Source: Rhizomicrobium sp. (GTDB lineage: Bacteria; Pseudomonadota; Alphaproteobacteria; Micropepsales; Micropepsaceae). Taken from it: 64,000 bases of DNA. Position numbers and translations under genes: made by a program. Of this stretch, positions 1-64,000 are shown in pieces. The notes under the pieces were generated by a model that worked only from the letters and a program-made list of their open reading frames with translations, did no database searches and was not told where the DNA came from. The DNA is taken from assembly GCA_037200045.1 (NCBI GenBank), contig JBBCHM010000001.1:1-64000 (forward strand), given 5' to 3'. How positions within the stretch are numbered: position 1 is the stretch's first letter; each line of letters begins with the position of its first letter.

Positions 1-279
1 ATGAAAAACACAAGACGGCCGCAACGGTCGTTCGGCCAGGGCCAGCGGCCCGCCAAATCGCAGCCGGCCGACAACGGCCGCAGATCGGACAACGATCAGG
101 AACTTTGGCAGCGGCGCCGCCAGCACTATCTGACCCTCGCGGAAAGCACCGGCGCCGGCGACCGCGTCGACCGCGAGAACGCCTGGCAGCACGCCGAGCA
201 TTTTCACCGCCTGATCGCCGCCGCGGCGGCCTCGCGCCGCGACGCGAATGTCCCCGCGGCCGTCACGCCCAATCCTTAA
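1..279 (+). CDS. DUF4167-like small protein
   Basis: A 92-residue basic protein. The C-terminal half (about residues 35-75: QHYLTLAESTGAGDRV then WQHAEHFHRLIAAA) matches the pattern of the alphaproteobacterial DUF4167 domain, in which a YLxLA...GD...AE.YxQHAEHYxRLI block follows a basic, disordered, Gly/Arg/Gln-rich head. Here the head is short (about 33 residues). The function of the family is not established; nucleic-acid binding is often assumed because of the basic head. The ATG is the first base of the window, so no upstream context or ribosome site can be seen, and the gene could begin further upstream. The next gene starts 59 bp downstream on the same strand. Confidence 0.7.
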   Translation: MKNTRRPQRSFGQGQRPAKSQPADNGRRSDNDQELWQRRRQHYLTLAESTGAGDRVDRENAWQHAEHFHRLIAAAAASRRDANVPAAVTPNP

Positions 280-338
280 CCCGGCCGGCGCCATACTCGC
301 CAGGCGCCGTGCTTTGCGCCGCGGCCGCAAGGAACAAG

Positions 339-698
339 ATGACCAGTGAAGCGTCCACCCAGTCCACCAAGCCGCCGACCGACAGCGGCGGGTCTCTCTC
401 GCGCAGCGAGCGGGTGACGCTGGACGAACTCGTCGAAGTGCTGTCCGCCCGTCCCGGCGGATTGCGGCGCTGGTCGGTGATGCGCGCGATCCGCGCCAGC
501 CGCACCCGGCGTGGGCGCGACATTCCGCAGAAGTTCGAAGACGAAGTGGAGCGGGCCTTCCGCCGCCATTGCGCCGACAGCGCCGAGATGCGTTCGGCGC
601 CGCCGGGCCGCGTGCTTTTCTACCGGCCCAAGGAAACCGCCGGCGAGGTGTGGGCGGTCCTTCCGGCGCCACGGGACTGTCCCAAGCCGTCGGAATAA
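339..698 (+). CDS. Hypothetical 119-aa protein
   Basis: A 119-residue soluble protein starting MTSEAST, with the ATG preceded by an AAGGAAC purine stretch. An N-terminal Ser/Thr/Pro-rich stretch (residues 1-25) precedes a region that looks helical and basic (about 28-85: VTLDELVEVLSARPGGLRRW, then a cluster of arginines and EDEVERAFRRHC). The C-terminus, FYRPKETAGEVWAVLP, could be a beta hairpin. The frame is open further upstream (to base 105), but that extension overlaps the preceding gene and has shadow-like composition, so the internal ATG was chosen. I do not recognise the family. The helical region loosely recalls a small DNA-binding fold, but this is only an impression. Confidence 0.5.
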   Translation: MTSEASTQSTKPPTDSGGSLSRSERVTLDELVEVLSARPGGLRRWSVMRAIRASRTRRGRDIPQKFEDEVERAFRRHCADSAEMRSAPPGRVLFYRPKETAGEVWAVLPAPRDCPKPSE

Positions 699-867
699 CG
701 GCGCGGCGGACGGCCTAATCGCAATGCAGCGGAGGATCGCCCCCCGCTCTCGCGCGACGATGACGTACTTCCCGAAACGGGAGTGCGTCTGTTGATTTCG
801 AGAAGACCTTACGTCTCGGAGATTCCGAGCTGCGAAGGGCTCGGGCGACACAAGCCGTGGCATCCCT

Positions 868-1326
868 CTATTTGCGCGCGAGGGCTTCGCGAACGGATTC
901 GATCAGCGTCTGGCCATCGAACGGCTTTGCCAGGAACGCGACCGCGCCGGCGGCAAGCGCGCGCCTTCGCGTCGCATCGTCGGGAAACGCGGTCAGGAAA
1001 ATGAACGGCAGATCGTGCCGCTGGTCCAGCAGCCGCGCCTGCAGGTCGACGCCGCTCATGCCCGACATCCGCACATCCGTGATGACGCATTGCGTCGTCT
1101 CGGCTTGCGGCGAGGCCAGGAACTCCTCCGCCGACGAAAACGACGAGACCGAAAAGCCACGCAGGCGCAGCAGCCGCCGCGTTGCGTTCAGGACGGCCGG
1201 GTCGTCGTCGACGATCGAAATTGAGGGCGCGCCGGTCAGGGTGCCATTCCTTCTGCCATGCGCCGAACCGCTCCGACGCCAAACGTCCGCGTTACCTGCG
1301 CCGTCCGACCCTGCCTGGCAATTCAT
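868..1326 (-). CDS. Stand-alone response-regulator receiver protein
   Basis: A single receiver (REC) domain with no output domain. The acidic pair is in SIVDDDP, the phospho-acceptor Asp in CVITDVRMSG (about residue 84 from the first ATG), the conserved Thr in FLTAF and the Lys in FLAKPFD. The receiver begins about 30 residues into the frame opened by the ATG at 1326. The leader has no obvious family resemblance and that ATG lacks a good ribosome site. A CTG at 1239-1237 sits 8 nt after AGAAGGA and just before the first beta strand, and may be the true start (LTGAPSISIVDDD). It follows the FixJ-like gene by 13 bp on the same strand, so it probably belongs to the same two-component operon, as a phosphate sink or diguanylate-free DivK-like relay. 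Confidence 0.8.
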   Translation of the reverse strand: MNCQAGSDGAGNADVWRRSGSAHGRRNGTLTGAPSISIVDDDPAVLNATRRLLRLRGFSVSSFSSAEEFLASPQAETTQCVITDVRMSGMSGVDLQARLLDQRHDLPFIFLTAFPDDATRRRALAAGAVAFLAKPFDGQTLIESVREALARK

Positions 1327-1339
1327 ACAAAGGTTTGGA

Positions 1340-1984
1340 TCACGGCTTGGGGCGGGAAATCCCCAGCGCCTCGGCCATCTTCACCAGATCGGCCAGCGAT
1401 TTGGCGCCCATCTTCTTCATCACGCTGCCGCGATGGATCTTCACCGTGATCTCGCTGAGCCCAAGCTCATGGGCGACCTGCTTGTTCATCAGCCCGGCGG
1501 TGACGAACGCCATGACCTCGCGCTCGCGCGCGGTGAGCGAATCGAACAGCCCGCGCAAGCCCACCAGCTGCTCGTCGTGCTTGCGCCGGACCCGGTCCTT
1601 CTCGATCGCCGCCGCCACGGCGTCCAGCATGTCCTGGTCGCGGAACGGCTTGGAGAGAAAATCGATGGCGCCCGCCTTCATGGCGCGCACCGACATCGGG
1701 ATGTCGCCATGCCCCGTCATGAAGACGATCGGCAGGCGGATATTGAGCTTCGCGAGATCGCCCTGAAGATCGAGGCCGCTGACGCCGGGCAGCCTCACGT
1801 CGAGCACCAGGCAGCCGGGCGCATTGGGCAGCGCGGCCTCCAGAAGCTCCGCGGCCGATCCGAACACTTCGGTCTGAAGGCCGACCGTGCGGAAAAGCCG
1901 TTTCAGGGAGTCGCGAAACGGGCGGTCGTCCTCGACGATGAAGACGACCGGTTCGTCGCTGGCGGCCTCGGTCTGCGTCGTCAC
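1340..1984 (-). CDS. FixJ-family two-component response regulator (REC + LuxR HTH)
   Basis: A 214-residue regulator from a GTG at 1984, which overlaps the stop of the upstream kinase gene (GTGA arrangement, so translational coupling is likely). The N-terminal receiver carries the acidic pair in FIVEDDRP, acceptor Asp62 in LVLDVRLPG, MTGHGD, and Lys in FLSKPF. The C-terminal GerE/LuxR helix-turn-helix covers about residues 145-205 (LTAREREVMAFVTAGLMNKQ, EITVKIHRG). The architecture is that of FixJ/TodT/NodW regulators, which act as transcription activators once phosphorylated by the partner kinase, here the adjacent PAS kinase. A longer frame upstream to 2056 overlaps the kinase and is not conserved-looking. 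The regulated genes are unknown; the neighbouring dps gene is one possibility. Confidence 0.9.
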   Translation of the reverse strand: MTTQTEAASDEPVVFIVEDDRPFRDSLKRLFRTVGLQTEVFGSAAELLEAALPNAPGCLVLDVRLPGVSGLDLQGDLAKLNIRLPIVFMTGHGDIPMSVRAMKAGAIDFLSKPFRDQDMLDAVAAAIEKDRVRRKHDEQLVGLRGLFDSLTAREREVMAFVTAGLMNKQVAHELGLSEITVKIHRGSVMKKMGAKSLADLVKMAEALGISRPKP

Positions 1985-3420
1985 GGATGCGCCCCCCGGT
2001 AAGGCGGCAGGGCGAACTGCAAGGTCGCGCCGCGGCCCGCATTGTTCGTCGCCCACAATCTGCCGCCATGACTTTCGATGATCGTGCGGCAGATGGCCAG
2101 CCCCATCCCCATGCCGTTCGGCTTGGTGGTGAAGAAGGCGTCGAACATCTGCCTGGTGTCCTCGTCCCTGAGCCCGGGCCCGCGGTCGACGATCTCGACG
2201 GCGGCCTCGCCGGACTCGTCCTGCCGCGAGCGGATCACCACCTCGCGGATATCGTCCGCGACGGGGGCCATGGCTTCCATGCCGTTGACGATCAGATTGA
2301 TCAGAACCTGCTGCAGCTCGATGCGGTCTCCCCAGATGGGCCTGAGCCCGGGCGTCGGCTCCAGGCGCAGCGACAGCTGGTATTTCAGCGCCTCGCCCCG
2401 CAGCAGCGGGATGACTTCTTCGATGACCTCGTTGAGGTCGAGCGGGGACTTCTTGGTCCCCTCCTTGCGGGACAGCGCGCGCACGCGCGTGATGATCTCG
2501 CTGGCGCGGCGGCCGCTGGCGATGATGTCACGCGTCGCCTCGCGCAATTCCTCCTTGTCGGGCGGCTCCAGCTCCAGCAGGCGCAGGCACACTTCGCCGT
2601 TGGTGACGATGGCCGCTAGCGGCTGGTTGACCTCGTGCGCGATCGATGTCGTGAACTCTCCCAGCGTCGTCATGCGGGTCACATGGGTCAGCTCCGCCTG
2701 CGCCTTATGGAGGGCTGCCTCGGCGCGCTTGCGATCCTCGATGTCCATCGCCGCGACATAGCGGGCGACGACGTGCCCCTTGTCGTCGCGGACCGGAACG
2801 GTGCGGCTCGCCAGCCAGCGATAGTCGCCGTCGGCGCGCTGCAGGCGCATCTCGGATTCGTAGGCCTCGCCGGTCGCCAGCGATTGCGCGCGCTTCTCCG
2901 CGATCGCGGCACGGTCGTCCGGGTGCACCAGGGCGAGCCAGTCGGCCCGCAGATCCGTCTCGGAGAAGCCCTGGGCCCGCCAGCACGCGTTCATGAAGGC
3001 GACCGCGCCGTCCGGTCCCGTGCGCATCACGAGCGCCGGAATCGTGTCGAGCGTGGCGCGCAGTTCCGCCTCGGCGGCCCGCAGCCCGATTTGCGAAGTT
3101 TGATTGCGATAGGCCAGGAACCCGGTGATCCCGATGGCGGAAAGGCTCATCGCGAGCCGCGCGAACGGCGCGTCCAGCTTCAAGGGGCCGTGCTGCACCA
3201 GATAGCTGACCACGGCGAGCGCCGCGCATCCCGCCGCCACATAGAATGTTCCCTGGCGCGAAATGACGTTCGCGGACAGCAGGATGACGATCACATAAAG
3301 CACGGCCACTGCGACGCCGGAGGGCGTATAGGTGTCCACCGCATATATCGCGATGGCCAGGAGCGCGGCGACTACGGCAAGGCTCCAGGAGCCGGACGGG
3401 GTTTCCAAAGACGATTGCAT
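1981..3420 (-). CDS. Membrane PAS sensor histidine kinase (FixL-like)
   Basis: A 479-residue sensor kinase starting MQSSLETPSG. Four hydrophobic segments (about residues 13-29, 35-53, 59-76 and 88-104) form an N-terminal membrane unit. A PAS domain with a PAC-type end follows (about 115-240; RWLASRTVPVRDD, AAMDIEDRKRAE). The HisKA H-box is at His262 (TSIAHEVNQPLAAI). The ATP-binding domain has the N-box in LINLIVNGMEAM, VDRGPGL, FFTTKPNGMGMGL and a final G-rich ATLQFALP. The EVNQPLAA H-box is typical of FixL/DctB-type kinases. No haem-binding His can be assigned, so oxygen sensing is not claimed. The frame stays open upstream to 3720, but the predicted extension lacks membrane or domain character. 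It is the first gene of the kinase-FixJ-receiver operon and diverges from dps. Confidence 0.9.
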   Translation of the reverse strand: MQSSLETPSGSWSLAVVAALLAIAIYAVDTYTPSGVAVAVLYVIVILLSANVISRQGTFYVAAGCAALAVVSYLVQHGPLKLDAPFARLAMSLSAIGITGFLAYRNQTSQIGLRAAEAELRATLDTIPALVMRTGPDGAVAFMNACWRAQGFSETDLRADWLALVHPDDRAAIAEKRAQSLATGEAYESEMRLQRADGDYRWLASRTVPVRDDKGHVVARYVAAMDIEDRKRAEAALHKAQAELTHVTRMTTLGEFTTSIAHEVNQPLAAIVTNGEVCLRLLELEPPDKEELREATRDIIASGRRASEIITRVRALSRKEGTKKSPLDLNEVIEEVIPLLRGEALKYQLSLRLEPTPGLRPIWGDRIELQQVLINLIVNGMEAMAPVADDIREVVIRSRQDESGEAAVEIVDRGPGLRDEDTRQMFDAFFTTKPNGMGMGLAICRTIIESHGGRLWATNNAGRGATLQFALPPYRGAHP

Positions 3421-3588
3421 CGCCGGCACGGCATCCTCATCCTGGCATCGCGCCACATAATTATATAGGGCCCGGCGGGCAAAAACACCGCTGAGGCGAA
3501 GGCCCGCAGCGTGCGGACCTTGTCGCGCCCGGCAATCGCATCTAGGTATGGGGCCGGCATACCAAGTCGGTAGGCCATCATACGCCGG

Positions 3589-3619
3589 TTCAATCGCGGC
3601 GCCTGCGCCGGTGTATAAT
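3589..3619 (+). promoter_or_regulatory. Candidate dps promoter
   Basis: A perfect TATAAT hexamer at 3614-3619 is followed by about 65 bp of leader before the dps ATG. A weak -35-like TTCAAT lies at 3589-3594, with a spacing of 19, which is long. The -10 match is what supports the call; the -35 match is weak. Confidence 0.3.
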
Positions 3620-3636
3620 CTCGCGGCATCGAGTTG

Positions 3637-3657
3637 GGCTTTCGGTATTCGAAAGCC
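3637..3657 (+). promoter_or_regulatory. Inverted repeat/hairpin in the dps leader
   Basis: GGCTTTCG and CGAAAGCC form a perfect 8-bp inverted repeat around a 5-nt GTATT centre, ending 26 bp before the dps ATG and downstream of the TATAAT element. It could be an operator for a stress regulator or an RNA hairpin in the dps leader. No T-tract follows, so it is not a simple terminator. Confidence 0.4.
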
Positions 3658-3683
3658 GACAGGCGCAACAGGGAAATTGAGAC

Positions 3684-4214
3684 ATGACCGCCACAACGGC
3701 AAAGAACGCGATGTCCGCATCGCTGCGCACGCCCACCGATCTGGGAGCCAACGCCACGAAGGACATCGCGGCGGCGCTGAACCTGCTTCTGGCCGACGCC
3801 TTCGCGCTCTACCTCAAGACCAAGAATTTCCACTGGCACATGTCGGGTCCGCATTTCCGCGACTATCACCTGCTGCTCGACGAGCAGTCGGACCAGATCT
3901 TCGCGACGACCGATCCGATCGCCGAGCGCGTGCGCAAGCTCGGCGGCACGACCTTGCGGTCGATCGGCGAGATCGGCCGCCTGCAGCGGATTCTCGACAA
4001 CGAAGCGGACTACGTCTCGCCGCTCGACATGCTCGCGGAGCTGCGCGACGACAACCGCCAGCTCATCGCCGCCATGCGCGGCGCGCACGCCACATGCGAG
4101 GAGCACGGCGACGTCGCGACCACGAGCCTGCTCGAAGTGTGGATCGACGAAGCCGAACGGCGCGCTTGGTTCCTGTACGAGTCCAGCCGCACGGCCGAGG
4201 CCGCGGGGCGCTGA
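3684..4214 (+). CDS. dps: Dps-family DNA-protecting ferritin
   Basis: A 176-residue four-helix-bundle protein of the Dps family. The signature is clear: KNFHWHMSGPHFRDYHLLL gives the ferroxidase His and nearby Asp, and LLDEQSDQIFATTDPIAERV gives the second set of acidic ligands, both at the dimer interface. Dps dodecamers oxidise and store iron using hydrogen peroxide and bind DNA, protecting it in stationary phase and oxidative stress. The N-terminus (about 25 residues, with Lys and Arg) could serve DNA binding. The ATG at 3684 follows a purine-rich AGGGAAATTGAG. It diverges from the FixL-like kinase operon across a 263-bp gap holding a TATAAT promoter and an inverted repeat, so those regulators may control it. 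Confidence 0.93.
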   Translation: MTATTAKNAMSASLRTPTDLGANATKDIAAALNLLLADAFALYLKTKNFHWHMSGPHFRDYHLLLDEQSDQIFATTDPIAERVRKLGGTTLRSIGEIGRLQRILDNEADYVSPLDMLAELRDDNRQLIAAMRGAHATCEEHGDVATTSLLEVWIDEAERRAWFLYESSRTAEAAGR

Positions 4215-4253
4215 ACCCCGGCCGCGTCCACGCAAACGGCGGAGGACGGACGA

Positions 4254-5360
4254 ATGCTGGATGCCGCGAGAACACTGCGACCGCGGGGGCTCTCGCGGCG
4301 TATCGGCCGCGCCGTAGTTGGCCTTGCCGCCCTCTGGGGCGCGACGGCGGCGGCGGGCGCGAGCCAGGACGCGCCCCCGCTGTCGGAGATAGCCGAGGCA
4401 TCGCGGGTCGAACTGGGCTCGGCTGGCGTGCTGTATCTCTACACTGCGTATCTGCGAACGCGGGTGCTTCCCAACCGCGATGACGTGGTGTCGGCGCTGG
4501 TCGTGATCCACGGCTATCCGCGCGACGCCAATCGGACACTCGACGCCGGGGCCAGCGCGGCGAGGCGGGCGGGACACGCCTCCGACACCGTGGTGGTCGC
4601 GCCGCTGTTCCAGGTGGCGGCGCCCGCCGACAAACGCTGCCGATATTCCGGCAATCCCGCGGCGCAGCTGGGCGACGTCTTGTGGAGCTGCGCGTCCTGG
4701 CTCGATGGCGGCCTGGCCACGGGCGGCGGGACGACCTCGTTCCAGGCGCTGGACAAGGTCGTCGCGGGTCTGCGGGAACGCTGGCCCCGCTTGCGGACGA
4801 TCACCGTGGCGGGCTTTTCCGCCGGCGCGCAATTCGTCCAGCGCTATGTCGGCTTCGCGCGGCCGCCGGCGGGCGTGCATTTGCGCTACGTGGTTTCCGA
4901 TCCCGGGACGTGGCTCTATTTCGACCAGCACCGGCCGGCGCCCCAGGGCGGATGGACGGACTGCGATAGTGCCTCCTGCCGCTTCGCATGGCGCTTGGTG
5001 GGCGCGTCGGCCGACTGCCCCCGGCCCAACCAATGGAAGTACGGAACCGATGGGCTTCCCGCCGTTCTCGGATCCTCGGCCCGCGAGGCCCGGGCGCGCT
5101 ACGCCGCCGCCGACCTGGCCTATCTCGAGGGCGAGTTGGACCAGGGCGACGGTCCCGGCACCTATTACGGGCTGCTCGACAAATCCTGCGCCGCCGAGCT
5201 GCAGGGACCCGATCGTCTGCGCCGCGGGCTCGCCTATGCCGCCTATGACGGGCGCTTCCTCTCCGCCGGTCGTCCGCTGACCATCGTCGGGGGATGCGCG
5301 CACGACGTCACTTGCGTGTTCCCATCGAAGGACGCGCGCCGGGCTTTGTTTCCCCGATAG
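4254..5360 (+). CDS. Secreted alpha/beta-hydrolase-like protein
   Basis: A 368-residue protein with an N-terminal signal sequence (basic RPRGLSRRIGRA, then hydrophobic VVGLAALWGATAAAGA, cut near residue 36). Alpha/beta-hydrolase features follow: VVIHGYPRD, resembling the oxyanion-hole strand, then TVAGFSAGAQFVQRY, a nucleophile elbow G-F-S-A-G around residue 183. A late IVGGCAHDVTC may supply the His. Several cysteines (CRYSG, WSCAS, DCDSASC, ADC, KSC, GGC, DVTC) suggest disulfides in the periplasm. The substrate is not evident. It starts 39 bp after dps, behind a GGCGGAGGACGG ribosome-site-like stretch. Two-thirds of the protein has no family I can name; similar proteins are annotated only as alpha/beta hydrolase. 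Confidence 0.75.
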   Translation: MLDAARTLRPRGLSRRIGRAVVGLAALWGATAAAGASQDAPPLSEIAEASRVELGSAGVLYLYTAYLRTRVLPNRDDVVSALVVIHGYPRDANRTLDAGASAARRAGHASDTVVVAPLFQVAAPADKRCRYSGNPAAQLGDVLWSCASWLDGGLATGGGTTSFQALDKVVAGLRERWPRLRTITVAGFSAGAQFVQRYVGFARPPAGVHLRYVVSDPGTWLYFDQHRPAPQGGWTDCDSASCRFAWRLVGASADCPRPNQWKYGTDGLPAVLGSSAREARARYAAADLAYLEGELDQGDGPGTYYGLLDKSCAAELQGPDRLRRGLAYAAYDGRFLSAGRPLTIVGGCAHDVTCVFPSKDARRALFPR

Positions 5361-5572
5361 GGCGAACGGTGCCGGTCGCCGTCGAGGGGCGCGGCGCCGC
5401 ATTCGGTCCGGCGCAACGGGACACCGGCCTGGCGACCTAAACCAAGGTATCCCCCGGGCAAACCCAAAGGGGGGCCGCGCAGCCGCAAGTGCAATCGAAA
5501 GGCGGAGCGCCGCGTCTCATTCTCCTAGGCGTCACTTGTGTCCCCCAAGATCGCAAACCCAGGAGCCAGACC

Positions 5573-6340
5573 ATGACGAAATCCAAAACCCGCTTGGCCA
5601 TCGCCGCCGCCGCCCTCCTCGCCACCGCCGCGATTCCCGCGAGCGCCTCCCCGGTCAAGAACATCGTGCTGGTCCATGGCGCTTGGGTGGACGCGTCGGG
5701 CTGGAAGGCCGTCTACGACATCCTCACCAGACAGGGCTTCCACGTCGCCATGGTGCAGGAGCCCGAGACCTCGTTCGCCGACGACGTCACGGCGGCGCGC
5801 CGTGTCATCGACCAGCAGGACGGCCCCACGCTTCTCGTCGGGCACAGCTATGGCGGCTCGATCATCACCGAGGCCGGCGCCGACGCCAAAATCGTCGGCC
5901 TGGTCTATGTCGCCGCCCACGCGCCGAATGTCGGCGAAGACGAATCCGCCCTCGGAGCGAAGATGCCCAGCGTCCTCGCCAAGACGCCCGGCGCGGTCAA
6001 GAAGTCGGCGGACGGCTACACCTATCTCGACCAGGACACCTTCCTGAAGCATTTCGCGCCCGACCTGCCGCCGGCCGAGGCGAGGTTCATGGCCCGCTCG
6101 GAGGTCTTCGCCCAGGCCAGCGTCTTCGCGACCCCGCTCACCGCCGCCGCCTGGACCACCAAGCCGAGCTGGGGAATCGTCGCCGGCGGCGACCAGATCA
6201 TCAACCCCGATCTGGAGCGCTGGTACTACACGCGCGCCAAGAGCCGGACGATCGAGATCAAGGGCGCCAGCCACTGCGTGTTCGCCTCCCATCCCGCCGA
6301 AGTCGCGGCGGTGATCGCGAAAGCCGCCCGTAGTTTCTAA
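5573..6340 (+). CDS. Exported alpha/beta hydrolase (HGAW/GHSYGG type)
   Basis: A 255-residue esterase-like alpha/beta hydrolase. Residues 1-27 are a signal peptide (MTKSKTRLAIAAAALLATAA then IPASASP). Mature features are LVHGAWVDASGW (oxyanion strand), LLVGHSYGGS (nucleophile Ser near residue 90), GGDQIIN (acid) and GASHCVFASHP (His). The order matches the EstC/MhpC-like family often annotated as alpha/beta hydrolase, and the substrate is unknown. The ATG at 5573 was chosen over an upstream in-frame start at 5489 because the signal peptide begins there and CAGGAG precedes it by a few bases. It has a clear paralogue at 28874-29614. mdcA starts 36 bp downstream, so it may be cotranscribed with the malonate operon. 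Confidence 0.85.
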   Translation: MTKSKTRLAIAAAALLATAAIPASASPVKNIVLVHGAWVDASGWKAVYDILTRQGFHVAMVQEPETSFADDVTAARRVIDQQDGPTLLVGHSYGGSIITEAGADAKIVGLVYVAAHAPNVGEDESALGAKMPSVLAKTPGAVKKSADGYTYLDQDTFLKHFAPDLPPAEARFMARSEVFAQASVFATPLTAAAWTTKPSWGIVAGGDQIINPDLERWYYTRAKSRTIEIKGASHCVFASHPAEVAAVIAKAARSF

Positions 6341-6376
6341 TCTCAAGCCGCCGGCATCGATTCGGGAGCAAACACG

Positions 6377-8023
6377 ATGACCAATTGGCAACACGGCCGC
6401 GAGGCGCGCCGGGCCCGCGTCGAAGCCGGCGCGAGGCTGGCGAAGGGCAAGATTATCGAAGCGCGCGACGCCACGGCTCTGCTCGAAGCCGTCCTGCGGC
6501 CGGGCGACCGGGTTTGCCTGGAAGGCGACAACCAGAAACAGGCGGACACGCTGTGCGCCGCGCTGCTGGCCGTCGATCTCGCCAAGGTGCGCGACCTGCA
6601 CATGGTGCAGTCCGGCGTCGTGCTGCCGGAGCATCTCGATTTGTTCGAGAAGGGCGTCGCCAGGAAGCTCGACTTCGCCTATTCCGGCCCGCAATCGGCG
6701 CGCATCGCGACCATGTTGTTCGGCGGCAAGATCGATCTCGGCGCCGTGCACACCTATCTCGAACTGTTCGCCCGCTACTTCATCGACCTGACGCCCAATG
6801 TCGCGCTGATCGCCGCGGTCAGCGCCGACCGCGACGGCAATCTCTACACCGGCCCGAACACCGAGGACACGCCGACCATCGTGGAGGCCACCGCCTTCAA
6901 GGACGGCGTCGTCATCGCCCAGGTGAACGAGATCGTCGACAAGGTGCCGCGCGTCGACATCCCGGCCGACCGGGTGCATTTCGTCGTCAAGGCCGACAAG
7001 CCGTTCTTCGTCGAGCCGCTGTTCACGCGCGATCCCGCCGCGATCACCGAAAGCCAGATCCTGACCGCGATGCTGGCGATCAAGGGCATCTACGCGCCCT
7101 ATGGCGTCAAGCGGCTGAACCACGGCATCGGCTTCGACACCGCGGCGATCGAGCTTCTGCTGCCGACCTATGGCGAGAAGCTGGGCCTGAAGGGCAAGGT
7201 GGCGACGCGCTTCGCGCTCAATCCCCATCCCGCGCTGATCCCGGCGATCGAATCGGGCTGGGTCGAGCAGATCCATTCCTTCGGCTCGGAAGTCGGGATG
7301 GAGAACTACGTCCGCGCCCGGCCGGACATCTATTTCACCGGCCCGGACGGTTCGCTGCGCTCCAACCGCGCCTTCAGCCAGACGGCGGGCCTCTATGCCT
7401 GCGACATGTTCATCGGCTCGACCCTGCAGATCGACCTTCAAGGCAATTCCTCGACCGTCACGACCTCGCGCGTCTCCGGCTTCGGCGGCGCGCCGAACAT
7501 GGGCGCGGATGCGCGCGGGCGGCGCCATCCGAGCGAACCCTGGCTGCTGGCCGGCAAGGAGGCCGATCCCGACGGCGCGCCGCTCTTGCGCCGTGGCCGC
7601 AAGCTGGTCGTGCAGATCGGCGAGACCTTCGGCGACAAGAACGTGCCGCTGTTCGTCGAGAAGCTCGATGCCCTCGAACTGGCGCGGAAGCTCAAGCTCG
7701 ATCTCGCGCCGGTGATGATCTATGGCGACGACGTCACCCACATCGTCACCGAAGAAGGCATCGCCAATCTGCTGCTTTGCCGAAACGCGGAGGAGCGCGA
7801 ACAGGCGATCCGGGGCGTCGCCGGCTACACCGCTATCGGCCGGGCCCGCGACGCGAAGATGGTGCAGCGCCTGCGCGAGCGGCGCGCGATCCTGCGGCCC
7901 GAGGACCTTGGCGTCGATCCGCTCGATGCCGACCGCGGCATGCTGGCGGCGCGTTCGATCAAGGATCTGGTCCACTGGTCCGGCGGGCTCTATGCGCCGC
8001 CCTCGCAATTCCGCAACTGGTGA
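6377..8023 (+). CDS. mdcA: Malonate decarboxylase alpha subunit (malonate:ACP transferase)
   Basis: A 548-residue MdcA. In the biotin-independent malonate decarboxylase this subunit transfers the acyl carrier thiol between acetyl and malonyl groups (acetyl-S-ACP:malonate transferase). It belongs to the CoA-transferase superfamily, and family-like blocks include MTNWQHGREARRAR at the start, GDNQKQAD, MVQSGVVLPEHLDLFEKG, NTEDTPTIVEATAFKDGVV, FALNPHPALIPAIESGW, GFGGAPNMGADARGRRH and VTEEGIANLLLCR. The length is normal for MdcA (about 550). It starts the run mdcA-C-D-E-G-B-F-H, all on the plus strand with gaps of 14 bp or less or with overlaps, and the order agrees with known mdc clusters. Confidence 0.96.
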   Translation: MTNWQHGREARRARVEAGARLAKGKIIEARDATALLEAVLRPGDRVCLEGDNQKQADTLCAALLAVDLAKVRDLHMVQSGVVLPEHLDLFEKGVARKLDFAYSGPQSARIATMLFGGKIDLGAVHTYLELFARYFIDLTPNVALIAAVSADRDGNLYTGPNTEDTPTIVEATAFKDGVVIAQVNEIVDKVPRVDIPADRVHFVVKADKPFFVEPLFTRDPAAITESQILTAMLAIKGIYAPYGVKRLNHGIGFDTAAIELLLPTYGEKLGLKGKVATRFALNPHPALIPAIESGWVEQIHSFGSEVGMENYVRARPDIYFTGPDGSLRSNRAFSQTAGLYACDMFIGSTLQIDLQGNSSTVTTSRVSGFGGAPNMGADARGRRHPSEPWLLAGKEADPDGAPLLRRGRKLVVQIGETFGDKNVPLFVEKLDALELARKLKLDLAPVMIYGDDVTHIVTEEGIANLLLCRNAEEREQAIRGVAGYTAIGRARDAKMVQRLRERRAILRPEDLGVDPLDADRGMLAARSIKDLVHWSGGLYAPPSQFRNW

Positions 8024-8037
8024 GAGGGAGAATCCAG

Positions 8038-8355
8038 ATGGAAGATCTCAGCATGCGCCACACCGGTTGCCGCCCGGCCGGCGGCACCCAGAAAATGGCG
8101 ATCATCGGCGTGGTGGCCTCTGGCAATCTCGAAGTGCTCGCCGAACGCGTGCTGCCGCAGACCGAATGCGTCGTCGAGATCAAGACGGCGGCCGAAGGCT
8201 TCGGCGCGGTGTGGAACGCCGTGGTCGCCGATTTCGTGGAGCGCTATTCGCCGGGCGGGCTGAAGCTTTCCATCAACGACGGCGGCGCGCGTCCGGACAC
8301 GGTAATGCTGCGCCTGGCCCAGGCGGTTCGTTTGATATCGGAGGACGGACAATGA
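8038..8355 (+). CDS. mdcC: Malonate decarboxylase acyl carrier protein (delta subunit)
   Basis: A 105-residue acyl carrier protein of malonate decarboxylase, which carries the 2'-(5''-phosphoribosyl)-3'-dephospho-CoA group. The attachment serine is most likely Ser28 in GVVASGNLEVL, by analogy with the GSGDLEVL segment of characterised MdcC proteins. The C-terminal half (VWNAVVADFVERY, LSINDGGARPDTVMLRLAQA) is family-typical. The ATG at 8038 follows GAGAGGGAGA and lies 14 bp after the mdcA stop. Its own stop overlaps the mdcD start (ATGA), which points to translational coupling of carrier and carboxylase subunits. Confidence 0.95.
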   Translation: MEDLSMRHTGCRPAGGTQKMAIIGVVASGNLEVLAERVLPQTECVVEIKTAAEGFGAVWNAVVADFVERYSPGGLKLSINDGGARPDTVMLRLAQAVRLISEDGQ

Positions 8356-9257
8356 GCGCGGCGACGACGAGCTGGTACGAGGCCTCGGCGCGCAAGCGCG
8401 TCCAGTTGCTCCTCGATGCGGACAGTTTCGAGGAATTCATCGGGCCGGAACAGCGTGAGGTCAGCCCGCATCTGAAAGTGTTCGATCTTCCCGAGGAATT
8501 CGACGACGGCATCGTCGTCGGGCGCGGCACGCTCGCCGGATCGCCGGTGTTCGTCGCGGCGCAGGAAGGCCGCTTCATGGGCGGCGCCTTCGGCGAGGTC
8601 CATGGCGCCAAGCTGACCGGCCTGTTGCGCGCCGCGCGCGAGATCAAATCGATCCCCGTCCTGATCCTGTTCGACACCGGCGGTGTGCGCCTGCAGGAGG
8701 CCAATGCCGGCGAACTCGCCATCGCCGAGATCATGCGCGCGGTGATCGAGGCGCGGCTCGCGGGCGTCAAGGTGGTCGGGCTGATCGGCGGCCGCGCCGG
8801 CTGCTATGGCGGCGGCGGATTGATCGCGGCCTGCTGTTCGGCGCTCGCCGTGTCCGAGCAGGGCCGCATCGCCGTCTCCGGTCCCGAGGTCATCGAGACC
8901 AATCGCGGCGTCGAGGAGTTCGACTCGCGCGACCGCGCCCTGGTCTGGCGCACCATGGGCGGCAAGCATCGCCGGCTGCTCGGCGGCGCCGATGCCTTCG
9001 CCGACGACACGGTGCAGAGCTTCCGCGATGCCGCGCTGGCGCTGCTCGGCCTGGCCGGCGGCTTCGGCCTCGACACGCTGCGCGCCGAACAGGCGCGCCT
9101 CGAAGATCGCTTGCAGCGTTTCGGCGCCTGCGCCGATGCGCTCGACATCTGGACGGCGGAAGGCATCGCCGATGCCGCCGCGATCCCGGGCATGCAAGCG
9201 GCGCAATTCATCTCAATCGCCGACACAGTGCGGAGGACCGGCCGTGACGCTCGATGA
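8352..9257 (+). CDS. mdcD: Malonate decarboxylase beta subunit
   Basis: A 301-residue carboxyltransferase-fold subunit. Together with MdcE it decarboxylates malonyl-S-ACP to acetyl-S-ACP and CO2. The crotonase/carboxyltransferase pattern is visible: QEGRFMGGAFGEVHGAKL, ILFDTGGVRLQEANAGELA, LIGGRAGCYGGGGLIAACC, and VSGPEVIETNRGVEEFDSRD. The glycine-rich GGRAGCYGGGG turn is the expected oxyanion-type element. The ATG at 8352 overlaps the mdcC stop, and the 3' end overlaps the mdcE GTG at 9244 by 14 bp. Confidence 0.95.
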   Translation: MSAATTSWYEASARKRVQLLLDADSFEEFIGPEQREVSPHLKVFDLPEEFDDGIVVGRGTLAGSPVFVAAQEGRFMGGAFGEVHGAKLTGLLRAAREIKSIPVLILFDTGGVRLQEANAGELAIAEIMRAVIEARLAGVKVVGLIGGRAGCYGGGGLIAACCSALAVSEQGRIAVSGPEVIETNRGVEEFDSRDRALVWRTMGGKHRRLLGGADAFADDTVQSFRDAALALLGLAGGFGLDTLRAEQARLEDRLQRFGACADALDIWTAEGIADAAAIPGMQAAQFISIADTVRRTGRDAR

Positions 9258-9960
9258 CATTCTCGCCTCGCTGTTTCCCGGCGGCCACGACATCAAGAAG
9301 GATGGCGGCCTTGTGTTCGGCACCGGCGTGCTCAAATCCGGCGGCCGGGCCCTGGTGATCGGCGTCGCCGACCGCACGCCGCTCGGCGTGGACGACGCCA
9401 TCCGCCTGTCCCGATATGTGCTCGACTCGGCCGCCGCCGGCCCGATTCTCGTCGTGGTCGACAGCGACAGCCAGCGCATGAGCAAGCGCGACGAGCTTCT
9501 CGGCCTCAACGAATTCCTTTCCCATCTCGCCAAGTCGCTCATCCTCGCGGACATCCAGGGCCGGCCGACCATCGGCATTCTGTACGGCCACACGGCAGCC
9601 GGCGCGTTCCTGGCGACCGCGATGGCGACGCGCGTGCTGGTGGGATTGCCGGGCGCCACCCCGGCGGTGATGGACCTGCCGTCGATGTCCAAGGTGACGA
9701 AGCTGTCGATCGAAGTCCTGGAGGCGAAGGCCAAGTCCACGCCGGTGTTCGCGCCGGGCCTGCGGAATCTCGCCCAGACCGGAGCGGTGCATCTGACATG
9801 GGACGTCACTGTCCCGCTGGCCGGCCAATTGGATGCGCTGCTGTCGAACATGCCCGACGCGCGCGACCGCCGCGGCGAGCTCGGCAAGCAGCGCGGCGGC
9901 CGGTTGAAGGCCCATGACATCGCGGAGCGCGTGCGTGAACTCGCCCTTCAAGCCCGTTGA
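9244..9960 (+). CDS. mdcE: Malonate decarboxylase gamma subunit
   Basis: A 238-residue partner of MdcD, from a GTG at 9244 behind a GGAGG ribosome site inside the mdcD end. Carboxyltransferase-like features are LVVVDSDSQRMSKRDELLGL, GILYGHTAAGAFLATAMA, and GLPGATPAVMDLPSMSKVT. In characterised systems MdcD and MdcE form the decarboxylase heterodimer. The C-terminus (RGGRLKAHDIAERVRELA) is typical of the gamma subunit. The gene overlaps both neighbours, and the mdcG GTG at 9935 lies before its stop. Confidence 0.94.
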   Translation: MTLDDILASLFPGGHDIKKDGGLVFGTGVLKSGGRALVIGVADRTPLGVDDAIRLSRYVLDSAAAGPILVVVDSDSQRMSKRDELLGLNEFLSHLAKSLILADIQGRPTIGILYGHTAAGAFLATAMATRVLVGLPGATPAVMDLPSMSKVTKLSIEVLEAKAKSTPVFAPGLRNLAQTGAVHLTWDVTVPLAGQLDALLSNMPDARDRRGELGKQRGGRLKAHDIAERVRELALQAR

Positions 9961-10615
9961 CCGGCCGATGCGGCGGCACGACCTGGTCTATCTCCGCCTG
10001 GCCGCCTGGCAGGCGCTGCTGGCGACGCGGCCCGACCTGGCCGCGGATCCGCTTGTTGCGTCCTGGGTCGGCAAGGGCTGGCCGCTGATCGGACGGCGCG
10101 CCGTGCAAGGCGAGAAGCCCGGCATTCCCCTGGGCCTGCCCTTGCCGCCCTTCGCCGGCAAGCGCCGGCTGTCCTTCGTCGCCGAGCCCGAACACATCGT
10201 CTCGGTCGCGCCGCCGCCGACCTTGAGCGCCGTCAGCCGGGCTGCGCCGCGCGCCTGGTGGCCCGCGCTCTACGATCTCGACGAACTTGCCGCCGACCAC
10301 GGCGTGGACGCGCGCGTGTTCGGCAGCCTGGCCTGGCAGGCGCTCACCGGCCTGGACTATCTGACCTCCCGCTCCGACCTCGACCTTCTGCTGCACGTCC
10401 ATCGCGACACCGATCTTGCCCGCCTCACCGCCGGCATCACGCGCATCGAGGAAACCGCGCCCATGCGGGTCGACGGCGAGTTGATCCGCGACGACGGCAC
10501 CGCCGTGAACTGGCGCGAGATCCAGGCGGGTGCGCGCGAGATCCTGGTCAAGTCCGAAGGCGGCGTCGCCCTCGTCGAATCGAACCTGTTTCTTGGCGGG
10601 GGCATGCCGTCGTGA
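9935..10615 (+). CDS. mdcG: Holo-ACP synthase of malonate decarboxylase (phosphoribosyl-dephospho-CoA transferase)
   Basis: A 226-residue nucleotidyltransferase-like enzyme that attaches the triphosphoribosyl-dephospho-CoA-derived prosthetic group to apo-MdcC. Family pattern: MRRHDLVYL near the N-terminus, DARVFGSLAWQALTGLDYL, then SRSDLDLLLHV, the acidic motif of the nucleotidyltransferase fold, and GELIRDDGTAVNWRE. The GTG at 9935 is preceded by GGAG with 7-nt spacing; an ATG at 9968 (MRRHDL) is an alternative start, without a comparable ribosome site. It overlaps the mdcE end and the mdcB GTG. Confidence 0.92.
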   Translation: MNSPFKPVDRPMRRHDLVYLRLAAWQALLATRPDLAADPLVASWVGKGWPLIGRRAVQGEKPGIPLGLPLPPFAGKRRLSFVAEPEHIVSVAPPPTLSAVSRAAPRAWWPALYDLDELAADHGVDARVFGSLAWQALTGLDYLTSRSDLDLLLHVHRDTDLARLTAGITRIEETAPMRVDGELIRDDGTAVNWREIQAGAREILVKSEGGVALVESNLFLGGGMPS

Positions 10616-11490
10616 CGACCGCTCTTGCACGCGGCACGCCGCGCGCGCGGCCTTCGGACACACCACGCATCTTCGAAGCCATCGCGGCGAGCGCCGTCGA
10701 TTGCCTCCTGCTGGAGCTAGAAACCTGGCCGAAGCCCGGCCTGGTGAGTCATATCGATTCCGGCAGCCATGCCGACATGGACGCCGATACGTTCCGCCGC
10801 AGCGCTGCGGCTATCGCGCCATATTTCCGCGCCCTGGCCGAGGCCGGCGCCGATTGCGAAACAATGGGGCGTCTACGGATCATCGGTCTGCAAGCCGAAG
10901 CCGCGATGTTCACCGCGACCTCGGGGATCAACACGCACCGCGGCGCCATTTTCGGTCTGGGACTGCTTTGCGCCGCCGCCGGTGCCAAGGCCGCCGGGCG
11001 CATCGATCCCGCATCGTCGCTGGGCGACGCCGTCGCGCGGCTTTGGAGTGACGGTATCCTGGGCGGCCCCGTCCTGCTTCACAGCCATGGCAGCGGCGCG
11101 CGCCGCCGCTTCGGCGCCGGCGGCGCCCGGCTGGAGGCGGCCTTGGGATTTCCCACCGTATATAAAGTGGGCGTGCCCGCCCTGCGCCGGGGCGCCCGCA
11201 ACGCGCCCGACGATTGCGAGGCCGCCCGCGTCGAAGCCTGCTTCGCGCTCATCGCGGTCCTGGAAGACACCAACCTGTTGCATCGCGGCGGTGCGTCCGG
11301 CCTTCGCTTTGCCCGCCGCGCGGCGCGGAGGTTTCTCGAAGAGGGCGGAGTCGGCCGGCCCGATTGGCGGGCGCGCGCCCGAGCGGTCCATGATAGTTTC
11401 GTCGCCCTGAGGCTCAGCCCGGGCGGCGCCGCCGATCTGCTGGCTATGTCCCTCTTCGTCCATGCAAATGAAAAGTCCTTGCCGCGATGA
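10612..11490 (+). CDS. mdcB: Triphosphoribosyl-dephospho-CoA synthase
   Basis: A 292-residue CitG/MdcB-family enzyme, which condenses ATP and dephospho-CoA into the precursor of the MdcC prosthetic group. Family blocks: LELETWPKPGLVSHIDSGSH, DMDADTFRRSAAAIAPYF, GINTHRGAIFGLGLL, GFPTVYKVGVPAL and LEDTNLLHRGG. The GTG start at 10612 overlaps the mdcG stop as GTGA. Having both MdcB and MdcG here means the operon encodes all steps of cofactor synthesis and loading. The 3' end overlaps the transporter ATG by 4 bp. Confidence 0.93.
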   Translation: MTTALARGTPRARPSDTPRIFEAIAASAVDCLLLELETWPKPGLVSHIDSGSHADMDADTFRRSAAAIAPYFRALAEAGADCETMGRLRIIGLQAEAAMFTATSGINTHRGAIFGLGLLCAAAGAKAAGRIDPASSLGDAVARLWSDGILGGPVLLHSHGSGARRRFGAGGARLEAALGFPTVYKVGVPALRRGARNAPDDCEAARVEACFALIAVLEDTNLLHRGGASGLRFARRAARRFLEEGGVGRPDWRARARAVHDSFVALRLSPGGAADLLAMSLFVHANEKSLPR

Positions 11491-12434
11491 CCGGCGCGAT
11501 CCTGCTGGCATTGGCGCCGGTCTTTTTCGTGCTGCTGCTCGGCTACGGCGCCGGGCGCTATCGCGTCGTCGAGAACCATCACGTCGAAGGTCTCAATGCG
11601 CTCGTCATGAGCTTCGCCTTGCCGGCGTCGCTGTTCGTCGCGACGGCCTGCGCCCCGCGCCGCGAGATGCTCGAACAGGCGCCGCTCTTCGTCATTTTCG
11701 GCGGCATGATGCTGGCGGTGTTCGCCGCCTGGTATGCCTATGCGCGGGTCTATGCGAGCGCCTCCAAGGCGGATGCGTCGCTCCAGGCGCTGACCATCGC
11801 CTTTCCGAACCTCGCCGGCGTCGGCCTGCCGATCGCGGCGTCGGTGGTCGGACCGGGCGGCACGGTCCCGCTGGCGGTGGCGCTGGCCGCCGGCTCCATC
11901 ATCATCAGCCCGCTCTCGCTGATCGTGGTCGAGATGAGCACCGGCAAGCCGGACGCCGCGGTCTCGCCGGCCAAGCGAATTTTCGGCGCGCTGCGGCGCG
12001 CGGTGACCAAGCCCATCGTGCTGGCGCCGGCGCTCGGCATCCTGTTCTCCCTGGCCGGCCTGAAGCTGGACCCCGTCGTGAAAGCGTGCCTCGTGCTGAT
12101 CGGCCAAGCCGCGCCCGGCGTGGCGCTGTTCCTGACCGGCATCGTCCTGTCGTCGCAGCCGTTCCGGCTCGACTGGAACGTGGTCGGTGCCACGGGCCTC
12201 GCCAACATCGTGCGGCCGCTGCTGACGGCCGCCATCGTGTTCGCGCTCCCGGTGCCCATGGACGTCGCCAAGATCGCCATCCTGCTGGCCGCCGTGCCGT
12301 CGGGATTCTTCGGCATCCTGTTCGCCGTGAACTACCGCCTGGATTCCGCGCGGGCCGGATCGATGGTGACCGCCAGCACGATATTCAGCATCGTGACGAT
12401 GGCGGTCGCGATCGGCGTGCTATACCCACGCTAA
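11487..12434 (+). CDS. mdcF: AEC-family malonate transporter
   Basis: A 315-residue integral membrane protein with about ten hydrophobic segments, of the auxin efflux carrier (AEC) family. Recognisable stretches are LAPVFFVLLLGYGAGR, NALVMSFALPASLF, FPNLAGVGLPIA and LLAAVPSGFFGILFAVNY. AEC proteins inside mdc clusters are named MdcF and are assigned to malonate uptake. Context (between mdcB and mdcH, with a 4-bp overlap at its start) gives the substrate; the sequence alone does not. No MdcL/MdcM pair is present in the window. Confidence 0.88.
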   Translation: MTGAILLALAPVFFVLLLGYGAGRYRVVENHHVEGLNALVMSFALPASLFVATACAPRREMLEQAPLFVIFGGMMLAVFAAWYAYARVYASASKADASLQALTIAFPNLAGVGLPIAASVVGPGGTVPLAVALAAGSIIISPLSLIVVEMSTGKPDAAVSPAKRIFGALRRAVTKPIVLAPALGILFSLAGLKLDPVVKACLVLIGQAAPGVALFLTGIVLSSQPFRLDWNVVGATGLANIVRPLLTAAIVFALPVPMDVAKIAILLAAVPSGFFGILFAVNYRLDSARAGSMVTASTIFSIVTMAVAIGVLYPR

Positions 12435-12444
12435 AGGCGGCGCC

Positions 12445-13383
12445 ATGACGCTTGCGATCCTGTGTTCCGGACAAGGCCGGCAGCATCTCGGCATGTTCGC
12501 CCTGACCGGCGATGCGCCCGAGGCGGCCGGCCTCTTCGCGCGCGCGGCGGCGCTGCTCGGCGGCCGCGATCCGCGCGAGCTGGTCCGCACCGGCAGTCCC
12601 GACAGCCTGCATCACGATCGCATCGGTCAAATCCTCTGCACCGTTCAGGCGCTCGCGGCGATGGCGGCGCTGCGCGGCGCGATGCCGGACCGCCGCGTCG
12701 TCGCCGGCTACAGCGTCGGCGAGATGGCGGCCTGGGGCGTCGCGGGCCTCTTGGACCCCATCGACACGCTGGACCTCGTCGCGCGCCGCGCCGAAGCGAT
12801 GGACGCGCATTCCCTGCCGGGAGACGGGATGTTGTTCGTGCGCGGCCTCTCCCGCGCCGCTGTCGACGATCTTTGCGTCCGGCACGGCGCGGCCGTCGCC
12901 ATCATCAATCCGGGCGATGCATTCGTCATCGGCGGAAGCCGCGCCGCGCTGGACGGCCTCGCCGCCGAGGCGAAGGCGGCGAAAGCCGCGCGTGTCGTCG
13001 ATATCGCGGTGGAGGTCGCATCCCACACCAAGCGCCTTGCCGCCGCCTCCGCCGAATTCCGCGAGATTTTGAGTCATGTTCCCGTAAAGCCCGCGCCGTT
13101 CGGCACGCGGCTGCTGAGCGGCATCGACGCCTCGTCGGTTCTCGACACGAAGACCGGTCTCGACAAGCTGGCGGCCCAGATCTCGCAAACCGTGCAATGG
13201 GCCGATTGCCTGGAGGGCTGCATCGAGGCCGGTGCGACGGCGTTCCTGGAACTCGGCCCGGGCCCGGCGCTGCGCGGCATGGCGGCCGAGGCCTATCGCG
13301 ACGTTCCGGCGCGCAGCCTGGAGGATTTCAAGACGCTGCCGGGCGCCCGCGTCTGGCTGGCGTCGCTCACACGGAGCCGGTGA
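12445..13383 (+). CDS. mdcH: Malonyl-CoA:ACP malonyltransferase of malonate decarboxylase
   Basis: A 312-residue FabD-like acyltransferase that charges MdcC with malonyl from malonyl-CoA to start the decarboxylase cycle. LCSGQGRQHLGMF is the FabD-like first loop, and the nucleophile is Ser90 in VAGYSVGEMAAWG. Tyr replaces the His of the usual GHSxGE motif of FabD. NPGDAFVIGG and EVASHTKRL (catalytic His) follow. It lies 10 bp after mdcF and ends the operon. Its last 17 bp overlap the convergent deacetylase gene. Confidence 0.93.
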   Translation: MTLAILCSGQGRQHLGMFALTGDAPEAAGLFARAAALLGGRDPRELVRTGSPDSLHHDRIGQILCTVQALAAMAALRGAMPDRRVVAGYSVGEMAAWGVAGLLDPIDTLDLVARRAEAMDAHSLPGDGMLFVRGLSRAAVDDLCVRHGAAVAIINPGDAFVIGGSRAALDGLAAEAKAAKAARVVDIAVEVASHTKRLAAASAEFREILSHVPVKPAPFGTRLLSGIDASSVLDTKTGLDKLAAQISQTVQWADCLEGCIEAGATAFLELGPGPALRGMAAEAYRDVPARSLEDFKTLPGARVWLASLTRSR

Positions 13384-14158
13384 TGTAGTTGAATACCGTG
13401 CGCACCGGCGCGCACCAGACGGGCAGGTGGCTCAGGCCTTCGAGGATTTCGCGATGCACCGCGACGCTGGTGTCGCCTTCGCCCCGGCGGCGGTCCACCA
13501 CCTCGTGGAAGACGAGGATCGCCCAGTGCCCGTCGTTCACCGCCTTGCGGACATAGCGCAGCGCCATCTCGCGGTTGTCGATGTCGTAGGTCGGCTCATA
13601 GGCGTTCAGGAAATAGCGTTGCCGCAGGACGTTGCGCGGATCGTTGGGCGGCCCGTCGACGGTGCGCGCCGCCAGGAAGGTCGGGCTGAGCGCTTCGAGA
13701 TATTCATGCACCCGCGCGCCGTTCGCCCCCCGGCCGAGGCCTTCGAATCCGCATGGATAGGCATAGCTGCGCGGCTTGGCGCCGCCGAAATGGGCGTCGA
13801 AATAGCGTTCCGCCGGCGCGATCTGTTCGCGCACGAACCGGCCGGCGGAATAATCCTTCAGCATGCAGGGATGCGTCAGCGTGTGGTTGCCGATCTCATG
13901 GCCTTTCCTGGACAGCGCAACCCAATCGTCGGCGCGCGCGTCGATGTTCTGCACGGTCAGGAAGAACGTCGCCTTGAACGCGAGCGCGTCCAGCAGCGGC
14001 GCGACGTTCTGGAGCTGGCTGTCATAGCCGTCATCATAGGTCAGGCTGACGGCCGCCCGCGCGCCTTGCGGCCAACCGAGCTTTGCGCTGGCGGGACCGG
14101 CGAAAGCGCTGGCAAGCACCGCCCCCGCACCGATCGTCAACCTCCGGCGCGTCAGCAT
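13367..14158 (-). CDS. Exported polysaccharide deacetylase (NodB domain, CE4)
   Basis: A 263-residue protein whose signal peptide contains TRRRLTIGAGAVLAS, a twin-arginine-like motif, with a cut near residue 25. The NodB homology domain shows the metal-binding Asp pair in LTYDDGYDSQ (motif 1), the His pair in GHEIGNHTLTHP (motif 2), and YAYPCGFEG (motif 3). WAILVFHEVVDRR is the late His motif. The family removes N- or O-acetyl groups from polysaccharides such as chitin oligomers, peptidoglycan or exopolysaccharide; the substrate is unknown. It is transcribed towards mdcH and overlaps its end by 17 bp, and the Crp/Fnr gene lies 18 bp upstream on the same strand. Confidence 0.9.
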   Translation of the reverse strand: MLTRRRLTIGAGAVLASAFAGPASAKLGWPQGARAAVSLTYDDGYDSQLQNVAPLLDALAFKATFFLTVQNIDARADDWVALSRKGHEIGNHTLTHPCMLKDYSAGRFVREQIAPAERYFDAHFGGAKPRSYAYPCGFEGLGRGANGARVHEYLEALSPTFLAARTVDGPPNDPRNVLRQRYFLNAYEPTYDIDNREMALRYVRKAVNDGHWAILVFHEVVDRRRGEGDTSVAVHREILEGLSHLPVWCAPVRTVFNYITGSV

Positions 14159-14176
14159 GGGCCGTTCATCGTCGTC

Positions 14177-15097
14177 CTAGCGAGCCTTCGTTCTGGTGCG
14201 CTCGCCGAGCAGCCGGTCGAATTCCCTCTTCGACACGCCATAGCATTCGCAGGACAGCCGCTCCAGGCCGCGACGGTCGAGGATCGTGACGGTCCCGCGG
14301 CTGTAACGGATGAGGCCGGCGCGTTGCAGCGCGCCCGCCGCCGCCGTCACGCCGGTCCGCTGCACGCCCAGCATCATCGCGAGGAATTCCTGCGTGAGCA
14401 GGAACTCGTCGGTGTGCATGCGGTCATGCGTCATCAGCAGCCAGCGGCTGCAGCGCTGCTGCAGGGAATGGAAGTGATTGCACGCCGCCGACTGCGCGAC
14501 CTGGTTGAAGAAGGCATGCGCGTAGCGCAGCATCACGGCGCGCAGCGAGGCGCTGCGCGCCATCTCCTCTCCGAACAACGCCGCCTTCATGCGCAAGCCG
14601 GAACCGGGAACCTGGACATAGACACTGGTCGGTGCCCGGTCGTCGCCCAGGAGCAGCGGCAGGCCCACGATGCCCTCATTGCCGATGGTTCCGACCTCGG
14701 CGGCATCGCCGTTCTTCATGGTGTTCACAAGCGAACCGACGCCGCTCTCGACGAAATAGACATAGTCCAGCGGCTTGTTCGCCCGGTAGAGCGATTGGCG
14801 GTACGCCAGCGCAACCGGCTGCAAATGCGGGCGAAGCCTGGCGCGGTCACGCGGCGGCAAGAGGGCGAGCAGGCGGTTGACAGCAGTCTGCGTGGCGCCG
14901 AGCGGGCGCGTATTGCTTTTGCTCGAACCGAGCTTTGACAGCGGCTTTTCCTCGTCTATCGCGAAATATGGGTGCCGGCGCGCCGTTCGCGCGTCCTTGG
15001 GCAAAACGCTGCGCCTTCGCAGCCGCAGTAGCAAGGACAATGTCCGATAGCCGACATTTTGCCGGGAACCGTCGTCTCGGCTGTATCTTACCGTCAT
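14177..15097 (-). CDS. Crp/Fnr-family transcriptional regulator
   Basis: A cyclic-nucleotide-binding-like domain (LLALLPPRDRARLRPHLQP, FVESGVGSLVNTMKNGDAAE, GTIGNEGIVGLPLLLG) precedes a C-terminal winged helix (LTQEFLAMMLGVQRTGVTAA, GLIRYSRGTVTILDRRGLER). The conserved part starts about 14,890, so the 306-residue frame given here carries a long unconserved N-terminus. The frame is open still further, to a TTG/ATG at 15157/15154, and a start closer to the domain is possible. I see no N-terminal cysteine cluster of the FNR iron-sulfur type; CECYGVS near the C-terminus is a family feature of this Crp-like subgroup. It is probably cotranscribed with the deacetylase. Confidence 0.85.
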   Translation of the reverse strand: MTVRYSRDDGSRQNVGYRTLSLLLRLRRRSVLPKDARTARRHPYFAIDEEKPLSKLGSSKSNTRPLGATQTAVNRLLALLPPRDRARLRPHLQPVALAYRQSLYRANKPLDYVYFVESGVGSLVNTMKNGDAAEVGTIGNEGIVGLPLLLGDDRAPTSVYVQVPGSGLRMKAALFGEEMARSASLRAVMLRYAHAFFNQVAQSAACNHFHSLQQRCSRWLLMTHDRMHTDEFLLTQEFLAMMLGVQRTGVTAAAGALQRAGLIRYSRGTVTILDRRGLERLSCECYGVSKREFDRLLGERTRTKAR

Positions 15098-15243
15098 GCC
15101 GCCGTGGTACGCGTAACCATCGCCGCGGTCTGACCGTCGGCGGCTGAGAGACATCAAGGGCCGCGAATGCGACGGCCCGCGCTCCCGACGCGACGGAGAG
15201 CCGATGCAGGCCTTCGATCACGTCACGCAATAGTTCCCCGCGC

Positions 15244-15257
15244 TTGATGCGGGTCAA
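15244..15257. promoter_or_regulatory. FNR/FixK-box-like palindrome
   Basis: TTGATGCGGGTCAA fits the TTGAT-N4-ATCAA consensus of FNR/FixK boxes with one mismatch. It lies between the Crp/Fnr gene (minus) and the RcnB-like gene (plus), 68 bp before the latter's ATG. The nearby Crp/Fnr protein does not show the canonical FNR recognition helix, so the binding factor may be encoded elsewhere. Confidence 0.4.
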
Positions 15258-15325
15258 ATCACAAGCGCGCGTCCCGGGCGATAATCACATGGGCGATGTC
15301 GGATACCGGACACAAGGAGATCGTG

Positions 15326-16177
15326 ATGAAACGTATAGTTCTGCCGGCCTTGTCGCTGGCCCTGCTGGCCGCAATGCCGGCGCAGGCATCGGCCCAGCCT
15401 TACATGCGGGTCGCCCAAAACGATGCCGATCGCGCGCATCGCGGCGACGTTCATCCGTCGCCTCCGACCCCTCCAGCGGGAGGCGCGCCGACTCCGTCCG
15501 CTCATGATCGGGTTCCTGGCGGCGGCCAGGCGGGCGGCGCGCATCCGGCCGCCGGCGGTGCGGGAGCAACGCACGGCGGTGGCAATGCGCATGCCGGCGG
15601 CGGCGCGCCGCCGGGCGGTGCGAACCCAACCGGTGGCGGACCGGCCGGCGGCGCAAATCATGGTGCGCCGATCGACAGAACGGCCGGCGGACTTCTCATC
15701 GGCGGACAGGGCGGTGCCAACCAGCCGGGAGGACGCACGCCGCCCGCCGGTCATCCGGGCGGAGCGCCAACCGGTACAGGCCATCCTGGCGGGCCGCCAG
15801 CCGGCGCCGGCCATCCCGGCGGCGCGGCAACGCCCGCTCGCGGGGGCAATTCGGCGTTCGGCACGCGTCCCTCCAACTGGAACCAGTTTCCCCGGACGTT
15901 CGATCGCGGCACCTATCAGCGCAATGTCACGGCATCGCGCCATTTCCATTGGCAGACCTACACGCAGCCGAGCGGCTGGTACTACCGCCGCTGGGTCTTC
16001 GGCCAGGTCTTCCCGAAGATCTTCTGGGCGCAGAACTACTGGCTGACCGATTATTGGATGTTCGATCTGCCGGTGCCGCCCTATGGCTATGTGTGGGTGC
16101 GCTATGGCGACGACGCGGTGCTGGTCAACAAGCAGACCGGCGTGGTCCTCCAGGTCGTTTACGGATTGTTCGACTGA
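15326..16177 (+). CDS. RcnB-family periplasmic protein with a long Gly/Pro/His-rich linker
   Basis: A 283-residue exported protein. A signal peptide (MKRIVLPALSLALLAAMPAQ, cut after ASA) is followed by about 150 residues of low-complexity sequence rich in Gly, Pro, Ala and His (repeated GGAP, GHPGG and HAGGGAP units). A C-terminal RcnB-like domain covers about residues 175-283 (YRRWVFGQVFPKIFWAQNYW, YGYVWVRYGDDAVLVNKQTG, VLQVVYGLF). RcnB in E. coli is a periplasmic protein of nickel/cobalt homeostasis; the alphaproteobacterial relatives are mostly uncharacterised. AAGGAGA precedes the ATG at 15326 by a good distance, which decides against the in-frame ATG at 15296. Histidines in the linker could bind metal. 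Confidence 0.85.
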   Translation: MKRIVLPALSLALLAAMPAQASAQPYMRVAQNDADRAHRGDVHPSPPTPPAGGAPTPSAHDRVPGGGQAGGAHPAAGGAGATHGGGNAHAGGGAPPGGANPTGGGPAGGANHGAPIDRTAGGLLIGGQGGANQPGGRTPPAGHPGGAPTGTGHPGGPPAGAGHPGGAATPARGGNSAFGTRPSNWNQFPRTFDRGTYQRNVTASRHFHWQTYTQPSGWYYRRWVFGQVFPKIFWAQNYWLTDYWMFDLPVPPYGYVWVRYGDDAVLVNKQTGVVLQVVYGLFD

Positions 16178-16219
16178 GACCGCCGTTTCTGGAACCGGCG
16201 CTTTACAAAGGATACAGAC

Positions 16220-16426
16220 ATGAAAATCCTGATTGCTTCCGTTTTTGCACTGGGCCTGCTGGGCTCGACGGCGGCGAACGCCGAAGTCGGCGTCGGAGTC
16301 CACATCGGCGGCCTCGGCGCCGGCGTGCATCTGGGCATCGGCGACCGCCATCACCACGGCTATCGTCATCACCGGCGCTGCGTGAGCTGGGGCTATAGAC
16401 ACCACTGCCGCCGTTGGGGCTGGTAG
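16220..16426 (+). CDS. Small exported His-rich protein
   Basis: A 68-residue protein with a signal peptide (MKILIASVFALGLLGSTAANA) and a mature part of about 47 residues. The mature part has a Gly/Val/His-rich stretch (GVGVHIGGLGAGVHLGIG) and a His/Arg cluster (DRHHHGYRHHRR, YRHHCRRWGW) with two Cys. Such small secreted His-rich proteins recur in alphaproteobacteria without assigned function; metal binding is an inference from composition. The ATG follows AAAGGATACAGAC. It is 42 bp downstream of the RcnB-like gene and is followed by a terminator hairpin, so the two form a short unit. Confidence 0.7.
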   Translation: MKILIASVFALGLLGSTAANAEVGVGVHIGGLGAGVHLGIGDRHHHGYRHHRRCVSWGYRHHCRRWGW

Positions 16427-16446
16427 ATCGAACGCCATTCATAACG

Positions 16447-16470
16447 GCCGGGCATGTTGCCCGGCTCTTT
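16447..16470 (+). terminator. Rho-independent terminator
   Basis: GCCGGGCA and TGCCCGGC form an 8-bp perfect stem with a TGT loop, followed by TCTTT. It lies 20 bp after the small His-rich gene and closes the RcnB-like unit. Confidence 0.7.
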
Positions 16471-16506
16471 CGTGGATCATACGACCAACAAAGAAGGAAT
16501 GCTCCC

Positions 16507-16674
16507 ATGGGACTCATACTGCTTATCGTCGTGCTGGTGCTGCTGTTCGGCGGCGGCGGCTATTACGGCTACAATCGCTTCGGCGGCGCCGGCCTTGGCG
16601 GCGTGCTCGGCACGCTGCTGATCATCCTGCTGATCCTCTGGCTGCTTGGCGTGCTGCCCGGCCTGCGCGTGTGA
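16507..16674 (+). CDS. DUF3309-like tiny membrane protein
   Basis: A 55-residue protein with two hydrophobic segments (LILLIVVLVLLF and VLGTLLIILLILWLLGVLPG) around a Gly/Tyr loop (GGGGYYGYNRFGGAGLGG). The layout, with a terminal GTLLIILLILWLLG stretch, is that of DUF3309, a family of small proteins of unknown function common in alpha- and betaproteobacteria and often near stress or envelope genes. AAGAAGGAATGCTCCC precedes the ATG. A second protein of the same layout lies at 17981-18145. Confidence 0.7.
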   Translation: MGLILLIVVLVLLFGGGGYYGYNRFGGAGLGGVLGTLLIILLILWLLGVLPGLRV

Positions 16675-17173
16675 CCGGCCGTCGCGCCGGCGTCAAATTC
16701 GTCGCATATAAAAGTTCCGCCTTGCCGGTGTGACGGGCAGCGAAGGCGCTATTCGGCGTTTTATTGCGGTCGTGCATCTTGCTGATGCACTTCGGCGATA
16801 TGTCTGCTGCTAGACATTGCGCTCGACATGCCATGACTCGAAGCGTACGATAATCGCGGGTTGAGACGCTGCCATGGGCGGGTGCCAACCGTTTCGCTTC
16901 AATTCGAACCAGCGCAGCACTGGCGTGGGTCGCTTTCCGCCCGGAATTTTACCGAGGGATGGAGGTCGCGCGCGAGCGAGTGACGCTTCGTTTTCCGCGC
17001 CGGAGAAGCCCGGCAACGCGATGTTGATTACCGAAGGATCGTTTATCGCGCGTTGTCGGAGTCCGGAAGCGGTCATTGTTTGACCGGCATCAATCCGGCG
17101 CGGGCGCTCCGGCTACACTCTGCGTCGGCGGCTGGAGCGAGAATGGAATTTGCGGACCGAAGGGACGCGCGAC
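16675..17173. other. Gene-free stretch with two hairpins
   Basis: About 500 bp between the tiny membrane protein and the HWE-type kinase. No convincing coding frame was found. It holds two perfect inverted repeats close together: GTGCATC/GATGCAC (16772-16790, loop TTGCT) and ATGTCT/AGACAT (16800-16817). The middle part is less GC-rich than the genes around it. It could contain the kinase promoter or a small RNA; neither can be shown here. Confidence 0.4.
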
Positions 17174-17947
17174 ATGAGCATGGAATCGCTGAAGAGCAGT
17201 CTCGATCCCGATCCGGAATTCGGATTGAAGGGCGTGCGCAGTGTCGCCAGTTACGAGCGCGAACTCTTCCAGATACGCACGACGGAGGCGCGGCTGCGCG
17301 AGGCGCTGGCGCGGGACGAGATGCTGCTCGGCCAGAAGGAGGCGCAGCTCCAGCAGCAGGCCCTGCTCAGCCGGGAATCCGATCACCGGCTGCTGAACGA
17401 CCTGCAGATCATCGTGAGCCTTTTGTCGCTGCAAAGCCGGTCGGCCGGCAGCGCCGAAACCGCCGGCCAGTTGAGGGTCGCGGCCGACCGGGTCGCGATG
17501 ATCGTGCGGGTTCACCAGCGTTTGCACTCCCATGACGGCGCGCAGACCGTCGCGTTCAAGCGCTATCTCGAGGAATTGTGCCGCGATTTCTCGGCGATGA
17601 CCTCGGTGGGGGGGACCGTCGAAGTCGTCTTCGAAGACGCGACCGAAGTCGAATTGTCCGCCGAGATCGCGATCCCGCTCGGCTTCATCGTCAGCGAGCT
17701 TCTCACCAACGCCGCCAAGCACGGCAAGGGCCGGATCGCGGTGCGGTTCGGCGCCGATGCCGAGGGCGGTTATGTGCTGTCGGTCGCCAATGACGGCGTG
17801 CCGCTGGCCGAGGGCTTCGATCCCGCCGCCGGCAAGGGGCTCGGCATGAAGATCGTCAGGTCGTTCGTCGATCGGATCGGCGGCGAGTTGCGCTTTGGCC
17901 GCGGCGAGGGCAGCCAGGGCGCCCATTTCTCCGTGGCATTCTCCTGA
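17174..17947 (+). CDS. HWE/HisKA_2-type soluble sensor histidine kinase
   Basis: A 257-residue cytoplasmic kinase. A coiled-coil-like N-terminal region (about residues 25-68; RTTEARLREALARDEM, QKEAQLQQQALL) precedes the HisKA_2 phospho-acceptor region ESDHRLLNDLQIIVSLLSLQ, with His near residue 71. The ATPase domain has the N-box in LGFIVSELLTNAAKHG, VANDGVPL and GKGLGMKIVRSFV. This class feeds PhyR-type or single-receiver regulators in alphaproteobacteria. No sensor domain other than the coiled coil is present and no partner regulator is adjacent. The ATG at 17174 was preferred to 17150 on spacing from the domain; start evidence is weak. Confidence 0.85.
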   Translation: MSMESLKSSLDPDPEFGLKGVRSVASYERELFQIRTTEARLREALARDEMLLGQKEAQLQQQALLSRESDHRLLNDLQIIVSLLSLQSRSAGSAETAGQLRVAADRVAMIVRVHQRLHSHDGAQTVAFKRYLEELCRDFSAMTSVGGTVEVVFEDATEVELSAEIAIPLGFIVSELLTNAAKHGKGRIAVRFGADAEGGYVLSVANDGVPLAEGFDPAAGKGLGMKIVRSFVDRIGGELRFGRGEGSQGAHFSVAFS

Positions 17948-17980
17948 GCCCACCGGCCTGGAACAACAAAGGTTCAAGCG

Positions 17981-18145
17981 ATGTCGATCGGACTCGTTCT
18001 CGTCATTATACTGATCATTTTCCTGGTCGGCGGCTTCAGTGGGCGGTTCGGCGGCTACGGCTATGGCTACGGCCATGGCGGCATCGGCATCCTCGGCACG
18101 ATCTTGATCGTTGTCATAATTCTCATGCTGCTTGGGCGGATATGA
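17981..18145 (+). CDS. DUF3309-like tiny membrane protein (second copy)
   Basis: A 54-residue protein: an N-terminal hydrophobic segment (LVLVIILIIFLVGG), a Gly/Tyr/His loop (FGGYGYGYGHGGIG) and a second hydrophobic segment (GILGTILIVVIILMLLGRI). It has the same two-segment layout as 16507-16674 and fits DUF3309. AAAGGTTCAAGCG precedes the ATG, and it sits 33 bp after the kinase and 42 bp before the MacA-like gene, on the same strand. The function is unknown; it is probably a stress-induced inner-membrane peptide. Confidence 0.65.
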   Translation: MSIGLVLVIILIIFLVGGFSGRFGGYGYGYGHGGIGILGTILIVVIILMLLGRI

Positions 18146-18187
18146 TCGGTTCGCGTTGGCCGACGCCGGCCGTGAGCATCGCTTGAG

Positions 18188-19453
18188 ATGACCGTGAACA
18201 CGCCAAGTCTTCCCGCGATCGATGCATCGCTCCCCGCCGCCGTTCACGGCCGCTGGCTCCAATTGGTCGGCGCGGTGCGCGGCCACTATGTGATCGCGCT
18301 CGCCGTGCTGGCCGCGCTCATCCTGGCCGGTGTCGGCGCATGGTGGGTCATGGGATCGGGCGGGACCGCCACCTATGTCACGGCACCGCTGGCGCGGGGC
18401 GCCGTCACGCGCGCGGTGACGGCGACCGGCTCGGTCAATCCCGTCCTGACCATCACCGTCGGCAGCTACGTCTCCGGCGTGATCCAGGAGATCGATTGCG
18501 ATTTCAACACCAAGGTCAAGAAGGGCCAGTTGTGCGCCAAGATCGACGCGCGGCCCTATCAGACGATCGTCGAGCAGAACCAGGCGAGCGTGGCGACGGC
18601 ACGCGCGCAGCTCCTGAAGGACCAGGCCAATCTCGCCTATACGCAGGTCGCCGAGAAACGCTATGCCGGACTGATCGCGCAGAAGGCGACGTCGCAGGAC
18701 AGCTACGACATCGCGGTCAACGCGCTCAACCAGGCGCGCGCCCAGGTCGCGGTGGACCAGGCGACGATCGGCCAGCACGAGGCCGAGCTCGATGCCGCGA
18801 CCGTCAATCTCGGCTACACCAACATCGTCGCGCCGGTGGACGGGATCGTGGTCTCGCGCAACGTGACCATGGGCCAGACCGTCGCGGCAAGCTTTCAGAC
18901 GCCGACCCTGTTCCTGATCGCCACCGATCTGTCCAAGATGGAAGTCGATACGAATGTCAGCGAAAGCGATGTCGGCGACGTGCATGTCGGCGACAAGGGG
19001 CGCTTCACGGTGGAGGCCTATCCCGACACGACATTCGAAGGCGTGGTAACCCAGGTCCGTCAGGCGCCGCAGACCGTCCAGAACGTCATCACCTATGATG
19101 TCGTCGTCACCGTGCCCAATCCGAAATTGCTCCTGATGCCCGGGATGACGGCGACCATGCGGGTGATCACGGCCGAGCGGCAGAACGTGTTGCGCGTTCC
19201 CGATACCGCGCTGCGCTATGTCCCGGGCGGACTTTCCGCCGCGAATGCGCAGGCCGAAGCGGCCGGGCCGGGCCTGTGGGTCATGCGCGACGGCCGGCCG
19301 ACCCGCGTCGCCGTAACGACCGGCCTGGACGACGACACCAACACCGAAATCGTGGCGGGCGACCTCAAGGTGGGCGACAGCGTGATCGTCTCCGAGCGCG
19401 CCGGCACAGGCCGCAAATCGACGAGCGGCGGGCCGGCCATGCGTCTGCCGTGA
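18188..19453 (+). CDS. macA: MacA-like periplasmic adaptor of a tripartite efflux pump
   Basis: A 421-residue membrane-fusion protein. An inner-membrane anchor lies at about residues 35-56 ([20 protein letters not shown]). A barrel-sandwich/lipoyl half-motif follows ([20 protein letters not shown]), then a long helical hairpin (about 120-200; [20 protein letters not shown]) and the second lipoyl half ([20 protein letters not shown]). A beta-barrel (SEADV-like [20 protein letters not shown]) and a membrane-proximal domain complete it. It links an ABC permease to an outer-membrane channel. Its stop overlaps the macB GTG (GTGA). No TolC-like gene is in the window. Confidence 0.9.
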
Positions 19454-21552
19454 GCACGCCTGGGCGCGAAGCCGTGATCCAGACGCGCGGTCTCGCGCGC
19501 ACCTTCCATGTCGGGGACGTCGATGTGCGGGCGCTGCGCGGCGTCGATCTCACCGTCGCGCGCGGCGAGTTCGTCGCCATCATGGGTTCGTCGGGTTCGG
19601 GCAAGTCGACGCTCATGGCGCTTCTCGGCTGCCTGGACCGGCCCACCAGCGGGCAATATTTCCTCGAAGGCGTGGACGTCGCCGGCCTGCCGGAGACCGC
19701 GCTCGCCTCGGTGCGCAGCGAAAGGCTCGGCTTCGTCTTTCAGAGCTTCAACCTGCTGGCGCGGACCAGCGCCATCGAAAACGTCGAACTGCCGCTGATC
19801 TATGCGGCGTCGCCCTTGTCCGGCAGCGAGCGGGCGGCGCGCGCGCGCGAATCGCTGAAGCTGCTGGGGTTGGCGGAGCGCGAGAACAACACGCCCGGCC
19901 AGCTTTCCGGCGGCCAGCAGCAGCGCGTCGCCATCGCCCGCGCCCTGATCAATTCGCCCTCCATCCTCCTGGCCGACGAGCCGACCGGCAACCTCGACAC
20001 CCGCACCTCACACGATATCATGAGCATACTGACGGCGCTCAATCGCGAGCGCGGCCTCACCATCGTGCTTGTGACCCATGAGCCCGACATCGCCGCCTAT
20101 GCCGACCGCATCGTCACGATGAGCGACGGCCAGATCCTGTCGGACAAGCCCAATGAACGGCCGGCGTCCGTGGCGAAACTGGACGTCGGCACCGGCGGGC
20201 AGGCCAGTTCCGCGCGCCCCGACGGGGCGGTCAAGCTGGCCAGTTCCGCGGCCTTCGGGTTGATGATCGTCACCGCCGCCTTGCAGGCGATCTTCCGCAA
20301 CAAGATGCGTTCGGCGCTGACCATGCTCGGCGTCTTCATCGGCGTCGCCGCGTTGATCGCGATGGTCGATGTCGGGCAGGGCGCTAACGACGCCGTCAAG
20401 AAGCAGATCGAAAGCCTGGGAACCAATCTGCTCGTCGTGCTGCCGGGCGCCACGACATCGGGCGGCGCCCGCGGCGGCTCGGGCAGCGCCTCGACGCTGA
20501 CCGTGGTCGACGCCACGGCGATCCAGCGCGACGACAAAGCCGTCGGGCGGGTCAGCTATCTGATCCGCCAATCCGGGCAGATCCTCTACGGCAACCAGAA
20601 CTGGACGACCAGCATCCAGGGCGTGACGCCGAACTATCCGCCCACCACCAACTGGACGATCGCCTATGGCCGCGGCATCTCCGACGCCGACGAGAACGAC
20701 GCCGCCCTCGTCGTCCTGATCGGCCAGACCGTCTGGCACCAGCTGTTCGGCGAATACGCCAATCCGGTGGGCGCCATGCTGATCGTCAAGAACACGCCGC
20801 TGCGCGTCATCGGCGTGCTCGGCTCCAAGGGCCAGTCCAGCTTCGGCACCGACCAGGACGATCTCGTCATGATCCCCTTCACGACGGCGGAGCGCAAAGT
20901 GCTCGGCGCCGCGGCGCCCAGCCAGCAGAACGCGGCCAATGCGCTCTACGGCACGATCAGCAATCCCTACGGCATCCCGCCGCGCCTGACTGGCTACGTC
21001 AACCAGATCTATGTCCAGGCGGCGAGCCCCGACCTGGTGCAGCAGGCGGTCGCCGAGGTGACGCACACTTTGGCGCTGCGCCACCACATCCGCTCGGGCG
21101 ACGCCAACGATTTCTCGGTGCGCAATCTCAGCCAGATCGCCAGTGCCGCCGAGGGCAGCAGCCAGACGATGTCCTATCTGCTCGCCGCCGTGGCCTCGAT
21201 CTCGCTGCTGGTCGGCGGCATCGGGATCATGAACATCCTGCTCGTCTCGGTGACCGAGCGCACCCGCGAGATCGGGCTGCGCATGGCGATCGGCGCGCGC
21301 CGCGTCCACGTCCTGCTGCAATTCCTGACCGAAGCCGTGCTGCTCAGCGTCGTCGGCGGCATCGCCGGCATCATCGGCGGTCTCATAGCCTCGGAAGTGA
21401 TTTCGCTCGTCGCGGGCTGGCCGACGCCGATCGTGTGGTCCGCCATCGCCGGCGGTTTCCTGTTCTCGGCGCTGGTCGGCATGTTCTTCGGCTACTATCC
21501 GGCGCGGAAGGCGGCGCATTTCGATCCGATCGAGGCGCTGCGCTATGAATAA
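19450..21552 (+). CDS. macB: MacB-like ABC transporter (ATPase-permease fusion)
   Basis: A 700-residue fusion of an ABC ATPase and a MacB/FtsX-type permease. ATPase: Walker [10 protein letters not shown] (residues 46-54), [10 protein letters not shown]-loop, signature [15 protein letters not shown] (152-166) and Walker B ILLADEP (172-178). After a linker, the first transmembrane helix (about 285-310; [20 protein letters not shown]) is followed by a large periplasmic domain with the PNYP-type segments and then three C-terminal helices ([20 protein letters not shown] through [17 protein letters not shown]). [20 protein letters not shown] is the conserved cytoplasmic segment of MacB. Substrates in this family include macrolides, peptides and lipid precursors. 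The GTG start was chosen for its coupling to macA. Confidence 0.92.
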
Positions 21553-24106
21553 GCCGCCCGCCGCGAACGAGCTTGCCGCCGAAGACGTTTGGAAACTGCC
21601 CGCGGCCGCGCTGCTTACGCGTCTCGCCGCCACGCCCACGGGCCTCACGGGCGCCGAGGCGCAAGCGCGGATCGCGACTTACGGTCCCAACACGGCGGCC
21701 GCGGCCAAGCACTCGCCGCTCTGGCTGCAATTCCTCGCCCGGTTCCGCAGCCCGCTGGTCATCATCCTGCTCGTCGCGAGCGCCCTGTCGGCGGCGACCG
21801 GCGACGTCGCGAGCTTCGTGATCGTGGTGAGCATCGTCACGATCAGCATGACGCTCGATTTCGTGCAGGAGGTCCGCGCCCAGAACGCGGTCGAGGCGCT
21901 GCGCCGCTCGGTCGCCGTCCAGGCCACGGTGCGGCGCGACGGCGCCAAGCTGTCGCTGCCGATCGACCAATTGGTCCCCGGCGACATCGTCGAGCTGATC
22001 GCCGGCGATCTCGTGCCGGCGGATTCGCGTTTGCTGGAAAGCCGCGATCTCTTCGTCAACCAGTCGCTGCTGACCGGCGAATCCTATCCGGCGGAGAAGC
22101 TGGCCGGCGATCTGGCCACCGGCGCCGAAAATCCCGCCGGTGCGTCGAACGCGGTGTTCGCCGGCACCTCGGTCGTCAGCGGCACCGCGACCATCGTCGT
22201 CTGCCGCACCGGCGGCCAGACCGCGCTCGGCGATCTCTCCACCAGCCTGGCGCAGAAGCCGCCGGCGACCGCCTTCGAGATCGGCATCCGCCGCTTCGGC
22301 ATGCTGATCATGCGCTTCACGGTGCTGATGGTGCTGTTCGTCCTGGTCGTGAACATCTCCTTCCACCGGCCGGTGCTGGAGTCGCTGATGTTCGCGCTGG
22401 CGCTCGCCGTCGGGCTGACGCCCGAATTGCTGCCGATGATCGTGACGGTCACGCTCGCCCGCTCGGCGATGGAGCTGGCCAAGAAGAAGGTGATCGTGAA
22501 GCGGCTTTCCGCGATCCACGATCTCGGCGCCATGGACGTGCTGTGCACCGACAAGACCGGCACGCTGACCGAAGGCGCCATCCAGCTCGTCCACGTGATC
22601 GACGGCCACGGCGTCGAAAGCGCCCGCGCCTGCGCCAATGCCGTCATCAACAGCCGCTTCGAGAGCGGGATGAAGAGCCCGCTCGACGACGCGATCGTCG
22701 CGGCCCATCCCTTCGACATGACGGGCTGGAAGAAGATCGACGAAGTGCCGTTCGATTTCGAGCGGCGGCGCATCTCGGTCCTGGTCGAGCACGACGCCAA
22801 GCGCCGCCTCATCGTCAAGGGCGCGCCGGAGGATCTTCTGCGCCTGTCGGACCGCTATGAGGACGCGAGCGGCGAGGAACGCCCGCTCGATGCCGACACA
22901 AGGCGCGCCTTCGCCGCCACGCTGGACGGCCTCTGCGCGCAGGGCTTTCGTTCCCTGGGCATCGCCAGCCGGACGGCCGATGCCAGCCGGCAGACCGCCG
23001 CGATCGGCGACGAGGCGGATCTCGTCTTCTCCGGCTTCGCCGTCTTCCTCGATCCGCCCAAGGCAAGCGCCGGCGCCACCATCCAGGCGATGGCGGCGGC
23101 GGGCGTCCAGGTGAAAGTGCTGACCGGCGACAACGAGCTGGTGAGCCGGCACGTCTTCTCGCAGATCGGCATCCCGGTCACCGGCGTGATCACCGGCGAC
23201 GTGCTCACCAATCTGTCGGACGGCGCGCTGATCGGGCAATTGCCGCAGGTCAATTTGTTCTGCCGCATCAATCCGCAGCAGAAGCACCGCATATTGCTGG
23301 CGCTGAAGCGGCTCGGCCATGTCGTCGGCTTCCTGGGCGACGGCATCAACGACGCGCCGGCGCTGCACGCCGCCGATGTCGGGATTTCGGTCGACGGCGC
23401 CGCCGATGTCGCGCGCGCGGCCGCCGATCTCATCCTTCTGGAGCACGACCTTGCCGTGGTGCACGACGCCGTGCTCGATGGCCGCGGCGCGGTGCAGAAC
23501 GTGTCCAAATACGTCCTGATGGGATCGAGCTCGAATTTCGGCAACATGTTCTCCATGGCGGGCGCGGCGCTGTTCCTGCCCTTCCTGCCGATGCTGCCGA
23601 TCCAGATCCTGCTGAACAACCTGCTCTACGACGTATCGGAGATCGCGATCCCGTTCGACCGGGTCGATCCCGAGGCGACCGCCAAGCCGGTGAAATGGGA
23701 CATCAAGCTGATCGAGCGGTTCATGCTGGTGTTCGGGCCGGTCAGTTCGGTGTTCGATTTCCTGACCTTCTATGCGCTGCTCAACCTGTTCGGCGCCGGC
23801 CAGGCGCTGTTCCAGACCGGCTGGTTCATCGAGTCGATCACGACCCAGGTCCTGGTGGTCTTCGCCATCCGCACGCGGCGCCGGTTCTTTCGCAGCCGGC
23901 CGCGCGGCTTCCTCGTCGGCATGGCGTTCGCGGCGGTGGCTTTGGCGATCGCGCTGCCGCTGCTGCCTTTGGGCGGCTGGTTCGGCTTCGTGGCGCCGCC
24001 GCCCTGGTTCTTCGTCTACCTGATCGGCGCGACGGCGGGATATCTGGCGCTGGTGGAAGTGGTCAAGGGAATCTTCTACCGCTACGCGGCGCCGGGCGGC
24101 GTGTGA
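21545..24106 (+). CDS. mgtA: Magnesium-transporting P-type ATPase
   Basis: An 853-residue P3B-type ATPase. The actuator motif TGES is at 177-180 and the phosphorylation motif DKTGTLT begins at Asp336. The hinge/P-domain motifs are KVLTGDNELVSRHVFSQIGI and GFLGDGINDAPALHAADVGI. The transmembrane segment ALAVGLTPELLPMIVTVTLA before the P-domain (LTPE in place of PEGL) is characteristic of MgtA/MgtB. C-terminal helices include LLNNLLYDVSEIAIPFDRVD, also family-typical. It imports Mg2+ at the inner membrane. The start overlaps the macB end by 8 bp, which makes a macA-macB-mgtA operon. No Mg2+-sensing leader is visible upstream, because the start lies inside macB. Confidence 0.94.
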   Translation: MNKPPAANELAAEDVWKLPAAALLTRLAATPTGLTGAEAQARIATYGPNTAAAAKHSPLWLQFLARFRSPLVIILLVASALSAATGDVASFVIVVSIVTISMTLDFVQEVRAQNAVEALRRSVAVQATVRRDGAKLSLPIDQLVPGDIVELIAGDLVPADSRLLESRDLFVNQSLLTGESYPAEKLAGDLATGAENPAGASNAVFAGTSVVSGTATIVVCRTGGQTALGDLSTSLAQKPPATAFEIGIRRFGMLIMRFTVLMVLFVLVVNISFHRPVLESLMFALALAVGLTPELLPMIVTVTLARSAMELAKKKVIVKRLSAIHDLGAMDVLCTDKTGTLTEGAIQLVHVIDGHGVESARACANAVINSRFESGMKSPLDDAIVAAHPFDMTGWKKIDEVPFDFERRRISVLVEHDAKRRLIVKGAPEDLLRLSDRYEDASGEERPLDADTRRAFAATLDGLCAQGFRSLGIASRTADASRQTAAIGDEADLVFSGFAVFLDPPKASAGATIQAMAAAGVQVKVLTGDNELVSRHVFSQIGIPVTGVITGDVLTNLSDGALIGQLPQVNLFCRINPQQKHRILLALKRLGHVVGFLGDGINDAPALHAADVGISVDGAADVARAAADLILLEHDLAVVHDAVLDGRGAVQNVSKYVLMGSSSNFGNMFSMAGAALFLPFLPMLPIQILLNNLLYDVSEIAIPFDRVDPEATAKPVKWDIKLIERFMLVFGPVSSVFDFLTFYALLNLFGAGQALFQTGWFIESITTQVLVVFAIRTRRRFFRSRPRGFLVGMAFAAVALAIALPLLPLGGWFGFVAPPPWFFVYLIGATAGYLALVEVVKGIFYRYAAPGGV

Positions 24107-24195
24107 TGCCGCGTTCGAAGAACATGCTCATCGCGGTCGGTGCTCCCTGCCATTGGCTTTCGGCGCCGAACAAGACGCCGCTCGCGGCGGCGCCT

Positions 24196-24948
24196 TCAGA
24201 TTTGCGCCCAACCGCCGTCGGCCTGGATGTCGGCGCCATTGATGAGGCTGGAGGCGTCGGATGCCAGGAACGCCACCACTTTTCCGACCTCGTCGGCCGT
24301 GCCGAGCCGGCCGAGCGGCGTCTGGGACGCGATGTATGCCAGCCGGCGCTGAGCGGCATCCGCGTCGGGCGACGCGCCGAGTTGTCCCGGCGTCGCGATG
24401 GCGCCCGGGCTCATCACGTTGATCCGGATGCCGCGGCCCGCCAGATCGACGATCCAGCTGCGTGCGAGCGCCCGAATGGCCGCCTTCGTGGCCGCATAGA
24501 TGCCGCGCCCAGCCAATCCCTTGTTGGCCAGGGTCGAGCCCGTAAGGATCACGGAACCACCCTCGCCCAGCAGGGAGAGCGCCTTCTGGACCGTGAAAAC
24601 AATACCCTTCAGATTGGTCGACAGCATTGCATCGACCGCATCTTCCGTGATCTGGCCGAGCGGAGCCGGTATCAGAACGCCCGCATTGGCGAAGACGATA
24701 TCGAGCTTGCCCTTGGTGTCCCGGATGGTCGCGTAAACGCGGTCGAGGTCGGCCGGAACCGACGAGTCCGCCTGAACGGCGACGACATCTGCGCCGACCT
24801 CGGCGACGGCCTTGTCCAATTCCGCCTGCCGGCGGCCCGTGATGAAGACGAAGGCCCCTTCGGCAACGAAACGTTTTGCCGTGGCGAGGCCGAGCCCGCT
24901 GCTGCCGCCGGTGATCACGGCGACTTTGCCCTGCAAGGATCCGCTCAT
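24196..24948 (-). CDS. SDR-family oxidoreductase
   Basis: A 250-residue classical short-chain dehydrogenase/reductase. The cofactor glycine motif TGGSSGLG is at residues 13-20, FANAGVL replaces NNAG, the catalytic Ser is in [10 protein letters not shown], and the Tyr/Lys pair is in [10 protein letters not shown]. The acidic residue after beta-2 that would favour NAD is not obvious ([10 protein letters not shown] suggests NADP). The substrate is unknown. Its ATG overlaps the stop of the upstream hydrolase (ATGA), and it is the last gene of a three-gene operon with two alpha/beta hydrolases diverging from the HxlR regulator. Similar HxlR-SDR-hydrolase sets respond to electrophiles or aromatic compounds, which is a guess here. 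Confidence 0.92.
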
Positions 24949-25763
24949 GTGCGAAGGAACGCCAGCAGGTCGGCGTTGACCTGGCCCTTATGGGTCGTCG
25001 TCATGGCGTGCGGCGCTTTCGGATAGATCTTGAGCGTCGCGCCGCGGACGAGCTCGGCCGCGATATAGGCGTTCGCCACAGGGGCGATCTGATCGTCATC
25101 GCCGTGCAGGATCAGCGTGGGGACGTCGATCGTCTTGAGGTCTTCGGTGACGTCGGTCTCGGCGAACGCGGCGATTCCGAAATAGGCGGCCGGGAAGCCG
25201 GAGAGCATCGTCATGGCCCAGGTCTGGTCTAGATCGCTCTGCGGAACGGTCGACCCCGCGCGGTTGGTGGAGAAGTGCGCCGCGATCATCGCCTTGAAGT
25301 GCTGGCCGCGGTCCGTCAGGACCCTCTCCCGCAATCCGTCGAAATAGGCGGCCGGCGCTCCGTCCGGGTTTCCCGGCGTCTGCATGACCACGGGGACCGT
25401 TGCACCGATGAACACCGTCTTGGCGATGCGGCCGGTGCCGTACTTGCCGATATAGCGTCCGACGACCCCGCCGCCGGTGGAGTGGCCGACCAGGACGACA
25501 TCGGTCAGGTCGAGGGCCTTCAGGAGTTCGTTGAGGTCATCGACATAGGTGTCGACATTGTTGCCGTCCCAGGGCTGGCCGGACCGTCCATGTCCGCGAC
25601 GATCGTGCGCGACGACCCTGTAGCCCCTGGATGCGAGGAAGAACATCTGGTCCTCGAACGTGTCGGCGTTCAGGGCGTAGGCGTGGAGGAAGACGACGGG
25701 CTGTCCGGTTCCCCAATCCTTGACGTAAAGGTCGGTGCCGTCCTTGGTGGTGAAGTAGCTCAT
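24945..25763 (-). CDS. Alpha/beta hydrolase, non-haem haloperoxidase-like
   Basis: A 272-residue cytoplasmic alpha/beta hydrolase beginning [18 protein letters not shown], a start typical of the cofactor-free chloroperoxidase/arylesterase group. Features: [12 protein letters not shown] (oxyanion loop), [15 protein letters not shown], nucleophile Ser in [26 protein letters not shown] (Asp) and [13 protein letters not shown] (His). Family members are esterases or perhydrolases in vitro. No signal peptide. It lies second in the operon, 65 bp after the first hydrolase, and overlaps the SDR start by 4 bp. Confidence 0.9.
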
Positions 25764-25828
25764 GGTTTCTCCACTTGGTGATCGTGAATGGCCCGGGGGT
25801 CAGCCGCGATGAAAAGAAGCCGCGGCGG

Positions 25829-26671
25829 TCAACGGAGGAAATCGAGCGTGGCCTTGCCGAACGCTTCGGAGTGCTGGAACAGAAAGGCGTGGCCGGCATC
25901 GCCGTAGAACAGCGCCGTCGCGTTCTTCATGCGCCGCACCATGGCGAAGGAATCGCCCGCATCCACCATTATGTCGTGGGCGCCGTTGGCAACGAGCACG
26001 GGAATAGCGATCTCTTCCAGGCGATCCCATGCGGAACCATCGCCGCGGGCCCATTTCATGATCGCCTGCAACTGCCGGCCCCAGGCGTCCGCGCTGACTT
26101 CGGCGTGCGACTTCGACAGACGCGGCTCGAGCCGCTTCAGCGATTCCTTGCCGACGCGCTGGCTCGCGTCATCAAGACCGAAGAAGAGATAGAGGAAGTC
26201 CGCCTCGGTGCTGACCGGAGCGGTCATCGTCTTGGCGACCTTCGGATCGAGCGCGGGCGAACCCGGCACGCCGCCCGGACCGCTTCCCACAACGAGCAGG
26301 CGCCGGACCAAGCCCGGATGATTCAACGCAACCATCTGACTGACGAACCCGCCGATCGACCAGCCGAGCAGGTCGACCTGCGTCAGGCCGAGCGCGGCGA
26401 TGAAATCGACCGTGGTTTCCGCCATCTCCGCAAAGCTCGTTGCGACGTCACCCGTGCTCTCGCTGACACCCGCATTGTCGAAGATGATCACACGACGCTC
26501 GGCGGCGAGAACATCCAGGAACGCGGGATCCCAGTGATCCATGGTTCCCCGAAAGCGCGTGAGCAGCACCAGGGGCGGGCCGGCATTCGCGACGCCGAAG
26601 TCGCGATAGGCATAGATCGCCGACTTTCCTTGGATATGGCGGGTATCGACTGCGTCTGAGGCAAATCCCAT
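25829..26671 (-). CDS. Alpha/beta hydrolase
   Basis: A 280-residue soluble alpha/beta hydrolase: LLTRFRGTMDHWDP (oxyanion region), IFDNAGVSESTGDV, nucleophile Ser in DLLGWSIGGFVSQM (G-W-S-I-G), VLVANGAHDIMVD (acid) and YGDAGHAFLFQH (His). This resembles hydrolases of the menaquinone/meta-cleavage or haloalkane-type branch, but the substrate is not clear. The ATG at 26671 follows AGGAGAG at a good distance; an in-frame ATG at 26710 lies in the operator region and was rejected. It is the first gene of the operon and is transcribed divergently from the HxlR gene. Confidence 0.88.
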   Translation of the reverse strand: MGFASDAVDTRHIQGKSAIYAYRDFGVANAGPPLVLLTRFRGTMDHWDPAFLDVLAAERRVIIFDNAGVSESTGDVATSFAEMAETTVDFIAALGLTQVDLLGWSIGGFVSQMVALNHPGLVRRLLVVGSGPGGVPGSPALDPKVAKTMTAPVSTEADFLYLFFGLDDASQRVGKESLKRLEPRLSKSHAEVSADAWGRQLQAIMKWARGDGSAWDRLEEIAIPVLVANGAHDIMVDAGDSFAMVRRMKNATALFYGDAGHAFLFQHSEAFGKATLDFLR

Positions 26672-26691
26672 CGCAACTCTCCTTTGACGGA

Positions 26692-26770
26692 AGTGGATTG
26701 GAAAAGACAACCCAAATGGTCAGACCACGTTGCGGATGTCGCGTCAATGGGTTGGGATTGCCAATCCACT
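26692..26770. promoter_or_regulatory. Inverted-repeat operator region between hydrolase operon and HxlR gene
   Basis: AGTGGATTGG (26692-26701) and CCAATCCACT (26761-26770) are exact reverse complements 59 bp apart. The distal arm also contains a compact palindrome, GGATTG-C-CAATCC (26755-26767), 25 bp before the HxlR ATG. Arrangement and position fit an autoregulated divergent operator bound by the HxlR dimer. Confidence 0.6.
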
Positions 26771-26792
26771 AATCAGGCGATAAAAGACAAAA

Positions 26793-27266
26793 ATGAGAGC
26801 TCCACGCATCGCCAACCCCCGAGTCTGTTCCATCGATGCCGCCATGAAGGTAATCGGCGAGAAATGGGCGCTGCTGGCTCTTCGCGAGATCGTCCTTGGC
26901 CAGCACCGCTTCGACGACATCGCGTTCAACACCGGTGCGCCGCGCGACGTCCTGGCCGCCCGGCTGAAATCGCTGGAGGCCGCCGGCATCGTGCGGCGGA
27001 CGCTCTATCAGAAGCGGCCCGCCCGGCATGCGTATCATCTCACGGAGGCGGGCGAGCAGCTTTTCGCCGTCCTGCATGCGATCCGCGATTGGGGTGACCG
27101 GTTCATGCGCGACGATCCGGAAAACGTCGTCGTCTTCCGCCATTCCTGCGGCGCCGAGCTGCGCACGCAGATGTGCTGCGCCGCCTGCGGCGAGGTGGTT
27201 GCTCCGGAAGACGTGGCAGGCGACCGGGTGGTGCGTCGGTCGGACATTGTCCGCACCGAAGCCTGA
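26793..27266 (+). CDS. HxlR-family transcriptional regulator
   Basis: A 157-residue winged-helix regulator. The HxlR core occupies about residues 10-108: VCSIDAAMKVIGEKWALLAL, GQHRFDDIAFNTGAPRDVLA, RLKSLEAAGIVRRTLYQ, HAYHLTEAGEQLFAVLHAI. The conserved N-terminal Cys (Cys12) used by some HxlR proteins for thiol or electrophile sensing is present. The C-terminus (about 115-145) adds a cysteine group, HSCGAELRTQMCCAACGEVV, spaced like a small zinc ribbon (C-x8-C-C-x2-C), which is seen in a subset of the family. It diverges from the hydrolase/hydrolase/SDR operon and probably represses it and itself through the inverted repeats between them. Confidence 0.92.
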   Translation: MRAPRIANPRVCSIDAAMKVIGEKWALLALREIVLGQHRFDDIAFNTGAPRDVLAARLKSLEAAGIVRRTLYQKRPARHAYHLTEAGEQLFAVLHAIRDWGDRFMRDDPENVVVFRHSCGAELRTQMCCAACGEVVAPEDVAGDRVVRRSDIVRTEA

Positions 27267-27853
27267 TCGGGCTTCCGTTTGTCTCTGTACCGCTTCAAGC
27301 CTAAGCGGGAACGCGGTAGCCAAGGCCGATGAAGGCATCTTCGCTCCAATGTCGCTTAGATTTCCCATCGACAAGCGGAGCGGATCATCATCACTTTTCG
27401 CTATGTCTATGACGATCAGGTATTCGCTTTGATACGGATTTGTGTGCCGAGTTCTGCCTTTGTATGCCTTTTCACGCCGAGAAGAACGAAATGAAACAGC
27501 AGGCAAACCCCTATTCTACCAGGATATAGATGGTGGGCGCGACAGGGATTGAACCTGTGACCCCTCCCGTGTGAAGGGAAGAAAGAATTCTCCTTGTTCA
27601 ACGGCTTAGGGTCATTTTCGGCTTTTTTCCACGTCTTTTCCACGGATCCAAACGTTGCGACAAACGTCATAGGCTAGAACGTCGACCGTCTGCTTTCAGA
27701 TGCTATGTCGATGATGAGGCGCGGCAGTGATCGGGCGAATTCGACCAATGCGACACGGCATTCACGCGATGCCGTGGAACCGCGCATATTAAGGGCTCTG
27801 GACGCCTTCAAGCTTTGAGGCTGAGATAAGCTCGGTTTGTAAGGGGGATCGGG
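27267..27853. other. A+T-richer intergenic patch with tRNA fragment
   Basis: A 587-bp stretch without a supported gene, noticeably less GC-rich than its surroundings. It contains the tRNA-Val 3' fragment (27531-27580). A small open frame on the minus strand (27416-27670) reads into the fragment and has lysine/asparagine-rich composition; it may be the remnant of a mobile-element gene end but has no recognised domain. The AraC gene starts just after the patch. Confidence 0.5.
27531..27580 (-). repeat. 3' fragment of tRNA-Val(CAC), candidate att site
   Basis: On the minus strand the 50 nt hold the 3' half of a tRNA: anticodon stem-loop (TTCCC, loop TTCACAC with anticodon CAC, GGGAG), variable loop, T-arm (ACAGG-TTCAATC-CCTGT), acceptor 3' strand CGCGCCC, A and an encoded CCA. 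No D-arm or 5' acceptor strand precedes it, so it is not a working tRNA. Integrases that target tRNA genes leave exactly such a duplicate of the 3' end at the far side of an island. Confidence 0.75.
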
Positions 27854-28768
27854 ATGTCGAGTGGCGTCACTGTGGACGATGTCCGGCGGGAGCTTAAGGA
27901 CAGACCTCTTTTGGCATCGAATCGCGGTCTCCCTTGGATGGGCGTCGCGGTGGACGAGTTTGACGGCTATTTTGCGAATGACGTTCTGGCGCCGCCGCGC
28001 GACCACAACGCCATAACCATAAATCTCGGCGTGTCGCCATTGATCATCCAGCACCGCTGCGGGCGCAGCTTTCGTAGCCCGTCGCAAATCGGCGAGGCTT
28101 CCATCATACCGGCCGGCCATGAATCCCGCTGGCAAGGACGCGTGCCCGCCAACATATGTTTGCGATTCGCTCCGGAGATTTTGCGCCAAGCGGGTTACGA
28201 CGCGCGCGCGACCGGCGAACCGAGGGTGAGGATGGCGAACGGCTTTCGCCTTCGCGACCCCATGCTGGCGCACTATGGCACGCTTTTCCGCCACGAGCTG
28301 ACGAGGCCGGCGCATCCGACTCAAATTCTCTTGATCGAAAGCCTGACGACGACGCTGTTGATGCACCTGCTGCGCGGCTACACCGATGCGGTGGGCGTCG
28401 ACGACCGGTGGACGACGTCGTCGCACAGCGCGGCCATTCGGCGCGTGCTTCGCTATATCGACGACCAGCCCAACTCTCGCATCGCTCTTGAGGAACTCGC
28501 CGATGTTGCGGGGGTGAGCCGCTTCCATTTCTGCCGCGTCTTCAAACGCGAATTGGGCATGACCCCGGCGAGCTATGTCGAGCGCGCGCGAATCGAACGG
28601 GCCAAGACTTTGATTCGCAGCGGCCAGTGGTCCCTGGCCGAAGTGGCGCATGAAATCGGATTCTCCGACCAGAGCCATTTCACACGCCGTTTCCAGAGTC
28701 ACGAACGGTGCACCCCGGCTGCGTATGCGCGCGAATACGGACGGCGGTCGCCATCCCGGCGCAATTAA
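27854..28768 (+). CDS. AraC-family transcriptional regulator
   Basis: A 304-residue activator. The C-terminal AraC domain (about residues 200-297) has both helix-turn-helix units: IALEELADVAGVSRFHFCRV then FKRELGMTPASYVERARIER, and LAEVAHEIGFSDQSHFTRRF. The N-terminal 180 residues are a sensor domain with a short beta-rich region (GRSFRSPSQIGEASIIPAGH) of the type seen in small-molecule-responsive AraC proteins. The ATG follows GGGATCGGG. Base composition is lower in GC than the flanking operons, in keeping with a position just inside a possible island. The likely target is the hydrolase gene 105 bp downstream. Confidence 0.9.
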   Translation: MSSGVTVDDVRRELKDRPLLASNRGLPWMGVAVDEFDGYFANDVLAPPRDHNAITINLGVSPLIIQHRCGRSFRSPSQIGEASIIPAGHESRWQGRVPANICLRFAPEILRQAGYDARATGEPRVRMANGFRLRDPMLAHYGTLFRHELTRPAHPTQILLIESLTTTLLMHLLRGYTDAVGVDDRWTTSSHSAAIRRVLRYIDDQPNSRIALEELADVAGVSRFHFCRVFKRELGMTPASYVERARIERAKTLIRSGQWSLAEVAHEIGFSDQSHFTRRFQSHERCTPAAYAREYGRRSPSRRN

Positions 28769-28873
28769 GCCGGTGGCCGAGCAATATCCGTCCAAGCGGC
28801 GCATGGCGCGGCAATCTTTCCAAGAGTTCAGCGGTCAATATGGCCACGTAACCGTTTTGAAAGGCTGGTTCTC

Positions 28874-29614
28874 ATGAAGAATACGATCGCGGCGGCGCTC
28901 GCTTGTACCGCGCTCTTGGCGTTTGCACCGACACAGGCGGCACCTGTCAAGAATATCGTTCTCGTCCACGGCGCGTGGGCTGACGGGTCGGGCTGGAAGG
29001 GCGTCTACGACATCCTCAGGAAGGACGGCTACAACGTCAGCGTCGTCGCCAATCCCGATACCGGCCTCGCAGACGATATTGCCGCCACAGAGCGGGTGCT
29101 CGCGCGCCTTGACGGCCCCATCATTCTTGTCGGCCACTCCTACGGCGGCGTCGTGATCTCGAATGCCGGCCTGAATCCGAAAGTGGTGGGCCTTGTCTAT
29201 ATCGCGGCCTTCGCGCCCGATATCGGCGAGTCCGCGGCGCAGTTTCTCCCGAAGGGACCGCTTCCGGGTACGCCGACGAAGGATGGGCTTCTGTTCATGA
29301 AGCGGGATATCTACCTCAATGCGTTTGCGCCGGACGTGCCGCAGGATGTGAAGGAGTTCATGGCCGACAGCCAGGTTCCGATTCAACTCAGCGGCGTCAC
29401 GGCGAAGGCCACCAAGGCGGCGTGGAGGAGCAAGCCCACCTGGTATCTCGTATCGAAGGATGACGCGATCATCCCGCCCGACAACGAGCGGATGTTCGCA
29501 CGTCGCATGAAAGCGACGACCGAAGAAGTCGCGGGAAGCCATGTCGCGTTCATTTCCCATCCGGACGTCGCCGCGGCCCTGATCGAAAAAGCGGCGATGG
29601 GTGCTGCGAAGTAG
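28874..29614 (+). CDS. Exported alpha/beta hydrolase (paralogue of 5573-6340)
   Basis: A 246-residue hydrolase with a signal peptide (MKNTIAAALACTALLAFAPT, cut near QAA). The mature part has VKNIVLVHGAWADGSGWKGV, nucleophile Ser in ILVGHSYGGVVISNAG, SKDDAIIPPDN (acid) and GSHVAFISHPDVAAAL (His). It aligns along its length with the product of 5573-6340 and differs mainly in a shorter middle insert. The substrate is unknown. It follows the AraC gene on the same strand, so it may be its regulated target. Confidence 0.87.
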   Translation: MKNTIAAALACTALLAFAPTQAAPVKNIVLVHGAWADGSGWKGVYDILRKDGYNVSVVANPDTGLADDIAATERVLARLDGPIILVGHSYGGVVISNAGLNPKVVGLVYIAAFAPDIGESAAQFLPKGPLPGTPTKDGLLFMKRDIYLNAFAPDVPQDVKEFMADSQVPIQLSGVTAKATKAAWRSKPTWYLVSKDDAIIPPDNERMFARRMKATTEEVAGSHVAFISHPDVAAALIEKAAMGAAK

Positions 29615-29681
29615 CCTTGAACGCGCCCGGCTTTCGAAAGGCCAGCCGTGCTTCGCCCGATAAACGGGAGCGAGGAGCCTC

Positions 29682-30140
29682 TTGGACCCCAGTTATATTT
29701 CCGCCTTGTCAGGATTGGCCGGGGCGGCGATCGGCGGCTTCACCTCCATCTCGACGGCATGGGTCTCCCAATTCGCGCAATTTCGCGAGCGAACGCTCGC
29801 TGGCGAGCGCGCAAAGCGAGAGAAATTGTTCGGAGATTTCGTAACCGAAGCCAGCCGCCTCTACGGAGATGCGCTCACGCACGAACGGGACGACATCAAG
29901 AATCTGGTCGAACTCTATGCGATGGTTTCAAAAATGCGCCTGCTGGCATCGGAAGCCGTCGTTGCATCCGCAGAGCGGACGATGGACATCATCGTCGAGA
30001 CCTATTTGTCCCCAAACCGGGGTCTTCAGGAGTTCCGCGATGCCGGAAAGAAAGGCGAACTGAATTTTCTGCGTGATTTCGCCGACCTTTGTCGAGCGGA
30101 ACTCAATTTAATTCGGCCCAGGCGGCATCGACGCGCATGA
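29682..30140 (+). CDS. Hypothetical protein with N-terminal membrane segment
   Basis: A 152-residue protein beginning with DPSYISALSGLAGAAIGGFT, a Gly/Ala-rich segment that could be a membrane helix, followed by a long charged helical region (RERTLAGERAKREKLFGDFV, LYGDALTHERDDIKNLVELY). The start is a TTG at 29682 with GAGGAG 4 bp before it; the reading frame and ribosome site support it although no ATG is available near. Proteins of this layout (an N-terminal anchor plus a helical cytoplasmic body) are common as unassigned conserved hypotheticals in alphaproteobacteria. Function unknown. Confidence 0.65.
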   Translation: MDPSYISALSGLAGAAIGGFTSISTAWVSQFAQFRERTLAGERAKREKLFGDFVTEASRLYGDALTHERDDIKNLVELYAMVSKMRLLASEAVVASAERTMDIIVETYLSPNRGLQEFRDAGKKGELNFLRDFADLCRAELNLIRPRRHRRA

Positions 30141-30179
30141 AACATGTCGTTGGCCCTCGCTATGCCTCTCGACCCAGCC

Positions 30180-32369
30180 TCACGTGTCGAGCATTTTGCG
30201 GACCTTGCTCGTGAGTGCGGACAGCGCGAAAGGTTTGGTGAGCACTTCCATTCCGTGCCCGAGACGGCCGCTGCTGACCGTGGCGTTTTCCGCGTAGCCG
30301 GTGATGAAAAGGACCTTGAGGTCCTTGCGCTCCATGCAGACCGCGTCGGCCAGCTGACGCCCGTTCATTCCGCCGGGCAGCCCGACATCGGTGATCAGCA
30401 GCGCGATGGAAGGTTGGGACTGCGCGACGGCGAGAGCGGATGCGGCATCGCTTGCTTCCAATACGTTGTAACCGTTCTCCGTCAGCACCTCAGCCACAAG
30501 CATTCTCACGGTCGGCTCGTCATCGACGATGAGGATGGTCTCGCCTGAGCCGGGATGCGTCCGCTCGGCGGCCGCGCCGGTGGTTTCGTCGGGCGTCCCG
30601 ACATGGCGCGGAAGATAGAGGCACGTGGTCGTGCCTTTCCCGACCTCGGTATAGATGCGGACCTGCCCGCCCGACTGGCGCACGAAGCCGTAGATCATGG
30701 ACAGGCCCAGGCCGGTACCCTGGCCCAGCGGCTTGGTCGTATAGAACGGGTCGAAGGCGCGGGCCGCCACGTCGGGCGTCATGCCCGTGCCGGTGTCGGA
30801 GACGCACAGCGAGATATATTGTCCCGCGGGTAGTTCGCGCTCCCCTGCCGTGCGCTCGTCGAGCCATCGGTTGGCGGTCTCGATGATCAGCTTGCCGCCG
30901 TCCGGCATGGCATCGCGCGCGTTGATGCACAGATTGAGCAGCGCGCTTTCGAGCTGGGGCGCATCGACCCGCGTCGGCCACAACCCGCCAGCACCCACGA
31001 CCTCGACGGCGATGTTGGGACCGACCGTGCGGCGGACGAGATCCTCCATGCCGGCGATAAGCCGGTTCACGTCGGTGGGCCGGGGATCGAGCGTCTGCCG
31101 CCGCGAGAAGGCCAGCAGGCGATGGGTCAGCGCCGCCGCCCGGTTGGCGGATTCGAGCGCGGCGTTGAGAAAGCGGTCTGCGTCGCCGGCGCGGCCTTCG
31201 GCTATGCGGTGCTGGGCGCGGTCCAGCGCGCCGGTGATGCCTTGCAGGATATTGTTGAAGTCGTGCGCCAGCCCGCCGGTCAGCTGTCCGACGGCTTCCA
31301 TCTTCTGCGCCTGGCGGAGCTGCTCTTCGAGATTCTGGCGATCGGTGATGTCGCGTGCGGTGACCGCAAGACGGCGCTTCTGTCCGGCCTCCGCCGGGAT
31401 TGGAGTCGCGACCGCCTCGATCGCGGAGTTTCCCTGCCGCCGGGAGTATCTATACGGCATATCCTGCCGCAACGCTTTCGCCAGATGCGCATTCAGGGTG
31501 GCGGCGCCGTCCGATGGCAAGACCTCATCGACCGTCCGCCCAATCACTTCTTCTCGCGCCATACCGTAGAGATTGAGCGTGGCGGGATTGATCTCGGCAT
31601 ATTCGAACCTGCCGTCCTCGCGCAGCGCAAGGATCGCATGGCACTCGGACGAGTGCAGGTAGAAAGTTCTGATGTTCTCGAGCTCCGCCGTGCGTTCTGC
31701 GACGCGGCTCTCGAGGGTTTCGTTCGCGATCTGAAGCGCGATCTCCATTTTCTTGTGCTCGGTCACGTCGACGCCTTGCACGAAAATGCCGATCACCGCG
31801 CCTTGGCTGTCCAGGATGGGCTGATAGACGAAATCGACATAGCGCTCGTCGACCGGTCCGTCCCGCGTCTCCTGTCGCAGATATTTGGAGCCGACTGCCG
31901 AATAGGCTTTTGCGTCGCGAAAGACGGCGTCCAGAAGCTCGAGATAGCCTTGGGCGACTGCATCGGGCAAAGCCTCGGCGATGGTTCGCCCGAGCACCGG
32001 CCGATGGCCCACCAGTTCGAGATAGCGCGGATTGACCAGCTCGATGACGTGTTCGGGCCCGCGCAGCATGGCCATGAAGGTCGGCGCCTGTTCGAACAGG
32101 AGGGCCAGCCTCTGCTGCTCCGATGCCAGGACTCGATTGGCGAGGACCTGGTCGGTGATCTCGATGCAGACGCCGAACAAGCCGGCGACGGTCCCATCGT
32201 CGCGCCGCGCCGGCGTATAGGAGAAGGCGAAATGCGCTTCCTCCAGCTTGCCGCGCCGGTCCAGCGCCAGCGAGATGTCGTCCATATGGATGGGCTGCCC
32301 GGCCCATACCTGGTCGAACAGCGGCTTCAGGTCGGTCCACGCCTCGGCCCAGACTTCGCTGGCCGGCAT
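30180..32369 (-). CDS. Hybrid sensor histidine kinase, 5' truncated
   Basis: A hybrid kinase of 729 residues from the first ATG. Three PAS regions (1-80, 85-210, 235-345) are followed by HisKA with His369 (LTGGLAHDFNNILQGITGAL), an ATPase domain (LLNLCINARDAM, SDTGTGM, TTKPLGQGTGLGLSMIYGF) and a C-terminal receiver with the acidic pair at 616-617, acceptor Asp661 (LLITDVGLPGG) and Lys712. The frame stays open upstream of the ATG for about 30 codons that encode the start of the first PAS (IVAWGPDRTWLYNDAFIPI), and a stop then appears at 32463-32465, exactly where homology ends. Family members have about 40-50 further N-terminal residues. The 5' end has therefore been lost at the junction near 32,460, and the natural start and promoter are missing. 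Confidence 0.85.
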   Translation of the reverse strand: MPASEVWAEAWTDLKPLFDQVWAGQPIHMDDISLALDRRGKLEEAHFAFSYTPARRDDGTVAGLFGVCIEITDQVLANRVLASEQQRLALLFEQAPTFMAMLRGPEHVIELVNPRYLELVGHRPVLGRTIAEALPDAVAQGYLELLDAVFRDAKAYSAVGSKYLRQETRDGPVDERYVDFVYQPILDSQGAVIGIFVQGVDVTEHKKMEIALQIANETLESRVAERTAELENIRTFYLHSSECHAILALREDGRFEYAEINPATLNLYGMAREEVIGRTVDEVLPSDGAATLNAHLAKALRQDMPYRYSRRQGNSAIEAVATPIPAEAGQKRRLAVTARDITDRQNLEEQLRQAQKMEAVGQLTGGLAHDFNNILQGITGALDRAQHRIAEGRAGDADRFLNAALESANRAAALTHRLLAFSRRQTLDPRPTDVNRLIAGMEDLVRRTVGPNIAVEVVGAGGLWPTRVDAPQLESALLNLCINARDAMPDGGKLIIETANRWLDERTAGERELPAGQYISLCVSDTGTGMTPDVAARAFDPFYTTKPLGQGTGLGLSMIYGFVRQSGGQVRIYTEVGKGTTTCLYLPRHVGTPDETTGAAAERTHPGSGETILIVDDEPTVRMLVAEVLTENGYNVLEASDAASALAVAQSQPSIALLITDVGLPGGMNGRQLADAVCMERKDLKVLFITGYAENATVSSGRLGHGMEVLTKPFALSALTSKVRKMLDT

Positions 32370-32456
32370 TCCGAGACAGTCGGGATGCTTGCGCCCCGCG
32401 ATGGGGATGAAGGCGTCGTTGTAGAGCCAGGTCCTGTCGGGTCCCCAAGCGACGAT

Positions 32457-32465
32457 CGGGATTTA
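32457..32465. other. Junction joining two 5'-truncated divergent genes
   Basis: The minus-strand kinase frame is coding-like up to about 32,459-32,462 and stops at 32463-32465. The plus-strand sulfotransferase frame is coding-like from 32461. Both genes are cut within a few bases of each other, with no intergenic DNA, promoter or insertion sequence between them. Confidence 0.7.
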
Positions 32466-32472
32466 TCGCGCG

Positions 32473-33645
32473 TTGATCGCGCAGGGGCCGGCATCGCCGG
32501 AGGTCCATCTTTGGCTGGGCCATGCGCTCAGGGCGATCGGAAGAAGCGAGGAGTCCATCGAAGCCTATCGCGCCGCGACCGCAATGCGTGGCGATTTCGG
32601 GGATGCCTATTGGAGCCTCGCCAACCTGAAGACCTATCGGTTCGCAGACGAAGAGATCGCGCGGATGCGCCACGAAGAGGCCGCACCCGAGACGTCGCCG
32701 GTCGACCGCGCCCATCTGTGCTTCGCCCTCGGCAAGGCGTTGGAAGACCGCGATGAGATTGCCGCGTCCTGGGATTTTTATGCGCGCGGCAACGCGCTGA
32801 TGCGAGCCCGCAACAGCCACCGGCCGCACGCGACGGAAGCGGCCGCGGCGGCGCAGATGAAAATCTGCAATCGCGAATTCTTCGCTCGCCGGAGCGGCTG
32901 GGGAAGCGCGCGTCCGGATCCGATCTTTATCGTCGGCCTGCCAAGATCGGGCTCAACCTTGTTGGAGCAGATCCTCGCGTCCCATTCCCAGGTCGATGGT
33001 ACGCAGGAATTGCCGGACATTCCGCGCATCGTTCGAGGCCTTCAGGCGCACGGCTCCTATCCGGCGGTGATGGAGCGCCTGACTGAAACCGACATCGCCG
33101 CGCTGGCCGAGAAATATCTGACGGACACGGCAGTCCACCGCAGGGGACGGGCGTTCTTCATCGACAAGATGCCGAACAATTTCCGCCACATCGGTCTGAT
33201 CCAACTCATGCTGCCCAATGCGCGCATCATCGATGCCCGGCGGGAGCCGATGGCGTGCTGCTTCGGCAATCTCAAGCAATTGTTCGGCGACGGTCAGGAA
33301 TTTGCGTACGGCCAGGAAGACATTGCCCGCTATTATCGCAGCTACCTCGCTCTGATGCGCCATTGGGACGAGGTTCTGCCGGCGCGCATCCTGCGCGTCC
33401 ATTACGAAGACGTCGTCACCGATTTGGAAGGCAGCGTGCGCCGCCTGCTCGCGTATTGCGGTCTCGCCTTCGAACCGGCCTGCCTCGAATTTCACCGTGC
33501 CCGCCGCAGCATTGCCACCCCAAGCTCGGAACAGGTGCGTCGTCCGATTTCGCGCGGCAGCCTCGACGCCTGGAAGAAATACGAGACTTGGCTATCGCCG
33601 TTGAAAACCGCTCTGGGGGACGCGATCTTGCGCTATCGCGACTGA
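32473..33645 (+). CDS. TPR-sulfotransferase family protein, 5' truncated
   Basis: A 390-residue open frame from a TTG. It starts in the middle of a TPR repeat (LWLGHALRAIGRSEESIEAY), and coding-like sequence continues a few codons upstream (IYRALIAQ from 32461) before running into the kinase DNA, with a TAG at 32422. The C-terminal two-thirds is a sulfotransferase domain: the PAPS-binding loop IFIVGLPRSGSTLLEQILAS (151-170), DKMPNNFRHIGLI, and ARIIDARREPMACCFGNLKQ (3'-phosphate motif). Family members usually carry several more TPRs. Sulfate acceptors in this family are mostly unknown. With no ATG, promoter or ribosome site it is probably not expressed normally. Its 3' end overlaps the lrp-type gene by 13 bp. 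Confidence 0.8.
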   Translation: MIAQGPASPEVHLWLGHALRAIGRSEESIEAYRAATAMRGDFGDAYWSLANLKTYRFADEEIARMRHEEAAPETSPVDRAHLCFALGKALEDRDEIAASWDFYARGNALMRARNSHRPHATEAAAAAQMKICNREFFARRSGWGSARPDPIFIVGLPRSGSTLLEQILASHSQVDGTQELPDIPRIVRGLQAHGSYPAVMERLTETDIAALAEKYLTDTAVHRRGRAFFIDKMPNNFRHIGLIQLMLPNARIIDARREPMACCFGNLKQLFGDGQEFAYGQEDIARYYRSYLALMRHWDEVLPARILRVHYEDVVTDLEGSVRRLLAYCGLAFEPACLEFHRARRSIATPSSEQVRRPISRGSLDAWKKYETWLSPLKTALGDAILRYRD

Positions 33646-34250
33646 CGAGAAGCGGCGGACGACCGGGGAAGCGGCGGCAGACGCAATTTGCGCGGAGCCG
33701 CCGGGGCCGGCGCATCCTGCAGCGGAGCCAGTGGGACGGTGGGCTCGTTCTTGGCGACATGCACCGCAAACGCCGTCTTGACGGTCTCGACATTCGGAGC
33801 GGTCAGGAGGGACCGGGTGACGAAGGCCTGAAGTTCGGTCAAATCCCTGGCGACGCATTTGAGCAGGAAGTCGGTCTCGCCCGAGAGGGCGCAACATTCG
33901 CGCACCGTGGACCAGCCCTGCACGCGTTTCTCGAACGCCTTAACCTCGCGATCGGATTGGGACTTGAGCCCGACGGACACGAAGGCCAACACCGCAAAGC
34001 CGAGCTTCTGAGCATCCAGCACCGCATGATAGCCGCGGATGTATCCTCGTTCTTCCAGAAGATGGGTGCGCCGAAGGGCGGGGGGCGGCGTGACGCCGGC
34101 ATATTCCGCCAGCTGCACATTTGTGGCGCGGCCATTTATTTGCAGGGCATGCAGGATGTGGAGATCGACGCCGTCGAGGCCGGGGGTGCCCTGGACCATC
34201 CGCTTTCCGGCGGCAGCCGCCTCGTCCGATCCCGCTTCGTGCTGCGCCAT
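33633..34250 (-). CDS. Lrp/AsnC-family transcriptional regulator
   Basis: A 205-residue regulator. The N-terminal AsnC-type helix-turn-helix spans about residues 23-75 (LDGVDLHILHALQINGRATN, VQLAEYAGVTPPPALRRTHL, LEERGYIRGYHAVLD). The Lrp ligand-binding (RAM) domain spans about 85-160 (FAVLAFVSVGLKSQSDREVK, VRECCALSGETDFLLKCVAR). A proline/alanine/arginine-rich tail of about 35 residues follows and is not part of the usual 150-160 residue family length. PPPALRR replaces the more common SxxxxRR recognition segment. Targets are unknown. The 3' end overlaps the convergent sulfotransferase gene by 13 bp. Confidence 0.9.
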   Translation of the reverse strand: MAQHEAGSDEAAAAGKRMVQGTPGLDGVDLHILHALQINGRATNVQLAEYAGVTPPPALRRTHLLEERGYIRGYHAVLDAQKLGFAVLAFVSVGLKSQSDREVKAFEKRVQGWSTVRECCALSGETDFLLKCVARDLTELQAFVTRSLLTAPNVETVKTAFAVHVAKNEPTVPLAPLQDAPAPAAPRKLRLPPLPRSSAASRQSR

Positions 34251-34599
34251 GCTTGAAGGACCTGACCAGTGCAGATGGAAAGGACCGCCGCATTCTTGCG
34301 AGATGCAGCGGTCAAGTCTTGGGGTTCCGTTCCGTGCCGAGGCAGGAACACAGCGCTCTTTGACTCAGCGCCGCACCTCTTAAGACGATGGGCGGGGGAA
34401 TTTCCCTATGGAGAAGCTCGGTGATCGGCGCATGGGTGCCCCGCGCGCCCGAACAGGTGGGCGCGATCGGCGCCGCCCGCAGCCGAGGGCGGGGCATTCC
34501 CCGCCGTGAGGGCCGGATTGCCCAAATAATCGATTTCGATCAAGATCGGTATTAATCGCGCACCGCCAGGGCGTGCGAGCGGGGCTGGAATCTGGAATC
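34251..34599. other. Intergenic region upstream of the esterase genes
   Basis: 349 bp between the divergent Lrp gene and the CocE-like hydrolase. No gene can be supported. The right third is A+T-rich and holds the TTGATCGA-type motif (34532-34546) about 55 bp before the hydrolase ATG, so it probably contains that promoter. Confidence 0.45.
34532..34546 (-). promoter_or_regulatory. TTGATCGA-type motif, copy 1
   Basis: ATCTTGATCGAAATC (minus strand) in the A+T-rich region about 55 bp before the CocE-like hydrolase gene. It shares the core TTGATCGA with sites before the rhamnose kinase and the TonB receptor. Proposed, not proven, operator of the locus. Confidence 0.4.
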
Positions 34600-36378
34600 A
34601 TGAGCAAGGCACGACGCATCCTAGCCGTCATCTTCGGCTGCCTGGTGGCCCTTGCGGTCGTGCTGTTCCTGACCTGGGAACTGGCGGGCGACCGGTTGCT
34701 GGACATGGCTGTGCATCGCCTATTGGCCGACCGCTTCGACGGCATGCCGCCGGTGCGCAACGACATGCAGGCGATGCAATCGGTCAAAGTCCGCATGCGC
34801 GACGGCGTCAATCTCGCGACGCATATCTATCTGCCGGAGGGCAAGGGCCCCTGGCCGGCGATCCTGGTGCGCGACCCTTACGGGGTCACGCAATATATCT
34901 CTTGCCGGATTTTCGTCCGCTACGGCTATGCCTGCGTGCATCAGGATGTCCGCGGTCGTTTCGGCTCCGGCGGCGCTTGGTACCCGCTCGTCAACGAGCG
35001 CAATGACGGGATCGATACGATCGCCTGGATCCTCAAACAGCCCTGGCAGGACCGCAAGCTCGCGCTGTGGGGCGAGTCCTATCTCGGCCTTGTGCAATGG
35101 GCGATGGCGGACAAGCTGCCGCCCGAAGTGAAGACCTTCGTCGCCGGTGTTTCGCACGGCGATTTCTATCAGATGATCTATCACAACGGCATGTTCGTTC
35201 AGGGCATCGTCGGCGTGTGGTCGTCGGGGCTGTCGCAACCCCTGTTGAAAGCCCTGTCGTCGCAGGATCGCTGGAAGGACCATATCGCCGGGGCGATCCC
35301 CGCCGCCGGCGTCGATCCGGACGGCTTTCTCGCCGCCTGGCCGTCCTATCGCGACTATCTCCTGCATCCCGAACCCGACGATCCCTATTGGCATTCGCCG
35401 ATCTACGATGCGATCCGCAATTCGTTTGCGGGCGTGCATGTGCCGGTAATGATGATCGGGCGCAGCTACGATTTCTTCCTGCCCGGCATGCTTCAGACCT
35501 TCCGCCGCCTGCCGACCCATGCGCAAAGCGTTCTCTTTCTCGGCCCCGGCGAACATGGCGGCGCGCCCGGCGATCTCAAGGTCGATCACCCGAACCGGCG
35601 CTATTTCGCCGACACGCTCGCATGGTTCGATCACTTCCTGAGGGGCAAGCCGCTGCCGGCGTCCCTGGCGCCCGGCTACGACGTCTACATCAACGGCGCC
35701 GATCGTTGGCAGCACTATGCCGAGTGGCCCGGGGCGACGCGGCCGCTCACGCTTCACCTCGGCGACCTCGCCCATTCGCATGGCTGCGAGCGCGGCCGGC
35801 TGACGCCGCAGCCGCCGGCCGTGCCGAGTGTCGCTCGGTATCGCTACGATCCGCGTCATCCGGTGCCGACACGCGGCTCGTCCTATTCCCTGTCGACCAG
35901 TCTGGTGCCCTCCGCTGTGGCGGAACAGAAGAACGATCTGTGCGGCCGGCCGGATGTGTTGTCCTTCTCCTCCGCGCCGTTCGCCAAGGCGCGGATGATC
36001 GCCGGCGGGATGCGCGTCAAGCTCCTGGTTTCCAGCGACGCGCCGGACACTGCGTTCACGGTCAAGGTCTCCGAACATTTCGCCGATGGCCGCGTCTACA
36101 ACATCCGCGACGACATCAGCACGCTCGGCCTGCGCAACGGCGCCCGGCGGCGCCTTGCCTATCGCCCCGGCGACCAGGTGGAGGTCGATCTCGATCTCAC
36201 GCCGGTCGCCTGGCAGATCCAGAAGGGATCGCATCTGCGCTTCGACGTCTCGTCGTCGAATTTCCCCGTGTTCAACGCCCACCCCAATCGTGCCGGCCTG
36301 TGGAGTACGGCGCCGTCGCCGGTTGTCGCGACGCAGACGCTCTACGGCGGTTCGCTCGAAATTCCGTTCGCGGATTGA
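34600..36378 (+). CDS. CocE/NonD-family hydrolase (Xaa-Pro dipeptidyl-peptidase-like)
   Basis: A 592-residue hydrolase. An N-terminal membrane anchor or signal (residues 6-26; ILAVIFGCLVALAVVLFLTW) precedes the alpha/beta-hydrolase domain: MRDGVNLATHIYLPEGKGPW, VRDPYG, HQDVRGRFGSGG, nucleophile Ser in LWGESYLGLVQWAMA. The cap helices follow, then the C-terminal jelly-roll domain typical of the family (about 400-590; VKVSEHFADGRVYNIRDDIS, QIQKGSHLRFDVSSSNFPVF). Family members hydrolyse esters or amides (cocaine esterase, alpha-amino acid ester hydrolase). Here it heads the run of hydrolases next to the rhamnose genes, so an esterase role on plant conjugates is plausible. The ATG at 34600 begins just before the anchor. 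Confidence 0.87.
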   Translation: MSKARRILAVIFGCLVALAVVLFLTWELAGDRLLDMAVHRLLADRFDGMPPVRNDMQAMQSVKVRMRDGVNLATHIYLPEGKGPWPAILVRDPYGVTQYISCRIFVRYGYACVHQDVRGRFGSGGAWYPLVNERNDGIDTIAWILKQPWQDRKLALWGESYLGLVQWAMADKLPPEVKTFVAGVSHGDFYQMIYHNGMFVQGIVGVWSSGLSQPLLKALSSQDRWKDHIAGAIPAAGVDPDGFLAAWPSYRDYLLHPEPDDPYWHSPIYDAIRNSFAGVHVPVMMIGRSYDFFLPGMLQTFRRLPTHAQSVLFLGPGEHGGAPGDLKVDHPNRRYFADTLAWFDHFLRGKPLPASLAPGYDVYINGADRWQHYAEWPGATRPLTLHLGDLAHSHGCERGRLTPQPPAVPSVARYRYDPRHPVPTRGSSYSLSTSLVPSAVAEQKNDLCGRPDVLSFSSAPFAKARMIAGGMRVKLLVSSDAPDTAFTVKVSEHFADGRVYNIRDDISTLGLRNGARRRLAYRPGDQVEVDLDLTPVAWQIQKGSHLRFDVSSSNFPVFNAHPNRAGLWSTAPSPVVATQTLYGGSLEIPFAD

Positions 36379-36412
36379 GCGGCAGCCGAACCTCTGTGAA
36401 GGAGATCCCGAT

Positions 36413-37429
36413 ATGCGACGAACCCGAGCGTTTTTGGCCGGCCTCGGTTGTGCCCTGATCCTTGCCGTCGGCGGTGCCGGCTGCTCGGCTTCGGAAGGAT
36501 CGAACGCCGTCACGGTCGATTCCGTCAAAAGCGACTCCGCCGCGCCACAGGAATTCGCGATCTGGCCGGGCACCGCGCCGGGCTCCGAGAAGTGGACGCA
36601 GCAGCCCAACGACTTTTCCCTGTTCGGCGCGCACGCCGTCTACAACCTCGTTCGTCCGACCCTGACCGCGTATTTTCCCGATCCCGGGAAAGCGACGGGC
36701 ATAGCGGTGATCGTCGCGCCGGGCGGCGGTTTCCGCTTTCTCAACATCGACGTCGAAGGCACCAATATCGCGCGCTGGCTGGCGGCCCATGGCATCGCGA
36801 CCTTCGTGCTCAAATACCGAACCGCCCAGATGCCCGACAGCACGCCGGGCTTTCTGATTGCGCTGACGCAATATCTGGGTCGCCTGAAGGACGCGTCGGA
36901 GCGCGCCGCCAAGGGCGAGATATCGCTGGCCGGCGGGCCGGACAAGTCGGGTTCCGACACGCCTCCCAACATGTTCGACTGGCCGGCCTATGCCGTGGCC
37001 GATGGCGTTCGCGCGATGAAACTGGTTCGCGGCCACGCGGCAGCGTGGGGCATTGCGCCCGACAAGATCGGCTTCATGGGCTTTTCCGCCGGATCGATGG
37101 TGACCTATGGCGTGCTGACCTCCGCGCCGCCGGAAGACATGCCGAGCTTTGCCGCGCCTCTCTACTATTCGCTGTCGCCGGCAGTGCCATTGCCGGCCAA
37201 GGCGCCGCCTCTGTTTCTCGCCGCGGCGAGCGACGATCCGATTTCCTGGGGCATGCCGCAAACCTATGCGCGCTGGATCGCGGCGGGGCACGCCGCCGAG
37301 ATTCACATGTGGGCCAAGGGCGGCCATGGCCTCGGCATGACGCAGGACAGCCTCGGCGCGTCCAACTGGATCGGCTTGTTCGACGCCTGGCTGGGGACGG
37401 AGGGCTTCCGCGATCCCAAGACGCATTGA
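36413..37429 (+). CDS. Lipoprotein esterase of the alpha/beta hydrolase (BD-FAE/acetylesterase-like) family
   Basis: A 338-residue protein whose signal peptide ends in a lipobox-like GGAGC (Cys near residue 24), so it is probably a lipoprotein. Mature features: FAIWPGTAPGSEKW, typical of acetylxylan/BD-FAE-like esterases, VIVAPGGGFRFLNIDVEG (oxyanion HGGG equivalent), nucleophile Ser in IGFMGFSAGSMVTYG, AAASDDPISW (Asp) and MWAKGGHGLGM (His). Proteins opening with E/AIxLWPGxAPGS are often found in polysaccharide-utilisation loci as carbohydrate acetylesterases. It lies 34 bp after the CocE-like gene on the same strand behind GAAGGAGATCCCG, so the two are cotranscribed. Confidence 0.87.
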   Translation: MRRTRAFLAGLGCALILAVGGAGCSASEGSNAVTVDSVKSDSAAPQEFAIWPGTAPGSEKWTQQPNDFSLFGAHAVYNLVRPTLTAYFPDPGKATGIAVIVAPGGGFRFLNIDVEGTNIARWLAAHGIATFVLKYRTAQMPDSTPGFLIALTQYLGRLKDASERAAKGEISLAGGPDKSGSDTPPNMFDWPAYAVADGVRAMKLVRGHAAAWGIAPDKIGFMGFSAGSMVTYGVLTSAPPEDMPSFAAPLYYSLSPAVPLPAKAPPLFLAAASDDPISWGMPQTYARWIAAGHAAEIHMWAKGGHGLGMTQDSLGASNWIGLFDAWLGTEGFRDPKTH

Positions 37430-37438
37430 TCGATTCTG
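37424..37438 (+). promoter_or_regulatory. TTGATCGA-type motif, copy 2 (weak)
   Basis: CATTGATCGATTCTG overlaps the stop of the preceding esterase and lies about 95 bp before the next hydrolase gene. An A+T-rich TATAACTATTGACATTATGA stretch follows, which could supply promoter elements. The overlap with coding sequence lowers its weight. Confidence 0.25.
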
Positions 37439-37533
37439 ATTATAACTATTGACATTATGACGCCTGTTGAGAGGATGCTTCGCCGCTGGGCATAAAGCGG
37501 CCACCGCCGATGGCGGATGGAAGGGGAAACGTG

Positions 37534-38598
37534 ATGGATCGATGGTTCCGCAAGGGCGCGGCGATGCTTGCCGTCGTATCGGCCGTTTTTGCCGCTGCTT
37601 CGGCCGAGGGCCCCGCGACACCGCCGCTTCGCGATGTGATCCCGCCCGACGTCTCGCCGGAGGCACGCGCGATCTATGAAAAGCTGCTTCCTCCCGTCAT
37701 CGCGCGCCGCAAGGACCTGAAGATCCCGCACACCCTTGCCGAGTTCGACGCGCGCAATGCCGCGATCGTCGCCGGCTGCACGCCTGGCGCAGACGCCACC
37801 ATCAAGGCGATGGGTGTCGCGACGGCCGAACGTCGCTTGGGCGGTGTCGGCGTGTTCGAGACCACGCCGGCGCAATTCAAGGACGACGGCACCGTCCTGA
37901 TCCGCGTCCATGGCGGCGGCTTCATCCAGGGCTCGGCGCATTCCTCGGCGGCGATGGATGCGGTCATGGCGAAGGCGCTGGGGCGGCGGATCTTGTCCGT
38001 GGACTATACGCTGGCGCCGCGCGGCAAATGGAACACCGTCACCGATCAGGTCATCGCGGTCTACAAGGCGGTGCTCGCGCAGGGCTACAAGCCCGAGAAT
38101 ATCGGCATGTTCGGCGACTCGGCCGGCGCCAATATCGTTCCGGCCTCCGTGCTCAAATTGCGCGATCAAGGTCTGCCGATGCCGGCGGCCGTCCTGCTGC
38201 TGTCGCCCTGTGTCGACTTCACCCGCAACAGCGACACCGAGGCCACGTTGCGCGATGCCGATCCCGTGCTGTGGAACCAGGACGACATGGTGGCCGGGCT
38301 CAGCGCCTATGCCGATCCGGCCGATTGGAAGAATCCCTATGTCTCGCCGATCTATGGCGACTTCACGAAGGGATTTCCGCCCGTCCTGCTCCAGGTCGGC
38401 ACGCGCGAAATCCTCCTCAGCGATTCGATCCGCTTCTACCAGGCGATCAAGATGGCCGGCGGCGACGCCGAGCTCGACGTCTATGAAGGCATGGCGCACG
38501 TCTTTCAGTCCTACATGATGGGCACGCCGGAGCAGAAGGAAGCCTTCGCCGAGATGGGGCGCTTCTGGTCGCGGCATCTGCAGCCGCGCAAGCCGTGA
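37534..38598 (+). CDS. Exported HSL-type alpha/beta hydrolase (paralogue of 50643-51701)
   Basis: A 354-residue esterase with a signal peptide (MDRWFRKGAAMLAVVSAVFA, cut near ASA). It is a hormone-sensitive-lipase-type hydrolase: the oxyanion HGGG in VLIRVHGGGFIQGS, nucleophile Ser in IGMFGDSAGANIVPAS, PPVLLQVGTREILLSDS (acid region) and YEGMAHVFQSYM (His). The same order and near-identical motifs occur in 50643-51701. HSL-type enzymes cleave small acyl esters. AAGGGGAAAC precedes GTG-ATG at 37531/37534; the ATG was used. The GH3 gene follows after 40 bp, so it is likely cotranscribed. Confidence 0.88.
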   Translation: MDRWFRKGAAMLAVVSAVFAAASAEGPATPPLRDVIPPDVSPEARAIYEKLLPPVIARRKDLKIPHTLAEFDARNAAIVAGCTPGADATIKAMGVATAERRLGGVGVFETTPAQFKDDGTVLIRVHGGGFIQGSAHSSAAMDAVMAKALGRRILSVDYTLAPRGKWNTVTDQVIAVYKAVLAQGYKPENIGMFGDSAGANIVPASVLKLRDQGLPMPAAVLLLSPCVDFTRNSDTEATLRDADPVLWNQDDMVAGLSAYADPADWKNPYVSPIYGDFTKGFPPVLLQVGTREILLSDSIRFYQAIKMAGGDAELDVYEGMAHVFQSYMMGTPEQKEAFAEMGRFWSRHLQPRKP

Positions 38599-38638
38599 TC
38601 CGGGCCACCCGACATTCGAATCGAAGGGGCAATTGAAC

Positions 38639-40897
38639 ATGAAGACCTTTGCAGCCGCTGCCGCCGCCATGCTGGTCGTTGCTTTCGCGCCCGTGCGAGG
38701 CGAAGACGTTGCCGCGGTGCGTCCCTGGATGAACACGGCGCTGTCGCCCGATGCGCGGGCCGATCTCGTCATCGCGGCCATGACCCAGGACGAAAAGCTT
38801 CTCCTGGTGAACGGTTATTTCGGCGCCGCGCTTCCCGGTCTTCCGATGCCGCCCGGCGTCGCGGCGGCCGACCTGCCGACGGTATCGGGCTACATCCCCG
38901 GCATAGCGCGGCTGGGAATTCCCGCGATCACGGAAAGCGACGCGGGCATCGGCATCGCCAATCAGCTCCATCTGCGCAAGGGCGACCAGGCAACGGCGTT
39001 GCCGTCGGGGCTTCTCACCGCCGCGACGTGGAATACCGATATCGCCTTTGCTGCCGGCGCCGTGCTGGGCGAAGAGGCGCGCGATCGCGGCTATGATGTC
39101 GTGCTCGGCGGCGCGATGAACCTTGCGCGCGAGCCGCGCTCCGGGCGTACCTTCGAATATGCCGGCGAGGACCCGCTGCTGGCGGGCACCATCGTGGGCG
39201 AGGAAATCCGCGGCATCCAGGCGCAAGGCGTGATCACGACCGCCAAGCATTACGCCCTCAACGATCAGGAGACCGCGCGCACCTCGCTGAGCGCCAATAT
39301 CGATTGGGCGGCGGCGCGCGAATCCGATCTGCTCGCCTTCGAGATCGCGCTGGAGCACGGTCATCCCGGCGCCATCATGTGCTCCTACAACAAGATCAAC
39401 GGGGTCTATGGCTGCGAGAACCCTTACATCCTGACCAAAGCCCTGAAGCAGGATTGGAGCTATGCCGGCTGGGTGATGTCCGATTGGGGCGCGACCCACA
39501 GCACGGTGGCTGCAGCCAATGCCGGTCTCGACCAGGAGTCGGCCTGGATCGCCGACGGCACGGATTTCTTCGGCCCGCCGCTCAAGGCGGCGCTGGCAAA
39601 CGGCACGGTGGCGCCGGCCCGGCTCGACGACATGGTGCATCGCTATCTGCGCAGCCTGTTTGCCGCCGGCCTGGTCGATCATCCGCTGACGGTCAAGCCG
39701 ACGGACCTCGCCGCCCATGCCGCGACGGTGCAGGCGGATGCGGAGCAGGGCATCGTGCTCCTGAAGAACGACGGCGTGCTTCCGCTCGCGGCCAAGGCGC
39801 GGCGCATCGCGGTGATCGGCGGCTATGCCGATCGCGGCGTGATGTCCGGCGGCGGCTCGTCGCAAGTCGTTCCGGTCGGCAACACGCCCGACACGGAGAT
39901 CCCGATCAGCGGCGCCGCCCATCCTTTCCCGGGCCTGGGCTATATCCGCATGGCCGCCATCACGCTCAGCCCGCCCGCGCCGCTGGCGCGGATTGCCGCG
40001 CTGGCGCCCAAGGCGCGCGTTGGCTTTGCTGCGGGCGACGATGTGGCAAAAGCAGTCGCCCTCGCGCGCAATTCCGATGTCGTCGTCGTGTTCGCGGTGC
40101 AGTGGATGACCGAGAGCGAGGATGTGCGCGACCTGTCGCTGCCGGATCGCCAGGACGAACTGATCGCGGCGCTGGCCGCGGCCAACAAGCATGTCGTGGT
40201 CGTGTTGGAGACCGGCGGGCCGGTGCTGATGCCCTGGCTGCCGAAAGTCGGCGCGGTCGTGGAAGCCTGGTACGCCGGCAACAGCGGCAGCGCAGCGATC
40301 GCGAATGTTCTGTTTGGCAAAGCCGATGCCGCGGGTCGCCTGCCGATCACCTTCCCCGCCGGCGAGGATCAATTGCCGCGGCCGCAAATTCCCGGCGCCG
40401 GCATCGTCTCCGACCCGTTCCAGCCGAGCCGGCCGCCGGAAGCGGTCGCCGTCGACTACCGCGAAGGCGCCGATATCGGCTATCGCTGGTTCGCCAAGCA
40501 GAGCGAGCAGCCGCTGTTTCCGTTCGGCTACGGCCTCTCCTACACGAGCTTCGCGTTCAGCGGTCTTTCCGCTTCCGGCGGCACCGCGCTCACCGCGCAT
40601 GTCACGGTCGCGAACACCGGCAAGCGCACCGGTTGGGAGACGGCGCAGTTCTATGTCACGCCGCCGGCACCGGGCGCCGTGGCGCGGCTGGTTGGCTGGC
40701 GCAAGGTCCAGCTCAAACCCGGCGAGAAGCGCGATGTCGTGGTGACGGCCGATCTGCGGACGATCGCGCATTTCGACGATGCCGCGGATGTGTGGCGCAT
40801 AGCGCCGGGCAGTTATCGCGTCGCGGCGGGCGGCTCCTCGGCCGACCTTCCCTTGGCGACGACGGTCACTCTCGACGCCGCGACGCTGAAGCCTTGA
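38639..40897 (+). CDS. Exported GH3 beta-glucosidase-like glycosidase
   Basis: A 752-residue family-3 glycoside hydrolase. Signal peptide at residues 1-21. The TIM-barrel domain (about 30-330) has LGIPAITESDAGIG, GVITTAKHYALNDQETAR and the nucleophile Asp282 in AGWVMSDWGATHS. The alpha/beta sandwich domain (about 360-590) has VVVFAVQWMTESEDVRDLSL with the general-acid region, and AVVEAWYAGNSGSAAIANVL. A fibronectin-III-like C-terminal domain covers about 635-740 (LSYTSFAFSGLSA, VTVANTGKRTGWETAQFYVT). The layout is that of beta-glucosidase/beta-xylosidase enzymes. In the rhamnose locus the likely job is removal of glucose from rutinose- or neohesperidose-type glycosides after GH106 has removed rhamnose; this is inferred. 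Confidence 0.92.
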   Translation: MKTFAAAAAAMLVVAFAPVRGEDVAAVRPWMNTALSPDARADLVIAAMTQDEKLLLVNGYFGAALPGLPMPPGVAAADLPTVSGYIPGIARLGIPAITESDAGIGIANQLHLRKGDQATALPSGLLTAATWNTDIAFAAGAVLGEEARDRGYDVVLGGAMNLAREPRSGRTFEYAGEDPLLAGTIVGEEIRGIQAQGVITTAKHYALNDQETARTSLSANIDWAAARESDLLAFEIALEHGHPGAIMCSYNKINGVYGCENPYILTKALKQDWSYAGWVMSDWGATHSTVAAANAGLDQESAWIADGTDFFGPPLKAALANGTVAPARLDDMVHRYLRSLFAAGLVDHPLTVKPTDLAAHAATVQADAEQGIVLLKNDGVLPLAAKARRIAVIGGYADRGVMSGGGSSQVVPVGNTPDTEIPISGAAHPFPGLGYIRMAAITLSPPAPLARIAALAPKARVGFAAGDDVAKAVALARNSDVVVVFAVQWMTESEDVRDLSLPDRQDELIAALAAANKHVVVVLETGGPVLMPWLPKVGAVVEAWYAGNSGSAAIANVLFGKADAAGRLPITFPAGEDQLPRPQIPGAGIVSDPFQPSRPPEAVAVDYREGADIGYRWFAKQSEQPLFPFGYGLSYTSFAFSGLSASGGTALTAHVTVANTGKRTGWETAQFYVTPPAPGAVARLVGWRKVQLKPGEKRDVVVTADLRTIAHFDDAADVWRIAPGSYRVAAGGSSADLPLATTVTLDAATLKP

Positions 40898-40903
40898 GGG
40901 CGT

Positions 40904-41686
40904 TCAATCGTCGGCGGCGATGATCACTTTGACGTTCGCCTTCTCAAGCATCTTCACATGCTTGTCGCCGATGGCGCTGTCCGTGATCAGGATATCGATA
41001 TCCTGAAGGCCGCAGACCGCGTGGCCCGTCGGCGCGTCGAACTTGCTGCTGTCGATCAGCGCCACGACCTCGTCCGCGCGGTCGAGCAGACGCCGCTCCA
41101 CCTGCACCAGCAAAACGTCGGTCTGCATCAGGCCGTGCTGCCCGATCGCCGCGGCACTCATGAACAGCTTGGAGGCATGGAACCGCTCCATCCCGTCGTC
41201 CTCGATGGGCGACAGGATGATGTTCTGCTCGCGGAAGATCGTGCCGGCCGGCACCGAAACCTGGGTTCCGGCCTGCGCCAGGAGCGCGCTCACGATGTGC
41301 AGCGAATTGGTCAGCACCTGCAGGCCGAGCGGCTCCAGCAGATGGCACATCTGCAGCGTCGTCGAGCCGCCATCGATGATCACCGACTCGCCCGGCTTGC
41401 ACAGCGTCGCGGCGGCGCGGCCGATGATTTCCTTCTGCTTGCGGTTCTTGCCGATATTCTCCTGGAAGGGGACGCCGGCCAGGCCCGGCCGCGTTCCGTG
41501 CTCGCTCCCGATCAGCCGCGCCCCGCCGCGCAGCCGGGTGATCTTTCCGTCCTTCTCCAGCCGGTGCAGGTCGCGGCGCAACGTCGCCGGCGATCCCTGG
41601 ATGCGCCGGTCGAGCTCCTCGAAGCGGATGAAGCCGCGCTGGCGCAGGAGCTCCAATATCAGTTGTTCGCGTTCGGCAGCGTGCAT
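40904..41686 (-). CDS. DeoR/GlpR-family transcriptional regulator (candidate rhamnose regulator)
   Basis: A 260-residue DeoR-family repressor. The N-terminal winged helix covers about residues 3-55 (EREQLILELLRQRGFIRFEE, GSPATLRRDLHRLEKDGKIT, RLRGGARL). The sugar-phosphate-sensing DeoRC domain (about 75-235) has SVIIDGGSTTLQMCHLL, VLTNSLHIVSALLA, ALIDSSKFDAPTGHAVCGLQ and DILITDSAIGD. The effector in this family is usually a phosphorylated sugar; next to rhaI and rhaD it is probably rhamnulose-1-phosphate. It is the last gene of the rhaD-rhaI-regulator run on the minus strand (78 bp after rhaI) and converges on the GH3 gene with only 6 bp between. Confidence 0.92.
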   Translation of the reverse strand: MHAAEREQLILELLRQRGFIRFEELDRRIQGSPATLRRDLHRLEKDGKITRLRGGARLIGSEHGTRPGLAGVPFQENIGKNRKQKEIIGRAAATLCKPGESVIIDGGSTTLQMCHLLEPLGLQVLTNSLHIVSALLAQAGTQVSVPAGTIFREQNIILSPIEDDGMERFHASKLFMSAAAIGQHGLMQTDVLLVQVERRLLDRADEVVALIDSSKFDAPTGHAVCGLQDIDILITDSAIGDKHVKMLEKANVKVIIAADD

Positions 41687-41764
41687 GAGTGAACTCGGTC
41701 GGGAGGCAACAGAGATTCGCTAGCATTCAAGCATAACCGCTCACGACGCAAGCCCGACAGCCGC

Positions 41765-43060
41765 TCAGACGATACCCGCGGCGGTGCTCGCAGCCTTGCG
41801 CTCCTGCGCCTTGCGGGCGCGCCAGCCGCTGGCGCGGTAGACGGCGAGCGGATCGATCGCGCCGCCGGCCTCGAGCCGGCACATCGCCACCAGCGGCGAG
41901 ACGTCCGTCGCATAGGCCCGCCGCAGCGCCTGGAACGCCATCATCGCGTCGTTGGCGTCCTGGGCGGCATGCAGCGCCGCGCGGTCGACCAGGAGCGCCT
42001 TGGCATAGGCGCCGGCGATTGCCTCGGCCGAGGACAGAAGGCTCTCGATCGGATCGGTCACGTTGTGCGACTGGTCGATCATGTAGGCCGGCGCGAATTC
42101 GCCCTCGGCGCGGGCCTCGGCTTCCACCAGTTCGTTGAACACCAGGAACAGCTGATGCGGATTGATCGAGCCGCTGTCGAGATCGTCGTCGCCGTATTTG
42201 CTGTCGTTGAAGTGGAAACCGCCGAGCTTGCCGGCGCGGTCCAGCCGCGCCACGATCTGCTCGATGTTCACGTTCGGCGCGTGATGGCCGAGATCGACCA
42301 GGCAACGCGCCTTCGGCCCCAGCGCCTGCGCCGCCAGCAGCGACGAACCCCAATCCGAGATCACGGTGGAATAGAAGGCCGGCTCATAGAGCTTGTGCTC
42401 GAGCAGCATGTGCCAGCCATCGGGAAGGGCCGCGTGAATCTGCGACGCGCTTTCGAGATAGCGGTCGAAGGCGCGGTTGAAATCCTGCTGTCCCGGAAAG
42501 TTCGAGCCGTCGCCGATCCAAACCGTCAGCGCCGAGGAGCCGAGCGCGACGCCGGCTTCGATGCATTCGATGTTGTGCGCCACGGCCTGCGCCCGCGCAC
42601 CGGCATCGGTCGAAGCCAGGCTCCCATTGCGGTAGGAGTGGGCTTGGCCTTTCTGGTCCTGGAAGGTGTTGGAGTTCACCGCGTCGAAGCCCAGGCCCAG
42701 CGCGCCGGCCTCTTCACGCAGCGCGCGATAATCGCTCACCCGGTCCCAGGGAAAATGCGGCGAGACGCGCGGCGCAACGCGGCAAAGCTGCTGTACGAGT
42801 GCGCAGTCCTCCAGCTTTTCGTGGATATTGGTCGGCTCGCCGGGAATCGGAAACTTCGCAAAGCGCGTGCCGCCGACACCGCTGCCCCAGGTCGGGGTCG
42901 CGACCGAGAAGCGGGCGAGCTTCGCCTTGATCGTCTCGATGTCCGTGCCGCGGCGGCGCAAGCTGCGGCCGAGGCCGCCATAGTCGTCCTCCAGCGCAGC
43001 CATCTGCGCCGCATTGCTGGCGGCGATCTGGTCGAACGAAAGAGGCGGGGCGGACGGCAT
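41765..43060 (-). CDS. rhaI: L-rhamnose isomerase
   Basis: A 431-residue TIM-barrel sugar isomerase of the RhaI type (Pseudomonas stutzeri/Rhizobium class, distinct from E. coli RhaA). It converts L-rhamnose to L-rhamnulose. Metal and substrate residues are expected in WIGDGSNFPGQQDF, MLLEHKLYEPAFYSTVISDW, LVDLGHHAPNVNIEQIVARL and GGFHFNDSKYGDDDLDSGSI, which all match the family. The C-terminus (MCRLEAGGAIDPLAVYRASG) is also typical. The ATG at 43060 (MPSAPPLSFDQIAASN) is placed 19 bp after the rhaD stop; an upstream in-frame start lies inside rhaD and was rejected. Confidence 0.94.
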   Translation of the reverse strand: MPSAPPLSFDQIAASNAAQMAALEDDYGGLGRSLRRRGTDIETIKAKLARFSVATPTWGSGVGGTRFAKFPIPGEPTNIHEKLEDCALVQQLCRVAPRVSPHFPWDRVSDYRALREEAGALGLGFDAVNSNTFQDQKGQAHSYRNGSLASTDAGARAQAVAHNIECIEAGVALGSSALTVWIGDGSNFPGQQDFNRAFDRYLESASQIHAALPDGWHMLLEHKLYEPAFYSTVISDWGSSLLAAQALGPKARCLVDLGHHAPNVNIEQIVARLDRAGKLGGFHFNDSKYGDDDLDSGSINPHQLFLVFNELVEAEARAEGEFAPAYMIDQSHNVTDPIESLLSSAEAIAGAYAKALLVDRAALHAAQDANDAMMAFQALRRAYATDVSPLVAMCRLEAGGAIDPLAVYRASGWRARKAQERKAASTAAGIV

Positions 43061-43079
43061 AGGGCGATTGTCCCCCCGA

Positions 43080-45188
43080 TCAGCGCGGAAATGCCAACGG
43101 AACGCCGGCGTCCACATTGAGGATGTTGCCGGTCGATTTCGCGGAGGCGTCGCTCGCGAAGAAATACACCGCTTCGGCGACATCCGCCGGCAGCACATGG
43201 CGCTTCAGCATCGAGCGGTCGCGATAAAAGTCTTCCAGTTCCTCGCCCTCGTCGATGCCGTAGGCGCCCGCGCGTTGCTTGCGCCAATCGCCGTTCCAGA
43301 TGCGCGAGCCTTTGATCACCGCGTCGGGATTGACCACGTTGACCCTGATCCCGCTCCCGGCGCCTTCCAGCGCCAGGCAGCGCGCCAGGTGCAGCGCGGC
43401 CGCTTTTGCCGAGGCGTAGGCCGAGGCGTTGGGTGTGGCGGCGAGGGCATTCTTCGAGCCGATGAAGACGATCGCGCCGCCGCGCTGCTGCCGCTTCATC
43501 AGGCGGAAGGCGCCGCGCGCGGTCAGGAAATAGCCCTGTGCCAGCACGTCGTAATTGTGATTCCACATCTCGACCGTGGTGTCCTCGATCGCCGCGGAGG
43601 ATGCGATACCGGCATTGGCGACGACGATGTCGATGCCGCCGAAGGCCAAGGCGCAGGCGCTGAACGCCGCGTCGAGCTGGTCTTCCTTGGTCACGTCACC
43701 GACGGCGCTCCGCACCAGATCCTTGCCGTAGCTCTTCTTGAGGCGCTCTTCGACCTCGGCCAGGGCGCCGGCTTCGCGGTCGGTCAGCATCACGCAGCAG
43801 CCTTCCGACAAAAGGCGTTCCGCCGTCGCCGCGCCGATGCCGCCGGCCGCGCCGGTGATCAGCGCGATGCGCCCGGCCAGCGATTTCGCCTTGGGCAGGC
43901 GCTGCAGCTTCAGGTCTTCGAGGATCCAGTACTCGATGCCATAGGCTTCTTTCTCCGGCAGGCCGACATAGCTGCCGATCGTCTCGGCGCCGCGCATCAC
44001 GTTGATGGCGTTGGTGTAGAATTCGCCGGCCAGCCGCGCCGTCGTCTTGTCGGCGCCGAAGCTCATGCAGCCCACGCCCGGCAGCAGCACCACCGCCGGA
44101 TTGGCATCGCGGATCTTGGGATCGTTCTGGACCGCGCAGCGCGCGTAATAGGCGGCATAGCCCTGCCGATAGGTCTCGAGCGCCTCGGACAGATAGGCGG
44201 CATCGTCGATGCGCGCCGGATCCAGCGCCAGCGGCGCGATCTTGGTGCGCAGGAAATGGTCGGGGCAGGAGGTCCCGATCGGTGCCAGCCTTGCGAAATC
44301 GCGGCTGCCGACGAATTCGAGGACTTCCGGCGCATCGGAGAAGTGCCCGACCCGGTGGCGCTCGCCCGTCATCAATCCCCGGAGCACCGGTATCAGGCGC
44401 GCGGCGATCGCGGCGCGTGCATCTGAAGCCAAGGGCGCGACCAGCGGCCCGCCGAATGCCGGACCCTGGGCGAGGCGGTCATTGAGGTACCGAGCAACAT
44501 CGGCGATCAGGCCGATCGTGTTCTCGTAGCATTCCTTGGCGGTGTGGCCCCAGCAGATCAGGCCGTGATTGGCCAGCACCGCGCCGCGCGCATCGGGATT
44601 GCGGGCCGCGAAGTCGCGGATCTTGAGACCGAGATCGAAGCCCGGCCGCTGCCAGCCGATCCAGCCGACCGCGCCGTCCCAGATCTTCTTCGTGATCGCC
44701 TCGCCTTCCGACGACGCGGCGAGCGCGGTGACGGAATCGGGATGCACGTGATCGACATGGGCAAAGGGAAGGTAGGCATGCAGCGGTGTGTCGATCGAGG
44801 CCGCGCGCGGATTGAGATTGAAGGTGCAGTGCGGCAGATAGCCGACCATCTCGTCTTCCTGGGCGCGTCCGCGATAGATCGCCTCGAGACCGAGGAGCTT
44901 GTCCATATAAAGCGAGGCGAGACCATCGCGGGTCATCGTCCCGATGTCGCCGCCCGAACCCTTGACCCAGAGCACCTTCACCGCCTGGCCGGTAAGCGGA
45001 TCGATCTCCGACGATTTCGCCGAGGTGTTGCCGCCGCCATAATTCGTGACCGTCAGGTCGGCGCCGAGCTGGTGCGAGCGGTAGAGCAGCAGCTCGACCT
45101 CCGACAGTCCGGCAGCGTCGGCATCGACCCACCGCGCGGCCGGAACCGCAAAGGGCAGCGCCCTGACCGCGAATGACGCATTCCCCAT
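43080..45188 (-). CDS. rhaD: Bifunctional rhamnulose-1-phosphate aldolase / L-lactaldehyde dehydrogenase
   Basis: A 702-residue two-domain enzyme (RhaEW-type; also annotated rhaD). The N-terminal class II aldolase domain (about 25-400) has YGGGNTSAKSSEIDPLTG, VLWVKGSGGDIGTMTRDGLA and the Zn-binding FAHVDHVHPDSVTALAASSE with VLANHGLICWG. The C-terminal SDR domain (about 430-702) has LITGAAGGIGAATAERLL, VVANAGIASSAA, Ser in VFIGSKNALAATPN and Tyr/Lys in SAYASAKAAALH. The first half splits rhamnulose-1-phosphate to DHAP and L-lactaldehyde; in characterised relatives the second oxidises the aldehyde to L-lactate. The ATG at 45188 (MGNASFAV) follows GGAGA. It is first in the operon rhaD-rhaI-deoR-type regulator. 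Confidence 0.94.
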   Translation of the reverse strand: MGNASFAVRALPFAVPAARWVDADAAGLSEVELLLYRSHQLGADLTVTNYGGGNTSAKSSEIDPLTGQAVKVLWVKGSGGDIGTMTRDGLASLYMDKLLGLEAIYRGRAQEDEMVGYLPHCTFNLNPRAASIDTPLHAYLPFAHVDHVHPDSVTALAASSEGEAITKKIWDGAVGWIGWQRPGFDLGLKIRDFAARNPDARGAVLANHGLICWGHTAKECYENTIGLIADVARYLNDRLAQGPAFGGPLVAPLASDARAAIAARLIPVLRGLMTGERHRVGHFSDAPEVLEFVGSRDFARLAPIGTSCPDHFLRTKIAPLALDPARIDDAAYLSEALETYRQGYAAYYARCAVQNDPKIRDANPAVVLLPGVGCMSFGADKTTARLAGEFYTNAINVMRGAETIGSYVGLPEKEAYGIEYWILEDLKLQRLPKAKSLAGRIALITGAAGGIGAATAERLLSEGCCVMLTDREAGALAEVEERLKKSYGKDLVRSAVGDVTKEDQLDAAFSACALAFGGIDIVVANAGIASSAAIEDTTVEMWNHNYDVLAQGYFLTARGAFRLMKRQQRGGAIVFIGSKNALAATPNASAYASAKAAALHLARCLALEGAGSGIRVNVVNPDAVIKGSRIWNGDWRKQRAGAYGIDEGEELEDFYRDRSMLKRHVLPADVAEAVYFFASDASAKSTGNILNVDAGVPLAFPR

Positions 45189-45216
45189 GCCGAACGTCTC
45201 CGATGAATAACTAATT

Positions 45217-45236
45217 GCTCGCAATTTATCGCGAGC
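45217..45236. promoter_or_regulatory. Inverted repeat in the rhamnose divergent promoter
   Basis: GCTCGC and GCGAGC form a perfect 6-bp inverted repeat around AATTTATC, 29 bp upstream of the rhaD ATG and in the 109-bp region shared with the divergent kinase operon. A candidate operator half-site pair for the DeoR-type regulator. Confidence 0.4.
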
Positions 45237-45250
45237 TATGCCCTAATACA

Positions 45251-45278
45251 ATCAAGATCGATAGAAATCGATCAAAAT
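45251..45278. promoter_or_regulatory. TTGATCGA-type motif, copy 3 (double)
   Basis: Two opposed copies of the motif lie next to each other: ATCAAGATCGAT (45251-45262) and AAATCGATCAAAAT (45265-45278). The pair ends 19 bp before the kinase GTG, in the rhaD/kinase divergent region. It is the strongest candidate for the rhamnose-locus operator, because of its symmetry and central position. Confidence 0.45.
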
Positions 45279-45297
45279 ACATCGTCTGGAGGGATGC

Positions 45298-46704
45298 GTG
45301 ACGGCCGGCTCCATCGCCGTCCTCGATATCGGGAAAACGCTGTCGAAGCTGACGCTGTGGGAAGTAAACGGGGCGCTGGTCGAACGGCGCACGCGGCGCA
45401 ACCCGCAGGTCTTCCACGACGGCTGGGCGGTGCTCGACACCGCCGGCATAGAGGCCTGGCTCGCCAACACGCTGCGCGACTTCGCGCGCCTGTCGGAGGT
45501 CGTGGCGATCATTCCCGTGGGTCATGGCGCGGCCGCGGCCCTGGTGCGCGATGGTGCCCTTGTCGTTCCGCCGCTCGACTATGAGCAGACGCTGCCGCGC
45601 GGCGACTATGACCGCCAGCGCGACGATTTCGGCTTTACCGGTTCGCCGCTGCTCCCCGGTGGGCTCAATGTCGGGGCGCAGCTTCATGCGCTGGAGGCCA
45701 AGGATGGCTCTCTCTTCGCGGGCGCCACGATCCTGCCCTGGGCGCAATATTGGTCCTGGCGACTGTCCGGCATCGCCGCCTCGGAGGTCAGCAGCCTCGG
45801 CTGCCATACCGATCTGTGGAATCCGGCACGCAATGCGCCGTCGGCGCTGGCGGTCCGCCGCGGCTGGGCGGCGCGGTTGGCGCCGATCCGGCATGCCGGG
45901 GATGTGCTCGGTCCGATCGCGGCGCAATGGGCGGAGCGCACCGGTCTCAGCCCCAAGGTCCGGATCTATTGCGGCCTGCACGATTCCAATGCGGCGCTCC
46001 TGGCGGCGCGCGGTTTTGCCGAGATCGCCGACCGGGAGGCGACGGTCCTGTCGACCGGCACCTGGTTCGTCGCCATGCGCTCGCCGGCCGCCGACAGCGC
46101 TCGACCTTCCTTGTCGCCGGCGCGCGATTGCCTGATCAATGTCGATGTGAACAGCAGGCCGATCCCCTCCGCGCGCTGGATGGGCGGCCGCGAGGCCGAA
46201 GTGCTGCTGAGAATCGACACGCGCGACGCAGACCTCGCGGCGGATGGTTGCGCCGTCCTGGAGGCGCTGCCGCGCCTGCTGCGCGAAGACCTGTCGCTGC
46301 TGCCGAGTTTTGCGCCGGGGTCCGGCCCCTACGCCGACAGGAGCGGCCGCTGGTGCAATGCCGAGCCGCTCGATCCCGTGCTGCGCCGCGCCGCCGTTCA
46401 GCTTTATCTGGCGTTGGTGACCGATGTCTCCCTCGGGCTGATCGGCACGCGGGAACGGCTTTTGATCGAAGGACGGTTCGCCGGATCCGAATTGTTCGTC
46501 CGCGCCTTGGCGTCGCTGCGACCCGACCTGACGATCTACACCGCGAGCGCCCACAACGACGTGTCCTATGGCGCACGGCGGTTGCTGATGCCCGATCTGC
46601 TACCGCCCTCGGCGCTCGCGATCGTGCAGCCGCTCGAACAGGACATTTCCGCCTATCGGGACGAATGGCGGCGCGCGGTCAGCCGCGCGGGGTTCGGCGC
46701 ATGA
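45298..46704 (+). CDS. rhaK: FGGY-family carbohydrate kinase, probable L-rhamnulokinase
   Basis: A 468-residue kinase of the FGGY/hexokinase-fold family from a GTG at 45298 behind TGGAGGGAT. The first phosphate-binding loop is [16 protein letters not shown], in which K replaces the usual G-T-S/T pattern, as in a subset of sugar kinases. The middle holds [13 protein letters not shown] (the catalytic Asp region) and [13 protein letters not shown], and the second glycine loop is [20 protein letters not shown]. Phosphorylation of L-rhamnulose is inferred from its place opposite rhaD-rhaI and beside rhaT; sequence alone would allow another ketose (for instance fuculose). It overlaps the lldD-type gene by 4 bp (ATGA). 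Confidence 0.85.
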
Positions 46705-47864
46705 TCGCGGCGTCGGTATCCGACTACCGCGAAAGCGCGCGGCGCAGGCTGCCGCATTTTCTGTTCGAATATCTCGATGGCGGTTCCCATGAGGAGCACA
46801 CGCTGCGCCGCAATGTCGACGATTTGGCGCGGATCACCCTGCGTCAGCGCGTGCTGCGCGACGTTTCCGCGATCGATCTGTCCACGACCCTGTTCGGCCG
46901 GCGCTTCGCCATGCCGGTGGCGCTGGGCCCGATCGGCCTGGCCGGGATGAATGCGCGCCGCGGCGAGGTCCAGGCGGCCCGTGCGGCCGAAGCGGCGGGC
47001 GTGCCGTTCTGTCTATCGACGGTCTCGGCCTGTCCGTTGGAAGAAGTCGCGGCCGGCGTCGGTGCGCCGTTCTGGTTTCAGCTCTACATGATCCGCGATC
47101 GCGGCTTCATGTCCGAGCTTCTGGCGCGCGCCAAATCCGCCGGCTGCACCGCACTGGTGTTCACGGTGGACATGCCCGTCCCGGGAACGCGCTATCGCGA
47201 TCTGCGCTCGGGCCTTGCCGGCGCGCCGGGATGGCGCGGTGCCGTGCGGCGTGGACTGCAAGCGGCGCTGCGGCCGGCCTGGGCTTGGGATGTCGGTCTG
47301 CACGGCCGGCCCCACAGTCTTGGCAATATCGCGCCGGCGCTCGGCCGCAATAGCGGGCTCGAAGACTTTTTCGCCTGGATGCGCGGCAATTTCGATCCAA
47401 GCGTGAGCTGGCGCGACATGGACTGGATCCGGCAAAGCTGGGACGGACCGCTGATCGTCAAAGGCATCCTGGATGTCGAGGACGCCGTCCAAGCCGCGGC
47501 GCTCGGCGTTGAGGGGATCGTCGTATCGAACCATGGCGGCCGCCAGCTCGACGGCGTGCTATCGACCGCGCGCGCCTTGCCGCCCATCGCCGATGCCGTC
47601 GGCGATCGCGTCACCGTGCTCGCCGATGGCGGCGTGCGTTCCGGTCTCGACGTGGTGAAGCTGCTCGCGCTGGGCGCGCGCGGCGTGCTGCTCGGCCGTG
47701 CCTGGGCGTTCGCCCTCGCCGGGGCAGGGGGCGCCGGGGTGGCGCATGTGCTGCGCCTGATCGAGGCGGAGATGCGCGTTGCCATGGCGCTCACCGGCAC
47801 GACAAACGTCGCTGCGATCGGTCGCGATATTCTCGCGGAAACGAATGAGGCGGACCGCCGATGA
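46701..47864 (+). CDS. lldD: FMN-dependent L-lactate dehydrogenase (alpha-hydroxy-acid oxidase family)
   Basis: A 387-residue flavoenzyme. Family signs: [20 protein letters not shown] near the N-terminus, [70 protein letters not shown], and the active-site signature [11 protein letters not shown] with the catalytic His and Arg. [20 protein letters not shown] binds the FMN phosphate. It oxidises L-lactate to pyruvate with a respiratory acceptor. Both ends overlap neighbours (kinase and RhaT), so it is an integral part of the rhamnose operon, where it would consume the lactate made by the aldolase/dehydrogenase fusion. Confidence 0.9.
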
Positions 47865-48940
47865 CACCCAATCCGCTGCTTGGCGTCTTCTTTCATTGGC
47901 TGGGCGGTCTGTCCTCGGCGAGCTTCTATGTCCCCTACAAGCGGGTGCGGCGCTGGTCGTGGGAGATCTTCTGGCTCACCGGCGGCATCTTCAGCTGGAT
48001 CCTCGCGCCCTGGATCTTCGCCGCGCTGCGCACCAACGATCTGCTCGGCGTGCTGTCGGCCGCGCCGCAGGCAACGCTCGCCTGGTGCTATTTCTGGGGC
48101 GCGATGTGGGGTTTCGGCGGCCTGACCTTCGGCCTCACCATGCGCTATCTCGGCATGTCGCTGGGCATGGCGGTTGCGCTCGGTCTGACCACCGTGATCG
48201 GCACGATGGGACCGCCCATCTTTCACGGCACGCTCGGTGCGCTTGCCGCGACGTCCAGCGGCAAGATGACGTTGGCGGGCATCGCCGTGGCGATTATCGG
48301 CATCCTCGTGGTGGCGCAGGCCGGCCGTGCGCGCGAGCGCGAATTGACCGGCGAGCAGGCGCGGTCCGCGATCGCCGAATTCGATTTGCGCAAGGGTCTG
48401 CTGGTCGCCGTCTTCTCCGGCATCATGTCGAGCTGCTTCGCCTTCGGTCTCGATGCCGGCGGGCCGATCCGTGCCTTGACCCTGGCCGCGGGCACCGGCG
48501 TGCTGAGCCAGGGCCTGCCCGTCCTCTGCGTCGTGCTGGCGGGCGGCTTCACGACGAACTTCCTGTGGTGCGTGGTTCTGATCTGGCGCAACGGTTCCGC
48601 CGGCGAATTCATCGGCCGCAGCGGTCCCGCACCGGACGCGGATGGCGCGCGTCCGCCGCTGCTCGCCAATTATCTGCTCTGCGCGCTGGGCGGCACGCTG
48701 TGGTACTTCCAATTCTTCTTCTACACGATGGGCGAGAGCCAGATGGGCCGCTTCGGCTTCTCGAGCTGGACGCTGCACATGGCGAGCATCATCCTGTTCA
48801 GCACGCTGTGGGGCTTTGCCTTGCGCGAATGGAACGGCACCAGCGGTCGCACGCGGGGCCTGGCCTGGGGCGGCATCGCGATCCTGGTGGGATCCACCGT
48901 CGTCATCGGCATCGGCAATTATCTCGCTGCACCTGCGTAA
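47861..48940 (+). CDS. rhaT: L-rhamnose/H+ symporter
   Basis: A 359-residue membrane protein with about ten hydrophobic segments, matching RhaT of the drug/metabolite transporter superfamily. Typical stretches: [94 protein letters not shown] and [20 protein letters not shown]. It imports L-rhamnose across the inner membrane with a proton. The ATG overlaps the lldD stop by 4 bp, making the third and last gene of the kinase-lldD-rhaT operon. Confidence 0.93.
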
Positions 48941-48962
48941 GCGCCTTGTACAATTGAAGTCA

Positions 48963-48977
48963 GTATTGATCATTTCA
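48963..48977 (+). promoter_or_regulatory. TTGATCGA-type motif, copy 4 (weak)
   Basis: GTATTGATCATTTCA, followed by AATCATGATC, lies in the 88-bp gap between rhaT and the carboxylesterase gene, about 50 bp before the latter's GTG. It keeps TTGATC but not the full core. It suggests a separate promoter for the esterase pair. Confidence 0.3.
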
Positions 48978-49028
48978 AATCATGATCGCTATAGTCGAAA
49001 CCGCTGACCTCTGCGAAGGATGCGTTAA

Positions 49029-50612
49029 GTGCCCAGTCTCTTGATGCGCCTAAGCACTGCCCTCGCCGCCTTATTGGTCTTCGGTCCGGCGGTCTCGGCG
49101 CCGCAGCCCAGCGCCCCGGTCGTCGCCGTCGATACGGGAAGACTCGCCGGGGAAGCCAATGGCGATATCGAAATCTTTCGTGGCATTCCGTATGCCTTGC
49201 CGCCGGTCGGCGCGCTGCGCTGGCATCCCCCGGTTCGCGCCGCGCATTGGAGCGGGGTGCGCGACGCGACCGCGTTCGGGCCGTCCTGTCCGCAAGGCGC
49301 CTCCGGCGACAAAAGCAACATCCTCACCTATGGCGGCGCGCCGGAGCCGACCAGAGAGGATTGTCTGACGCTCAATGTCTGGGCGCCGGCGCATGTCGCC
49401 AAGCGGGCGCCGGTGATGGTGTGGTTCCACGGCGGGGCAGGGCGCATCGGCGCCGGCTCGCTGCCCTATTACGACGGCGCGTCCTTCGCGCGCGACGGCG
49501 TCGTGCTGGTGACGCTCAATTATCGTCTCGGCCATCTCGGCAGCTTCGCCTATCCGGGCCTGGCCGAGGAGGCGGCGCGCAAGGGCCTCCATGTCGGCGC
49601 CTATGCCATGCTCGATCAGATCGCGGCGCTCGAATGGGTGAAGCGCAACATCGCGGCGTTCGGCGGCGATCCGGACAATGTGACGATTTTCGGCGAATCC
49701 TCCGGCGGCATCAGCGTGTTCTCCATGCTGGTGACGCCTGCGACCTGGGGGCTGTTCCACAAGGCCATCGTCGAATCCGGCGGTGGCTGGTTCGGACCGC
49801 CCAGCAGCCGCGCCGACGCGGAAAAGCGAGGCCTTGCGATCGCCGCTGCCGCCGGCGCGCCGCCCAGCGCGTCGCTCGACCAACTCCGCGCCATGCCGGC
49901 CGCGGCTTTCGCGCATGTTCCTGGCGACACGGCGCTCCAACCCGATCCCGATCTTGTGCCCAGCGGCATCACGCTCGCGATCGCGGCCGGGCGGGTTGCG
50001 CCGGTGCCCCTCATGATCGGCATCAACGACGGCGAGGATTCGCTCATCGATCGCGCCGTTGCGAAGGCGACGGGCCAAATCGACGACGACACGCTGTCCA
50101 AGTTGCGCGAACTCTACGGCATGCCGCTGGATCGCGAGATGGCGGCGCGGCTGCAATTCCGCGACGCGCTGGCGACGGCGCCGGCGCGCTGGGTCGTCGC
50201 GCGGTGGCCGGCGCCCGCCTATCTGTACCGTTTCGAGCACGTGACGGAGTCCTATCGCCCCGCCCGCCCGCGTGCGCATCACGGCGCGGAGATTTTCTAT
50301 GTGTTCAAGACGCTGGGACACGAGCCCGACGTGACATCGCATCCGACGCCTGCCGATGAACGGCTTGCCGACGAGATGCATGCCCGCTGGGTCGCGTTCG
50401 CGCGCTCCGGCGCTCCCAATCCGCAGGGGCAGGCGAATTGGCCCGCCTATTCCGCCGGCGACGACCGCTGGATGGTCTTCGGCCAGCAGCACAGCTCGGT
50501 GCAGGCCCATGTGATGGCGAAACAGCTCGACTATTACGACGGAAAATTCGTCCCGCTGATCTGGCTTCTGCGCGTGAAGGACTTCTTCGCGCGCCTGTTC
50601 GCCTGGTTCTAG
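49029..50612 (+). CDS. Exported type-B carboxylesterase
   Basis: A 527-residue carboxylesterase/cholinesterase-fold enzyme from a GTG at 49029 with GAAGGA 8 bp before it; an ATG at 49044 is the alternative start. Signal peptide MRLSTALAALLVFGPAVSA. Family signs: IEIFRGIPYALPPVGALRWH, DCLTLNVWAP, the oxyanion loop VMVWFHGGAGRIG, nucleophile Ser in VTIFGESSGGISVFSML, and HGAEIFYVFKTLG, which contains the late His. These enzymes hydrolyse esters of acids such as acetate or hydroxycinnamate; the substrate is not known. It is followed 30 bp downstream by the HSL-type esterase and lies between rhaT and the TonB receptor gene. Confidence 0.92.
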   Translation: MPSLLMRLSTALAALLVFGPAVSAPQPSAPVVAVDTGRLAGEANGDIEIFRGIPYALPPVGALRWHPPVRAAHWSGVRDATAFGPSCPQGASGDKSNILTYGGAPEPTREDCLTLNVWAPAHVAKRAPVMVWFHGGAGRIGAGSLPYYDGASFARDGVVLVTLNYRLGHLGSFAYPGLAEEAARKGLHVGAYAMLDQIAALEWVKRNIAAFGGDPDNVTIFGESSGGISVFSMLVTPATWGLFHKAIVESGGGWFGPPSSRADAEKRGLAIAAAAGAPPSASLDQLRAMPAAAFAHVPGDTALQPDPDLVPSGITLAIAAGRVAPVPLMIGINDGEDSLIDRAVAKATGQIDDDTLSKLRELYGMPLDREMAARLQFRDALATAPARWVVARWPAPAYLYRFEHVTESYRPARPRAHHGAEIFYVFKTLGHEPDVTSHPTPADERLADEMHARWVAFARSGAPNPQGQANWPAYSAGDDRWMVFGQQHSSVQAHVMAKQLDYYDGKFVPLIWLLRVKDFFARLFAWF

Positions 50613-50642
50613 TTGCGTCAATAAAAGAAGGGGAGTCGAACC

Positions 50643-51701
50643 GTGAGACGTTCAGGGATATTCATCGCGATTGCCGGCCTGCTCGCCGCGAACGCCGGCC
50701 TGGCCGCGGATCTGCCGCCCGCGCCGCCGAACTTTCGGACGTTCGTGCCGGACTCGGTGTCGCCGGAGGCACGCGCGATCCTCGAAAAATTCGCGCCGAT
50801 GGCCGCCGCGGCCATGGCATCAACGCCGCCGCTGCTGACGGACGCCGACATCATCGCGTTCCACGACAAGATGGAGGCCGTGCAGCTTCCCGGCGCGGAA
50901 GCGCAAGTCAAAGCGCTCGGCGTGACCTCCGTCTATTCGCAGATGGGCGGTGTCGGCGTCCTGACGACCGAGCCGCCGAACTTCGTCGATGACGGCACGA
51001 TCCTCATTCGCGTTCACGGCGGCGGCTGGATCCTCGGCACGGCACGCTCGACCGCCGGCGCGGACGCCAAGATGGCGGTGGCGACGGGTCACCGCATCGT
51101 CTCCGTCGATTACACGGCGGCGCCGCGCGGCCGCTGGCCCCTGATCACCGATCAGGTGGTCGCGGTATACAAGGCGCTGCTGGCCAAGGGCTATAAGCCC
51201 CAGAACATCGGCATCTTCGGAGATTCCGCCGGCGCCAATATCGTGCCGGGCGCGATGTTGAAGGCGCGCGACGAAGGCTTGCCCATGCCGGCCGCGATGT
51301 TGCTGCTTTCGCCCTGCGCCGATCTGCATCTGAACGGCGATTCCGAAACCACCCTGCGCTACGCCGATCCGATTCTCGACATCCCGCCGGTGATCGCGGC
51401 GCTGAAGGCCTATGCCGGACCGCAGGACTGGAGCAATCCCTACGTCTCCCCGCTCTATGGCGATTTCAGCAAAGGCTTTCCGCCCGTGCTGATCCAGGTC
51501 GGCACCAAGGAAATGCTGCTGAGCGATTCCGTGCGCCTCTATCACGCGATCAAGGCTGGCGGCGTGGAGGCCGAGCTCGACGTCTACGAAGGCATGCCGC
51601 ACGTCTTCCAGGGCTACATGAACGGAACGCCCGAGCAAAAGCAGGCATTCGACGAGATCAGCCGCTTCTGGAAAAGCCACCTCGTCCCCGCGAAACCCTA
51701 A
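50643..51701 (+). CDS. Exported HSL-type alpha/beta hydrolase (paralogue of 37534-38598)
   Basis: A 352-residue esterase from a GTG at 50643 behind AAGAAGGGGAGTC, with a signal peptide (MRRSGIFIAIAGLLAANAGL, cut near AAD). Motifs: ILIRVHGGGWILGT, nucleophile Ser in IGIFGDSAGANIVPGA, VLIQVGTKEMLLSDS and YEGMPHVFQGYM. The layout and much of the wording match 37534-38598, including DYTxAPRG-W and SPxYGDFxKGFPPVL, so the two arose by duplication. Why two near-equivalent esterases flank the rhamnose genes is not known; different acyl or sugar specificities are likely. Confidence 0.88.
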   Translation: MRRSGIFIAIAGLLAANAGLAADLPPAPPNFRTFVPDSVSPEARAILEKFAPMAAAAMASTPPLLTDADIIAFHDKMEAVQLPGAEAQVKALGVTSVYSQMGGVGVLTTEPPNFVDDGTILIRVHGGGWILGTARSTAGADAKMAVATGHRIVSVDYTAAPRGRWPLITDQVVAVYKALLAKGYKPQNIGIFGDSAGANIVPGAMLKARDEGLPMPAAMLLLSPCADLHLNGDSETTLRYADPILDIPPVIAALKAYAGPQDWSNPYVSPLYGDFSKGFPPVLIQVGTKEMLLSDSVRLYHAIKAGGVEAELDVYEGMPHVFQGYMNGTPEQKQAFDEISRFWKSHLVPAKP

Positions 51702-51746
51702 CCGCCGCGGGCGGCCGTGGTGACCGGAAAGCCACACAAATTATCG

Positions 51747-51761
51747 ATTTTGATCGAAAAT
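51747..51761 (+). promoter_or_regulatory. TTGATCGA-type motif, copy 5
   Basis: ATTTTGATCGAAAAT is a near-palindrome in the A+T-rich 165-bp leader of the TonB receptor gene, 105 bp before its ATG. TTGACTTTATTGTCGG, just downstream, may be a -35-like element. The core equals copies 1 and 3. Confidence 0.45.
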
Positions 51762-51866
51762 GCTTGGAAACTTGACTTTATTGTCGGTTTTGCGAACATG
51801 ACGCCAAGAACGAACAACATGGCCAGGCCACCGGCCCGGCTGAGGAAACCTAGGGGAGTCATAGAC

Positions 51867-54062
51867 ATGCAGGGTCATGCGTTGGGCCGAGCAAGGACGC
51901 GTTGGATGCAGGGCGTCGCCCTGGGTGCGGTGACGCTGGCCTGGGCCGTGCCGGCCCTCGCCGAAAGCACGCAGATCGAAACCGTGGTGGTGACCGCCGA
52001 ACGGCGCTCCACCGACCTGCAGAAGACCGCGCTGTCGGCCACGGTGCTGACCGGCGAGGATCTCAAGGCGCGCGGAATCGACTCGCTCGATCAGCTCCAG
52101 TTCTCCACGCCCTCGCTGACCGTCCAGGATTCGGGCTCCAACGTCCTCGTCAACATGCGCGGCATCGGCAAGAACGACGGCGGCATCCAGGTCTCGTCCG
52201 GCGTTCTCACCTATCGCGACGGCGTCTCGACCTCGTTCAACGGCTTTCTCGCCGACGAGCCCTATTACGACATCAGCAACGTCCAGGTGCTGCGCGGCCC
52301 GCAAGGCACCTTCGCCGGCCAGAACGCGACCGGCGGCGCCATCTTCATCACCGAGGCCGATCCCAATTTCGACGGCGTCAACGGCTTCGCGGAATTCCAA
52401 TACGGCAGCTACAACGACGTCCGCCTGCAGGGTGCGATCAACATCCCGCTGTCCGACGATCTCGCCATCCGCATCGCCACCGACGACGAGAACCGTGACA
52501 GTTTCTTCCACATGTCCGGTCCGTTCACCGGCAATGCCGCCAATTTGCACACCACGAACTGGCGCGTGAGCACGCTGTGGAAGCCGACAGAGGCGTTCAC
52601 CGCCGAGCTCAAGCTCGACTACAACTACATCGATCATGGCGCGCCGCTGGCGGCCCCTTTCACCGGCTCGACCAAGAACATCTTCGACGTCGGCTCGGAC
52701 GCGCATCTGATGGGCGTCGATCAGCAGGGACGCGCCGTGCTGCGCATGACCTACCAGCTCGACAGCGGTATCCAGATCCGCTCGATCTCGGGCTATCAGT
52801 ACGGCCGCATCTCCTATGCGCTCGACATGGACGGAACCGATCAGACCATCTTCTCGACTCCGCCGGTCGCCGGGCCCGAGGCGTTCTTCGCCCAGGCCAA
52901 GGACCAGGTCGTCTCGCAAGAGATCAACATCGTGTCGCCCGACACCGGTCCGTTCACCTGGATTTTCGGCGGCGTCTATCAGGACGATCTGCTGAACGTG
53001 CCGCAGTTCATCGTCTCGCTGGCACCGGGCGGCGGTCCCACGACCGGCCTCGCGCTCACCGCGCTGCACGACACCGCCATCCGCCAGAGCTGGGGCGTGT
53101 TCGGCCAGGGCAGCTATGCGTTGACCGACGCGCTGAAGCTGCAGGTCGGCTTGCGCTATTCGGAAACCAGCTTCAGGCAGCGCATTCAGGAAGGCGAGTT
53201 GCTCAACGGAACGGTCGTCGTGGCGCTCCCGCTCAGCAACAAGACACAGCGCGACGCGCGCCTGACCGGCAAGATCGACCTCGATTGGACGATCAACGAG
53301 AACAACTTCCTCTACGCCTTTGTCGCCACCGGCCATAAGGGCGGCGGCATCAACGGCGACGGCACGATCTTCGGGCCGGAAAACGTCACCGATTACGAAG
53401 TCGGCTGGAAAGGCACGATGCTGGACGGCCATCTTCTGACGCAGCTGGACGGCTTCTACGACGAGTACAAGAACTTCCAGATGTCCTTCTACGATCCGTC
53501 GAACTTCGGCGGCGAGGATCAGAACTCTCCGGGCACGACGAAGATCGACGGCATCGAAGGTCAGATCCAGGCGGTATTCGGCGGGCTGTCCGCCAACCTC
53601 GGCGCCTCTTACATCAACTCGCAGGTTGGGACCTTCTACGCGGTCGACAGCCGGCTCGCCGTGCCGCCCGGCACGGTCTGCAATTCGGCGACCGGGCCCG
53701 CGACAGCCTTCTGCGAGAATGTCACCGGCCGGCCGTTGCCCAACTCGCCGAAATGGACGGCGCAACTCGGCCTGCAATATGCGTTCGATCTGGGCAACGA
53801 CCAGACGCTGACCCCGCGCATCGACTACGGCCTGACCGGCGCGCGCTGGGCCACGGTGTTCGAGGACGATCCGGTGGACCGCCTCGCCGCGCAAAACCTG
53901 TTCAACGCGCAGCTCACCTACACTCCGGACGACACCTGGCGCGTGACGGCTTACGGCACCAATATCTTCAACCTGCACTACGTCTCGACGCAGCTTCTGG
54001 GCAATCTCGGATTCCCCGGTCCGCCGGCACAATATGGCATCCGCGTGTCGAAGAGCTTCTAA
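51867..54062 (+). CDS. TonB-dependent outer-membrane receptor
   Basis: A 731-residue receptor. Signal peptide at about residues 1-32 (VALGAVTLAWAVPALAES). A TonB-box-like IETVVVTAERR begins the mature part, followed by the plug (LKARGIDSLDQLQFSTPSLT, VNMRGIGKNDGG, VQVLRGPQGTFAGQNATGGA). A 22-strand barrel follows, ending in a C-terminal aromatic (YGIRVSKSF). Typical of alphaproteobacterial receptors for glycans and glycosides as well as siderophores; position beside GH106 and rhaT favours a rhamnoside. The ATG at 51867 follows TAGGGGAGTC; the longer frame upstream covers the motif-bearing leader and was rejected. A terminator follows. Confidence 0.92.
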   Translation: MQGHALGRARTRWMQGVALGAVTLAWAVPALAESTQIETVVVTAERRSTDLQKTALSATVLTGEDLKARGIDSLDQLQFSTPSLTVQDSGSNVLVNMRGIGKNDGGIQVSSGVLTYRDGVSTSFNGFLADEPYYDISNVQVLRGPQGTFAGQNATGGAIFITEADPNFDGVNGFAEFQYGSYNDVRLQGAINIPLSDDLAIRIATDDENRDSFFHMSGPFTGNAANLHTTNWRVSTLWKPTEAFTAELKLDYNYIDHGAPLAAPFTGSTKNIFDVGSDAHLMGVDQQGRAVLRMTYQLDSGIQIRSISGYQYGRISYALDMDGTDQTIFSTPPVAGPEAFFAQAKDQVVSQEINIVSPDTGPFTWIFGGVYQDDLLNVPQFIVSLAPGGGPTTGLALTALHDTAIRQSWGVFGQGSYALTDALKLQVGLRYSETSFRQRIQEGELLNGTVVVALPLSNKTQRDARLTGKIDLDWTINENNFLYAFVATGHKGGGINGDGTIFGPENVTDYEVGWKGTMLDGHLLTQLDGFYDEYKNFQMSFYDPSNFGGEDQNSPGTTKIDGIEGQIQAVFGGLSANLGASYINSQVGTFYAVDSRLAVPPGTVCNSATGPATAFCENVTGRPLPNSPKWTAQLGLQYAFDLGNDQTLTPRIDYGLTGARWATVFEDDPVDRLAAQNLFNAQLTYTPDDTWRVTAYGTNIFNLHYVSTQLLGNLGFPGPPAQYGIRVSKSF

Positions 54063-54096
54063 GCCTGCCTGCGGGATGTGTCTCCCGTAAGCCAAT

Positions 54097-54138
54097 GAAG
54101 GGAACATTCGGGCGCTGGCCTGGGTGTTCCCTTTTTTC
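54097..54138 (+). terminator. Rho-independent terminator after the TonB receptor
   Basis: AGGGAACA (54099-54106) pairs with TGTTCCCT (54125-54132), with an 18-nt GC-rich loop, followed by TTTTTT-rich sequence to 54137. It is placed 37 bp after the receptor stop and separates it from the GH106 gene. Confidence 0.75.
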
Positions 54139-54175
54139 TAGAAGAGCCGAAACCGGTCGACGGGAGGAATGAACG

Positions 54176-57556
<3,381 letters not shown>

Positions 57557-57564
57557 CGCGAAGA

Positions 57565-57590
57565 GAGGGCGAAACCTGGGTTTCGCCCTC
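57565..57590. terminator. Hairpin between convergent genes
   Basis: GAGGGCGAAAC and GTTTCGCCCTC form an 11-bp perfect stem around CTGG. It lies midway between the convergent stops of GH106 (57556) and the tannase gene (57606). No T-tract follows on either side, but location and symmetry fit a shared bidirectional terminator. Confidence 0.6.
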
Positions 57591-57605
57591 CCGTGATCGT
57601 GTCGG

Positions 57606-59225
57606 TCAGTGGTGCGTCCGGCCGGCCCCCGGCCCTTGGCACACATAGTTCGCGGCCTGATCGGCCGAGCCGGTTCCCGTCCAATGCGCCACGCTGGGAT
57701 AGGCGCAGACCGGGCGCGTCGATGTCGGATCGCCGGCCGGCAGCCCGGCCAGCACGGCGAGCGGATTGGAATAATGGGCCGCGAGGATCTGCGCCGGCGC
57801 CACGCCCTGTTCGCGCCATTGCTCCAGCGCCGCGACGCAGTCGAGGCTGTTGGGTCCTGGTCCATCCCCGCAATGCATCATGCCTGGCGCGACGAACAGG
57901 CGGGCGAAGCCGGCTGTCGTCGCCGCGCCCATCTTCTTCTGGATGCTGCGATAATAGGCGATCGTCCCATAGGCGGTGACGGCGGCGTCGTCCCAGCCCT
58001 GGAACAGGATGAGCTTGCCGCCATGCGCCGCGAACGCCCGCAGATCGTCGCTATTGGAGTTGATGATGGGTCCGATCGTCGCGTCGGCCAGCACGACATC
58101 CTTGTGGAAGTCGAAGCTGCGATAGTCCCAATTGGGATCGCCCTTCACGATGGCGCCGAAGAACTGATTGGCGAACTGCGCCTGCGAGGAATCGGCCGCG
58201 GTGATCCACTGCGTCCAGTTCTTCGCCAGGCCCTCGCCGCCGACGGGAAAGCCCGGATAGATAGGCTTATGCGTCACGGGATCGATCGGGCCGCCGTAAA
58301 TCTTCAGCAAGGCGTCGAGCTCGGCCTGGGTCAGGCAATCCGCGCCGTCGCCGGCCTTGCACAGAAGCTTGCGCGGATCGAAGCGGCAGGTCGAGGGATC
58401 GTTGATGATGCCGTCCGTGACGCCGTCCCTTGCGTCGCATTTCGCCATCACGGCGCTCTGCACCAGCGACAGCTTGGCGTCCGAAATCCGGCTTATCGCC
58501 GTTTCGCTCAGGGCGCGCTCGTTCCACAGGAAGTTGGTCATCAGATGGGTCCAGGAATTCGCCGGCGCGCCTGCGATGATACCGTCGTAATCGTCCGGAT
58601 AGCGGATCGCCTCCATCATCGCCTCGTGGCCGCCATTCGAGCAGCCGCGGAAATAGGAATATTTCGGCGGCTTGCCGTAATAGGCGGCGATCAGCGCCTT
58701 GGCGAACACGGCGGTGACGTGATCGGCGCGATAGGCGAAGTCCTTCACCTTCTCGGGATGGCCGATCGCCCAGCTCGCATCGATCTTGGGAAAGGGCGTC
58801 TCGTGACCCAGATCGTCGCCCGCCGTCGCATAGCCGCGCTCCAGCGCCTTGCGCATGTCGAGCATCGGCGCGGCGACCGTGCCGCCGAAGCCGCCATTGC
58901 CGGCGCCGAGGAATTTCTGGTTCCAACCGGCCGCTTCGGGCAGCCAGACCTCGGCCATGATCGACGAATCCGGCGTCGGCGTCAGCGTGACCGCGACGCG
59001 GCAGAACTTCGCCGGCGCCGGCAGGCTGATGGGCAGGCCGGGCAGCGCGATCGCCGTGTTCGCCTCGACCATGGCCGCCGACGTGATCTTGCCGTCGACC
59101 ACGGGAAATTGCGCCAGGTCTTCGCACGCCGCCTGTGCGGCGCCGGCGGCGAACAGCATGCTGAGGCCGGCCGCGATGGCGAGTGCGGGCCGGCGAAGCG
59201 CCGGCATGAATGTCCTTGAACGCAA
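57606..59225 (-). CDS. Exported tannase/feruloyl esterase family protein
   Basis: A 539-residue enzyme. Signal peptide with a run LAIAAGLSMLFAAGAAQA, cut before residue 34. Tannase-family signs: MAEVWLPEAAGWNQKFLGAG, NGGFGG, GYATAGDDLGHE, nucleophile Ser in YSYFRGCSNGGHEAMMEA, IRYPDDYDGIIAGAPANSWT, and the C-terminal GHGGKL-like AAHGGKLILFQGWDDAAVTA and VAPGMMHCGDGPGPNS (His). Cysteines flanking Ser and His (GCS, HCG) match the characteristic disulfide of the family. Members hydrolyse gallate or hydroxycinnamate esters of sugars. It converges on the GH106 gene and is 40 bp upstream of the acyl-CoA synthetase stop. Confidence 0.92.
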   Translation of the reverse strand: MRSRTFMPALRRPALAIAAGLSMLFAAGAAQAACEDLAQFPVVDGKITSAAMVEANTAIALPGLPISLPAPAKFCRVAVTLTPTPDSSIMAEVWLPEAAGWNQKFLGAGNGGFGGTVAAPMLDMRKALERGYATAGDDLGHETPFPKIDASWAIGHPEKVKDFAYRADHVTAVFAKALIAAYYGKPPKYSYFRGCSNGGHEAMMEAIRYPDDYDGIIAGAPANSWTHLMTNFLWNERALSETAISRISDAKLSLVQSAVMAKCDARDGVTDGIINDPSTCRFDPRKLLCKAGDGADCLTQAELDALLKIYGGPIDPVTHKPIYPGFPVGGEGLAKNWTQWITAADSSQAQFANQFFGAIVKGDPNWDYRSFDFHKDVVLADATIGPIINSNSDDLRAFAAHGGKLILFQGWDDAAVTAYGTIAYYRSIQKKMGAATTAGFARLFVAPGMMHCGDGPGPNSLDCVAALEQWREQGVAPAQILAAHYSNPLAVLAGLPAGDPTSTRPVCAYPSVAHWTGTGSADQAANYVCQGPGAGRTHH

Positions 59226-59265
59226 GTTGAACCTCCCTCGATGTGTTTGACCTGAAGCGATGCGC

Positions 59266-60939
59266 TCAGGCCGTCTTGGCCTCGCTGAGCGCGAGTTCTT
59301 CGATCATCGCCTCGCGGATGACGAATTTCTGGATCTTGCCGGTGACCGTCATCGGGAATTCGTCGACGAAGCGGATGTAGCGCGGCACCTTGTAGTGTGC
59401 GATCTGGCCCCGGCAGAAGGCGAGGATCTCCTCGGCGTCGGCCTTTTCGCCGCTGCGCAGGCGGATCCAGGCGCAGAGCTCCTCGCCGTATTTCGCGTCC
59501 GGCACGCCCACCACCTGCACGTCCTCGATCTTGGGATGGCGGAACAGGAATTCCTCGATCTCGCGCGGATATATGTTCTCGCCGCCGCGGATCACCATGT
59601 CCTTGAGCCGTCCCACGATGTTGCAATAGCCGTCGGCATCGATGATCGCGATATCGCCGCTGTGCATCCAGCCGCCCGCATCGACCGCCTCCGCGGTCCG
59701 CTCCGGATCGTCCCAATAGCCGAGCATCACCGAATAGCCGCGGGTGCACAGTTCGCCGCGCGCGCCGCGCGGCGTGATGGCGCCGTTGCCGTCGACGATC
59801 TTGACCTCCAGATGCGGCAGCACGCGGCCGACGGTCGAGACGCGCCGCTCCAGCGGGTCGTTGGGAGCGCTCTGGAAGCTCACCGGGCTCGTCTCCGTCA
59901 TGCCATAGGCGATGGTGATCTCGCGCATATGCATCTTGTCGATCACCCGGCGCATGATTTCGACCGGGCAGGGCGCGCCCGCCATGATGCCGGTGCGCAG
60001 GCTGGATAGATCGAACTCGGCAAAGCGCGGATGTTCGAGCTCGGCGATGAACATGGTCGGCACGCCGTGCAGTGCGGTGCAGCGTTCTGCCGCGACCGTC
60101 TCCAGCACCGACAGCGGATCGAACCCGGCGGCGGGAAAGACCATCGTCGCGCCGTGCGTGATGCAGGCGAGATTGGCGAGCACCATGCCGAAGCAATGAT
60201 AGAGCGGCACCGGAATGCAGAGCCGATCCCCCGGTCCGAGATTCATCCGCAGGCCGGTGAAGTAGCCGTTGTTCAGGATATTGCGATGCGACAGCGTCGC
60301 GCCCTTGGGCAGGCCGGTGGTGCCGCTGGTGAACTGGATGTTGATCGGATCGCCGGTCGTGAGGCCGACGCCCTGCGGCATCTGTTCGTCGGCGGGCGCC
60401 AGGGTGGCGATCTCGTCGAAGGCGAACCAGCCTGGCCGCTTCGCGCCGCCGATGCGGATCACGCGCTTCAAGGCCGGCAATCTCGCGGCCGCCAATTGCC
60501 CGGAGGGGGATGTTGCGATCTCGGGCGCCAGGGTCTCGATCATCGCCGTATAGTCGCTTGTCTTGAAGCGGTCGGCGCAGATCAGGGCGGCGACACCGAC
60601 CTTATTCAGCGTGTATTCGACCTCGGACAGCCGATAGGCCGGGTTGATCGTCACCAGGATGATCCCGGCCTTGGCGGTCGCGAATTGGGTGAGAACCCAT
60701 TCGGCGCAATTGGGCGCCCAGATGCCGACCCGGTCGCCGGCCGACAGGCCCAGCTTGCGGAAGCTGGCGGCGAGGCGATCGACGCGCCGGCCGAATTCGG
60801 CATAGGACCAGCGGATGTTCTGATGCCGCGAGACCAGCGCCTCGCGCTCGGGCCAGCGCGCGATGGTGGCCGTCAGCGCCTCGCCGATCGTATAATCCAG
60901 CAGCGGCGGCGCATCGGCGCCGCGAACCAGGCTTTCCAT
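59266..60939 (-). CDS. AMP-dependent acyl-CoA synthetase
   Basis: A 557-residue adenylate-forming enzyme. The ATP-binding motif is [20 protein letters not shown], the second motif region [13 protein letters not shown], then [37 protein letters not shown], and the C-terminal Lys region [20 protein letters not shown]. The N-terminal opening ([20 protein letters not shown]) is typical of medium/short-chain acyl-CoA ligases such as those next to leucine-degradation clusters. The substrate may be isovalerate or another branched or short acid, judged by the divergent ivd-mccB-mccA genes; a hydroxycinnamate-type acid from the adjacent tannase is an alternative. Confidence 0.92.
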
Positions 60940-61072
60940 CCCTCACCTATTATACAAAGCGTGCTGCCGCTTCTTTCGACCATAATAGACCATTAAATGT
61001 CATTTTCAATCATATTATATCTTGACCAATCGCCCCCGGCGGCCAAAAAGGCGTCGGCCACAGGATGACGAT
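60940..61072. promoter_or_regulatory. A+T-rich divergent promoter region
   Basis: 133 bp between the acyl-CoA synthetase and isovaleryl-CoA dehydrogenase genes. It is sharply A+T-rich in the middle and includes a tandem ten-base near-repeat, GACCATAATA (60978-60987) and GACCATTAAA (60988-60997). It probably holds both promoters and an operator; the cognate regulator is not in the window. Confidence 0.4.
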
Positions 61073-62233
61073 ATGCGCACGCTCGACCACGACCTTGGCG
61101 ACACCGCCAACATGATCCGCGATACGGTGCGTCCGTTCGCGGACGACCGAATCGCACCCATCGCCGAGGAGATCGACCGCAGCAACACCTTCCCGCGCCA
61201 TCTGTGGCCCGAGATGGGGGCGCTCGGCCTGCACGGCATCACGGTGGAGGAGGAGTTCGGCGGCCTCGGCCTCGGCTATCTCGAGCACGTCATCGCGATG
61301 GAGGAGGTCAGCCGCGGCTCGGCCTCGGTGGGGCTGTCCTACGGCGCGCATTCGAACCTTTGCGTCAACCAGATCCGCCGCAACGGCACGAAGGAGCAGA
61401 AGCGGCGCTATCTGCCGGGGCTGATCTCGGGCGAGCAGGTCGGCGCGCTGGCGATGAGCGAGGCCGGCGCCGGCTCGGACGTCGTGTCGATGAAGCTCAA
61501 GGCCGAGCGCAAGGGCGACCGCTTCGTCCTCAACGGCACCAAGATGTGGATCACCAACGGCCCGCATGCCGACACGCTGGTGGTCTATGCCAAGACCGAT
61601 CCCGCCGCGGGCCCGCGCGGCATGACGGCCTTCCTGATCGAGAAGACCTTCAAGGGCTTCTCGCATGCGCCCAAGCTCGACAAGCTCGGCATGCGCGGCA
61701 GCGACACCGCCGAGCTCGTGTTCGCGGATTGCGAGGTGCCGGAGGAGAACATCCTGGGCGGCCTCGGCAAGGGCGTGAACGTCTTGATGAGCGGGCTCGA
61801 TTACGAGCGCGCCGTGCTCGCCGCGGGCAGCCTCGGCATCATGCAGGCCTGCATGGATGCGGTGGTGCCGTATGTCCACGACCGCAAGCAGTTCGGCGAG
61901 TCGATCGGGACTTTCCAGATCATGCAGGCCAAGCTCGCCGACATGTATGTCGCGCTCTCCGCGACGCGCTCTTACGTCTACGCCGTGGCGCGGGCCTGCG
62001 ACCGCGGCCAGACCACGCGCAAGGACGCCGCCGGCGCGATCCTCTATGCCGCCGAGAAGGGCACCTGGATGGCGCTGCAGGCGATCCAGTGCCTGGGCGG
62101 CAACGGCTATATCAACGACTATCCGACGGGGCGGCTCCTGCGCGACGCCAAGCTCTATGAGATCGGCGCCGGCACCAGCGAAATCCGCCGCTGGCTCATC
62201 GGCCGGGAATTGTTCGAGGAGAGCGGGAATTGA
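61073..62233 (+). CDS. ivd: Isovaleryl-CoA dehydrogenase
   Basis: A 386-residue acyl-CoA dehydrogenase. N-terminal helical domain ([20 protein letters not shown]), FAD-binding middle ([39 protein letters not shown]) and C-terminal domain with the glutamate of the isovaleryl-CoA subgroup in [35 protein letters not shown] and [19 protein letters not shown] are family-typical. It oxidises isovaleryl-CoA to 3-methylcrotonyl-CoA, in leucine catabolism. The ATG at 61073 was chosen at [10 protein letters not shown]; the longer frame lies in promoter-like sequence. Its stop overlaps the next ATG by one base. Confidence 0.94.
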
Positions 62234-63825
62234 TGACGGCACTCAAATCCTCCCTCGCCCCCAGCTCCCCCGCCTTCAAAACCAACGCCGCGGCCATGGC
62301 GGCGCTGGTCGAGGAACTGCGCGCGCGTCAGGCGATCGCCGCCCTCGGCGGCGACGAGCGCTCGCGCAAGCGCCATACCGAACGGGGCAAGCTGCTTCCC
62401 CGCGAGCGGGTCGAGCGGCTGGTGGACCCGGGTTCGCCCTTCCTCGAACTGTCGCCGCTCGCCGCCTATGGCATGTACGAAGGCGATATCCATGGCGCCG
62501 GGATCATCACCGGCATCGGCCGTGTCGCGGGCCGCGAATGCGTCATCGTCTGCAACGACGCGACCATCAAGGGCGGCACCTATTATCCGCTCACCGTGAA
62601 GAAGCATTTGCGGGCGCAGGAGATCGCGGTGCAGAACCGTCTGCCCTGCATCTATCTGGTCGATAGCGGCGGCGCCAATCTGCCCAACCAGGCGGAGATC
62701 TTCCCCGACCGCGATTATTTCGGCCGCATCTTCTTCAACCAGGCCACCATGTCGGCCGCCGGCATTCCGCAGATCGCCTCCGTCATGGGCTCCTGCACCG
62801 CCGGCGGTGCCTATGTCCCGGCGATGAGCGACGAGACCATCATCGTCAAAGGGCAGGGCACCATCTTCCTCGCCGGCCCGCCCTTGGTGAAGGCCGCCAC
62901 CGGCGAGATCGTCACGGCGGAAGACCTCGGCGGCGCGGATGTGCATGCCCGCCAGTCCGGCGTCGCCGACCACTATGCCAATGACGACACCCACGCCCTG
63001 GCCATCGTCCGCCATATCGTCGCTGGCCTGAACACGGCCAAGCAGCCGAACATCCCGCTCAAGACGCCGAGGCCGCCCGCCTACGACATCGCCGAGCTCG
63101 ACGGCATCGTGCCGCCCAGCCTCGCCACGCAATACGACGCCCGCGAGATCATCGCGCGGCTGGTCGACGGCTCTGAGTTCGACGAGTTCAAGAAGCTCTA
63201 CGGCACCACCATCGTCACCGGCTTCGCCCATCTCGAAGGCATCCCGGTCGGCATCGTCGCCAACAACGGCATCCTGTTCAGCGAGAGCGCGCTGAAGGCG
63301 GCGCACTTCATCGAGCTGTGCTGCCAGCGCAGGATCCCGCTTCTGTTCCTGCAGAACATCTCCGGTTTCATGGTGGGCAAAAAATACGAGGCCGGCGGCA
63401 TCGCCAAGGACGGGGCCAAGATGGTGACCGCGGTCGCCAACGCCCAAGTGCCCAAGATCACGCTGATCGTCGGCGGCTCCTACGGCGCCGGCAATTACGG
63501 CATGTGCGGCCGCGCCTTCAGCCCGCGCTTCCTGTTCTCCTGGCCCAACAGCCGCATCTCCGTGATGGGCGGCGAGCAGGCGGCGGCCGTCCTCGCCACC
63601 GTCCACCGCGACGCCGACACATGGACGCCGGAAGAGGCGGAGGCCTTCAAACGGCCGATCCGCGAGCGCTTCGAGGCCGAAGGCAATCCCTACCACGCCA
63701 CCGCCCGCCTCTGGGACGACGGCATCATCGCGCCCGCCGACACGCGCCGCGTGCTCGCACTCGCCTTCAGCGCCTGCCTCAACGCCCCCATCGCCGAAAC
63801 AAAGTTCGGCGTCTTCCGGATGTGA
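62233..63825 (+). CDS. mccB: Methylcrotonyl-CoA carboxylase, carboxyltransferase (beta) subunit
   Basis: A 530-residue biotin-dependent carboxyltransferase subunit. Signs: [120 protein letters not shown] and [20 protein letters not shown]. These match methylcrotonyl-CoA carboxylase rather than propionyl-CoA carboxylase. It carboxylates 3-methylcrotonyl-CoA to 3-methylglutaconyl-CoA with the biotinylated alpha subunit, encoded immediately downstream. The ATG at 62233 overlaps the ivd stop (TGATGA). Confidence 0.95.
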
Positions 63826-64000
63826 TGATGTTCCGCTCCCTCCTGATCGCCAATCGCGGCGAGATCGCCGTTCGCGTCATCCGCACCGCCCGCCGGCTGG
63901 GCCTGCGCACCGTCGCGGTCTATTCCGACGCCGATGCCGGCGCCGCCCATGTCGCACTGGCAGACGTGGCCCTGCGCCTCGGCCCGCCGCCGCCGCGCGA
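63825..64000 (+). CDS. mccA: Methylcrotonyl-CoA carboxylase, biotin carboxylase (alpha) subunit, 5' part
   Basis: The first 58 or so codons of a biotin carboxylase, cut by the window end. [20 protein letters not shown] followed by [20 protein letters not shown] is the standard opening of the ATP-grasp biotin carboxylase domain. Two ATGs (63825 and 63828) are adjacent; the first overlaps the mccB stop as ATGA. With ivd and mccB it forms the leucine-degradation operon. The rest, including the biotinyl-lysine domain, lies outside the window. Confidence 0.9.

Follow-up and report, generated by a model that had tools for sequence, protein, structure and literature searches.

A predicted malonate decarboxylase operon led by a putative exported hydrolase in Rhizomicrobium sp., possibly of a distinct 'esterase-first' type

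According to PMC5534430, the mdcABCDEFGHR operon of Klebsiella pneumoniae combines the genes of the enzyme, of its cofactor and of its activation with a gene for the MdcF transporter, and the same combination is found at the locus described here, which lies in a 64,000-nucleotide stretch of Rhizomicrobium sp. DNA (hereafter the window). The two operons nevertheless differ in three respects: the order is A-C-D-E-G-B-F-H instead of A-B-C-D-E-F-G-H, a hydrolase gene with predicted export (HYD) is added at the front, and, whereas K. pneumoniae possesses mdcR, no mdcR is adjacent here and a search of the genome yielded no orthologue. The mdcABCDEGHLM operon of Pseudomonas putida and P. aeruginosa shares the catalytic core, the window mdcA being clearly related to the MdcA of PDB entry 5vit (E 4.6e-215), but its transporter is MdcLM (PMC5534430) instead of MdcF. 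As far as the available descriptions go, the pathway is also shared with Acinetobacter calcoaceticus, where mdc is accompanied by the repressor MdcY, of which no similar orthologue was found here.

Judging from family models, positions 5573-13383 of the window almost certainly hold a malonate decarboxylase operon (Table 1). Families were called by comparing the bit score with the NCBIfam curated cut-off, with Pfam domains in addition. All four subunits (MdcA, MdcC, MdcD, MdcE) and the two cofactor genes (mdcB, mdcG) pass these cut-offs, and an AEC-type gene lies within the array, so that the complete gene set and the internal transporter reported by the initial annotation are both borne out, with intact frames throughout. 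As for the two other genes, mdcF scores 116.6 bits on the NCBIfam auxin-efflux model, short of the 246.05 required, and mdcH, for which the top model also falls short, has a Pfam acyltransferase domain and an operon position that fit MdcH. In addition, MdcC contains the motif VASGNLEVL, with its serine at position 28. The modified serine of Pseudomonas MdcC is Ser25, according to PMC5534430. The genes form a continuous array on the plus strand in the order HYD-mdcA-C-D-E-G-B-F-H, with junctions of 36 (HYD-A), 14 (A-C), -4 (C-D), -14 (D-E), 7 (E-G), -4 (G-B), -4 (B-F) and 10 bp (F-H); four of the eight therefore overlap, and from mdcA to mdcH no gap or overlap exceeds 14 bp.

Table 1. Features of the operon and of its upstream region (window positions; scores in bits)
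Feature	Position	Strand	Description and evidence
Upstream block	5417..5509	+	Non-coding block before HYD, likely promoter/operator; ACCT-N6-AGGT; conserved in G028
HYD	5573..6340	+	Alpha/beta hydrolase, predicted export; 255 aa; Ser92-Asp207-His234
mdcA	6377..8023	+	Acetyl-ACP:malonate ACP transferase; TIGR01110 904.5 (cut-off 789.2)
mdcC	8038..8355	+	Acyl carrier protein; TIGR03130 97.4 (cut-off 84.1); PF06857
mdcD	8352..9257	+	Decarboxylase beta subunit; TIGR03133 368.2 (cut-off 278.2)
mdcE	9244..9960	+	Decarboxylase gamma subunit; GTG start; TIGR03134 238.5 (cut-off 237.2); PF06833
mdcG	9968..10615	+	Holo-ACP synthase; TIGR03135 225.6 (cut-off 99.7)
mdcB	10612..11490	+	Triphosphoribosyl-dephospho-CoA synthase; GTG start; TIGR03132 313.6 (cut-off 282.4)
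mdcF	11487..12434	+	AEC-type carrier, presumed malonate transporter; PF03547 123.2 (cut-off 25.7)
mdcH	12445..13383	+	Probable malonyl-CoA:ACP transacylase; top model TIGR03131 281.8 (below cut-off 297.9)
FixL/FixJ/receiver set	868..3720	-	Candidate regulator; Pfam domains
PAS histidine kinase	1981..3720	-	PAS_3, PAS_4; PAS-HisKA-HATPase
FixJ-type regulator	1340..2056	-	Receiver-GerE
Receiver protein	868..1326	-	Pfam

The decarboxylase is of a known kind, and HYD is the new part. This protein matches Pfam Abhydrolase_6 (E 3.2e-25), and its AlphaFold2 model (mean pLDDT 89.7) finds its best fold matches in 8hfw, HNL, SABP2 and PytH, which places it in the SABP2/MES/HNL/PNAE/PytH fold; the match spans residues 24-255 with a Z of about 24-26 and an identity of about 16-22%. 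HYD thus shares its fold and catalytic triad with SABP2, the plant methylesterases, the hydroxynitrile lyases and PytH, and the Ser-His-Asp triad is likewise intact in 18 aligned HYDs linked to mdc. Since this fold family includes hydroxynitrile lyases as well as pyrethroid or methyl-ester esterases, the substrate is not given by the fold. BioH, which acts in the cytoplasm, is only a weak sequence match (27 bits on TIGR01738, far under the cut-off of 206.95). Two features set HYD apart from the SABP2 group. One is its N-terminus, in which a basic stretch leads into a run of hydrophobic residues with an AxA site; this likely signal peptide, a similar segment of which starts all 17 linked HYDs having full N-termini, agrees with the export proposed by the initial annotation. 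The other is His116, paired in a profile alignment with a Phe of SABP2 that presumably lines the SABP2 pocket. More precisely, His116, Glu124 and Gly128 are present in 18 of 18 linked HYDs and each in less than a quarter of 40 other homologues, which carry F, L, R, Y, W or V at position 116. A polar group at this position could accommodate a half-ester by binding its free carboxylate.

The association of HYD with mdc was then followed across 83 mdc loci, a biased sample since they were chosen by likeness to the window mdcA. HYD lies directly upstream of mdc in the same orientation in 20 of them. An mdcF relative is present in 16 of the 20. Outside Rhizomicrobium, HYD-mdc loci occur in records of Bradyrhizobium (ten), 'Rhizobiales bacterium' (three), Hyphomicrobium, Variovorax, Luteibacter and Paraburkholderia (one each). 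In a tree of 18 of these HYDs (L018 and L026 left out), all group together with one unlinked member (L196, genome G311) in a clade with support of 100/99, outside which 40 homologues fall. G311 carries this HYD subfamily next to a MarR-like gene, as judged by eye, and has no mdcA match (based on two 385-genome panels assumed to be the same draw). In a quick mdcA tree, HYD is found on at least three lineages: a main clade, in which two of the 20 rows (L008 and L009) lack an upstream HYD, a Luteibacter branch and a Paraburkholderia hiiakae branch. This placement, together with the HYD clade itself, suggests that HYD is probably a functional partner of mdc rather than a passenger, in line with the earlier proposal that the hydrolase belongs with the mdcA operon. 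L008, L009 and G311 count against such a partnership. Tree-corrected pair tests, including HYD against regulator loss, comprised only four to five independent pairs and gave no significance. Among 34 neighbourhoods of HYD homologues, compared for the query genes only, a single one is linked to mdc (L215) and no partner is common to most; FixJ-like genes occur in three (L213, L221, L224), FixL-like genes without FixJ in two (L222, L226), winged-helix ATPase genes in three (L200, L206, L219) and LysR-like genes in three (L203, L212, L219).

The 20 HYD loci also stand out by their regulators and transporters. MdcY of A. calcoaceticus belongs to the GntR family. None of the 20 has an MdcY-like GntR, an MdcR-like LysR or MdcLM, whereas among the 63 other mdc loci 47 have either regulator and 32 have MdcLM; a recount of GntR, LysR, MdcL and MdcM over all 20 HYD loci and L089 returned identical numbers. 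Neither an MdcY-like GntR nor an MdcR-like LysR is encoded within the 64-kb window, and a genome-wide search, which the initial annotation had called for in the case of mdcR, found no orthologue of either: the top GntR reaches 62.6 bits against a profile built from 12 GntRs linked to mdc, and the top LysR 193.8 bits on the MdcR profile, the next being at 79. This LysR (C2:1212392) was rejected as an unlinked MdcR, with 28-38% identity to 16 mdc-adjacent LysRs, a closest likeness to LrhA (158 bits, below the LrhA cut-off) and a position, judged by eye, beside an apparent sulfonate transporter and monooxygenase set; a shared role of this LysR is nevertheless conceivable. On the sequence evidence, regulation is thus without a recognisable MdcR or MdcY. 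The earlier statement that no local regulator exists therefore stands for these two types but not in general, a two-component system being located 1.9-4.7 kb upstream of HYD. Its PAS-HisKA-HATPase kinase and receiver-GerE regulator have the FixL/FixJ architecture, and FixJ-like genes occur near mdc in G028, the second genome of the genus with the operon, and in ten other loci, four of these ten being truncated at the locus end (the FixJ, winged-helix and HYD entries of G028, row L088, were assigned by hand). Despite the many HYD loci with FixJ-like genes close to mdc, this system was rejected as a conserved mdc regulator, given that the Bradyrhizobium genomes searched contain several further copies of roughly equal similarity at other places and that the mdc-linked FixJs are scattered over the FixJ tree instead of forming one clade, linkage in that tree being assigned by coordinate matching with contig identity unchecked; in the window it is a weak candidate. 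Another possible regulator, a CadC-like winged-helix ATPase, is encoded near mdc in 5 of the 83 loci, including G028, but has no match in the window, which begins 5.6 kb before HYD.

Transcription would start in the conserved block before HYD and run through mdc. This block is 88% identical to its G028 counterpart without gaps, compared with 80-92% for the coding genes around it and 73%, over the alignable part, for the FixL-Dps spacer. It contains the 17-mer ACCTAAACCAAGGTATC, found as a single copy in the genome, with one other site at three mismatches; a genome-wide regulon built on this motif was discarded, there being no second good copy. A riboswitch was also dismissed, as the best Rfam hit (c-di-GMP-I-GGC) scores 11.5 bits against a threshold of 59 and the block folds no better than shuffled sequences. 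No sigma-70 promoter or plus-strand terminator match is present in 5200-6500. Given the 36-bp gap and the absence of either match between them, HYD and mdc are probably joined in one transcript in the window, although the same search found no promoter before HYD either. Elsewhere the gap is mostly wider: all but one of the 17 named loci have gaps of 6-238 bp, and the 87-238 bp seen in 13 of the 17 leave room for separate promoters; the exception is L011, where the gap reaches 961 bp and includes an MBL-fold gene.

Taken together, these data point, with a probability of roughly one half, to a distinct kind of malonate-utilisation operon, the 'esterase-first' type, in which HYD would cut a malonyl ester. 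In this model, HYD would be exported to the periplasm and would cleave an ester having malonate as its acid part, for instance monomethyl malonate or malonyl half-esters like the 6-O-malonyl glucosides. The freed malonate would enter the cell through MdcF and be loaded by MdcA onto MdcC, whose cofactor would come from MdcB and MdcG and whose first charging would be due to MdcH, and MdcD-MdcE would then decarboxylate it to acetyl-ACP and CO2. Considered separately, the assignment of HYD as a malonyl-ester hydrolase falls slightly short of even odds. A broader proposal is more tentative: the mdc-linked HYD clade may consist of dedicated periplasmic esterases for malonylated plant glycosides or other half-esters, which would hold the carboxylate via His116 and Glu124 and would have been recruited by at least three lineages in replacement of the usual MdcLM and MdcR/MdcY.

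Other readings of HYD have to be weighed against the malonyl-ester hydrolase. It could be a general exported esterase acting on plant or xenobiotic esters, methyl-salicylate-like or pyrethroid-like, making no malonate and co-expressed with mdc for life near roots. The nearest solved folds, which include SABP2, PytH and HNL, would suit such an enzyme, as would the apparent efflux pumps seen by eye around several Bradyrhizobium HYD-mdc loci and the presence in the window of a paralogue (28874-29614) that is 50% identical and unlinked to mdc. Yet HYD has many homologues, and those linked to mdc all come from one clade with its own residue signature and sit on several mdcA lineages, which makes a general esterase rather unlikely. 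The same linkage would also be expected if HYD were a protective enzyme of the periplasm that hydrolyses a by-product and not a nutrient, namely malonyl esters that are toxic or blocking, or a lactone, with mdc disposing of the malonate; as malonate inhibits succinate dehydrogenase, its removal would be valuable by itself, but this role is given a slim chance.

Finally, the linkage might be purely historical, HYD having been caught once before mdcA in an alphaproteobacterial ancestor and spread by horizontal transfer with no functional tie. Eighteen of the 20 HYD loci do fall in the main mdcA clade of 20 rows, and in the genus just two of 37 genomes, the window genome and G028, carry mdcA and its operon, in identical block order. 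However, HYD also precedes the mdcA of Luteibacter and P. hiiakae, which group with Dyella and Robbsia, and on a fourth branch, in Mesorhizobium helmanticense (L078), mdcA is preceded by what remains of the C-terminal part of a HYD (59% over 56 residues). With the triad conserved in all the aligned linked HYDs in addition, a history of this kind appears improbable.

Concerning possible substrates of a malonyl-ester hydrolase, malonylated forms are given as the major isoflavones of soybean (PMC5433297), and malonic acid is reported there at very high concentration (PMC4861915). The literature surveyed, mostly titles and abstracts, describes no bacterial enzyme that frees bound malonate for use. 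If the proposed activity is real, a Bradyrhizobium malonyl-ester esterase tied to a malonate operon would offer a direct route and a named enzyme family, and HYD operons would also mark an mdc type without recognisable MdcR or MdcY. In the window itself, the plant-glycoside theme recognised by the initial annotation is real and begins about 21 kb downstream, but the link it drew between this theme and the hydrolase is not supported. In G028, the genes beyond mdcH differ. Immediately behind the operon, a polysaccharide-deacetylase-like gene shares 17 bp with the end of mdcH and is followed by a gene for a Crp-type regulator (14177-15157).

The gene order, strand and coordinates listed for this region by the initial annotation agree in full with the gene calls, and the decarboxylase operon itself is ordinary. 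MdcA, C, D, E, G and B all score above the cut-offs of their curated families, MdcH matches its own family best but falls just short of that family's threshold, and Pfam places MdcF among the AEC-type carriers. The array, which lies at the beginning of contig C1 in a genome of 4.73 Mb in 3 contigs, opens with the gene of an alpha/beta hydrolase (hereafter HYD); four of the eight junctions from HYD to mdcH are overlapping, the remaining gaps being of 7 to 36 bp. This HYD-mdc array is not a chance arrangement.

Coordinates of the features discussed, in the window unless a compared mdc locus (L number) is named
Feature	Locus	Coordinates	Strand	Remarks
FixL/FixJ/receiver set	window	868-3720	-	
u4254	window	4254-5360		between Dps and HYD; 368 aa
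Conserved non-coding block	window	5417-5509		
HYD-to-mdcH array	window	5573-13383		HYD, then mdcA-C-D-E-G-B-F-H
HYD	window	5573-6340	+	
mdcA	window	6377-8023	+	
AraC-type regulator	window	27854-28768		neighbour of second hydrolase
Second HYD-like hydrolase	window	28874-29614		50% identical to HYD
Hybrid PAS histidine kinase	window	30180-32369		neighbour of second hydrolase
Plant-glycoside cluster	window	34600-60939		X-Pro peptidase-like and Abhydrolase_3 hydrolases, GH3, DeoR regulator, FGGY-type kinase, FMN-dependent dehydrogenase, RhaT symporter, carboxylesterase, TonB receptor, GH106 alpha-L-rhamnosidase, tannase/feruloyl esterase, AMP-binding enzyme
Acyl-CoA dehydrogenase, then carboxyl transferase	window	61073-63825		family matches
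MBL-fold hydrolase	L011	9138-10004		between HYD and mdcA; overlaps mdcA by 4 bp
CadC-like winged-helix ATPase	L089	1688-4453 and 5930-6649		

Two architectures emerge from 83 mdc loci, whose genes were predicted with our own codon-based script and then clustered. A co-oriented HYD stands upstream in 20 of these 83, a sample biased towards mdcA genes resembling that of the window, since it comprises the best 80 of at least 580 mdcA relatives together with the window and two further genomes (G028 and G395). The 20 HYD loci contain no GntR (MdcY-like), LysR (MdcR-like) or MdcLM genes, and 16 have MdcF, while the 63 others include 29 with GntR, 18 with LysR, 32 with MdcLM and 5 with MdcF, the regulators counted being relatives of mdc-linked ones within the stretch examined, usually 10 kb on each side of mdcA. 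A repeat count of regulators and MdcLM gave the same result, and none of the HYD loci had a match at E 1e-5 or better. Fisher's tests, in which shared descent is ignored, give p 9e-10 for HYD against GntR/LysR and p 1e-9 for HYD together with MdcF; in a tree-based test of these associations, the pairs are too few to decide. Both architectures occur in Bradyrhizobium, in different mdcA clades. As to minor features of these loci, mdcF is split into two separate matches in L016 and L215 (the latter from G395), suggesting a frameshift, and the mdcA proteins of these two loci are identical; a CadC-like winged-helix ATPase recurs near mdc in L089, L010, L008 and L014, in three of the four with a small partner gene.

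In an mdcA tree built by a quick method, 18 HYD loci fall within one 97% clade of 20 rows, whose members L008 and L009 have no HYD; the remaining two, from Luteibacter and Paraburkholderia hiiakae, group with Dyella and Robbsia. The HYD tree (59 rows) unites 18 linked HYDs and an unlinked one (G311) in a 100/99 clade, outside which the second hydrolase of the window falls. Besides, what remains of a HYD C-terminus (59% over 56 residues) precedes mdcA in Mesorhizobium helmanticense L078, whose mdcA lies on a fourth branch, and L076 has a shorter, broken match. On this evidence, the HYD subfamily would have become associated with mdc on at least two occasions, or have passed from one mdc operon to another; both readings point to function. 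HYDs more than 55% identical occur in 3 genomes of a 385-genome panel, 2 of which have mdcA (Fisher p 0.0008, or 0.03 leaving out the window's own genome, the HYD and mdcA panels of 385 class genomes each being taken as the same draw). We consider HYD a functional partner of mdc with a probability of about 0.8. A relative of the MBL-fold hydrolase of L011 also adjoins the HYD-like genes of L076 and L078.

Full-length mdcA is present in 7 of 385 class genomes, with weak partial matches alone in 5 more; one genome of the class, G182, has two full-length copies, on contigs C191 and C238. A search of 61 genomes (the window's own, 36 other genus members and 24 others from its class) yielded mdcA in two, the window's genome and G028, whose copy is 93% identical. 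The HYD-to-mdcH order is identical in G028, with HYD 78-80% identical, and the upstream receiver, FixJ, FixL, Dps and u4254 genes are kept, the u4254-HYD interval being about 7 kb longer. The u4254 protein is 68% identical in G028, and a Pfam search with it returned nothing at E 10 or better.

The AlphaFold2 model of HYD (20-row alignment; mean pLDDT 89.7) has 8hfw, HNL, SABP2 and PytH as top Foldseek matches. With VIA-align 2, it superposes on 8hfw with Z 27.4 and rmsd 2.1 over 224 aligned positions, and on PytH, SABP2, HNL and PNAE with Z of about 25-26 and rmsd 2.2-2.7 over about 220-228. Ser92, Asp207 and His234 are conserved in all 18 linked HYDs aligned and almost always in other homologues as well; His116, Glu124 and Gly128 are likewise found in 18/18, but each in less than a quarter of 40 others. 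His116 aligns by profile with a SABP2 Phe, which we take to be pocket-lining. The N-termini of the linked HYDs look like signal peptides, and export is putative.

HYD would act outside the inner membrane, releasing malonate from a presumed ester after presumed export; MdcF would take up the freed malonate, and the Mdc complex would convert it to acetyl-ACP and CO2, the Mdc roles being as given in an excerpt of PMC5534430. Among the open-access papers found by full-text search, titles and abstract openings mention no hydrolase gene heading an mdc operon, although the Suvorova 2012 regulation study may hold an earlier mention; excerpts of PMC11973431 and PMC4861915 mention mdc in Bradyrhizobium and not a leading hydrolase. 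The novelty is modest and testable: an esterase-first type, its repeated linkage and the absent MdcR/MdcY.

Beyond the lack of an adjacent MdcR- or MdcY-type regulator, noted by the initial annotation, no orthologue was found elsewhere in the genome: a profile of 12 mdc-linked GntRs found nothing above 62.6 bits, and one of 8 mdc-linked LysRs a single outlier, rejected as MdcR, being most like LrhA and lying unlinked amid sulfonate-type genes. Control by the FixL/FixJ set upstream of HYD is another option. Full-length FixJ-like genes (45% or more) lie near mdc in 5 of the 20 HYD loci, including the window and G028, and copies cut by the locus end in 4 more (L017, L018, L020, L026); they occur in 3 of the 63 non-HYD loci, all three devoid of GntR/LysR. 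The nearest FixJ is 87% identical in G028 and 51-54% in the 5 other genus members passing E 1e-55. However, since the mdc-linked FixJs form no single clade and the Bradyrhizobium genomes searched are rich in similar copies, the set is kept only as a candidate, and an unlikely one. Between the window and G028, the non-coding block before HYD is as conserved as the genes are, whereas the HYD-mdcA spacer differs (36 bp versus 108 bp), which suggests a control region before HYD.

At the far end of the window, the dehydrogenase and carboxyl transferase pair may, as a guess, serve branched-chain acyl-CoA breakdown.
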